A stretch of DNA of 38,978 nt from an uncultured Burkholderiales bacterium (GTDB lineage Bacteria > Pseudomonadota > Gammaproteobacteria > Burkholderiales > Burkholderiaceae_C): positions 1 through 38,978 of the forward strand of contig CAJBOO010000067.1 in assembly GCA_903956845.1 (NCBI GenBank), given 5' to 3'. A model generated the notes under the pieces. The model was not told the DNA's origin and did not search any database. It saw nothing but the letters and a program-made list of their open reading frames with translations. Position 1 is the stretch's first letter. Each line of letters starts with the position of its first letter. The translations under genes and the position numbers were made by a program. Positions 1 through 38,978 of this stretch are shown in pieces.

Positions 1-878
1 ACCACGTCTTTGCTGGTGAAGTGCGTCATGGCGATGCCAGGCACGCGGCGCAACACCCGCTCTGCGTCCACCAAGCCACTGGGGCTGCCTTTGGGCAAGT
101 CAATTTGACTCACATCGCCCGTGATCACGGCCTTGGCACCAAAGCCAATGCGTGTGAGGAACATCTTCATTTGTTCGGGTGTGGTGTTTTGCGCTTCGTC
201 CAAGATGATGAACGCGTTGTTCAAGGTGCGTCCACGCATGAAAGCCAAGGGGGCGATTTCCAAAGCGCTGCGCTCAAACGCTTTTTGTACCTTGTCAAAG
301 CCCATGAGTTCATACAAGGCGTCATACAAAGGCCGCAAATAGGGATCGACTTTTTGGCCCAAATCGCCTGGCAAGAAACCCAGCTTTTCGCCGGCTTCCA
401 CCGCAGGTCGGGTCAGGATGATGCGTTGCACCGCGCTGCGCTCCAAAGCGTCGACCGCGCTGGCCACCGCCAAATAGGTTTTGCCCGTGCCCGCCGGGCC
501 AATGCCAAAGGTGATGTCGTGTTGCGCGATATTGTCCAGGTAGATGCCTTGTGTGGGGGTGCGAGCGCGCACATCGTTGCGGCGTGTGGACAACGTCAAG
601 CTCCCGTCATCGCGCACCGGCATGTGCTCGTCGCCAGCTAACATGAGTTGCACTTGCTCTTTGGGAATCGCTTTGCCTGCGCGTTCGTACATGGCTTGCA
701 ACACCTCCAAAGCCCGCTCCGCTTTGGCCTTGTGCCCATCTATTTTGAATTTTTCATGGCTGTGGGCAATCTTGACCTCCAAGGCCAATTCAAGGGTGCG
801 CAAATGTTCGTCCAATGCACCGCACAGGTTGCCTAAACGGGTGTTGTTCGCAGGGGAGAAGGTGTGGCGCAGTATCAA
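1..878 (-). CDS. phoH: PhoH-family ATPase, 3' end cut by window
   Basis: This is a PhoH/PhoL-type cytoplasmic P-loop NTPase, commonly found beside ybeY and linked to RNA metabolism. About 292 residues are visible; family members run to about 320, so the C-terminus lies beyond base 1. Reading from base 878 gives the characteristic N-terminus (MILRHTFSP, then a KH-like segment), a Walker A motif GPAGTGKT near residues 127-134, and a Walker B motif of the form IILDEAQNT near residue 220. The C-terminal signature GDVSQIDLPKGSPSGL follows close to the window edge. The start is a TTG at 878-876 that overlaps the stop codon of the upstream tautomerase gene by four bases (TTGA). No ATG fits the family N-terminus better. 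Neighbouring ybeY is expected further left but is not visible. Confidence 0.93.
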   Translation of the reverse strand, partial: MILRHTFSPANNTRLGNLCGALDEHLRTLELALEVKIAHSHEKFKIDGHKAKAERALEVLQAMYERAGKAIPKEQVQLMLAGDEHMPVRDDGSLTLSTRRNDVRARTPTQGIYLDNIAQHDITFGIGPAGTGKTYLAVASAVDALERSAVQRIILTRPAVEAGEKLGFLPGDLGQKVDPYLRPLYDALYELMGFDKVQKAFERSALEIAPLAFMRGRTLNNAFIILDEAQNTTPEQMKMFLTRIGFGAKAVITGDVSQIDLPKGSPSGLVDAERVLRRVPGIAMTHFTSKDV

Positions 879-1264
879 GGGGTGGGCCCGTATTGCATCT
901 CGCCATTGCCAAAAGACCAGTTTTCTTTCGCCACCTCAACCAAGCTGATGAACACATCCTGCTGGCGCATGCCCAGCGCTTGGCTGAGGTCGTCGGCGAT
1001 GCGTCGGTAAAACTTTTTCTTCAATTCGATGCTGCGCCCGGCGTTGAGGGTGACTTGAATGAACACGATGTGCGCTGAGTACTCGATGCCCAAATAACTG
1101 TTGGCCACATTCAGTTCACTGCCTTCATGCGTGGTGATGATTTGGAATTTGTCGTCTGCGGGCACATGGATTTCTTCGATCATGGCGCGGTAAACGATCT
1201 CACCAACCGCTTTGCCAAAGCCTGCGGGATGTTGTTTTCCATGGTCGATTCGGACGAGAGGCAT
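875..1264 (-). CDS. Tautomerase family protein (Tautomerase_2 type)
   Basis: A 129-residue protein of the 4-oxalocrotonate tautomerase/MIF superfamily, longer single-chain type. The N-terminus is Met-Pro; removal of Met would expose Pro1, the catalytic base of the superfamily. The C-terminal half carries ISLVEVAKENWSFGNG, typical of these longer tautomerase-like proteins. The ATG at 1264 is clear. Its stop overlaps the TTG start of phoH, so the two are probably cotranscribed and translationally coupled. The physiological substrate cannot be told from sequence; relatives include malonate semialdehyde decarboxylase-like and cis-3-chloroacrylic acid dehalogenase-like enzymes. Confidence 0.88.
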   Translation of the reverse strand: MPLVRIDHGKQHPAGFGKAVGEIVYRAMIEEIHVPADDKFQIITTHEGSELNVANSYLGIEYSAHIVFIQVTLNAGRSIELKKKFYRRIADDLSQALGMRQQDVFISLVEVAKENWSFGNGEMQYGPTP

Positions 1265-1383
1265 GCGTTACTTTCTGATGAGATTCATGGGTCTGGGCAA
1301 AGCATACCCCAAGGGCTTGCAGTTGGGTGCAGAGTGCTCGGCGTTTCACCCTGATAATCCAACCCTACTCAGCGACAACCCAC

Positions 1384-1959
1384 ATGATCGGCAAACTCAG
1401 CGGCATCCTTATCGAAAAAAATCCACCGCAAGTGCTGGTGGACTGTCATGGCGTGGGCTATGAGGTGGATGTGCCCATGAGCACTTTTTACAACCTGCCC
1501 GCCACGGGGGAGAACGTCAGCTTGCTCACGCATTTCGTGGTCAGAGAAGATGCCCAAATCTTGTATGGCTTTGCCAGCCAAGAGGAGCGTGCGGCATTCA
1601 GGCAGTTGATCAAAATTTCAGGGGTGGGTCCGCGCATGGCTTTGGGGGTGCTCAGTGGTTTGAGCGTGGCCGAGTTGGCCCAAGCGATTGCTTTGCAAGA
1701 GGCAGGGCGATTGGTGAAGATCCCAGGCATCGGCAAAAAAACCGCCGAACGATTGCTGCTCGAACTCAAAGGCAAGATGGGCAGCGACTTGGGTTTGAGC
1801 GCCAGCACAGCGACCCACAGCACCCACAACGACATCATGCAAGCACTCATGGCGCTGGGGTATTCAGACAAAGAGGCCACGCTGGCATTCAAACAGTTGC
1901 CAGCTGACGTCACTGTCAGCGATGGCATCAAACAAGCCTTGAAAGCCTTGGCCAAGTAA
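1384..1959 (+). CDS. ruvA: Holliday junction branch migration protein RuvA
   Basis: The 191-residue protein matches RuvA: an N-terminal OB-fold beginning [12 protein letters not shown], two helix-hairpin-helix elements in the middle ([15 protein letters not shown] and [16 protein letters not shown]), and a C-terminal RuvB-binding domain ending with a helical segment. RuvA tetramers bind four-way junctions and load RuvB. The start is the ATG at 1384, which gives the canonical N-terminus; in-frame codons further upstream (from 1327) add non-conserved sequence. ruvB starts three bases after the stop, so the pair forms an operon. A ruvC gene is not present next to them here. No LexA-like CTG-N10-CAG box was found in the 119 bases between the tautomerase gene and this start. 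Confidence 0.97.
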
Positions 1960-1962
1960 ACC

Positions 1963-3024
1963 ATGAGCATCCAAACAGACGATTTCGCCTCCGAGCCTCG
2001 AGTGGTGTCTGCCGCGCCAGTCAGCCCGAAAGAAGAAGCGATTGAGCGAGCCCTTCGCCCCAAGTTGCTGCAAGAGTATGTGGGGCAAGCCAAGGTGCGT
2101 GAGCAACTGGAAATCTTCATTGGCGCCGCCCGCAGCCGCGAAGAAGCCTTGGACCATGTGCTGTTGTTTGGCCCCCCAGGCTTGGGCAAAACCACCCTCA
2201 GTCACATCATTGCCCAAGAGTTGGGTGTGAACTTGCGACAAACCAGCGGACCCGTGTTGGAAAAGCCCAAGGACTTGGCTGCCTTGTTGACCAACTTGGA
2301 AAAAAACGATGTCTTGTTCATCGATGAAATCCATCGACTCTCCCCTGTGGTGGAAGAAATTTTGTACCCGGCGCTGGAGGACTACCAAATCGACATCATG
2401 ATCGGTGAAGGCCCCGCGGCGCGCAGCATCAAACTGGATTTACAACCTTTCACGCTGGTGGGTGCCACCACCCGTGCAGGCATGTTGACCAACCCATTGC
2501 GAGACCGGTTCGGCATCGTGGCCCGATTGGAGTTTTATTCACCCGAAGAATTGCTGCGCATTGTCATGCGCAGTGGCGGTTTACTCAAAGCGCAATTGGA
2601 TGAAGCCGGGGCCTTCGAAATCGCCAAGCGCTCGCGTGGCACGCCCCGCATCGCCAATAGGCTATTGCGGCGTGTGCGCGACTACGCGCAAGTCAAAGCC
2701 AATGGCCAGATCAGCCAATCCGTGGCCCAAGCGGCCTTGGCCATGTTGGATGTCGATCCCCAAGGCTTCGACCTGATGGACCGCAAACTCTTGGAAGCCG
2801 TGATTCATCGCTTCGATGGCGGCCCCGTGGGATTGGACAACATCGCAGCCAGCATCGGCGAAGAGCGCGACACCATCGAAGACGTGATCGAGCCGTTTTT
2901 GATCCAGCAGGGTTTTTTGCAACGCACCCCCAGGGGCCGCATCGCCACTTTGGCGGCATACAAGCACTTGGGTGTGGTGCCGCCGGCCAGCGCAGGCGGC
3001 TTGTTTGTGGATCAAGCGGACTGA
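1963..3024 (+). CDS. ruvB: Holliday junction helicase RuvB
   Basis: A 353-residue AAA+ ATPase with the RuvB layout. The N-terminal region contains [12 protein letters not shown]. Walker A is GPPGLGKT at residues 70-77 and Walker B is LFIDEIH at 118-124. A sensor 1/arginine-finger region lies around the GATTRAG and LRDRFG motifs. The C-terminal winged helix carries [15 protein letters not shown]. RuvB hexamers drive branch migration on RuvA-bound junctions. The ATG at 1963 follows the ruvA stop directly. The stop lies four bases from the oppositely oriented stop of the histidine phosphatase gene, so the two transcription units converge with almost no spacer. Confidence 0.97.
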
Positions 3025-3028
3025 AAGC

Positions 3029-3667
3029 TCAAGCGCCTTTTTCGTCCAATGCTTGCGACAGATGTGCTTCATCTGCCCATCCGACAAGCTGCAAGCCCTC
3101 CGGTGTCCACAGCAGGCGATTGATGGCTGTGTTGCGCAAGCCCCAGGTCCGAGGTGCATGCAAAGCTTGGCGCGTCGCCAAGCGGTAAAGGATATCGAGC
3201 ACCCCGCCATGGGTGACACACACGATGTGCTGACCCATGTGTCGCGCAGCGATTTCGTTCAGACAGGTGTGGATGCGCTCTGACAACATGAGCAGGTTTT
3301 CACCCCCGCCTGCAGGCGTCCATTCGGGCAGGCGTTGCTTCCATAGCAAAGCGTCATCTGGATGCTGGCTTTCAATTTCCTGCCACGTTTTCCCTTGAAA
3401 GTGCCCCAAATGGCGCTCTCTCAATGCCGGGTGTGTGGCGATTGGCAAGCCATGCGCATGGGCAATCGCTTGGGCGGTGGTCATGGCGCGCGACAGGTCA
3501 CTGGCGTACACCGCATCAATCGATTCATTTTTCAAGGCCTGGGCCACTTGATCGGCTTGCCACAGGCCTTGTGCGTTCAAGGGAATATCGGTGTGCCCTT
3601 GAATGCGTGTCTCGACATTCCAGTCCGTTTCACCGTGGCGGATGGCCAAAATTCGAGTCGATTGCAT
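3029..3667 (-). CDS. Histidine phosphatase family protein (phosphoglycerate mutase-like)
   Basis: A 212-residue member of the histidine phosphatase superfamily. The RHGETDWN motif at residues 10-17 contains the phosphorylated His11, and THGGVLD later supplies the second catalytic-site His. These enzymes include GpmB-like mutases, CobC-type phosphatases and broad-specificity phosphatases; sequence alone does not decide between them. The chosen start is the ATG at 3667, which places the RHGE motif at the usual distance from the N-terminus. Upstream in-frame sequence would run through the divergent TetR promoter region and is unlikely to be translated. The gene is divergent from the TetR regulator and convergent with ruvB. 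Confidence 0.88.
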   Translation of the reverse strand: MQSTRILAIRHGETDWNVETRIQGHTDIPLNAQGLWQADQVAQALKNESIDAVYASDLSRAMTTAQAIAHAHGLPIATHPALRERHLGHFQGKTWQEIESQHPDDALLWKQRLPEWTPAGGGENLLMLSERIHTCLNEIAARHMGQHIVCVTHGGVLDILYRLATRQALHAPRTWGLRNTAINRLLWTPEGLQLVGWADEAHLSQALDEKGA

Positions 3668-3700
3668 GGGGGTCAGTGTAATGAACTCAAAAATAGTGCA

Positions 3701-3722
3701 AAATAGCACGATCGTTCTTTTT
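3701..3722. promoter_or_regulatory. Candidate TetR operator (imperfect dyad)
   Basis: A 22-base dyad centred between 3711 and 3712 matches in 9 of 11 paired positions and has a perfect 8-bp core ACGATCGT (3708-3715). It lies in the short space between the divergent histidine phosphatase gene and the TetR-family gene, where an autoregulatory operator is expected. A second small inverted repeat, GTGC-N6-GCAC (3696-3709), overlaps it. Assignment to the adjacent TetR protein is inference. Confidence 0.4.
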
Positions 3723-3732
3723 TGATTTGACA

Positions 3733-4386
3733 GTGAATCCGAACACACCCACCCCCCTCGACACCGATCAAAGCACGGCGCGACAGCGCGTCATGCACAA
3801 AGGCCAACAAACCAAGACAGCCATTGTCGATGCTGCCTTGGGACTGGCCACGCAAATTGGCTTGGAGGGATTGAGCATTGGCGCGCTTGCAGAGGTCATG
3901 CAAATGAGCAAGTCGGGGGTGTTCGCCCATTTTGGTTCTCGCGAAGAGCTGCAAATCTCCGTGATCAGGGAATACCACCAGCGCTTCGAGGCGGAGGTCT
4001 TTGAGCCAGCCATGCGATCACCCCGTGGGCTGCCGCGCCTCCAGGCCTTGTTTGCCAATTGGATGCAACGGACCAGCGCAGAAATCGATTCAGGCTGCCT
4101 CTACATCAGTGGCGCAGCCGAATTCGATGACCGGCCTGGCCCGGTGCGCGATGCCTTGGCCAGTTCTGTCAAAACCTGGCTCTCGGCAGTGCACCGTGCG
4201 GTGGTCAAGGCCAAAGAAGAGCAGCATTTGTCAGCAGACACCGATGCGTCACAAATGTCTTTTGAAATCCATGGCCTGATCTTGGCCCTGCATTACGAAG
4301 CCCGATTTTTGAAAACCGCGAAAAGCCTGCACCGCGCCACACATGGCTTTGAGCAAATTTTGTTGCGTTACGGCGCCAAACCCTGA
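3733..4386 (+). CDS. TetR/AcrR family transcriptional regulator
   Basis: A TetR-type repressor of about 217 residues. The helix-turn-helix covers roughly the first 75 residues, with IGALAEVMQMSKSGVFAHFG as the core recognition segment, followed by a helical ligand-binding domain. It stands directly upstream of an acyl-CoA dehydrogenase gene (18-base gap), so it probably controls that acyl-CoA degradation block in response to an acyl-CoA or fatty acid; this is inference from position. The start is uncertain: TTG 3727, GTG 3733 and ATG 3793 are all in frame. GTG 3733 is chosen because the segment before the internal methionine (RQRVMHKGQQTK) looks like conserved family sequence. A dyad at 3701-3722 may be its operator. 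Confidence 0.85.
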   Translation: MNPNTPTPLDTDQSTARQRVMHKGQQTKTAIVDAALGLATQIGLEGLSIGALAEVMQMSKSGVFAHFGSREELQISVIREYHQRFEAEVFEPAMRSPRGLPRLQALFANWMQRTSAEIDSGCLYISGAAEFDDRPGPVRDALASSVKTWLSAVHRAVVKAKEEQHLSADTDASQMSFEIHGLILALHYEARFLKTAKSLHRATHGFEQILLRYGAKP

Positions 4387-4404
4387 TCGTCAAAAGGAAA
4401 CACC

Positions 4405-6201
4405 ATGCCCATTTACAACCCTCCCCTGCGAGACATGCATTTTGTGATGAACGAAGTGCTGCACGTGCCAGAGGCGCTCAAAGCCTTGCCAGCCCATGCC
4501 GAATTGGACGCAGACACGATTTCGGCTGTTTTGGAAGAGGGCGGCAAATTCGCTGCCGAGGTGCTGTTGCCCATCAATGCCTCGGGTGACCAAGAAGGCT
4601 GCGTGCTCAACACGCAAACCCATGAAGTCACCACTCCGACAGGCTTCAAAAAAGCATACGCCCAATTCGTTGAAGGCGGTTGGACCGCGTTGAGCTGTGA
4701 CACTGCTTATGGTGGGCAAGGCTTGCCCCTGGTGGTGAACCAGTGTTTTTATGAAATGCTCAACAGCGCCAACCAAGCCTGGACCATGTATCCAGGCTTG
4801 ACACATGGCGCTTATGAGTGTCTGCATGCCCATGGCTCGGAAGCGCAAAAGCAGATGTACCTGCCCAAAATCACCAGCGGGGAATGGACGGGCACCATGT
4901 GCCTGACCGAAGCCCATTGCGGCACCGATCTGGGTTTGCTCAAGACCAAAGCAGAGCCTCAAGCCGACGGCAGTTACTTGATCACGGGCAACAAAATTTT
5001 CATCAGCGCGGGTGAACACGATTTGGTTTCCAACATTGTTCACTTGGTGCTGGCGCGTTTGCCAGACGCACCTGCAGGCAGCAAAGGCATCAGCTTGTTC
5101 GTGGTGCCCAAATTCTTGGTCAATCCTGATGGCAGTTTGGGTGCGCGCAACGGCATTTACTGTGGCGGTCTGGAGCACAAAATGGGTATCCATGGAAATG
5201 CCACCTGCCAAATGGTGTTAGACCAAGCGGTGGGCACGTTGGTGGGTCAGCCCAACAAAGGTTTGGCAGCCATGTTTGTGATGATGAACGCAGCACGCAT
5301 TGGCGTGGGCATGCAATCGCTGGGATTGACCGAGGTGGCATATCAAAACGCCTTGGCTTATGCCAAAGAGCGTCTGCAGTCTCGCAGTTTGTCCGGTGTC
5401 AAAAGCCCGGACAAGCCCGCAGACAGCATCTTGGTTCACCCCGATGTGCGCAAAATGTTGCTCACCGCCAAGGCGTATGCAGAAGGAGGACGCGCACTGA
5501 GTTTGTATTGCGCGTTGTTGATCGATCAAGAACTGAACCACCCAGAAGAGCAAGTGCGCAAAGACGCTGCTGAAATGGTGGCGCTGCTCACGCCTATCGT
5601 CAAAGCCTTCATCACCGATAACGGTTGGCTGGCAACCTCGGGTTGTCTGCAGGTCTTGGGTGGACATGGTTTCATTCGCGAATGGGGCATGGAGCAGTTT
5701 GTGCGGGACGCTCGCATCAACATGATTTACGAAGGCACCAACACCATCCAAAGCCTGGACTTGTTGGGACGCAAAGTCTTGGGTAACCAAGGGGCAAGCT
5801 TGAAAAAATTCGGCAAGCTGATTGCTGACTTGGTCGCCGCTGAAGCGGGCAATGAGGACATGGCGCCGTTCACACAGCCACTGGCCAAGTTAGGTCAGCA
5901 AATGACCCAGTTCACCGGCGAAATTGGCATGAAGGCCTTGAGCAACGCAGATGAAGTGGGCGCGGCCTCGGTGGACTATTTGCGCGTCACAGGGCATTTG
6001 GTCTTTGGATATTTCTGGGCGCGCATGGCGCAAGTGGCCCTGCAGGCAATCGCCCAGGGCAACACCGATCCGTTTTACAAAGCCAAAGTGCAGACCGCTC
6101 GTTTTTACTTTGCCAAACTGTTGCCAGAAACCATGTCCTTGATGCAAACTGCCCGCGCCGGCAGCGATGTGTTGATGGACACGGCTGACGTGTTTGCTTG
6201 A
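4405..6201 (+). CDS. Acyl-CoA dehydrogenase, long (about 600 aa) type
   Basis: A 598-residue FAD-dependent acyl-CoA dehydrogenase of the extended class that also contains DmdC-type (3-methylmercaptopropionyl-CoA) and FadE-like enzymes. Visible elements are an N-terminal helical domain, the FAD-binding segment around MCLTEAHCGTDLGLLKT, and the catalytic glutamate motif YEGTNTIQ with Glu443. An additional C-terminal domain of about 130 residues follows. It introduces the alpha-beta double bond in an acyl-CoA. The ATG at 4405 is preceded by AAAGGAAAC. It lies between the TetR gene and a DUF2147 gene, followed by a crotonase gene, giving a small beta-oxidation unit. The actual chain-length or thioester specificity cannot be read from sequence. 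Confidence 0.9.
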   Translation: MPIYNPPLRDMHFVMNEVLHVPEALKALPAHAELDADTISAVLEEGGKFAAEVLLPINASGDQEGCVLNTQTHEVTTPTGFKKAYAQFVEGGWTALSCDTAYGGQGLPLVVNQCFYEMLNSANQAWTMYPGLTHGAYECLHAHGSEAQKQMYLPKITSGEWTGTMCLTEAHCGTDLGLLKTKAEPQADGSYLITGNKIFISAGEHDLVSNIVHLVLARLPDAPAGSKGISLFVVPKFLVNPDGSLGARNGIYCGGLEHKMGIHGNATCQMVLDQAVGTLVGQPNKGLAAMFVMMNAARIGVGMQSLGLTEVAYQNALAYAKERLQSRSLSGVKSPDKPADSILVHPDVRKMLLTAKAYAEGGRALSLYCALLIDQELNHPEEQVRKDAAEMVALLTPIVKAFITDNGWLATSGCLQVLGGHGFIREWGMEQFVRDARINMIYEGTNTIQSLDLLGRKVLGNQGASLKKFGKLIADLVAAEAGNEDMAPFTQPLAKLGQQMTQFTGEIGMKALSNADEVGAASVDYLRVTGHLVFGYFWARMAQVALQAIAQGNTDPFYKAKVQTARFYFAKLLPETMSLMQTARAGSDVLMDTADVFA

Positions 6202-6204
6202 TTC

Positions 6205-6219
6205 ACCACCACCACCACC
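6205..6219 (+). repeat. Short (ACC)5 trinucleotide repeat
   Basis: Five tandem ACC units lie between the stop of the acyl-CoA dehydrogenase gene and the AGGAGA ribosome-binding site of the DUF2147 gene. A change of repeat number would alter leader length but not a reading frame. It may simply be low-complexity leader sequence. Confidence 0.6.
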
Positions 6220-6232
6220 TAGGAGACGACAA

Positions 6233-6676
6233 ATGAAGACCTTATGGACAGCTGCATTGACTTTGTGGGCCGCATCGGCCTGTGCACAAATGACCCCCGT
6301 GGGCACATGGCACACGATTGACGATGAAACCAAAAAACCCAAGGGTGAAGTCACGATCACTGACAACAATGGTGTGCTCACCGGTGTGGTTGGCCGCTCA
6401 TTGGTGGATGACCCCAAAGCCAAAACCATTTGTGACCTGTGCAAGGACGACCGCAAAGACCAGCCCATCGTGGGCTTGGAATTCATTCGCCAAGTCAAGC
6501 AAGAGGGCACCAAAAACATTTGGGGAGGTGGTGGAAAAATCCTGGACCCAGGCAACGGCAAGGTCTATACCGTGGAAATGGAACCCATTGAAGGCGGCAA
6601 AAAAATGAAGGTGCGCGGATACATTGGCCCGCTGTACCGCACCCAAATTTGGCTCCGTGTGGATCAACCCAAATAA
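6233..6676 (+). CDS. DUF2147 domain-containing secreted protein
   Basis: A 147-residue protein with a cleavable Sec signal peptide (first about 19 residues, ending ACAQ) and a DUF2147 domain, a lipocalin-like beta-barrel family of unknown function. Family features include the opening GTWHTIDDETKKPKGEV and the closing RGYIGPLYRTQIWLR. The ATG at 6233 is supported by a good ribosome-binding site (AGGAGA) eight bases upstream and by the signal peptide. The gene sits between acyl-CoA dehydrogenase and enoyl-CoA hydratase genes with short gaps and is likely cotranscribed with them. An envelope role is plausible but unproven. Confidence 0.87.
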   Translation: MKTLWTAALTLWAASACAQMTPVGTWHTIDDETKKPKGEVTITDNNGVLTGVVGRSLVDDPKAKTICDLCKDDRKDQPIVGLEFIRQVKQEGTKNIWGGGGKILDPGNGKVYTVEMEPIEGGKKMKVRGYIGPLYRTQIWLRVDQPK

Positions 6677-6686
6677 GGACGCAGTG

Positions 6687-7442
6687 ATGTCACATGTATT
6701 GCACAACGAAGAGCAGGGGGTGTTGACCTTGACCCTGAACCGGGTGGACAAGAAAAACTCTCTCACTGCTGCCATGTATGCAGACTTGGCTGACGCGCTT
6801 GACAAAGCCACGGCCGACGCAGGCATCAAAGTGGTGGTGATTCAGGGTCACGAAACGGTGTTCAGTGCAGGCAATGACATCGCTGATTTTTTGCAGCAAC
6901 CCCCCGCCAATGAAGACGCTGCGGTATTTCGCTTTCTGCGGGGCATCACGGTTTTCCCCAAGCCCTTGCTGGCGGTCGTGTGTGGCCCGGCCGTCGGGGT
7001 GGGCACCACCATGCTGTTCCATTGCGACTTGGTGTATGCGGGAGACAACGCGGCTTTTTCCATGCCCTTTGTCAACCTGGGCTTGTGCCCCGAAGCCGGT
7101 TCGAGCTTGTTGGCCCCCGAGCTCATGGGTTACCACCGTGCCGCCGAAGCCTTGTTGATGGGTGAACCCTTCATGGTGGACGACGCCCTAGAGATGGGCT
7201 TGGTCAGCCGTGTCTTGCCGCCCACGGAAGCCAATGCATACGCACACCAGCAGGCACTCAAAATCGCCACCAAACCCCTCACCTCATTGATGGAAACCAA
7301 GCGCTTGATGAAGTCTGGCAAAGCGCCCAAAGTATTGGCCCGTATCCAAGAAGAAGCCATGAGCTTCGGACGGATGCTAAAAGAGCCTGCAGCCATTGAG
7401 GCATTCAGCGCCTTCATGGAAAAACGCAAACCGGTCTATTGA
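6687..7442 (+). CDS. Enoyl-CoA hydratase/isomerase family protein
   Basis: A 251-residue crotonase-fold protein. The first oxyanion-hole segment is AGNDIADF and the second is GPAVGVGTTM. The positions that hold the two catalytic glutamates in classical enoyl-CoA hydratase appear to be non-acidic. A glutamate occurs instead in LGLCPEAGSS, the arrangement seen in delta3,delta2-enoyl-CoA isomerases (PECI/ECI type). It is therefore more likely an isomerase of the beta-oxidation auxiliary pathway than a hydratase; this is by-eye alignment. The start at ATG 6687 lies 10 bases after the DUF2147 stop. Its end overlaps the convergent thioesterase gene by seven bases. Confidence 0.86.
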   Translation: MSHVLHNEEQGVLTLTLNRVDKKNSLTAAMYADLADALDKATADAGIKVVVIQGHETVFSAGNDIADFLQQPPANEDAAVFRFLRGITVFPKPLLAVVCGPAVGVGTTMLFHCDLVYAGDNAAFSMPFVNLGLCPEAGSSLLAPELMGYHRAAEALLMGEPFMVDDALEMGLVSRVLPPTEANAYAHQQALKIATKPLTSLMETKRLMKSGKAPKVLARIQEEAMSFGRMLKEPAAIEAFSAFMEKRKPVY

Positions 7443-7894
7443 GCCGGGGTATCGCGCCGCTGGATGGTTTGAGGTTTGCCGCTGGGGTCAATCGCCACGT
7501 AGGTGATGTTGGCTTGGGTGACCTTGAGGTAATTGCCTTGCATGCTGAACCGCTCGGCAAAAACCTCGACGGTCACGGTGATCGAGGTATTGCCAATGCG
7601 TTGTATTTTGCTGAAGAAACTCAGGATGTCACCGACCTTGACCGGTTGCTTGAACACAAATTCATTCACCGCCACCGTGGCAATGCGGCCATTCACATAA
7701 CGGGCAGGTAAGACCGCGCCCGCCAAGTCAACCTGGGCCATGACCCACCCGCCAAAAATGTCTCCGTTGGCATTGCAATCGGCAGGCATGGGAATGACTT
7801 TGAGCACCAGTTCGGCATCCGTTGGCAAGGTGGGCGTGGTGGTGCGGGAGTCGGTCTTGGTGGTCACAGGCACAATCAGCGTTGTTGAATCCAA
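7436..7894 (-). CDS. Acyl-CoA thioesterase, YciA-type hotdog fold
   Basis: A hotdog-fold acyl-CoA thioesterase of about 150 residues, YciA/BACH type. The signature is MPADCNANGDIFGGWVM followed by AQVDLAGAV, with the acidic catalytic residue and CoA-binding glycine-rich turn typical of the family. It hydrolyses acyl-CoA to free acid and CoA. The start is uncertain: TTG 7894 is listed, but GTG codons at 7873 and 7867 would leave more room for divergent promoters, since the ABC exporter gene starts at about 7910. It converges with and overlaps the enoyl-CoA hydratase/isomerase gene, keeping it close to the acyl-CoA block. Confidence 0.86.
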   Translation of the reverse strand: MDSTTLIVPVTTKTDSRTTTPTLPTDAELVLKVIPMPADCNANGDIFGGWVMAQVDLAGAVLPARYVNGRIATVAVNEFVFKQPVKVGDILSFFSKIQRIGNTSITVTVEVFAERFSMQGNYLKVTQANITYVAIDPSGKPQTIQRRDTPAQ

Positions 7895-7909
7895 CCCCTA
7901 TTGTGCGAC

Positions 7910-9736
7910 ATGCGTCATACCGGCTCCAGTTACCCTCGTATTCCTACCCAATCGGTATCGCTTGATTCCGAGTCGGATTGGGGCACTTTGAAGCGCCTCT
8001 TTCCCTACTTGTGGGAATACAAGTGGCGGGTGCTGGCGGCGCTGTCGTTCATGGTTGGCGCGAAATTGGCCAACGTCGGTGTGCCGTTGTTGCTCAAGGA
8101 CTTGATTGACAGCATGACGCCCCAACCCACCGTGGCAGATGCGGTCTTGGTGGTGCCGGTGGCCTTGTTGATGGCCTATGGTTTGTTGCGATTGTCAGTC
8201 TCTGCCTTCACTGAACTTCGTGAACTGGTGTTTGCCGAGGCTACCCAAGGGGCTGCCCGCAAAATTGCTTTGCAAACTTTTGAGCATTTGCACCAACTCA
8301 GTTTGCGCTTTCACTTAGAGCGTCAAACTGGCGGCATGAGCCGCGACATTGAGCGTGGGGTGCGGGGCATTGAGTCCTTGATTGCCTATTCGCTCTACAG
8401 CATCGTGCCCACCTTGATTGAAGTGGTCTTGGTCTTGACCATCCTGGGTGTGAAATTTGACAAGTGGTATGCCATCATCACCTTGGCGGCCTTGGCCAGT
8501 TACATATATTTCACCGTGACGGTGACTGAATGGCGGACCCAGTTTCGCAAACAAGTCAACGAATTTGATTCGAGTGCACACACCCGTGCCATCGATTCGT
8601 TGTTGAATTACGAGACCGTCAAGTACTTTGGCAATGAGGCATTCGAGGCCAAACGCTATGACGTCAATTTGGACAAATTACGCAAAGCGCGTATCAAAGC
8701 GCAAAATTCCCTGAGTGCCTTGAACATCGGTCAGCAAGTCATCATCGCGGTGGCCTTGGTGGGCATGTTGTGGCGGGCAACCCAAGGCGTGGTTGATGGT
8801 CGCATGACGCTGGGCGATTTGGTCATGATCAATGCCTTCATGATCCAGCTCTACATACCGCTCAATTTCCTGGGCGTGATTTACCGAGAGATCAAGCAAA
8901 GCCTCACCGATTTAGAGCGCATGTTTGACTTGCTTGAAAAAGAGCGAGAGGTGGCAGATGTGTTGGCAGCCAAGCCACTCCAATTGCAGCAACCGCCTGA
9001 AGTCCGGTTTGACAACGTGTTTTTTGCCTACGAGCCTGATCGCCCCATCTTGCACGGCATCAGCCTGACAATCCCTGCTGGCAAAACCGTGGCGGTGGTT
9101 GGGCCTTCTGGGTCTGGAAAATCCACCTTGGCCAGGTTGCTGTTTCGCTTTTACGATGTGCAGCAAGGCGGTATTTACATCGACGGTTTGGAGATCAGGC
9201 AGTTGACGCAAGATTCCGTGCGGGCTGCGATTGGCATCGTGCCGCAAGACACCGTGTTGTTCAATGACACGGTCTACTACAACATCGCGTATGGCAACAC
9301 CCAAGCTTCCAAAGCGCAGGTAGAAGAGGCGGCACGCGCAGCACGCATCCATGGGTTCATCGCTTCAACGCCGCAAGGCTATGAAACCATGGTGGGTGAG
9401 CGGGGTTTGAAGTTATCGGGCGGTGAAAAGCAACGCGTGGCGATTGCCCGTACCTTGTTGAAGAATCCTGCGATTTTGATTTTCGACGAAGCCACTTCCG
9501 CCTTGGACAGCACCAATGAGCGCGCCATCCAAGCTGAGTTGCGCGATGCGGCCCACAACAAAACCACCCTGGTCATTGCCCACCGGCTGTCGACCGTGGT
9601 CGATGCGCACGAGATCGTGGTGATGGATGCAGGCCGTGTGATTGAGCGGGGAACGCACCAGCAGTTATTGGCGGCGGATGGGCGTTATGCCCACATGTGG
9701 TCCTTGCAGCAAAGCCAAGAGGAAGACCCGGCTTAA
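7910..9736 (+). CDS. ABC transporter, fused permease/ATPase (Atm1/HMT1 type)
   Basis: A 608-residue half-transporter with an N-terminal six-helix type IV exporter domain (about residues 30-330) and a C-terminal nucleotide-binding domain. Walker A is GPSGSGKST at residues 398-406, the signature is LSGGEKQRVAIARTL, and Walker B is ILIFDEATSALD. Sequence style (NYETVKYFGNE, then RMFDLLEKEREV) matches the ABCB7/Atm1/HMT1 group, which exports glutathione-related or metal-linked compounds; the substrate here is not determined. ATG 7910 is preferred because it gives a family-like N-terminus; an in-frame TTG lies at 7901. The stop codon shares the TTAA at 9733-9736 with the convergent lytic transglycosylase stop. 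Confidence 0.92.
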   Translation: MRHTGSSYPRIPTQSVSLDSESDWGTLKRLFPYLWEYKWRVLAALSFMVGAKLANVGVPLLLKDLIDSMTPQPTVADAVLVVPVALLMAYGLLRLSVSAFTELRELVFAEATQGAARKIALQTFEHLHQLSLRFHLERQTGGMSRDIERGVRGIESLIAYSLYSIVPTLIEVVLVLTILGVKFDKWYAIITLAALASYIYFTVTVTEWRTQFRKQVNEFDSSAHTRAIDSLLNYETVKYFGNEAFEAKRYDVNLDKLRKARIKAQNSLSALNIGQQVIIAVALVGMLWRATQGVVDGRMTLGDLVMINAFMIQLYIPLNFLGVIYREIKQSLTDLERMFDLLEKEREVADVLAAKPLQLQQPPEVRFDNVFFAYEPDRPILHGISLTIPAGKTVAVVGPSGSGKSTLARLLFRFYDVQQGGIYIDGLEIRQLTQDSVRAAIGIVPQDTVLFNDTVYYNIAYGNTQASKAQVEEAARAARIHGFIASTPQGYETMVGERGLKLSGGEKQRVAIARTLLKNPAILIFDEATSALDSTNERAIQAELRDAAHNKTTLVIAHRLSTVVDAHEIVVMDAGRVIERGTHQQLLAADGRYAHMWSLQQSQEEDPA

Positions 9737-11760
9737 GGCAAGTCGGTGTCTTCGGTCCCTGCATTGTTCTCGCGCGGCCCCACTTTGCCCAGCTTGGCTT
9801 TGAGCGATTGGGGTTCGCCTGTCAACAGCGCGGCATACATGGTGGTGTTGGACAACACTTTTTTCACGTAATCACGGGTTTCGGTGAAGGGCACACACTC
9901 GGCCCAAATGGCGCCTTCCAACACCGGGCCATTGCGCCATTTGCGTGGCCTGCTTGGACCTGCGTTGTATGCCGCTGCGGCCATGGGCAAAGAACCTTGG
10001 AAATTGTTCAGCACGAGTTTCAAATAACCTGTGCCAATCGCGATGTTGGTATCGCGCTGGTTGAGTTGATCGGTTTGAAAGTTTTTCATGCCCAGTTTTT
10101 TGGCTGTCCACTTGGCTGTGGCGGGCATGACTTGCATCAGGCCTGAGGCGCCCACGGAAGAACGCGCATCCATGACAAAGCGGCTTTCTTGCCGAATCAA
10201 ACCGTAGACATAGGCTGCTTCCAAGTCGATGTCTTTGGTGCGTTCCACCACTTGGTCTTTGTAGGGCATGGGGTAGCGTTGACCCACATCCATGGGACTG
10301 CTGCGTTCGCTGGTATTGATGCATCGGTCCCAAATCTCTTGTTCGCAGGCCCACTGGGCTGCAGCCAATTTCTCACGTTCACCCATGCGACCTTTTTTGC
10401 CCATGCCGTCGACCAAACCGGTGGCGTAATTCCATTCGCGCACACCATCTGCCCGCAAGCCAATGCGGATGGCATGCATGGCACGTTGCAAACTGGGGTT
10501 GCTTTTGACGGCAGCCATTTCTTGTGCAGTGGGTGCGGGCGGCCGGGCAGGCGCCATGATTTTTCGACCTAATTCTTCTTCTGCTAACTGCTCGTAAAAA
10601 CCCTGGGGACCAGCGATGCTTTGCAAGGCAGTGGCAACGTTCGGGCTGAGCGGACTGCCTTTGGGTTGCTTGGCCATCTCAGCGCGAGCCAACCAATACA
10701 CCCACGCAGCTTCTTTTTGGTGTGCAGGGCTCATGGCTTTGATCGCTGACTCGACCGCAGACCACTGTGGCGTGCTGTCAGCCCGCAGTGCGGCGCGCAC
10801 TTTCCAAGCCAGCATCTCGTCCGTCAAATGGGCACCGTTGCCAGCCTGGGCGTAGTGATCGAGGGCATCGTTGTCGAGTTGCATGGCAGCTTGGCGACCG
10901 ATCACGCCCCACAGCCATTGTTTTTGCTCGACATTGAGCTGTTGGCCTACTTTGCCATTCAATTGTTTGATGGCTGCTTCGTGGTCATTGGCCGCGAATT
11001 TCGCCAAGGCCAGTGTGAGCCACTCCGACGTTTCCTTGCCAAAGCTGGGTCCACGCAGATTCAAAAAACGTGGCGGGTTGGCCATCAAATCGTCTAGCCC
11101 TTTCAAGCTTTGTCCAGAGACGATGCGCAATGCATCCTTGGCAGCTTGCTTTCGGTTGAATTCCACCATCAAGCGGGCTTTGCGCCAAATCTCAACGCTG
11201 GGTACCCGCTTGGCCAAAAAGAGTTGCTCCACCCCGAACGTGCAACCGTCCTCGGATTGGCGTTGGGCTAACCAGGTTTTTCGAATGAAATCTTCTTGTG
11301 CAGCAGTGCCTGTGAGTTTTTTCTGGCTGATGTCCAACCAGGTGGCATAACACTCGACCTCTTTGTCGTCATGCATTCGGTAGAGAGCGTATTCACGTTC
11401 GAACTGAGACCACTCTTGGCGTTGACCCAACACCAGCAGCCAGTCATTGCGCAGGCGGTCTTCCTGGTAAGTGCCCGCGAAGCGTTCTAAAAAAGCTTTG
11501 ACTTCGCTGTCTGAGGCGTCTCCCAAACGAACGCGCAACTCCCAATAGGCGGCCCAAGGTTCCAGCACATGGCCTTTGGCCAGTGGTAAGAGTTGGGTGA
11601 GTTTTTTGCGGTCATTTTGTGCAAAGGCAGCGCCCATGTCTCGCAGCACAACATCGGCCTTGTCTAAATGGACTGCAGCCGTGGGGGTAGCAGCTTGTGC
11701 CACCATCACCCCACCACTCAGCACAACCCTCAGGCAGGTACGGATCACTGATTCAAGCAT
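9733..11760 (-). CDS. Soluble lytic murein transglycosylase (Slt70 type)
   Basis: A 675-residue periplasmic protein with a signal peptide (first about 23 residues, ending AQA), a long alpha-superhelical U/L domain (about 30-500) and a C-terminal SLT catalytic domain. The catalytic glutamate is Glu525 in LIRQESRF, followed by GASGLMQVMPATAKW and AYNAGPSRPRKW, all diagnostic of goose-lysozyme-like Slt enzymes. It cleaves peptidoglycan to 1,6-anhydromuropeptides. Length is close to E. coli Slt70. The ATG at 11760 lies head to head with the 5-formyltetrahydrofolate cyclo-ligase gene, so promoters for both must sit in or around the 37-base gap. Confidence 0.93.
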   Translation of the reverse strand: MLESVIRTCLRVVLSGGVMVAQAATPTAAVHLDKADVVLRDMGAAFAQNDRKKLTQLLPLAKGHVLEPWAAYWELRVRLGDASDSEVKAFLERFAGTYQEDRLRNDWLLVLGQRQEWSQFEREYALYRMHDDKEVECYATWLDISQKKLTGTAAQEDFIRKTWLAQRQSEDGCTFGVEQLFLAKRVPSVEIWRKARLMVEFNRKQAAKDALRIVSGQSLKGLDDLMANPPRFLNLRGPSFGKETSEWLTLALAKFAANDHEAAIKQLNGKVGQQLNVEQKQWLWGVIGRQAAMQLDNDALDHYAQAGNGAHLTDEMLAWKVRAALRADSTPQWSAVESAIKAMSPAHQKEAAWVYWLARAEMAKQPKGSPLSPNVATALQSIAGPQGFYEQLAEEELGRKIMAPARPPAPTAQEMAAVKSNPSLQRAMHAIRIGLRADGVREWNYATGLVDGMGKKGRMGEREKLAAAQWACEQEIWDRCINTSERSSPMDVGQRYPMPYKDQVVERTKDIDLEAAYVYGLIRQESRFVMDARSSVGASGLMQVMPATAKWTAKKLGMKNFQTDQLNQRDTNIAIGTGYLKLVLNNFQGSLPMAAAAYNAGPSRPRKWRNGPVLEGAIWAECVPFTETRDYVKKVLSNTTMYAALLTGEPQSLKAKLGKVGPRENNAGTEDTDLP

Positions 11761-11797
11761 GACACAATCAAGTTACTCAACAGTTGGTGATTCTCCC

Positions 11798-12379
11798 ATG
11801 GACAAAAAAGCCCTTCGTGAAGAATTGATTCGTGCCCGGTTGGATTTGCCCGATCGTGCGCAGCGTGCCGATCTCTTGCAAAGCGTCATGCGGATTTGGT
11901 TGTTCGATCGCAAGGATGCCGTCATCGGTGCTTACTGGCCCATCAAGGGTGAGTTTGATCCGCTGCCTGCGCTGCACCGTTGGAAAGAAGATGGCGAGTT
12001 GTTGGACGACCCGGTGTTGAGACGCATTGGATTACCAGTGGTGGACAAACAAACCAAAACACTCACCTTCCATGCCTGGTACCCAGGCTGTGACATGGAG
12101 GAAGACGCCTACAACATTCCCAAGCCCAAGGACACGGAAGTGGTTGTGCCCACGCTGTTGTTTGTGCCTTGTGTGGGATATGGGCCTGGCGGCTATCGAC
12201 TGGGCTATGGCGGCGGTTTTTACGACCGCACGTTGGCGCAATTGAAGCCAGCGCCATTCACGGTGGGTCTGGGTTTCACCGGTGGTTTTTTGTCTGATTT
12301 TGTGCCCGAGGCGCACGATGTGCCGCTGGACGCATTGCTGAATGAAAACGGCGTGGTTTGGCCGACGACTGGTTATTGA
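11798..12379 (+). CDS. 5-formyltetrahydrofolate cyclo-ligase
   Basis: A 193-residue enzyme that converts 5-formyl-THF to 5,10-methenyl-THF with ATP. The signature GYGPGGYRLGYGGGFYDR near residues 125-142 is diagnostic, and the N-terminal basic segment KKALREELIRARLDL is typical. A central insertion (WYPGCDMEEDAYNIPKP) is the form usual in Burkholderiales. The chosen start is ATG 11798; an in-frame ATG at 11759 overlaps the divergent transglycosylase start codon and adds non-conserved sequence. The 81 bases after its stop, up to the next gene, are too short for a 6S RNA, which accompanies this gene in some gammaproteobacteria. Confidence 0.92.
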   Translation: MDKKALREELIRARLDLPDRAQRADLLQSVMRIWLFDRKDAVIGAYWPIKGEFDPLPALHRWKEDGELLDDPVLRRIGLPVVDKQTKTLTFHAWYPGCDMEEDAYNIPKPKDTEVVVPTLLFVPCVGYGPGGYRLGYGGGFYDRTLAQLKPAPFTVGLGFTGGFLSDFVPEAHDVPLDALLNENGVVWPTTGY

Positions 12380-12460
12380 AACTGGCAAAGGGCTGCCAAG
12401 GGTTGCCTTGATGGATTGCTTATGATGCAAGCTTGATCAACCTGGGTTCCCATATTCCTT

Positions 12461-13441
12461 ATGTCCAAAGCATTTGCCAGCCAAAGCGACCTGACCGACA
12501 AACAGATCAGCTTCACCCAACTCAGTCCGCATTGCTGGGCATACACCGCAGAGGGCGACCCCAACTCGGGCGTCATCATCGGCGACAAATACATCTTGGT
12601 GAGTGATGCGACCGCCACGCCGTTGATGGCGCAGGACTTGATCGCCAAGATACGCTCGGTCAGTGACAAGCCCATCAAGTACGTGCTGTTGACGCACTAC
12701 CATGCGGTGCGCGTGTTGGGTGCCAGCGCCTACCTCGCCGAAGGGGCCACCGAAATCATTGCCAGCAAGGGCACGCACGACTTGATCGTCGAGCGCGGTG
12801 CCGAAGACATGCAAAGCGAAATGGACCGTTTTCCCAGGTTGTTTCGTGGCGCCGACAGCGTGCCGGGATTGACTTGGCCCACGATGGTGATTGGCAACGG
12901 TCAACCCGGACGACAAGGCAGTTTGCGCATCGATTTAGGTGGTGTGCAAGTGGACATTTGGCATCCGGGCGCAGGCCACACCCGAGGCGACACCATCGCT
13001 TGGGTCGAGTCTGAAAAAGTGTTGTTCAGCGGTGATTTGGTGGAATACCAAGCAGGTGTGTACACCGGTGACGCCCACCTGGCCGAGTGGCCTGCGACCT
13101 TAGAGGCCTTGCGTGCCTTGAATGCCCAAGCCATCGTGCCTGGTCGCGGAGAAGCCATGCAAGGCCCCGCCAATGTCAACAAGGCGCTGGACTACACCAA
13201 GCAATGGGTGGAAACGCTTTTCAAATGCGGTCAAGAGGCGGTGGCCCAAGGCATGGATTTGAAAGCGGCCATGGCGCACACACGCCAACACATGGACCCT
13301 GTGTTTGGCAAGGTGTTCATTTACGAGCACTGCTTGCCTTTCGATGTGAGTCGTGCCTTTGACGAAGCGCAGGGCATTCAAAACCCCCGCATTTGGACAG
13401 CTGAGCGAGACAAAGACATGTGGGCGTCGCTGCAAAACTGA
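12461..13441 (+). CDS. MBL-fold metallohydrolase with degenerate HxHxDH motif
   Basis: A 326-residue metallo-beta-lactamase-fold protein. Metal-ligand candidates are His79, His81, His173 (in GAGHTRGD) and Asp192 (in FSGDLVE), with a further His206. The usual HxHxDH motif reads H79-Y-H81-A-V83-R84, so the Asp-His pair that normally builds the second metal site is replaced by Val-Arg. The site may hold a single metal or the protein may not be a hydrolase. The rest of the fold signature, including the SGD turn, is intact. No signal peptide is evident. Substrate and pathway are unknown. The stop lies three bases from the convergent DUF6279-type gene. Confidence 0.87.
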   Translation: MSKAFASQSDLTDKQISFTQLSPHCWAYTAEGDPNSGVIIGDKYILVSDATATPLMAQDLIAKIRSVSDKPIKYVLLTHYHAVRVLGASAYLAEGATEIIASKGTHDLIVERGAEDMQSEMDRFPRLFRGADSVPGLTWPTMVIGNGQPGRQGSLRIDLGGVQVDIWHPGAGHTRGDTIAWVESEKVLFSGDLVEYQAGVYTGDAHLAEWPATLEALRALNAQAIVPGRGEAMQGPANVNKALDYTKQWVETLFKCGQEAVAQGMDLKAAMAHTRQHMDPVFGKVFIYEHCLPFDVSRAFDEAQGIQNPRIWTAERDKDMWASLQN

Positions 13442-13467
13442 TCTTCAGCTTCCCTGCTTGATCAGTT
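13436..13467. repeat. Perfect 8-bp inverted repeat across convergent stop codons
   Basis: AACTGATC (13436-13443) and GATCAGTT (13460-13467) form a perfect stem with a 16-base loop. The repeat covers the stop codon of the MBL-fold gene and the end of the oppositely oriented lipoprotein gene. It could act as a bidirectional transcript end, but there is no flanking T-run, so this is tentative. Confidence 0.35.
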
Positions 13468-14335
13468 CGCGCACATCCTCTTCATAGCCTTTGAGCACTT
13501 TCACAGCCTGCGTGCGTTGCTCAGGCGTGGTGGTGTTGTGCAATTGCGCCGTGGCTTCGCAATTACGGCGTTGGCGTTTTTTCAAGTAGGCCGCATAAGC
13601 CGGGTCGGGTGTGTTCAACAGCCTGCCCATCCAGGCATGAATGAGTTCGCGGGCTTGTGTGACATCGGGTTTGTCCATGGCGATGCGTTGCAACACCTGC
13701 ACTGCATCGGCTTGCTGGCGCAATCGCTCTTGGTAGGTTTTGTCTGGGTCGTAGCCTGAGTTGACTGCCAATTCACGCAGCAGCAGGCGCTGCTGTTTGT
13801 TCAATTTGCCATACAAGCGCTCGGCATTGTCCAGGCCTTTTTCCGCTTGGACATCCCATTGAACAGTCTGTGGCTCACCCAATTTCCAGTCCCGTCGCCA
13901 AGTCTGGTTGTGGCTGTCCAATTTTTTTTTCAAATGCGTCAATTGCTGGGGTGTGAGTGTCATCGCCAGTTGCGTGATGGGCTCTTCCATCTGCGTCAGC
14001 ATCGGCGGCAGGCTGTCTCGCATGTCCTCGAACAAGCCACACACCTGATCCGCCTGGATGTTTTGCTTGGCCAGGGCTTGCATGCGTTGCAACCACACGA
14101 TGTAATCGGGCAATTGTGTTTGTCTGTGCCAGGTCAATTGCGCCTGCAAGGCATTCAACACTTGCACCTCTTGCGCTGAGTTCAGATCCAGGTGCGGGTT
14201 GACCCAAGTGAACATCAGCCAACGCGGGGCGTTGTTGTAACCCGTGACTACCAGGCTACAACCTGCCAAGCCAACCACACAACAAGTCAGCCATGTCCAT
14301 TTGAGCCATGAAATGAAATTCAGATAACTGGGCAT
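13445..14335 (-). CDS. DUF6279-like lipoprotein
   Basis: A roughly 296-residue predicted lipoprotein. A hydrophobic segment ends in the lipobox LAGC, with the acylated Cys followed by SLVVTGYNNAPRW. This opening and the long, mostly helical, charged body without enzyme motifs fit the DUF6279 family of uncharacterised proteobacterial lipoproteins; the family name is from memory and not searched. ATG 14335 is chosen because it gives a compact signal peptide and has a GGAG 12 bases upstream; ATG 14359 is also in frame and would add eight residues. It converges with the MBL-fold gene. No function is assigned. Confidence 0.8.
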   Translation of the reverse strand: MPSYLNFISWLKWTWLTCCVVGLAGCSLVVTGYNNAPRWLMFTWVNPHLDLNSAQEVQVLNALQAQLTWHRQTQLPDYIVWLQRMQALAKQNIQADQVCGLFEDMRDSLPPMLTQMEEPITQLAMTLTPQQLTHLKKKLDSHNQTWRRDWKLGEPQTVQWDVQAEKGLDNAERLYGKLNKQQRLLLRELAVNSGYDPDKTYQERLRQQADAVQVLQRIAMDKPDVTQARELIHAWMGRLLNTPDPAYAAYLKKRQRRNCEATAQLHNTTTPEQRTQAVKVLKGYEEDVRELIKQGS

Positions 14336-14444
14336 GGATTGATTGGGCTCCAGATGCATGTGTCTTGACCGGAGCGATTGTGACAGGGCGACAAGTCATG
14401 GTGACCACTGTGTTCAAGGGGCTTTCTTTCGTTCCTCGACAGGT

Positions 14445-15365
14445 TCAAGGCGTGCTATCGGCGCGCAACTTGCGCCAAGCGGATGGCCGCAGCAAGACAT
14501 GCCATAAGCTGTAACACAGGAGAAGGCTGACCCCCACTGCTGCCGCCAACAAATCCCAACCGGAAGCCACCCCTAAAACAGAAGGCAGTTGGTATAAAAA
14601 CACCTGAATCGTGGTGATGGTCAGCAAAATCGCTGCCAATATCCATCGACGCAACCAGACTGACCCCGAGAACAAGACCACTTGCATGGTGAGAATCACC
14701 CACAGCGGTAACCACATCATGCTCATGGCAAGCATCACGCCTGATTCAATCAACACAAAAGCGATGAGATGCAAGATGCCTGCATGGATTCGCAACTGGG
14801 GCCAGCGCATGTCCATCACGACCGCGACCAGCCAATTCAACAGACCCATCCATATGGGAAAGAAGGTTTTCAATGGGTGTTGCTGTTCGTTCGTCTCAGT
14901 GATGAGCTCGGGTAAGGCGATCAACACCATGATGTAAATGCCGATGGAGACCAACCCCACCAAGGCAGGTAAGCGGTATATCCAAAGCAAAACCAGGGTC
15001 GAAAGTAACGTGAGACTTTCTGAAAACAGCATGGGCACTGCTGTAGGCCAGATCACCCGAAGCTGTTGTCCCGCAGACCAAAACACGACGGACAACAATA
15101 GGACACAAAGCAAACTGGCCAAATTCGCTGATACCTGCCTGTCTTGGCGCTGAGACCATGCCAGCACAGCCAGAAACACGGCGGCGCAGAGCCCAGCTGC
15201 CAGGGACAAAGCCCAACCTCCATCAGCCAGAAACCTAGACAAGCCCAACAAGCAGGCCACCCCCATGAAACCCAGCCCCATGGGCAGCATGGTTTTGTGC
15301 AGGCGAGATACGCCCAGCGTGGATGTCGGTGGGTTGGGTGTTGAAACGTCGATGGATGCTTGCAT
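14445..15365 (-). CDS. Polytopic membrane protein of unknown function
   Basis: A 306-residue protein with a short polar N-terminus (about 30 residues) followed by about eight to ten hydrophobic segments and a basic C-terminal tail, so an inner-membrane protein is expected. No recognised transporter, kinase or enzyme motif is visible. The ATG at 15365 is preferred because an AAAGGGG sequence lies about seven bases upstream; an in-frame TTG at 15416 would add 17 residues. It is divergent from glmU across a 238-base AT-rich region. An 85-base spacer separates it from the upstream end of the lipoprotein gene; nothing notable was seen there. Confidence 0.72.
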   Translation of the reverse strand: MQASIDVSTPNPPTSTLGVSRLHKTMLPMGLGFMGVACLLGLSRFLADGGWALSLAAGLCAAVFLAVLAWSQRQDRQVSANLASLLCVLLLSVVFWSAGQQLRVIWPTAVPMLFSESLTLLSTLVLLWIYRLPALVGLVSIGIYIMVLIALPELITETNEQQHPLKTFFPIWMGLLNWLVAVVMDMRWPQLRIHAGILHLIAFVLIESGVMLAMSMMWLPLWVILTMQVVLFSGSVWLRRWILAAILLTITTIQVFLYQLPSVLGVASGWDLLAAAVGVSLLLCYSLWHVLLRPSAWRKLRADSTP

Positions 15366-15435
15366 GTGCGCCCCTTTGCTAGGTGTTGAACGTTCTGCCT
15401 GCTTGGTTATCTCCAAAGCAAGGTCAAGTCGGAAA

Positions 15436-15505
15436 GTTGGAAAATTGTAATATAAACAAGTTAATTAATGAATTATATAAATATATAAGTACTATATACA
15501 GACAG
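15436..15505. promoter_or_regulatory. AT-rich divergent promoter region of glmU and the membrane protein gene
   Basis: From 15441 to 15500 only 7 of 60 bases are G or C, in strong contrast to the surrounding genes. The stretch holds overlapping TATA-like boxes. On the plus strand TATAAA at 15476-15481 has TAAACA 17 bases upstream (4 of 6 to the -35 consensus). On the minus strand TATAAT lies at 15477-15472. The region probably drives both divergent genes; the exact start sites are not resolved. Confidence 0.5.
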
Positions 15506-15545
15506 AGAACTTCGGCAGATGCATTCAACTTGGCGTCGGTCAAAG

Positions 15546-15570
15546 CACCCTCATCAGCAGGGTGAGGGTG
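15546..15570 (+). repeat. Perfect hairpin in the glmU leader
   Basis: CACCCTCA (15546-15553) pairs perfectly with TGAGGGTG (15563-15570) around a nine-base loop. The hairpin ends 33 bases before the glmU start codon and lies downstream of the AT-rich promoter region, so it would be in the mRNA leader. It has no U-run, so a simple intrinsic terminator is unlikely. A post-transcriptional or protein-binding role is possible but unproven. Confidence 0.45.
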
Positions 15571-15603
15571 ACTGATAATCCTTGTCATAAAGGAAATCAG
15601 CGC

Positions 15604-16989
15604 ATGAACAGTGTGGATGTGGCAGTGATGGCAGCGGGTAAAGGTACCCGCATGAAAAGCAATTTGCCTAAAGTGCTGCATCGCCTGGGCGGTCGTACTT
15701 TACTAGACCATGTGATTGACACGGCTGATGCCTTGCAAGCACGGCAGGTGGTGGTCATCACAGGTCACGGGGCGGCGCAAGTGGAAGCCAGCTTGCATGG
15801 ACGCCAGCACTTGCAATGCGTGCGCCAAATGCCCCAATTGGGCACGGGACACGCCATGCAACAAGCGGTTCCGGTATTGGCCGACGACGGGGTCACCTTG
15901 GTGTTGTCTGGCGATGTGCCGTTGATTCAGGTTGACACGTTGCAAGCCTTGTTGAGCCTGTGTGATGCGAAGCATCTGGCCCTGCTCACCTTAGAAACAC
16001 CCACCCCCACCGGTTATGGCCGTGTGGTGCGCAATGCCCAAGGGCAAGTGCAAGCGATCGTGGAAGAAAAAGACGCCACGCCTGCGCAACGCCAAATCAC
16101 CCTCATTTACAGCGGCATCATGGCTGTGCCCACCCGCTTGTTGCGCACTTGGCTGGCACGTTTAGACAACCACAACGCGCAGCAAGAGTATTACCTGACC
16201 GATGTGGTGAAGTTGGCGGTGGCCGATGGGACAACTGTGGTGGCGCATGCCATCAGCCAAGCCTGGCAAGTCGAGGGTGTCAACAACCCGGTGCAGTTGG
16301 CTGCCTTGGAGCGGGCCTACCAGCATTTACAAGCCGAACAATTCATGCAGGCAGGCGTGCGTTTGGCAGACCCTGCGCGTTTCGATGTGCGTGGACAGTT
16401 GACCTGCGGTCAAGATGTCGAGATCGATGTGAACTGCGTCTTTGAAGGCAAAGTGCATTTGGGCGATGGTGTGCGCATTGGCCCCCACTGTGTGATTGCC
16501 AATGCCGACATCGGTGCAGGCACCATTGTTCAAGCCTACACACACATCGATGGCGAACAACAGCCCGTGACCATTGGCCGAGATGCACGCATCGGGCCAT
16601 TTGCCCGCTTGCGTCCCGGCGCAGCCTTGGGCGACGAGGTTCACATTGGTAATTTTGTGGAAGTGAAAAACTCATCCATGGCCCGGGGGGCCAAGGCCAA
16701 CCACCTGGCGTACTTGGGTGACGCCACCGTCGGTGAGCGGGTCAATTACGGGGCTGGCAGCATCACCGCCAATTACGATGGTGCCAACAAACACCGCACC
16801 GTGATTGAAGCCGATGTGCATGTGGGCAGCAACAGTGTGTTGGTCGCGCCAGTCACCTTGGGCGCGGGTGGCACGATCGGTGGGGGCTCAACCATCACCA
16901 AAGACACCGCGCCAGGTGCCCTCACGGTGACGCGGGCCAAGCAAACCAGTATCGACAACTGGGCTCGCCCGGTCAAAACAAAAAAATAA
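15604..16989 (+). CDS. glmU: Bifunctional GlmU: glucosamine-1-P acetyltransferase/UDP-GlcNAc pyrophosphorylase
   Basis: The 461-residue protein has the GlmU architecture. An N-terminal nucleotidyltransferase domain begins VAVMAAGKGTRM (nucleotide-binding loop at about residues 9-17) and is followed by a left-handed beta-helix of hexapeptide repeats (about 255-461). The acetyltransferase region contains RPGAALGDEVHIGNFVEVKNS and NYDGANKHRTVIE. It makes UDP-GlcNAc for peptidoglycan and LPS. The ATG at 15604 gives the family N-terminus and is preceded by AAAGGAAA. glmS follows after 12 bases, so glucosamine-6-P synthesis and UDP-GlcNAc formation are coupled in one operon. Confidence 0.96.
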   Translation: MNSVDVAVMAAGKGTRMKSNLPKVLHRLGGRTLLDHVIDTADALQARQVVVITGHGAAQVEASLHGRQHLQCVRQMPQLGTGHAMQQAVPVLADDGVTLVLSGDVPLIQVDTLQALLSLCDAKHLALLTLETPTPTGYGRVVRNAQGQVQAIVEEKDATPAQRQITLIYSGIMAVPTRLLRTWLARLDNHNAQQEYYLTDVVKLAVADGTTVVAHAISQAWQVEGVNNPVQLAALERAYQHLQAEQFMQAGVRLADPARFDVRGQLTCGQDVEIDVNCVFEGKVHLGDGVRIGPHCVIANADIGAGTIVQAYTHIDGEQQPVTIGRDARIGPFARLRPGAALGDEVHIGNFVEVKNSSMARGAKANHLAYLGDATVGERVNYGAGSITANYDGANKHRTVIEADVHVGSNSVLVAPVTLGAGGTIGGGSTITKDTAPGALTVTRAKQTSIDNWARPVKTKK

Positions 16990-17001
16990 AGGACAGTATT
17001 T

Positions 17002-18863
<1,862 letters not shown>

Positions 18864-18867
<4 letters not shown>

Positions 18868-19694
18868 AAAACGCTTCATCCCGCATGCCCAGTTTGTTCA
18901 TTCCCCATGGTGGGGGACCGTGTTTTTTCATGGACTGGAACCCCATCGATGCTTGGGACCAGATGGCGGATTTTTTGAGATCAGTCTCCAGCACCTTGCC
19001 ACGCCAACCCAAGGCCATCGTGATGGTGTCTGCCCACTGGCTGGGCCCAAAAGTGATGGTGACCAGCGCAGCCCATCCTGAGTTGATTTACGACTACCAC
19101 GGCTTCCCACCGCACACCTACGAACTCACCTATCCCGCGCCCGGAGCGCCTGCGTTGGCCGACCACATCGTTGCCTTGCTTCAAGCAGCCCACATCGACA
19201 GTGCCACTGACCCCACTCGTGGTTTTGACCACGGCATGTTCATTCCTTTGAAGTTGATGTTTCCACAGGCGGACATTCCGGTGGTGCAGGTGTCATTGCT
19301 GAGTTCACTGGACCCCGCTCAGCATGTGGCCATGGGCCAAGCCTTGGAGTCTTTGCGTGACCAAGACACCTTGATCGTCGGCAGTGGCATGAGTTTTCAC
19401 AACATGCGTGCCTACGGTAATCCCCAATATGGTCCGGTATCAGACGCCTTTGATGCATGGTTGACCGAGGCTGTCCAGGCCAATCCTTCAGTGCGCAACC
19501 AACAGTTGACCCACTGGACTCAAGCCCCGCACGCCAGAGACTGTCATCCACCCCGGGCAGAAGAGCATCTGTTGCCCTTGATGGTGGCAGCGGGTGCGGG
19601 TGGACAGTCACTGGGCCGCAAAGTGTTTTCAGACAGGGTCATGGAAACCACCTTGTCGGCTTTCGCATTTCAGGAAGTTGCGTCGCATGCCTAA
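18864..19694 (+). CDS. DODA-type extradiol dioxygenase family protein (YgiD-like)
   Basis: A 276-residue class III extradiol ring-cleavage dioxygenase-like protein. Candidate metal ligands are His15 (IPHGGGP), His58 (SAHWLGP), His179 (SFHNMR) and His235 (EEHLLPLM), the pattern seen in YgiD/4,5-DOPA dioxygenases. The substrate could be a catecholic compound; this is not determined by sequence. The ATG at 18864 lies inside the glmS stop (ATGA), so it is read with the glmU-glmS operon. An alternative in-frame ATG is at 18885. It is the last gene before a 53-base gap that opens the acyl-CoA catabolic run. Confidence 0.88.
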
Positions 19695-19747
19695 GCCATG
19701 GTGCCTGGGCAGCGCTCAGCTTGGGTGTGGGGCGCCTAGCGGGGACC

Positions 19748-20923
19748 ATGAGCTTGTTTGATTTGCCGCCATTGCCCCACTGCTTCTCGCCCGAGCACGA
19801 ACAGTTTCGCGCCACCCTCAGAGGGTTCGTTGCCTGCGAAATCTCGCCTTTTGTGAACGAATGGGACGAGGCAGAAACCTTTCCCCTGTCTCTTTACCAA
19901 AAGGCCGCTGCCTTGGGCATCACCGGCATCGGCTACGCAGAGGAATGGGGTGGCACACCCACCGATGTGTTTTACAAAATCATCTTGGCTGAGGAATTTG
20001 CACGTTGCGGCAGTGGTGGTGTGCAAGCGTCCCTGAATTCACACACGATTGCCTTGCCCCCGATCGCCGCAGTGGGTTCATACGAACTCAAGCAACGGGT
20101 ATTGCCACCCGTGCTGAGCGGCGACAAGGTGGCGGCATTGGCGATCACTGAGCCCGGTGGTGGCTCGGATGTCGCGTCACTGCAAACCACCGCCGTACTG
20201 GACGGTGACCACTACGTGGTCAACGGCGAAAAAACCTTCATCACCAGTGGCATGCGCGCCCACTTCATCACGACAGCCGTGCGCACCGACCCTGGCAGCA
20301 AAGGCGCCAATGGCATTTCCTTGTTGGTGATAGATGGCGACACCCCAGGCCTGACACGCAGCCCTTTGAAAAAAATGGGTTGGTGGTGTTCCGACACCGC
20401 GCACCTGCACTTTGCAAACTGCCGTGTGCCCGCGAGGTATTTGGTGGGGGAAGAACACCACGGGTTCAAATACATCATGGCGAATTTCAATGCCGAGCGT
20501 TTGAGCATGGCTGCGCTTGCGTATGGCTATGCACAGGTGTGTTTCGAAGAGGCACTCGACTGGGCTCGCCAGCGTCAGACCTTTGGACAAGCACTGTCTG
20601 AGCGGCAAGTGGTGCGCCACAAATTGATGGACATGCACATGCGCATCGTTGCCGCCCGCAGCACGGTGCATGAACTTGCCTACCGCATCGAGCACAGCCT
20701 GGGTGACCCAGCCGCGTTGGTGGCAAGCATCGCCATGGCCAAGGTCTTGGCCACGCAAGCCATGCAGTTTTGTGCCGACCAATCGCTGCAAATTTTGGGT
20801 GGCATGGGGTACATGCGCGGCACACGCAGCGAACGCATCTACCGCGAGGTCAAGGTGATGATGATCGGCGGTGGCTCGGAAGAAATCATGAAAGACCTGG
20901 CCGCCAAGCAGTTGGGCATTTGA
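19748..20923 (+). CDS. Acyl-CoA dehydrogenase, isovaleryl-CoA-type active site
   Basis: A 391-residue acyl-CoA dehydrogenase. The FAD/acyl-binding segment is LAITEPGGGSDVASLQTT (about 131-148) and the C-terminus has QILGGMGYMRG. The loop position that carries catalytic Glu376 in medium-chain enzymes reads MMIGGGSEEIM, that is Gly. A glutamate is found instead at Glu250 in NAERL, the helix-G site used by isovaleryl-CoA dehydrogenase. This suggests a branched or bulky acyl-CoA substrate, but alignment was by eye. The ATG at 19748 gives the standard length; upstream in-frame codons overlap the dioxygenase gene. It opens the putative catabolic operon. Confidence 0.9.
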   Translation: MSLFDLPPLPHCFSPEHEQFRATLRGFVACEISPFVNEWDEAETFPLSLYQKAAALGITGIGYAEEWGGTPTDVFYKIILAEEFARCGSGGVQASLNSHTIALPPIAAVGSYELKQRVLPPVLSGDKVAALAITEPGGGSDVASLQTTAVLDGDHYVVNGEKTFITSGMRAHFITTAVRTDPGSKGANGISLLVIDGDTPGLTRSPLKKMGWWCSDTAHLHFANCRVPARYLVGEEHHGFKYIMANFNAERLSMAALAYGYAQVCFEEALDWARQRQTFGQALSERQVVRHKLMDMHMRIVAARSTVHELAYRIEHSLGDPAALVASIAMAKVLATQAMQFCADQSLQILGGMGYMRGTRSERIYREVKVMMIGGGSEEIMKDLAAKQLGI

Positions 20924-20936
20924 AGCAAGGAAACCC

Positions 20937-21728
20937 ATGCAACGCATTTGCCAAGACCTGCTCGACGAGTACCAAGCCCTGGCGGCTTTGTGCGACACCC
21001 TCACGTCCGCGCAATGGCGGCAACCCACGCATTTCCATGGCTGGAGCGCCTGGGACGAAATCGCCCACCTGTGCTACTTTGATGAAACCGGTTTGCAGTC
21101 GACCACCGATCCCCACGCCTTCAACGAAGCTGCTTTGCCCTTGGCCAAACGTTTGTACGCTGGCGATCAAATCAGTGCCATTGCGCGGGAACGCTATGCC
21201 CATTTGGATGGCCCTGCATTGCTGGCGCATTGGCGAGGCCTGCACACCGCTTTGGTTCAAGCGCTGTCCCATTGCGATCCGAAGGACCGTTTGCCTTGGT
21301 ATGGCCCACCCATGGGAGCTCGCTCGTTTGCGTCGGCACGGTTGATGGAAACTTGGGCACACGGGCAAGACGTGTGGGACTTGGTCAAGCGTGAGCGTCC
21401 CCGCACCTCTCGCTTGAAGCACATCGCACACTTGGGGGTGACCACCTTCAAGTGGACGTTTGTGAATCGCCAGTTACCGGTACCCGATGTGTTGCCCTGC
21501 GTCACACTCATTGCACCCGATGGTGAAAGCTGGGTTTGGAACGAAACTTCGAACACCCATGTGGTGCAGGGAAGTGCCCATGACTTTTGTTTACTCGTCA
21601 CGCAACGCAGGCACTTGCATGACACCGGCTTGCAATACCAAGGTGAGGGTGTGCGCGAATGGCTGTTGATGGCGCAGTGTTTCGCGGGTCCGCCCGCGGA
21701 TGGCCCCATGGCAGGCATCAGGGTGTGA
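20937..21728 (+). CDS. TIGR03084 family DinB-like metal-binding protein
   Basis: A 263-residue protein matching the TIGR03084 group, related to mycothiol-dependent maleylpyruvate isomerase-like (DinB fold) proteins. Candidate metal ligands are His44 (EIAHLCYFDE), Glu138 and His142 (METWAHGQDVWD). Burkholderiales do not make mycothiol, so another thiol or a non-enzymatic role must be considered. The family often sits beside acyl-CoA dehydrogenases, as here: it follows the first dehydrogenase by 13 bases with AGGAAA before its ATG. Its stop is overlapped by the GTG start of the DUF2156 gene (GTGA). The function is unknown. Confidence 0.85.
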   Translation: MQRICQDLLDEYQALAALCDTLTSAQWRQPTHFHGWSAWDEIAHLCYFDETGLQSTTDPHAFNEAALPLAKRLYAGDQISAIARERYAHLDGPALLAHWRGLHTALVQALSHCDPKDRLPWYGPPMGARSFASARLMETWAHGQDVWDLVKRERPRTSRLKHIAHLGVTTFKWTFVNRQLPVPDVLPCVTLIAPDGESWVWNETSNTHVVQGSAHDFCLLVTQRRHLHDTGLQYQGEGVREWLLMAQCFAGPPADGPMAGIRV

Positions 21729-22627
21729 CAGTGGGTGAACCGCTGTCCTGGCACCACCAGGCCGAGATCACACAGGCCTTGGCGGGTTTCAAGCGTGGTG
21801 AGGGGCCACACACCTTGTCGGATCTCAGCTTCGCCAATGTGTATCTGTTTCGCCAAGCGCACCAATACCGCTACCTGGGTGGTGCATGGCCTTGTCTGCA
21901 AGGCGTGGCCTACGACGGCCAGCGAACGGTGCTGCCGCTGTTTGATGTGGCCCAGGCACCGCGCCCAGTGTTGCAAGCCCTTCAAGGCGAGGCAGGGGCG
22001 GTTTTTTTTCCGGTAGCCGAATCGCAGTTGAGGGGCCTATCGGCTGCGCAATGCCAATGGCATGCCTCGCGTGACGACGCTGACTATGTCTACCCAGCCG
22101 ACCAATTCAGGCAATACGCTGGCAGTGGGCTGCACAGCAAGCGCAATTTGGTGAGGCAATTGCTTGATGCCGGCGAGGTTCGTGCGACACCCTACAGCGT
22201 GGACCTGGCCACTGAGGCACAACGGGTGTTGCACGATTGGATGCGCGTCAAAGGCAAGCCTGCGGGTGATGCAGATGAACTCCCTTGTTTGGAGGCCTTG
22301 CAACACGCCGACCGATTGGGTTTGCAGGGGTATCTCTACCATGTGCAAAACCAGGTGGCGGGCTTTGTGTTGGCTGAAAGCCTGGCACCCGGTGTCTGGG
22401 TGATGCGTTTTGCCAAAGGCATGGACCATTTCAAGGGCATTTACCAATACATGTTCCAGCATGTGTGTTTGGCCACACCCACGTTGCAATGGCTCAATTT
22501 CGAGCAGGACCTGGGTTTGCCCAACCTGCGCCAAACCAAGTTGTCTTACCAACCCGCCTTGCTGCTGCCCAAATACAGGCTGCGGCTTAGCCACTTGGCG
22601 CAAGACAGCATGTCGCAGCCGGCGTAG
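21725..22627 (+). CDS. DUF2156 domain protein (MprF-like GNAT fold)
   Basis: A roughly 300-residue protein with the DUF2156 pattern: an N-terminal segment HTLSDLSFANVYLFR and a C-terminal half with FAKGMDHFKGIYQYMFQ and LNFEQDLGLPNLRQTKLSY. DUF2156 is related to the phosphatidylglycerol lysyltransferase domain of MprF and to tandem GNAT folds, so an acyl or aminoacyl transfer reaction is possible. There are no membrane helices, unlike MprF. GTG 21725 overlaps the previous stop as GTGA and is chosen for translational coupling; GTG 21731 is an alternative. Its place inside an acyl-CoA operon is unusual and unexplained. Confidence 0.82.
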   Translation: MTVGEPLSWHHQAEITQALAGFKRGEGPHTLSDLSFANVYLFRQAHQYRYLGGAWPCLQGVAYDGQRTVLPLFDVAQAPRPVLQALQGEAGAVFFPVAESQLRGLSAAQCQWHASRDDADYVYPADQFRQYAGSGLHSKRNLVRQLLDAGEVRATPYSVDLATEAQRVLHDWMRVKGKPAGDADELPCLEALQHADRLGLQGYLYHVQNQVAGFVLAESLAPGVWVMRFAKGMDHFKGIYQYMFQHVCLATPTLQWLNFEQDLGLPNLRQTKLSYQPALLLPKYRLRLSHLAQDSMSQPA

Positions 22628-22653
22628 CCTGCTGCTTTGCACATCTGCACACC

Positions 22654-24270
22654 ATGGCCCAACTCGAATCCCTCCTTTCTGTCAGCAGTGACACTTTCCA
22701 AGCCAACCGCCAAGGCATGTTGGCCTTGCTCGAGCAGGTGCGAGCCTTCGAGCAGCGCACCGTTGAAAAGTCCACTGCATCCAAGCCCCGGTTTGACAAA
22801 CGCCAACAGTTGTTGCCTCGCGAGCGTCTGTCCTTGTTGCTTGACCCAGGCACGCCATTCCTCGAGTTGTCTACCCTGGCGGGCTTGGGCCTGGACCACA
22901 AAGACCTGGCCAAGAGCGTGCCAGGGGGCGGCGTGATCGCCGGCATCGGCGTGGTCAGCGGTGTGCGTTGCATGGTCAATGTCTCGGACTCAGGCATCGA
23001 TGCGGGCGCTTTGCAACCCATGGGTTTGGACAAGCAACTGCGCATCCAAGACATCGCCTTGGAAAACAAATTGCCTTATGTGCAATTGGTGGAAAGTGCA
23101 GGCGCCAACCTGATGACCTACCGGGTGGAAGACTTTGTGCGCGGTGGCAGTTTGTTTCGCAACATCGCGCGTTTGTCGGGCGCGGGTCTGCCAGTGGTCA
23201 CGGTCACGCATGGCTCGTCCACCGCGGGGGGTGCTTACCAAACCGGTTTGTCAGACTACATCATCATGGTGCGAGACCGTTCACGCGCATTTTTGGCGGG
23301 CCCACCCTTGTTAAAGGCAGCCACTGGCGAAGTCGCTACCGAAGAGGAGCTGGGCGGCGCGGTGATGCACACCAGCATTTCAGGTTTGGGAGACTACCTG
23401 GCCGAGGACGACCGCGATGCCATTCGCTTGGCTCGCGAGGTCATGGCGCACATCGAATGGGACCGCATCACACAAGACCCCAGCCGCCCCTTCAAAGCGC
23501 CGCGCTTTGACGCGGAAGAACTGCTGGGCATCATGCCCATGGACCACAAGCGACCCGTGGACATGAAAGAGGTGATTGCCCGCCTTGCCGACGACTCGGC
23601 ATTTTTGGAATTTGGGGCCAACTACGGCAGCGCCACGGTGTGCGGCCACATCACGCTCGAGGGTTGGCCGCTGGGCATCGTCACCAACAACGGGCCGATC
23701 GACATGGCCGGCGCGAACAAGGCCACGCATTTCATCCAAGCCTGTTGCCAAAGCCGCACACCCATCCTTTACCTGAACAACACCACCGGCTTCATGGTGG
23801 GCAAGGCCTATGAGGAAGGCGGCATCATCAAGCACGGCTCGAAGATGATCCAAGCCGTCACCCATGCCACCGTGCCGCAAATCACCCTGTACTGTGGCGC
23901 GTCGTTTGGCGCGGGCAACTACGGCATGTGCGGTCGCGGCTTTCATCCACGCTTTTGCTTCAGTTGGCCCAACGCCAAAACCGCTGTCATGGGCGGTGAG
24001 CAAGCCGCCAAAACCATGGCCATCGTCACGGAAGCCGCGATGAAACGCAAAGGCGAGGTAGACCAAGCCGCTCTCGATGACTTGCAGCAGCGCATCATCG
24101 AACGCTTTGACAGCCAGATGAGTGTGTTTGTCACCAGCGCCCACGTGCTGGACGACGGCGTCATCGATCCGCGAGACACCCGCAGCGTGTTGGCCGAGGT
24201 GTTGGCAGTCTGCCGACAAGCCGATGCGCGTCAACCCCAACCCATGCAATTCTCAGTCGCCCGCCCATGA
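22654..24270 (+). CDS. Acyl-CoA carboxylase beta subunit (AtuC/LiuB/MCC-beta-like)
   Basis: A 538-residue carboxyltransferase subunit with both crotonase-like lobes. The N-lobe oxyanion region HGSSTAGGAYQTG is near residue 190 and the C-lobe region CGASFGAGNYGMCGRG is near 416-430. Length and N-terminus (RERLSLLLDPGTPFLELS) match the 3-methylcrotonyl-CoA/geranyl-CoA carboxylase family rather than PccB, which is shorter and has a different C-terminus. With the alpha subunit two genes on, it would transfer carboxybiotin CO2 to the gamma carbon of a beta-methyl enoyl-CoA. Whether the substrate is methylcrotonyl-, geranyl- or another acyl-CoA is not resolved. Its stop overlaps the next start (ATGA). 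Confidence 0.92.
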   Translation: MAQLESLLSVSSDTFQANRQGMLALLEQVRAFEQRTVEKSTASKPRFDKRQQLLPRERLSLLLDPGTPFLELSTLAGLGLDHKDLAKSVPGGGVIAGIGVVSGVRCMVNVSDSGIDAGALQPMGLDKQLRIQDIALENKLPYVQLVESAGANLMTYRVEDFVRGGSLFRNIARLSGAGLPVVTVTHGSSTAGGAYQTGLSDYIIMVRDRSRAFLAGPPLLKAATGEVATEEELGGAVMHTSISGLGDYLAEDDRDAIRLAREVMAHIEWDRITQDPSRPFKAPRFDAEELLGIMPMDHKRPVDMKEVIARLADDSAFLEFGANYGSATVCGHITLEGWPLGIVTNNGPIDMAGANKATHFIQACCQSRTPILYLNNTTGFMVGKAYEEGGIIKHGSKMIQAVTHATVPQITLYCGASFGAGNYGMCGRGFHPRFCFSWPNAKTAVMGGEQAAKTMAIVTEAAMKRKGEVDQAALDDLQQRIIERFDSQMSVFVTSAHVLDDGVIDPRDTRSVLAEVLAVCRQADARQPQPMQFSVARP

Positions 24271-25415
24271 AACTCAGCCACGAACACCACGAATTGCAGC
24301 GCTCAGTCAAACGCTGGATAGACGATCACATCAACCCCCATGTGGACGAGTGGGAGGCCGCAGGGCGGTTTCCCGCGCACCAGGTGTTCAAGCAAATGGG
24401 CGACATGGGGTGGCTGGGCTTGTGCAAGCCAGAGGAAAACGGTGGCGCAGGATTGGATTACTCCTTTGGCGCGGTGCTGGCCGAAGCCTTGGGGCACATC
24501 GACTGCGGTGGCGTTCCGATGGCCATCGGCGTGCAAACCGACATGGCCACGCCTGCCTTGGCCGAGCATGGCAGTGCTGCCTTGCGTGCTGAATTCCTGA
24601 CGCCAGCCATTCGTGGTGAGTTGGTGGCTTGCTTGGGAGTGTCCGAGGTCGGTGGGGGCTCGGACGTGGCCTCGATCAAAACCACGGCAAGAAAAGACGG
24701 GGATGACTACGTGATCAATGGCGGCAAGATGTGGACCACCAATGGCACACAGGCCGACTTTTGCTGTTTGCTGGCCAACACCTCCGAGGGTGCGCCACAC
24801 CGCAACAAGTCACTGATCATCGTGCCGATGAACAGCCCTGGCGTCACGGCTTCCAAGCCCTTGAAAAAAATGGGCATGCATTCCTCCGACACGGCCCAAC
24901 TGTATTTCGACAACGTGCGGGTGCCCCAGCGACACCGCATCGGAGAAGAGGGCATGGGTTTCATCTACCAAATGGAGCAGTTCCAGATCGAGCGTTTGTG
25001 GGGTGCGATGAACAACGTCGGCATGGCGCAACGTGCGATCGACACCACCATTGCCTATACCCGCGAACGCCAGGTGTTTGGCCGATCGATCTTGGACAAC
25101 CAAAGCGTGCACTTCAGATTGGCCGAGTTCCAAGCCGAGCTCGAATGCCTGAGAGCCGTGTGTTGGCAAGCCATCGAACACATCACCGACGGTGTCGACG
25201 CCACCTACTTGGCCACGGTGGCCAAGCTCAAGGCCGGTCGACTCATGCGCACCATTGCCGATGGTTGTTTGCAGTTCTGGGGTGGCATGGGCTATGTCGA
25301 TGAAAGCCCCATTTCTCGCATTTACCGCGATGGCCGTTTGACTTCGATTGGTGGTGGCGCTGACGAAGTGATGTTGCAAATCTTGTGTAAAAGCATGGGA
25401 ATCTTGCCGCGATGA
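24267..25415 (+). CDS. Acyl-CoA dehydrogenase, AtuD/IVD-like
   Basis: A 382-residue acyl-CoA dehydrogenase between the two carboxylase genes, the position of citronellyl-CoA dehydrogenase (AtuD) in atu clusters. It has the FAD segment GVSEVGGGSDVASIKTT and a C-terminus with FWGGMGYVDESPISRIYRDGR. The catalytic-loop position is Gly (IGGGADEVM), while Glu242 in QIERL matches the isovaleryl-CoA dehydrogenase helix-G base. It should create the 2,3-double bond of a beta-methyl acyl-CoA, feeding the carboxylase. Start and stop both overlap neighbours as ATGA, indicating strong translational coupling. Confidence 0.9.
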   Translation: MKLSHEHHELQRSVKRWIDDHINPHVDEWEAAGRFPAHQVFKQMGDMGWLGLCKPEENGGAGLDYSFGAVLAEALGHIDCGGVPMAIGVQTDMATPALAEHGSAALRAEFLTPAIRGELVACLGVSEVGGGSDVASIKTTARKDGDDYVINGGKMWTTNGTQADFCCLLANTSEGAPHRNKSLIIVPMNSPGVTASKPLKKMGMHSSDTAQLYFDNVRVPQRHRIGEEGMGFIYQMEQFQIERLWGAMNNVGMAQRAIDTTIAYTRERQVFGRSILDNQSVHFRLAEFQAELECLRAVCWQAIEHITDGVDATYLATVAKLKAGRLMRTIADGCLQFWGGMGYVDESPISRIYRDGRLTSIGGGADEVMLQILCKSMGILPR

Positions 25416-27436
25416 CCGCCACGCCCTTCAGCAAAGTCCTGGTTGCCAATCGAGGCGAAATCGCTTTGCGGGTGATGCGCACAGCCAAAGCCATGGGTTA
25501 CCAAACCGTCGCGGTCTATTCACGCGTCGATGCAAACGCCCGCCATGTGGCCCAAGCCGATCAAGCTGTGTGCATTGGTGAGGCATTGCCGTCTCAGTCG
25601 TACTTGAACATGCCCGCCATCATCTCTGCTGCGCGCTTGAGCGGCGCGGACGCGGTGCACCCTGGCTATGGTTTTTTGGCTGAGAACGCTGACTTCGCAC
25701 AAGCCTGCGCAGACGCTGGCCTGGTGTTCATCGGTCCCTCGGCCCAAGCCATTCGCAGCATGGGTGACAAGGCAGGCGCCAAGCGCTTGATGCTTGCAGC
25801 AGGCGTGCCATGCATCCCTGGATACCAAGGCGTGGACCAAAGCCCCACCCGTTTGGCCCAAGAAGCCCAGGCCATGGGCTACCCCGTGATGATCAAAGCC
25901 ACCGCAGGTGGGGGTGGGCGTGGCATGCGCTTGGTCGACAGCGCAGAGACCTTTGCAGACCTGCTGCAAAGCGCGCAATCGGAAGCCTTGAACGCGTTTG
26001 GTGATGCGACTGTCATCTTGGAGAAAGCGCTGGTGCAAGCGCGGCACATTGAAATCCAAATCATGGCCGATCGGTATGGCCATGTTGTTCATCTGGGCGA
26101 GCGTGATTGCTCGGTGCAACGTCGACACCAAAAACTGATTGAAGAAGCGCCTTCGCCTGCGGTGGATGCCGAGTTGCGTCAACGCATGGGCGAGACCGCC
26201 GTCGCGGCAGCCAAGGCCATCGGCTACGAGGGCGCAGGCACCCTGGAATTTTTGCTTGATGCCCAAGGCCAGCATTTCTTCATGGAGATGAACACCCGCT
26301 TGCAAGTCGAGCATCCCGTGACCGAGGCGATCACAGGTTTGGACTTGGTAGCGATGCAGTTGCGCATCGCTGCGGGTGAGACGCTGGGACTGCAGCAACA
26401 CGATGTGCAGTTCAAAGGTCATGCGATCGAGGTGCGCTTGTGCGCCGAAGACGCCTTGCAACAGTTCATGCCGCAAAGCGGCCAGATGTGGCGCTGGGAG
26501 ATGCCCGAGTGCTTACGGGTGGAACACGCTTTGCACAGTGGTGCAGAGATCACGCCTTTTTACGACTCGATGATCGCCAAGCTGATCAGCGTGGGGCAAG
26601 ACCGCGAGGATGCACGACGACAACTTCAGGTGGGCCTGCAAGATGCAGTGGCTTTGGGTGTCACGACCAACCAGGCTTTGTTGGCGCAGTGTTTGGCGCA
26701 TCCGGTGTTCGTGGCTGGTCAGGCCACCACGGATTTCGTTGCCACGCACGAAGCAGCGTTGACGCATTCAGACCCTGCATCCCTTCAACAGCTGTTGGCG
26801 TTGGCGTCAGCGGTGTTGCTCGCCCATGCCCCAGGGGCGGCACCCGTGCCCAGTCCTCGACGGGTCTTGAACCGCTTGCCCCATGTGTTGCAACTCTCGC
26901 TCGGTGGCGTCACCCAATCGGTCACCGTGCTGCAAAGTGCTGCGCATGTGTACCAAGTGCACGCAGCGCAAGGCGGGCCTTGCCAAATTGAACTGCATGA
27001 CTTGCACTCGCAGTCACCAAGCACTGACCGCGATACCCAAGGCGTTCAACAGGGGCGAGTCCGTTTCAGCTGCAACCAGCTGATGCAACACGCATCATTT
27101 GTGCAACAAGGGGCGAAGTTGTGGCTGCATTGGCAAGGGCAAAGTTGGGCGGTGCATGACCGGACCCGTGCGGCCTCAGCCAAGCCAGACGAGGGCAGCG
27201 GGGATGGCAAGTTGCGAGCGGCCATGAATGGTCGGGTGGTGGCTGTCGCTGTCGCAGTGGGTGAGCGCGTGTTGCGTGGCCAAACATTGTTGACCTTGGA
27301 AGCCATGAAGATGGAGCATGTTCACACCGCCACAGCCAACGGGGTGGTCACATCACTCCACGTGACCGTTGGCGACCAAGTCGCTGCCAGCCGAGTGTTG
27401 GCAGAGATTGAACAGGACATACAGGAGAAGACATGA
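25412..27436 (+). CDS. Acyl-CoA carboxylase alpha subunit (biotin carboxylase + BCCP; AtuF/LiuD-like)
   Basis: A 674-residue biotin-dependent carboxylase subunit. It has a biotin carboxylase N-domain (FSKVLVANRGEIALRV at the start), an ATP-grasp domain with the glycine-rich loop KATAGGGGRGMR near 162-173, and FMEMNTRLQVEHPVTE near 291-306. A BT linker domain (about 450-600) and a C-terminal biotinyl domain follow, with the biotin-accepting Lys633 in EAMKMEH. The layout and length fit 3-methylcrotonyl-CoA or geranyl-CoA carboxylase alpha. It overlaps the preceding dehydrogenase and the following crotonase gene by ATGA. Together with the beta subunit it forms the carbon-fixing step of the pathway. 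Confidence 0.93.
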   Translation: MTATPFSKVLVANRGEIALRVMRTAKAMGYQTVAVYSRVDANARHVAQADQAVCIGEALPSQSYLNMPAIISAARLSGADAVHPGYGFLAENADFAQACADAGLVFIGPSAQAIRSMGDKAGAKRLMLAAGVPCIPGYQGVDQSPTRLAQEAQAMGYPVMIKATAGGGGRGMRLVDSAETFADLLQSAQSEALNAFGDATVILEKALVQARHIEIQIMADRYGHVVHLGERDCSVQRRHQKLIEEAPSPAVDAELRQRMGETAVAAAKAIGYEGAGTLEFLLDAQGQHFFMEMNTRLQVEHPVTEAITGLDLVAMQLRIAAGETLGLQQHDVQFKGHAIEVRLCAEDALQQFMPQSGQMWRWEMPECLRVEHALHSGAEITPFYDSMIAKLISVGQDREDARRQLQVGLQDAVALGVTTNQALLAQCLAHPVFVAGQATTDFVATHEAALTHSDPASLQQLLALASAVLLAHAPGAAPVPSPRRVLNRLPHVLQLSLGGVTQSVTVLQSAAHVYQVHAAQGGPCQIELHDLHSQSPSTDRDTQGVQQGRVRFSCNQLMQHASFVQQGAKLWLHWQGQSWAVHDRTRAASAKPDEGSGDGKLRAAMNGRVVAVAVAVGERVLRGQTLLTLEAMKMEHVHTATANGVVTSLHVTVGDQVAASRVLAEIEQDIQEKT

Positions 27437-28206
27437 GCGACGCGGTGAAGTGCGAGGTAAAAGGTGCGGCGTTTTGGATCACAGTCAACCGACCCGACAA
27501 GCGCAATGCGATCAATGCCGAAGTGGTGCAGGGGATACGACAGGGCTATGCCCAAGCGCATGCCAACCCGGCGATCCGTGTCATCGTGTTGACAGGAGCC
27601 GGCGACAAGGCCTTTTGCGCGGGGGGCGATTTGCAACCCGACAAAGGTTTTGTGTTTGATGTGTCTCAACCCAATGTGCCTTATGCCGACATGTTGCGCG
27701 AGGCGCGCCAAGCCACGCTGCCCAGCATTGCGCGGGTCAACGGGGTGTGCATGGCGGGCGGCATGGGTTTGTTGGGCATGACCGACATGGCTGTGTGCGC
27801 TGACCACGTGCAGTTTGGGTTGCCCGAGGTCAAGGTGGGTGTGTTCCCCATGCAGGTCTTGAGCGTGTTGCAAGGCTTGGTGCCCGCCCGCAAACTGCAT
27901 GAATGGGCCTTGAGCGGTGAGCCGTTTTCAGCCCAAGAGGCCTTGAGCGCTGGCTTGGTCAACCATGTGGTGCCTGTCCATGAATTGGACCCCAAGACAC
28001 AGTGGTTGATTGACCGTTTGGTCGACAAATCACCCACGGCCATTCGGCGTGGCAAATATGCCATGCGCGCCATCGCCGACATGGGATTCGAGCAAGCCCT
28101 GGCTTACACCGAAAGCCAAATTGCCCTGCTTGCCCAAACAGAAGACGCCAAAGAAGGCCTGGCGGCATTCAACGACAAGCGGCAACCGGTCTGGACTGGG
28201 CGCTAA
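27433..28206 (+). CDS. Enoyl-CoA hydratase family protein (AtuE/LiuC-like)
   Basis: A 257-residue crotonase placed directly after the carboxylase alpha gene, as the hydratase is in atu and liu clusters. Oxyanion-hole segments are FCAGGDL (61-67) and CMAGGMG (106-112). The residue aligned to Glu144 of rat enoyl-CoA hydratase appears to be Gly112, while the Glu164 equivalent is kept as Glu132 in LPEVKVG. It may hydrate a glutaconyl-CoA-type product with a modified acid-base pair or act as an isomerase. The stop codon lies in a small GGCGC-TAA-GCGCC palindrome (28199-28211), too weak for a confident terminator. Confidence 0.88.
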   Translation: MSDAVKCEVKGAAFWITVNRPDKRNAINAEVVQGIRQGYAQAHANPAIRVIVLTGAGDKAFCAGGDLQPDKGFVFDVSQPNVPYADMLREARQATLPSIARVNGVCMAGGMGLLGMTDMAVCADHVQFGLPEVKVGVFPMQVLSVLQGLVPARKLHEWALSGEPFSAQEALSAGLVNHVVPVHELDPKTQWLIDRLVDKSPTAIRRGKYAMRAIADMGFEQALAYTESQIALLAQTEDAKEGLAAFNDKRQPVWTGR

Positions 28207-28286
28207 GCGCCAAGGGAAAACCCCGAGCCCATCAGGCTTCAAGTGCGCCTACCTTAGCCTGTTGAACCCCAGTGGGGGTCCGTGTG

Positions 28287-28299
28287 GACAGTCGGAGAC
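28287..28299 (+). promoter_or_regulatory. Candidate AraC-type operator half-site upstream of araC gene
   Basis: The 13 bases at 28287-28299 match 10 of 13 with the motif at 31010-31022 in the atuA/dctP intergenic region; the shared core is GNCAGTC followed by GA and AC. Its presence in both promoter regions of the locus suggests a binding site for the local AraC regulator. By-eye comparison only. Confidence 0.3.
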
Positions 28300-28346
28300 C
28301 TTGGGTGCGCAAATTCGAAACGGAGACAACCTCGCCACAATCTGTG

Positions 28347-29114
28347 ATGTGGATCACCCCTGCGCGGGTTTTCTATCACGGACTTTTGGGCGAGCCATCC
28401 TTGCGCAGCATGGGTTCGGTCACCGTGTATGTGGCGGTCAGTGGGCACATTCGCATCCAAATGGACGGTGGCGAGTGGCAGACCACCGAGCTTGCGGTGG
28501 TGCCGCCGTATGTGCCACACCAGGTGTGTGCCGATTCGCGCTTCATCACCTTGATGCAATTCGAAGCCGAGAGCGTGCGCTTGCCTGCGTTGCCCGCTTG
28601 GCTGCAAGCGCGTGGCGCGGTGGATGCGCCCGAACAGGTCCAGGCCTTGCGCGAGAAGCAATTGCAACTGAGCCAATGGGCGGCTTGTGTGGATTTAGAC
28701 ACCCTCGACTTCGACCAGACCTTGTTGGGCAGCGCTTTGCCGTCCAAGCCGATGGATGCGCGCATCGCCATGGTGTTGCGTCATCTCCAACAAGACCCAG
28801 CGGCAAGCCTGTTGGCGCAAGACTACGCCGCCATGGCACACCTGTCGTTCTCGCGTTTTTTGCACCTGTTCAAGCAAGAAGTGGGTGCACCTTTTCGCAG
28901 TTTCCGTACCTGGAAACGTGCGCGCAACGTGTTGCACCATGTGGTGAGACAAGACGCCAATTTGCTGGATGTGGCCTTGGACGCAGGTTATCCCGACTCG
29001 ACCCACTTCAGCCATTCGATCCGGCAGATTTATGGCTTGAAACCCAGCGACATGTTTGCCGGTTCACGGCGACTGCGTGTGCACGCCCAAACCGCATCCT
29101 TGACCGGTGCCTGA
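28347..29114 (+). CDS. AraC family transcriptional regulator
   Basis: A regulator of about 255 residues with an N-terminal cupin-like ligand domain (SVTVYVAVSGHIRI, then LAVVPPYVPHQV) and a C-terminal double helix-turn-helix from about residue 155 on. The second helix-turn-helix segment is DVALDAGYPDSTHFSHSIRQ, typical of AraC/XylS. It likely controls the surrounding acyl-CoA and TRAP genes in response to the imported compound; this is inference from position. ATG 28347 gives a compact N-terminus; GTG codons at 28344 and 28272 are also in frame. The upstream 140 bases hold the putative operator and small GC hairpins. Confidence 0.87.
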   Translation: MWITPARVFYHGLLGEPSLRSMGSVTVYVAVSGHIRIQMDGGEWQTTELAVVPPYVPHQVCADSRFITLMQFEAESVRLPALPAWLQARGAVDAPEQVQALREKQLQLSQWAACVDLDTLDFDQTLLGSALPSKPMDARIAMVLRHLQQDPAASLLAQDYAAMAHLSFSRFLHLFKQEVGAPFRSFRTWKRARNVLHHVVRQDANLLDVALDAGYPDSTHFSHSIRQIYGLKPSDMFAGSRRLRVHAQTASLTGA

Positions 29115-29127
29115 GGCCTGCCTGGGG

Positions 29128-30999
29128 TCAGTGGGTCGATGTTTGCGCTTGCGCGGCAACCGACGGTGGCACCAGCAGTTCGAGGTCCAACAGCATTTGT
29201 GCCATTCCCTTGCCCAAGGGGTCTATGCGGCAAGAGGCTGGGCCGCCGCCGTCCAGTGCTTGGTGCAACATGAAGTTGATGGCTGAGATGCCTGGCAAAT
29301 AGAAACGCTCAACCTCCCCGTGCACCAAGTGTTGGACATAAGCTTGCACCACCTCGGGCGTGAGACGTGCCCATAACAAAGGCAGCCATTCTGGGCGGCG
29401 TGCCACCACACCTATGTTGGCGATGTCGCCCTTGTCGCCGCTGCGGGCCCACGCCAGTTGAACCAACTTGACGCTCACCTGGGGTTCAGGTTGTTCCAGC
29501 CAAGCGGCCACGGGCAGGGCTGGCAAAGCTTGGGCACTGCCATGGGTGAGTGCTGTGGGGACATCGTGGCGCTGGCCATGGAGATGGAAGCAGACCTGTA
29601 CCTGGTCCTTGTTGAGCAACACCGAGAAGGGTTTGATGAGCGGCGATGCAGTTGGTCGCCCAACGCCCGGACCGGTCGTGCCGGGTGACCAAGAGGTGCC
29701 CGAGGGAGCGATTTCACGGGCAAAGATGTCCAGCGCTTGGCGACTGGGGTGGCTGGCGGTGATGCGCACCATCACCTCGCGTGATGCGCGGGTTTGGGCA
29801 TGTTCGCCATACAAGGTCTCGGCACCGAACAAATCGATGCGGGTATCGGTGAAGTCGTCAAAGCCCGCTTGCGTCAGCAATGGGCGGCAGCGTTGCAACA
29901 CCGCTTCGCCGGTGCGTTGTGCTTTGGCTGCGGCGTCGATGCCAATGATGACCATGCTGCCGGTGCATCGGTAGCCTTGCAAGCTGGTGGCAGACACTTT
30001 GTAAAACGGCGTGGGTTCGCGTCCCCGTGCGCCCGACACCCGCACCGTCTCGGGGTCGAGTTGGCTGATGTGCACTTGTCGGAAATCACACACCACATCA
30101 GGCAACACATAGGCACTGGGGTCGCCAATTTCATACAGCAATTGCTCGGCCACTGCCGCACGCAATACCTTGCCGCCAGTGCCTGGAGGCTTGGTCAATT
30201 CAAAACTGCCATCCGCGTGGACGTGCACGATCGGGTAACCGATCGCGTGCCAATCGGGGATGTCTTGCCAGTCAGTGTGTAAGCCACCGGTGGCTTGGCA
30301 GCCGCACTCGATGATGTGCCCGGCCAAGCTGCCCCCCGCCAGTGGATCAAAGTCTTGTGCAGTCCAACCGAAGGCATGGATGAGCGGCCCCAGCGTGGTC
30401 GCGCTGTCCACGCATCGGCCCGTGATCACGATGTCTGCGCCTGCATCCAGTGCACGGGCAATCGCGAAGGCACCCAGGTAAGCATTGGCGCTCAAGACGT
30501 GCTCGGGCAGGGGTTCGCCACTGAACATGTCGGTGCAGCCTTGTGCTCGCAGTGAAGGCAACAGGGCAGCGACATCGTCGCCTTCCACCACGGCGATGCG
30601 TGGTTGCAAGCCCATGCCCGCGGCCAAGTCGTGCAGTGCCTTGGCGCAAGCTTGTGGGTGGATACCCCCCGCGTTGGCCACCACCTTGATGCCTTGGCGC
30701 ATCACCTCGGGCAGCACGGATCGCATGGCGATGTCGACAAAGTCGGTGGCGTATCCCATGTCGGCGTTTTTGCGGCGAGCAGCGGCCAAGATCGCCATGG
30801 TGGTTTCGGCCAGGTAATCAAACACCAGGTAGTCGATCTGCCCGGACGCCACCAACTGCGGCGCACCCACGGCACTGTCGCCCCAAAACCCTGAAGCGCC
30901 ACCCAGCCGAACCACTTTGTCTTGTGTCACACCTGCCCCCTGCCCATCGTTGCCAATCGTGAGCTTAAGCGCAATGGCACGTGCCTGACTTGTGTCCAT
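29128..30999 (-). CDS. AtuA-family (DUF1446) acyclic terpene utilization-like protein
   Basis: A 623-residue protein. The N-terminal DUF1446 domain (about 15-460) carries GGASGFWGDSAVGAPQLV, VVANAGGIHPQACAKAL and DIVITGRCVDSATTLGPL. The C-terminal AtuA-like ferredoxin-fold domain (about 515-605) carries LAWARSGDKGDIANIGV. AtuA is required for citronellol/geraniol use in Pseudomonas, but its reaction is not firmly established to my knowledge. The gene is divergent from the TRAP transporter and convergent with the AraC gene (13-base gap). With no HMG-CoA-lyase-type gene nearby, it is the main unassigned candidate for late steps. An inverted repeat (30996-31030) overlaps its start codon. Confidence 0.92.
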   Translation of the reverse strand: MDTSQARAIALKLTIGNDGQGAGVTQDKVVRLGGASGFWGDSAVGAPQLVASGQIDYLVFDYLAETTMAILAAARRKNADMGYATDFVDIAMRSVLPEVMRQGIKVVANAGGIHPQACAKALHDLAAGMGLQPRIAVVEGDDVAALLPSLRAQGCTDMFSGEPLPEHVLSANAYLGAFAIARALDAGADIVITGRCVDSATTLGPLIHAFGWTAQDFDPLAGGSLAGHIIECGCQATGGLHTDWQDIPDWHAIGYPIVHVHADGSFELTKPPGTGGKVLRAAVAEQLLYEIGDPSAYVLPDVVCDFRQVHISQLDPETVRVSGARGREPTPFYKVSATSLQGYRCTGSMVIIGIDAAAKAQRTGEAVLQRCRPLLTQAGFDDFTDTRIDLFGAETLYGEHAQTRASREVMVRITASHPSRQALDIFAREIAPSGTSWSPGTTGPGVGRPTASPLIKPFSVLLNKDQVQVCFHLHGQRHDVPTALTHGSAQALPALPVAAWLEQPEPQVSVKLVQLAWARSGDKGDIANIGVVARRPEWLPLLWARLTPEVVQAYVQHLVHGEVERFYLPGISAINFMLHQALDGGGPASCRIDPLGKGMAQMLLDLELLVPPSVAAQAQTSTH

Positions 31000-31115
31000 T
31001 GGCTAAGCGGTCAGTCCGAAACGCCAATGGGTTAGCCCGCATGGTCAGTCGCAGGGGTAATCGGCTAGCATGCGAAACCTCGGCATCGCGTCGCTCAAGA
31101 CACCCATTTCCCACC
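30996..31115. promoter_or_regulatory. Divergent atuA-dctP control region with repeats
   Basis: This intergenic region holds several nested repeats. CCATTGGC (30996-31003) and GCCAATGG (31023-31030) form a perfect inverted repeat that includes the atuA start codon. GGCTAA (31001-31006) pairs with TTAGCC (31032-31037). GGTCAGTC occurs twice as a direct repeat (31009-31016 and 31043-31050, 34 bases apart). CGAAAC occurs at 31017-31022 and 31073-31078. A variant of the GTCAGTC motif is also found upstream of the araC gene. Regulator binding is inferred, not shown. Confidence 0.5.
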
Positions 31116-32138
31116 ATGACCCACACCTCCGATTCCCGCCGTCAATTGTTGAAAGCCGCCGCCGGTGCTGGCGCTTGGTCTGTGTTGCATCCGCATGCTT
31201 GGGCGCAAAACGCAGAATTCAAACTCAAGCTGGCCAACAATTTTCCAGCCACCCACCCGACCAATCTGCGGATGAAAGAAGCCGTGGACGCCATCCGCGC
31301 CGAATCCAAAGGTCGGGTCGACATCCAGCTCTTCCCCAACAACCAGCTCGGCGGCGACACCGACATGCTGTCGCAGGTGCGCTCGGGCGCGATCGACTTC
31401 TTCATGCTGTCTGGCTTGATCTTGCAAACCCTGGTGCCCGTGGCGGGCATCAACGGTTTGGCTTTTGCATTCAAGGACTACCAAACCGTGTGGGCCGCCA
31501 TGGACGGCGAACTGGGTGCGCATGTGCGCGGCGCGATCGCCAAAGTGAACCTGTTTGCCTTTGAGTCTTGTTTTGACAATGGCTTTCGCAACATCACCAG
31601 CTCCACCAAACCGATCCAAACGCCCGCCGATTTGCAAGGCTTCAAAATCCGTGTGCCGGTCAGCCCCTTGTGGACTTCGATGTTCAAAGCCTTGGGCGCC
31701 TCGCCGGCCTCGATCAACTTCAGTGAGGTCTATTCTTCCTTGCAAACCAAGATCGTCGAAGGCCAAGAAAACCCCTTGCCCCTGATCGAGTCAGCCAAAC
31801 TGTACGAAGTGCAAAAGTACTGCTCGATGACCTCGCACATGTGGGATGGCCAATGGGTCTTGGCCAACCAAAAGCGCTGGGGTGCGCTGCCCCCTGATCT
31901 GCAAGCCTTGGTGGCCAAGCATTTCAAAAAGGCCGCCCAGGTGCAGCGCGACGACATTCGCCGTTTGAACAATGTCCTTGAAGCGCAACTCAAGTCCAAG
32001 GGCATGGTGTTTAATTACCCAGACGCCAAGCCATTCAAAGAGGTGCTTGCCAAAGCCGGTTTCTACCAAGAATGGAAAACCAAATACGGTCCTGAAGCGA
32101 TGGGCAAGCTCGAGAAATACACCGGTCCATTGGCATGA
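31116..32138 (+). CDS. TRAP transporter solute-binding protein DctP
   Basis: A 340-residue periplasmic binding protein. The N-terminus has a twin-arginine type signal (SRRQLLKAA, residues 7-15) with cleavage near AWAQ. The mature part contains TRAP signatures FPNNQLGGDTDMLSQVRSG and DLQGFKIRVP; Arg179 in the latter corresponds to the arginine that usually salt-bridges a substrate carboxylate. The ligand is therefore probably an organic acid. The ATG at 31116 follows the divergent control region. The stop overlaps the permease start (ATGA). The binding protein and permease probably import the substrate of the adjacent acyl-CoA pathway. Confidence 0.93.
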   Translation: MTHTSDSRRQLLKAAAGAGAWSVLHPHAWAQNAEFKLKLANNFPATHPTNLRMKEAVDAIRAESKGRVDIQLFPNNQLGGDTDMLSQVRSGAIDFFMLSGLILQTLVPVAGINGLAFAFKDYQTVWAAMDGELGAHVRGAIAKVNLFAFESCFDNGFRNITSSTKPIQTPADLQGFKIRVPVSPLWTSMFKALGASPASINFSEVYSSLQTKIVEGQENPLPLIESAKLYEVQKYCSMTSHMWDGQWVLANQKRWGALPPDLQALVAKHFKKAAQVQRDDIRRLNNVLEAQLKSKGMVFNYPDAKPFKEVLAKAGFYQEWKTKYGPEAMGKLEKYTGPLA

Positions 32139-33955
32139 CCCTGATAGGGCCAGAGCGGGTATTGCGCGTGTTGGCCGAATGGCCTGCAGCATGCTTGGTC
32201 CTGGCAGAAATTGGCGTGCTGTCTGCTGGCGTGGTCAGCCGTTATGTGTTGCAGTCCCCACTCACCTGGTCTGACGAACTCGCCTCGGTGTTGTTCTTGT
32301 GGTTGGCCATGCTCGGCGCAGTGGTGGCCATGCAGCGCAATGAGCACATGCGCTTGACGGTGTTCGTGGCCAAGTTGTCGCCCCCCACACAGGTGGCTGT
32401 GAATACCTTGGTGGCTTGCCTGTCGGTGTTGTTCTGCGCGGTGCTGTGGTGGCCCGCTTTTGAACACATGAACGAGCAATGGGTCATCCTCACGCCTGCT
32501 TTGGAAATCCCGGATGCGCTGCGGGTGGCCGCGGTGGTGGTGGGTTTGTCTCTCATGCTGTTGCAATCCTTGCTCCAGCTGGTTCGCCAGGCTCGAGGTG
32601 CTCAGCTGCTGCTGTCCCTGGGCATCTTGGGGGTCTTGGGCGCAGCGCTCACGTTGGCCAGTCCTTGGTTGATGAACTGGGGACACCTCAATTTGTTGAT
32701 CTTCTTTGTCGCCCTGGTGGGCTTGTGTGTGGTCATCGGTTTGCCGATTGCTTTTGCTTTTGCCTTGAGCACGGTGGCGTATTTGCAGTTTTCCACCAGC
32801 ACACCGCTGACCATTGTGGTCAGTCGCATTGACGAGGGCATGTCCCACCTGATTTTGTTGTCCGTGCCGCTGTTTGTGTTTTTGGGTGCTTTCATCGCGG
32901 TAACTGGTTTGGCCAAGGCCATGGTGGATTTTTTGGCGACCCTGTTGGGTCACTTGCGTGGCGGTTTGCAATACGTGTTGCTGGCAGCCATGTACTTGGT
33001 CTCAGGCATTTCAGGCTCCAAGGCAGCCGACATGGCGGCCGTGGCCCCGGCGTTGTTTCCTGAAATGAAGCAACGGGGCGCACACCCAGGTCGCTTGGTG
33101 GCGCTGTTGGCGGCCTCTGGGGCAATGAGCGAAACCATCCCACCCAGCTTGGTGCTGATCACGATTGGCGCGGTCACCGGTGTGTCGATTTCCGCCTTGT
33201 TCGTCGGCGGTTTGGTGCCTGCGCTTGTTGGTTTGTTGGCTTTGTGTGCGGTGGTTTATTGGCAGGCCAAGACAGACAACACCGTCTTGGTCGAGCGTGC
33301 GCCGATGTCGCAAGTCTTGAAATGCTTTTGGCTGGCCCTGCCCGCCTTGGCCCTGCCTTTCGTCATCCGATCAGCCGTGGTCGAAGGCGTGGCCACCGCC
33401 ACCGAGGTGTCGACGATTGGCATTTTGTATACCTTGGTGATCGGTGTGCTTTTCTACCGCCAATTGGATTGGCGTCGCCTCTTCCCCATGTTGGTGGAAA
33501 CCGCTTCTTTGTCGGGCGCGATTTTGCTGATCATTGGTTGCGCCACCGCCATGGCCTGGGCCTTGACCCAATCAGGCTTTTCACGCGACCTGGTTGCTTT
33601 GATGACGCAAGTACCCGGGGGAGCCACGGGTTTCATGCTGGTGTCCTTGGTGGTGTTTGTGTTGCTGGGCAGCATGCTCGAAGGCATTCCCGCCATCGTG
33701 TTGTTTGGGCCATTGCTGTTTCCGGTTGCCCGCGCTTTGGGTATCCATGAGGTGCATTACGCCATGGTGGTGGTGTTTGCGATGGGCTTGGGGCTGTTTG
33801 CACCACCAGTGGGCGTGGGCTTTTACGCTGCTTGCGCGATTGGCAAGGTCGACCCTGACCAGGCCTTGAACCCCATTTGGCCTTACCTGGGCGCTTTGCT
33901 GCTGGCGCTGTTGGTGATTGCCTTTGTGCCTTGGGTGTCCATCGGCTTTTTGTGA
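32135..33955 (+). CDS. TRAP transporter fused permease DctQM
   Basis: A 606-residue membrane protein joining the small DctQ subunit (about residues 1-165, four helices; SDELASVLFLWLAMLGAVVAM region) to the large DctM subunit (about 175-606, about twelve helices). DctM motifs include VSGISGSKAADMAAVAPALFPEMK and ASGAMSETIPPSLVLI. Together with DctP it makes a complete sodium-coupled TRAP importer. The last 73 bases overlap the oppositely oriented NAD-dependent epimerase/dehydratase gene. Confidence 0.92.
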   Translation: MTLIGPERVLRVLAEWPAACLVLAEIGVLSAGVVSRYVLQSPLTWSDELASVLFLWLAMLGAVVAMQRNEHMRLTVFVAKLSPPTQVAVNTLVACLSVLFCAVLWWPAFEHMNEQWVILTPALEIPDALRVAAVVVGLSLMLLQSLLQLVRQARGAQLLLSLGILGVLGAALTLASPWLMNWGHLNLLIFFVALVGLCVVIGLPIAFAFALSTVAYLQFSTSTPLTIVVSRIDEGMSHLILLSVPLFVFLGAFIAVTGLAKAMVDFLATLLGHLRGGLQYVLLAAMYLVSGISGSKAADMAAVAPALFPEMKQRGAHPGRLVALLAASGAMSETIPPSLVLITIGAVTGVSISALFVGGLVPALVGLLALCAVVYWQAKTDNTVLVERAPMSQVLKCFWLALPALALPFVIRSAVVEGVATATEVSTIGILYTLVIGVLFYRQLDWRRLFPMLVETASLSGAILLIIGCATAMAWALTQSGFSRDLVALMTQVPGGATGFMLVSLVVFVLLGSMLEGIPAIVLFGPLLFPVARALGIHEVHYAMVVVFAMGLGLFAPPVGVGFYAACAIGKVDPDQALNPIWPYLGALLLALLVIAFVPWVSIGFL

Positions 33956-34854
33956 GCCGCGACCAAGCGCTGCAAATCGTTGACCAGGTCAAACGCATCG
34001 GTGAAGCCCACTTCTGTGCGCAAGCGATGGGGGTCCCCCACCATCACCGGGATGTCATGCAAAGGGTCTGGCCTGGCTCCCCACTTGAGCAGATCTTCAC
34101 GCCCCAGCAACCGCGCCAACTGACGTGACACGTCGCCGGTGCGCACGCCCTGACCCGAACACACATTCACCGCGCCAGTGACATCGCTGCAGAGCAAGGC
34201 TGCCATCGCCTGTGCTGCCCACCAGGTGCTGACGAAGTCACGCACAGGCCGTCCTGATCCACACAAGGCAGGTTCGCCGGCGGACAGGGCGTTCAACACC
34301 GAAGGCACCAAACGCGGGGCTTGCTCGCCAGGACCAAACAACATGAACAAGCGTGCCCAAGCGGTTTGCACCTGAGGGTGCGTGGCCGTCAAGGACTGCA
34401 AGTGCTCAAACAGGGCCAGCTTGGCTCGCCCATAAGGGGTGCTGGATGCCAAACGCCTGGTTTCTGGCCAGGGTGTTTCATCGTTGGTGTCGAAGGCCGC
34501 GTATTCCGCACAAGTGCCCACGCCCAACAAGCGCTGACCCCCTGTCGTGACAAACACATCCGCCAGGTGCTTGGACGCTGCCAGCCAATCGTCATTGGCA
34601 TCTGCGTGCCAAAACACACCATGCTCGACATACCAAGCGGCATGCACCAAGTGAGTGGGGCGCAGTTGTTCGAGCAAGGCCGTTTGCGCGTTCAGATCCA
34701 GCAAATCGACTTGGTGCCAGGTGACACCCGCGATGCGCGGGGGATGCGGGGACCGGGTCACGGCGTCTACCTGCAAGCCTCTGTCCAACAAGGCTCGCAG
34801 CAGCGGTTGACCCACGAAACCACTGGCACCGGTGAGCAAAACACGTTCAAGCAT
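33883..34854 (-). CDS. NAD(P)-dependent epimerase/dehydratase (sugar reductase/epimerase)
   Basis: A 323-residue short-chain dehydrogenase of the extended sugar-nucleotide type. The Rossmann motif GASGFVG lies at residues 8-14 and the active-site YxxxK appears as YGRAK. In this cluster it most likely reduces the C4 keto group of the CDP-sugar after C-methylation, the last step of such pathways; an epimerase role is possible. ATG 34854 overlaps the end of the RmlC-like gene by eight bases. The last about 24 residues are encoded antisense to the TRAP permease gene and look non-conserved, so the original C-terminus may have been replaced. Confidence 0.87.
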   Translation of the reverse strand: MLERVLLTGASGFVGQPLLRALLDRGLQVDAVTRSPHPPRIAGVTWHQVDLLDLNAQTALLEQLRPTHLVHAAWYVEHGVFWHADANDDWLAASKHLADVFVTTGGQRLLGVGTCAEYAAFDTNDETPWPETRRLASSTPYGRAKLALFEHLQSLTATHPQVQTAWARLFMLFGPGEQAPRLVPSVLNALSAGEPALCGSGRPVRDFVSTWWAAQAMAALLCSDVTGAVNVCSGQGVRTGDVSRQLARLLGREDLLKWGARPDPLHDIPVMVGDPHRLRTEVGFTDAFDLVNDLQRLVAAHKKPMDTQGTKAITNSASSKAPR

Positions 34855-35374
34855 GCAAGGGCCAACGTTGGTCTTTGTCTGACACGACCAATGGTTTGGC
34901 AGGCCAGGGAAGGGCAAAGCGTGGGTCGTCCCAGCGCACACCCCTGGCCAAATGCGGCTCGTGTGGGGTGTCGATCAGGTACTCCAGCACGGTGTGATCG
35001 CTGAGGCTCAAAAACCCGTGTGCAAAGCCTTTGGGAATGAACAGCGCGTTGCCTGCTTGTGCGCTCAACTTCACGCACCAGTGGCGCCCCCAGGTGGCTG
35101 AACCCTCACGCAAGTCGAGTACGACATCGAAAGCCTCGCCTTGGATGCACCGAACCAGCTTTTGTTCCTGCGCAGGCGTTTGTTGGAAATGCATGCCACG
35201 CAAGGTCAGTGCGCGGGTGTTTTCTGACAAGCTGTGTTGCTTGGGTGCGAAGTGGATGCCGTGTTGTGCAAAGCTGTCGGCGCACCAAGTGCGGCGAAAC
35301 AAGCCGCGGTGGTCGCGGTGCGCGTCTGACGACACTTCCAGCAAACCGGCAAGGGGGGTGGTGTGAAAGCGCAT
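34847..35374 (-). CDS. dTDP-4-dehydrorhamnose 3,5-epimerase family protein (RmlC-like)
   Basis: A 175-residue cupin-fold sugar epimerase. His62 in LRGMHFQ and Tyr132 in EYLIDT match the catalytic base and acid of RmlC; an Asp in SDKD near 166-168 completes the usual site. Position 138 is His where RmlC often has Tyr. In this CDP-sugar operon it should epimerise C5 and/or C3 of the 4-keto-6-deoxy intermediate. Because the adjacent methyltransferase probably blocks C3, C5-only epimerisation is plausible. ATG 35374 shares its first base with the methyltransferase stop (TGATG). Confidence 0.88.
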   Translation of the reverse strand: MRFHTTPLAGLLEVSSDAHRDHRGLFRRTWCADSFAQHGIHFAPKQHSLSENTRALTLRGMHFQQTPAQEQKLVRCIQGEAFDVVLDLREGSATWGRHWCVKLSAQAGNALFIPKGFAHGFLSLSDHTVLEYLIDTPHEPHLARGVRWDDPRFALPWPAKPLVVSDKDQRWPLHA

Positions 35375-36615
35375 CAGTGCAATCGCATGTCGGGCGTGGC
35401 CGTCCAAATGCGTCCCTTGAAGCCAGATTGGCGCAACTCGTTGACGATTTCATCCGCGATGTTCCAAGGCAAGACCAAGATGTCGTCGGGCACCAAGGTC
35501 AGCATGGCTTCGGGTGTCAGCACCGGGATATGGCTGCCTGGCAACAAGCGCCCTTGCTTGCCCGGGCTTTTGTCTGCCACGGCCAAAAAGGTGGCGTTGC
35601 TCACGCCCGCTGCATTCAAAAACGTGTTGCCTTTGGCGGCCGCGCCATAGGCCGCCATCCGGTGGCCTCGGTAGCGTTGTTGGCCAAGCCATGTTCGAAA
35701 GTGCGACAGCACCGCTTGCACGCGTTGGTCAAAGCCCTGGTAGTAGGCATCGCCTTGCAAGCCCAGTTGCGATTCCAACTCGCGCACAGCGGTCAATGCC
35801 TTGCTGGCGTGGACCAAGGGATCGGCCTTGGCCAGCACGCGCAGCGAGCCCCCATGGGTGGCGAGTTGCTCAATGTCAAACACATGCAAACCGTGGCGGT
35901 TCAAGACGTTTTCCATGGCGAGTAAAGACCAGTAGGCGTAGTGTTCGTGGTAGATCGTGTCGAACTGAATACCTTCGACCAGTCTCACCAAATGAGGCGC
36001 TTCGATCGAGACCACGCCCTGCGCACCTGCCAACGCGGCCAAACCGGCCACAAAGCCGTTGATGTCAGGCACATGGGCCAAGACGTTGTTGGCCACCACC
36101 AGGTCGGCATGTCGTCCCCGCTTCTCCACCAGAGCGCGGGCCGTGTCCACGTTCAAAAAAACCACCTCGGTGGGAATGCCGTTGGCGATGGCTTGCGCGG
36201 CAATGTTGGCAGCGGGCTCGATGCCTTGGCAGGGGATGCCGGCTTGCACAAAATTCCTCAGCAAATAGCCATCGTTGCTGGCGACTTCGACCACCAAGCT
36301 GTCATGGTTGAGTTGGAGCTTGTCGGTCATGGCTTGGCTGAATTGCGCGGCATGCGCCAACCAAGTGGCCGAGGCAGACGAGTAGTAGGCGTACTCGCTG
36401 AAGATCGAGGCGGCATCGACCACCGTGTCGAGTTGCACCAACTTGCAGTGCTCGCACACCTTGACGCGCAAGGGGTAGACCGGTTCAGCCATCAGGTCGG
36501 CTTCTTTGGACAAATAGGCATTGGCCACCGCCATCGTGCCCAAGTCACAAAAAGTCAGGCTCAAACGCCCCCCGCAGGCGCGGCATTTGCGCAGGTGTTG
36601 GGATAAATCATTCAT
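35374..36615 (-). CDS. Sugar C-methyltransferase (TcaB9/TylC3-type)
   Basis: A 413-residue SAM-dependent NDP-sugar C-methyltransferase. The N-terminal zinc-binding domain uses Cys11, Cys14, Cys54 and Cys57. The SAM-binding segment is VVEVASNDGYLL (108-119). The catalytic segment Y222-H223-E224-H225 matches that of the C-3' methyltransferase TcaB9, where a His acts as general base, and a His is also present at 181. A C-terminal domain (about 300-413) with GAAAKGNTFLNAAGV is typical. It should add a methyl branch, most likely at C3, to the 4-keto sugar made by RfbG. ATG 36615 overlaps the rfbG stop by eight bases. Confidence 0.9.
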   Translation of the reverse strand: MNDLSQHLRKCRACGGRLSLTFCDLGTMAVANAYLSKEADLMAEPVYPLRVKVCEHCKLVQLDTVVDAASIFSEYAYYSSASATWLAHAAQFSQAMTDKLQLNHDSLVVEVASNDGYLLRNFVQAGIPCQGIEPAANIAAQAIANGIPTEVVFLNVDTARALVEKRGRHADLVVANNVLAHVPDINGFVAGLAALAGAQGVVSIEAPHLVRLVEGIQFDTIYHEHYAYWSLLAMENVLNRHGLHVFDIEQLATHGGSLRVLAKADPLVHASKALTAVRELESQLGLQGDAYYQGFDQRVQAVLSHFRTWLGQQRYRGHRMAAYGAAAKGNTFLNAAGVSNATFLAVADKSPGKQGRLLPGSHIPVLTPEAMLTLVPDDILVLPWNIADEIVNELRQSGFKGRIWTATPDMRLH

Positions 36616-37690
36616 GGGTGTTGCCCTTTCCAAAATAATCAGCAATCGCTTGGGCGCTGTGGACAGACATGTCTTCGCCCGCCCGCCATGCCTGGTACCA
36701 ATGGGCTGTGTGCACGATCGCTTGCGCTGTGTTCCAGGCGGGTTGCCAGCCCAGGGTGCGTCTGGCCAGGCTGCTGTCCAAGGCCAGTCGCTTTTGCTCG
36801 GGCATGTCTTCGCGTGTGTGGCACGTCCATGGCAAGACTGCGCCAATGGCTTCTTGCCAGTGGTCGAGCAAATCCATCACCCGGATCTCGGCTGCTTGCG
36901 GACCGATGTTGAGCGCCGCTGGCACGGCTGCCTGCGCCGTTGCCAAGGCTTGTGCGGTCAGCAAGTAGGCATGCAATACATCCAGCACGTGTTGAAACGG
37001 GCGGGTCGCGTGGGGGTGGCGAATGGACAGGGTTTGGCCAGCCTGTTGCGCCCGCACCAGGTCGGGGATCAATCGCTCGTGGCCAAAGTCGCCCCCGCCA
37101 ATCACGTTGCCTGCGCGCACCGTGGCCATGGGTGGCAAAGAGGGCCCGAAGCTGTGTCGCCAGCTGTCGATCGCGATTTCAGCCGCAGCTTTGGATGCGC
37201 TGTAGGGATCGTGTCCGCCCAAGGGGTCTGATTCTTTGAATGGGCGGCCGGTGTTGTCGTTGCGGTAGACCTTGTCCGAGGTCACCATCACCGCGGCTTG
37301 CACCTGGGTCAAACCGCGCATCGCTTGCATGAGGTTCACGCTGCCATTGACGTTGGTGGCAAAGGTGCCTGCTGGGTCTCGAAAACCATCGCCCACCAAG
37401 GCTTGCGCGGCCAAATGAAACACCACCTCTGGTTGGGTTTGGTGCACGGCGCTGCGAAGGGCATCCGCATCGCGGATGTCCAGTATGAGGTGCGATGCCA
37501 GGCACTGATCGACACGCATGAACGCAAACGCGGACGTGGCCGCGGGGGCCAAAGACACGCCTGTGACTTGTGCGCCCAGGTGGTGCAACACCTTTGACAG
37601 CCATGCACCCTTGAAGCCGGTGTGGCCAGTGACCAGCACGCGTTTGTGCCGCCAAAAGGCATGCGCTGCTTGGTTCACCAGCTTCTCCAT
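36608..37690 (-). CDS. rfbG: CDP-glucose 4,6-dehydratase
   Basis: A 360-residue extended short-chain dehydrogenase. The Rossmann motif GHTGFKG appears in VLVTGHTGFKGAWLS. The active site has TSDKVYRN, and the YxxxK motif is YSASK in GGHDPYSASKAAAE. GNVIGGGDFGHERLIPD is typical of CDP-glucose 4,6-dehydratases. It converts CDP-glucose to CDP-4-keto-6-deoxyglucose. ATG 37690 overlaps the rfbF stop by 16 bases; a GTG-type start at 37711 is less likely. Together with rfbF it commits glucose-1-phosphate to the CDP-deoxysugar pathway. Confidence 0.92.
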   Translation of the reverse strand: MEKLVNQAAHAFWRHKRVLVTGHTGFKGAWLSKVLHHLGAQVTGVSLAPAATSAFAFMRVDQCLASHLILDIRDADALRSAVHQTQPEVVFHLAAQALVGDGFRDPAGTFATNVNGSVNLMQAMRGLTQVQAAVMVTSDKVYRNDNTGRPFKESDPLGGHDPYSASKAAAEIAIDSWRHSFGPSLPPMATVRAGNVIGGGDFGHERLIPDLVRAQQAGQTLSIRHPHATRPFQHVLDVLHAYLLTAQALATAQAAVPAALNIGPQAAEIRVMDLLDHWQEAIGAVLPWTCHTREDMPEQKRLALDSSLARRTLGWQPAWNTAQAIVHTAHWYQAWRAGEDMSVHSAQAIADYFGKGNTHE

Positions 37691-38445
37691 GGGGCTTGGC
37701 CTTGTGCCCACAATTGCTCGAGCTGGTCGCGGTCACGCAAGGTGTCCATGGGTTGCCAAAACCCGTTGTGGTCAAAGGCATGTAACTCGCCGTCGTCGGC
37801 CAAGCCACGCAGCGGTTGCTGCTCCCACACGGTGTCATCCGATTCAATGCGCGAGAGCACTTGCGGCGAGAGCACAAAAAACCCGCCGTTGATTGCACCC
37901 CCATCGCCAGCCGGTTTTTCAATGAAGGCGCTCACCCGTGAGCCGTCGCGTGCCAATGCGCCAAAGCGTCCAGGGGGGGTGACCGCGGTCACTGTGGCTT
38001 GGCCGCCATGTTGTTGGTGAAACTCCATCAAGCGGGTGATGTCCACATCGGACACGCCATCACCATAGGTCATGCAAAAGGCTTTTTCGTCTTTGAGCAA
38101 ATGCGCGACCCGCCGCAAGCGGCCACCGGTTTGCGTGTTCTCGCCCGTGTCGATCATGCTGATCTGCCAAGGCTCGGCCGCTGGGCGCAGCACTTGCACC
38201 TCGCCGCTGCACAAATTCACCGATACGTCGGAGGCATGCATGGCGTAGTTCAAAAAATAGGCTTTGATTTGCCAGCCTCGGTAGCCCAGGCAAATGACAA
38301 AGTCGTTGACCCCGTGACTGGCATACATCTTCATGATGTGCCACAGGATCGGTTTGCCTCCGATCTCCACCATGGGTTTGGGCCGCAGACTGGTTTCCTC
38401 AGACAAGCGCGTTCCGCGCCCGCCAGCCAATATCACTGCTTTCAT
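37675..38445 (-). CDS. rfbF: Glucose-1-phosphate cytidylyltransferase
   Basis: A 256-residue sugar nucleotidyltransferase. The nucleotide-binding motif LAGGRGTRLSEET is at residues 6-18 and is followed by RPKPMVEIGGKPILWHIMK; the SEET form marks cytidylyltransferases rather than thymidylyl- or uridylyltransferases. It makes CDP-glucose from CTP and glucose-1-phosphate. The start codon overlaps the stop of the upstream glycosyltransferase gene as ATGA, so the sugar pathway and the transferase are in one translationally coupled operon. Confidence 0.94.
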   Translation of the reverse strand: MKAVILAGGRGTRLSEETSLRPKPMVEIGGKPILWHIMKMYASHGVNDFVICLGYRGWQIKAYFLNYAMHASDVSVNLCSGEVQVLRPAAEPWQISMIDTGENTQTGGRLRRVAHLLKDEKAFCMTYGDGVSDVDITRLMEFHQQHGGQATVTAVTPPGRFGALARDGSRVSAFIEKPAGDGGAINGGFFVLSPQVLSRIESDDTVWEQQPLRGLADDGELHAFDHNGFWQPMDTLRDRDQLEQLWAQGQAPWRSW

Positions 38446-38978
38446 TGCGATGCCACCTTGTGAGCGAGTTGGTAAAAATCTTGAACAAATCGGGTGCTTT
38501 GTCCCAGTGGGTGGGACAACATCATGGGCCGCAGGTGGCTGCGCAAATGCAACCTGCGTGCCGGGTCGCTGGCCAATTCAGCCGCTTTGTCTACGTACGC
38601 TTGGGTGGAGAAGGTCGCCAAATCGCCCACACCCGCGTTGTTCAAATTGGAATAAGACAAGCGCTCTGGAAAGCCCGCCCCGACCAAGCTGATGGTGGGC
38701 ACGCCCATCCATAAAGATTCACAGGTGGTGGTGCCACCCACGTGGGGCAGGGTGTCGAGGGCGATGTCGATCTCGTTGTAATGCTGCAAATGGGTGCCCC
38801 GAACCCCAATGAAGTCCAGCCTGCTGGGATCGACATCGCGTTGGGCAAACAAATTCCGGGCGTTGGCTTGGAACACCGGCGAACTGGCTTCAGGGCGTAA
38901 AAACAAAAAGTGCGAGCCAGGCACGGCTCGCAACACCTGGGCCCAGGTGTCGATGCATGCGCGGGTGTATTTGTAGGG
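38442..38978 (-). CDS. SPINDLY-type (GT41) glycosyltransferase, 5' end cut by window
   Basis: Only the C-terminal 178 residues are visible; the start lies right of the window. The visible part begins PYKYTRACIDTWAQVLRAVPG and continues with HYNEIDIALDTLPHVGGTTTCESLWMGVP and LVGAGFPERLSYSNL, the catalytic C-terminal region of O-linked N-acetylglucosamine transferase/SPINDLY-family proteins. Bacterial members usually carry TPR repeats N-terminally and glycosylate proteins. It precedes rfbF with an ATGA overlap, suggesting it may use, or act alongside, the sugar made by this operon. Confidence 0.88.
   Translation of the reverse strand, partial: PYKYTRACIDTWAQVLRAVPGSHFLFLRPEASSPVFQANARNLFAQRDVDPSRLDFIGVRGTHLQHYNEIDIALDTLPHVGGTTTCESLWMGVPTISLVGAGFPERLSYSNLNNAGVGDLATFSTQAYVDKAAELASDPARRLHLRSHLRPMMLSHPLGQSTRFVQDFYQLAHKVASQ

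Follow-up and report, generated by a model that had tools for sequence, protein, structure and literature searches.

A TIGR03084-family metal-binding protein and a stand-alone DUF2156 protein are encoded by adjacent genes that form a real, conserved module within an operon of a known type, yet the module is dispensable. The two-gene module may supply an unassigned step in the breakdown of branched, terpene-like acids. We give roughly one chance in three to a joint reading in which the module was gained once and lost several times, the TIGR03084 protein would be an E/Z isomerase and the DUF2156 protein would be its helper. The isomerase assignment taken by itself, namely a metal-dependent and thiol-assisted enzyme acting on branched enoyl-CoA, is a chemistry that we infer and is likewise held at about one in three.

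The window, i.e. the whole stretch of 38,978 nucleotides that was analyzed, is contig CAJBOO010000067.1 of an uncultured Burkholderiales bacterium, and the genes of the operon are listed in Table 1. A preliminary description of the pair had its families and coordinates right, as the two proteins pass the NCBIfam cut-off for TIGR03084 and the Pfam threshold for PF09924, respectively. The open reading frames encode 263 residues (TIGR03084) and 300 residues (DUF2156, with a GTG start at 21725). The GTGA coupling described for them was confirmed in the sequence, where the TGA stop codon of the first gene (21726–21728) shares bases with the GTG start codon of the second (21725–21727), as was the position of the pair between acyl-CoA dehydrogenase 1 (ACAD1) and the carboxyltransferase gene.

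Table 1. Genes of the operon in the window, with the basis of each assignment.
Feature	Coordinates	Strand	Basis
Acyl-CoA dehydrogenase 1 (ACAD1), directly 5' of the pair	19748..20923	+	Pfam Acyl-CoA_dh domains
TIGR03084 metal-binding family protein; DinB/MDMPI_N domain and C-terminal SCP2-like domain	20937..21728	+	NCBIfam, Pfam MDMPI_N
LPG_synthase_C (DUF2156) stand-alone protein, predicted tandem-GNAT fold of the MprF/FemX type	21725..22627	+	Pfam PF09924, AlphaFold2
Carboxyltransferase (beta) subunit, geranyl-CoA-carboxylase type, Gly164	22654..24270	+	PDB match 5ikl, selectivity residue
Acyl-CoA dehydrogenase 2 (ACAD2)	24267..25415	+	Pfam
Biotin carboxylase/biotin carrier (alpha) subunit	25412..27436	+	Pfam Biotin_carb, CPSase_L_D2, Biotin_lipoyl
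Enoyl-CoA hydratase, AtuE-like position	27433..28206	+	Pfam ECH_1
AraC-type regulator, start uncertain	28272..29114	+	Pfam HTH_18
AtuA family protein	29128..30999	-	Pfam AtuA PF07287, 474.7 bits, and AtuA_ferredoxin

The TIGR03084 protein scores 281.8 bits against its NCBIfam model (curated cut-off 247.95 bits; profile positions 2–253 of 253) and 85.7 bits against Pfam MDMPI_N (threshold 24.2 bits). NCBIfam gives the family no assigned function, and a literature search under the name TIGR03084 found no paper. The AlphaFold2 model (pLDDT 97.2) suggests the two-domain fold of maleylpyruvate isomerase, with a DinB four-helix bundle and an SCP2-like domain. Below an E value of 0.001, Foldseek matched this model only to 2nsf and 2nsg, the mycothiol-dependent maleylpyruvate isomerase (MDMPI), and VIA-align gave Z scores of 15.8–15.9 for these two entries over 215 residues, at 3.8–3.9 Å and 13% identity. 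DinB-only structures came within 1 Z unit of the isomerase (Z of ∼15) over ∼150 residues, and the C-terminal part of the model (157–252) matched SCP2 structures with Z of ∼6–7. A PDB sequence search with TIGR03084 profiles returned no maleylpyruvate isomerase match at E ≤ 10. Besides the low identity, the window protein differs from MDMPI in lying in a different operon; furthermore, its host makes glutathione, a glutathione synthetase gene being present in the genome, and is, to our knowledge, not known to make mycothiol, unlike the MDMPI system. Ten residues are invariant in an alignment of 87 TIGR03084 sequences, including His44, Glu138 and His142; four loci (L019, L023, L025 and L079) were left out because they were missing from the gene-caller list, were copies or had lengths outside 240–305 residues. 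The zinc site of MDMPI is given as His52/Glu144/His148 (PMC4351081), with which the invariant residues would be consistent in spacing (ExxxH, and an eight-residue offset that lies within the structural range).

The partner protein matches Pfam LPG_synthase_C (PF09924), which we take to be the former DUF2156, with 104.5 bits (gathering threshold 27.5 bits; profile positions 8–297 of 298), and matched none of the NCBIfam models at E ≤ 0.001. Its AlphaFold2 model (pLDDT 92.1) points to a tandem GNAT of the MprF/FemX type. The closest structure is the uncharacterized 2hqy (Z of 29.7), and further matches are MprF domains (Z of ∼15–16), the tRNA-dependent Sba18/Sbb17 (∼14) and FemX (12–14). The protein thus shares its Pfam family and predicted fold with the C-terminal domain of MprF and the FemX transferases; however, it is soluble and nearer to 2hqy than to the MprF domains, and the N-terminal membrane flippase/anchor of MprF is absent, as the soluble domain alone spans the whole of the 300 residues. 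The pyrophosphate-loop motif [QR]xxGx[GA], the usual GNAT CoA loop, occurs in two of 16 aligned DUF2156 relatives (an alignment that omits L015, with its split gene, as well as L023 and L130) and is absent from the window protein, which weakens a plain acyl-CoA-dependent GNAT reading. Judged from the model, an aminoacyl-transfer role is likely.

A branched acyl-CoA substrate had been proposed for the operon, and the sequence of the carboxyltransferase, which resembles the beta subunit of geranyl-CoA carboxylase, supports this proposal. Its nearest PDB match is that subunit (5ikl, 624 bits), compared with 475 bits for methylcrotonyl-CoA carboxylase (3u9r). According to Jurado et al. (2015; PMC4673880), Gly at the selectivity position marks the geranyl type and Phe the methylcrotonyl type. 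Gly is found in the window protein (Gly164), in all 16 carboxyltransferases from pair-bearing loci, in all 20 from pair-less loci and in nine of the 25 from loci with TIGR03084 but no DUF2156 gene. Because of this Gly and the adjoining AtuA gene, the operon is called atu-type, with a larger branched 2-enoyl-CoA as the putative substrate of gamma-carboxylation. A leucine/isovalerate operon was also considered and was rejected, since the window carboxylase has the geranyl-type Gly and a second carboxylase of the same genome, 45% identical to it, has Phe at the selectivity position (read by eye in the translation). This second acyl-CoA carboxylase lies with a dehydrogenase on a contig of 4.66 kb (G000:C254, locus L146) that ends inside the biotin subunit. 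HMG-CoA lyase was not found in the assembly of the window's genome, where the only two HMGL-like genes encode 2-isopropylmalate synthase and 4-hydroxy-2-oxovalerate aldolase; as the leucine-type carboxylase operon is cut off by the end of its contig, liuE may sit in an assembly gap.

The neighborhood contains the Pseudomonas-type atu set by Pfam (AtuA, carboxylase, hydratase and dehydrogenase), with AtuA on the opposite strand. AtuA is the proposed lyase of the acyclic-terpene pathway, and a PDB sequence search with it was uninformative. The atuA–H operon of Pseudomonas shares with the window AtuA, the alpha and beta subunits of a geranyl-type carboxylase, an acyl-CoA dehydrogenase and an enoyl-CoA hydratase. 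As far as the available portions of its descriptions extend, the window differs in having two acyl-CoA dehydrogenases, an AraC regulator, a nearby TRAP transporter and the TIGR03084–DUF2156 pair, and those portions name no TIGR03084 or DUF2156 gene. At other loci of the set, genes for an acyl-CoA ligase, an SDR, an alcohol dehydrogenase or an aldehyde dehydrogenase lie near the operon, which would suit growth on terpenoid alcohols and acids. The AtuA association and the geranyl-type carboxylase are additions to the preliminary description.

Among 200 genomes of the family, TIGR03084 was found in 11 (ten over the cut-off) and a close DUF2156 relative in seven, in each case beside TIGR03084. In a contig scan, 11 of the best 80 of 585 confirmed TIGR03084 matches had a DUF2156 gene and 69 had none. 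Together with L130 from the order-level sample, and after L023 had been dropped as a copy of L016, the family genomes and the contig scan yielded 18 distinct pair loci from Burkholderiales and one gammaproteobacterium. In all 18 the DUF2156 gene is co-directional with TIGR03084 and lies just 3' of it, with a possible overlap of 4 nt in 12 loci and of 1 nt in one. The pair is usually located just 5' of the carboxyltransferase gene, with ACAD1, AraC or hydratase genes on the other side; exceptions are L036, with intervening genes, and L033, where the pair is followed by a TonB receptor gene. In locus L025 (7723–9242) the pair stands on a 15-kb contig without a carboxylase, next to a monomeric isocitrate dehydrogenase gene, and may be able to stand alone. 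In locus L015 of genome G104 (2303–2842 and 2826–3137, minus strand) the DUF2156 gene is broken into two parts in different reading frames, through either gene decay or a fault of the assembly.

Absence of the pair from otherwise syntenic loci had been proposed as a sign of chance insertion. Such loci exist: in L110 and L114 the pair is missing, ACAD1 directly adjoins the carboxyltransferase gene (gaps of 69 and 15 bases between the matches, respectively), ACAD2 and the biotin subunit follow and AtuA is nearby. Among the 12 family genomes with a carboxyltransferase at least 75% identical to that of the window (its own included), seven have the pair and five do not. However, a tree of 61 carboxyltransferases speaks for several losses following a single gain rather than for chance insertion. 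A single clade of 22 sequences (support 98/94) holds all 16 pair-bearing ones, with six pair-less ones scattered among them, and the pair label requires six changes, against 14.3 in shuffles (none of 500 as low). The simplest reading of these sequences is that the pair was gained once and lost about five times, a direction that depends on the root of this midpoint-rooted tree. Chance insertion was rejected on the clustering of the pair in this tree and on the invariable adjacency in the seven family genomes; the module is kept across Burkholderiales and one gammaproteobacterium. Its dispensability follows from L110 and L114, which keep the operon without it, and from the repeated losses on the tree. 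Two genomes of the same genus as the pair-bearing G463 (G434 and G405) have TIGR03084 at 39–42% identity and no pair, the absence of DUF2156 there being soft, as in the order-level search generally, which scored a capped number of candidates per genome. That search also gave four DUF2156 matches without a TIGR03084 match (E values of 4e-28 to 7e-20; the neighborhood of L138 was viewed) and a fifth that was weak and partial (G304, E value of 6e-4).

Beyond the pair, a carboxylase subunit or AtuA lies near TIGR03084 in 38 of the best 80 of 585 matches, where the label denotes any tblastn match, at E ≤ 1e-5, of AtuA or one of the two carboxylase subunits within flanks of up to 10 kb, shortened by contig ends, and may include unrelated biotin carboxylases. 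These 38 loci span Actinomycetota, Thermodesulfobacteriota and Pseudomonadota with differing gene orders. At ≥ 45% identity to the window they make up 19 of 29 loci, and at lower identity 19 of 51. The plasmids pLP414 of Rhodococcus opacus and pMYCCH.01 of Mycolicibacterium chubuense share with the window the carboxylase subunits, hydratase, TIGR03084, AtuA and dehydrogenase, and also encode an acyl-CoA ligase. Their order is hydratase, TIGR03084, AtuA; in contrast to the window, TIGR03084 overlaps AtuA, by 4 nt, and no DUF2156 gene is annotated in the stretches viewed. In plasmids of Rhodococcus sp. WAY2 and Streptomyces NBC_00846, TIGR03084 occurs without AtuA or a carboxylase in the stretch viewed, and the remaining loci have unrelated neighbors (a DNA-binding protein, PhoH, glutamyl-tRNA synthetase and transporters). 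Six actinobacterial loci (L053, L056, L070, L071, L089 and L099) have a PIG-L (LmbE-like) protein near TIGR03084, some of them also with PhoH and a DNA-binding protein; mycothiol S-conjugate amidase belongs to the PIG-L superfamily. Across the phylum, 289 genomes were sampled, of which eight have TIGR03084 and 38 have AtuA. The two occur together in three genomes, where ∼1 is expected by chance, and within ∼10 kb of each other in two; AtuA occurs without TIGR03084 in the other 35. As this co-occurrence is weak (three of the eight TIGR03084 genomes), TIGR03084 does not depend on AtuA as a partner, and a protein dedicated to AtuA everywhere was rejected. The DUF2156 partner is confined to the beta/gamma-proteobacterial version within the sample and is hence not needed by TIGR03084 in general.

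An atu-type operon would gamma-carboxylate a 3-alkyl-branched 2-enoyl-CoA and then hydrate and cleave the product, a route with 3-alkyl-2-enoyl-CoA and 3-alkylglutaconyl-CoA as conjugated intermediates. In the proposed mechanism, the metal site of TIGR03084 would activate a thiol, which would add to the conjugated C=C bond in either the 3-alkyl-2-enoyl-CoA or the glutaconyl-type product; rotation about this bond and departure of the thiol would give an isomer accepted by the carboxylase or the hydratase. Maleylpyruvate isomerase operates in this way: a thiol adds to the cis double bond of its conjugated substrate, which can then rotate. The E/Z isomerase is favored by the full-length match of the predicted fold to this enzyme, by the invariant His/Glu/His, by the recurrence of TIGR03084 with carboxylase or AtuA genes in three phyla and by the glutathione synthetase gene of the genome, although likeness between a predicted fold and an enzyme does not show function. 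Geraniol is trans and gives the trans acid, and an E/Z isomerase would be chemically wanted because the carboxylase appears to fit the cis form only. Jurado et al. (2015; PMC4673880) consider trans geranyl-CoA unlikely to fit the carboxylase. Citronellyl-CoA is described as yielding cis-geranyl-CoA, and the portions of the acyclic-terpene literature searched name no enzyme interconverting cis and trans CoA esters. A single dedicated thiol fits poorly, because the family occurs in lineages that use mycothiol, glutathione or other thiols. Further points against the isomerase reading are the dispensability of the pair, the weak phylum-wide tie between TIGR03084 and AtuA, the many TIGR03084 loci that have no DUF2156 partner, and the descriptions of Pseudomonas atu clusters consulted, which mention no gene of this kind. 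The DUF2156 protein is probably an aminoacyl-tRNA-dependent transferase of the MprF/FemX type that serves TIGR03084; that it makes or modifies a small-molecule thiol for TIGR03084 would be a guess. The fullest version, in which TIGR03084 feeds a cis-only carboxylase and DUF2156 builds an aminoacyl/thiol cofactor from aminoacyl-tRNA, is a long shot. If the cofactor reading were true, tRNA-dependent chemistry would serve a catabolic operon. A DinB-type isomerase would fill a stereochemical gap, provide TIGR03084 with its first role and make stand-alone DUF2156 proteins testable in a defined pathway.

In the first of two main rival readings, TIGR03084 would be a DinB-superfamily thiol S-transferase that traps reactive intermediates (enoyl-CoA or aldehyde), for detoxification or CoA release, with DUF2156 processing the conjugate. 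Terpene aldehydes and enoyl-CoAs are electrophiles, and the PIG-L protein beside TIGR03084 in the six actinobacterial loci suits such a role; however, the recurrent siting inside pathway operons and the overlap with AtuA in two plasmids look more like a pathway step, and the full-length predicted fold matches an isomerase, which leaves the S-transferase doubtful. The plasmid gene order, with its 4-nt overlap, can also be read as placing TIGR03084 with AtuA in the step that releases acetate from 3-hydroxy-3-alkylglutaryl-CoA; in this second main rival reading it would be a metal-dependent lyase, or assist one, in hosts that lack HMG-CoA lyase (LiuE). The window's genome yielded two HMGL-like genes, neither of them for HMG-CoA lyase, but the truncated leucine-type contig leaves room for liuE in an assembly gap, AtuA is widespread without TIGR03084 (35 of 38 AtuA genomes) and we know of no DinB protein acting as a lyase of this kind; this role is unlikely.

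The preliminary description had suggested a branched acid in amide, peptide or aminoacyl linkage as the substrate of the pair, which would make or break the conjugate. The closeness of the DUF2156 model to aminoacyl-transfer folds (MprF, FemX and Sbb17/Sba18) is compatible with this, but no amidase or peptidase was found among the 20 neighboring proteins searched and named with Pfam, and other phyla have TIGR03084 in such operons without DUF2156, so that this suggestion found no backing and is now considered very improbable. The thiol chemistry also raised there may still apply to TIGR03084, whose only structural match over its full length is a mycothiol-dependent isomerase. It is quite unlikely, too, that the pair is merely carried along as a tolerated passenger of gene transfer, without a role in the pathway of the operon. 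Its repeated loss on the carboxylase tree and its position in L025, beside isocitrate dehydrogenase on a 15-kb contig that has no carboxylase gene, would agree with a passenger, whereas the conserved site residues, the constant position just 5' of the carboxyltransferase gene at most loci with the pair and the independent placements of TIGR03084 in related operons of other phyla argue for a function, for which the E/Z isomerase is the preferred reading.

On the 5' side of the operon, a DODA-type/LigB extradiol dioxygenase gene (18864–19694) overlaps glmS by 4 nt and leads into ACAD1. On the far side, genes for a TRAP-type solute-binding protein and a fused small/large permease (31116–33955, named from reading of the open reading frames) adjoin AtuA and may encode a transporter that takes up the acid substrate. 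The arrangement AraC–ACAD1–TIGR03084 also occurs at 62–71% identity to the window in L028, from a Desulfovibrionaceae metagenome-assembled genome; its TIGR03084 groups with Variovorax-type sequences in the TIGR03084 tree, and the contig is possibly mis-binned.
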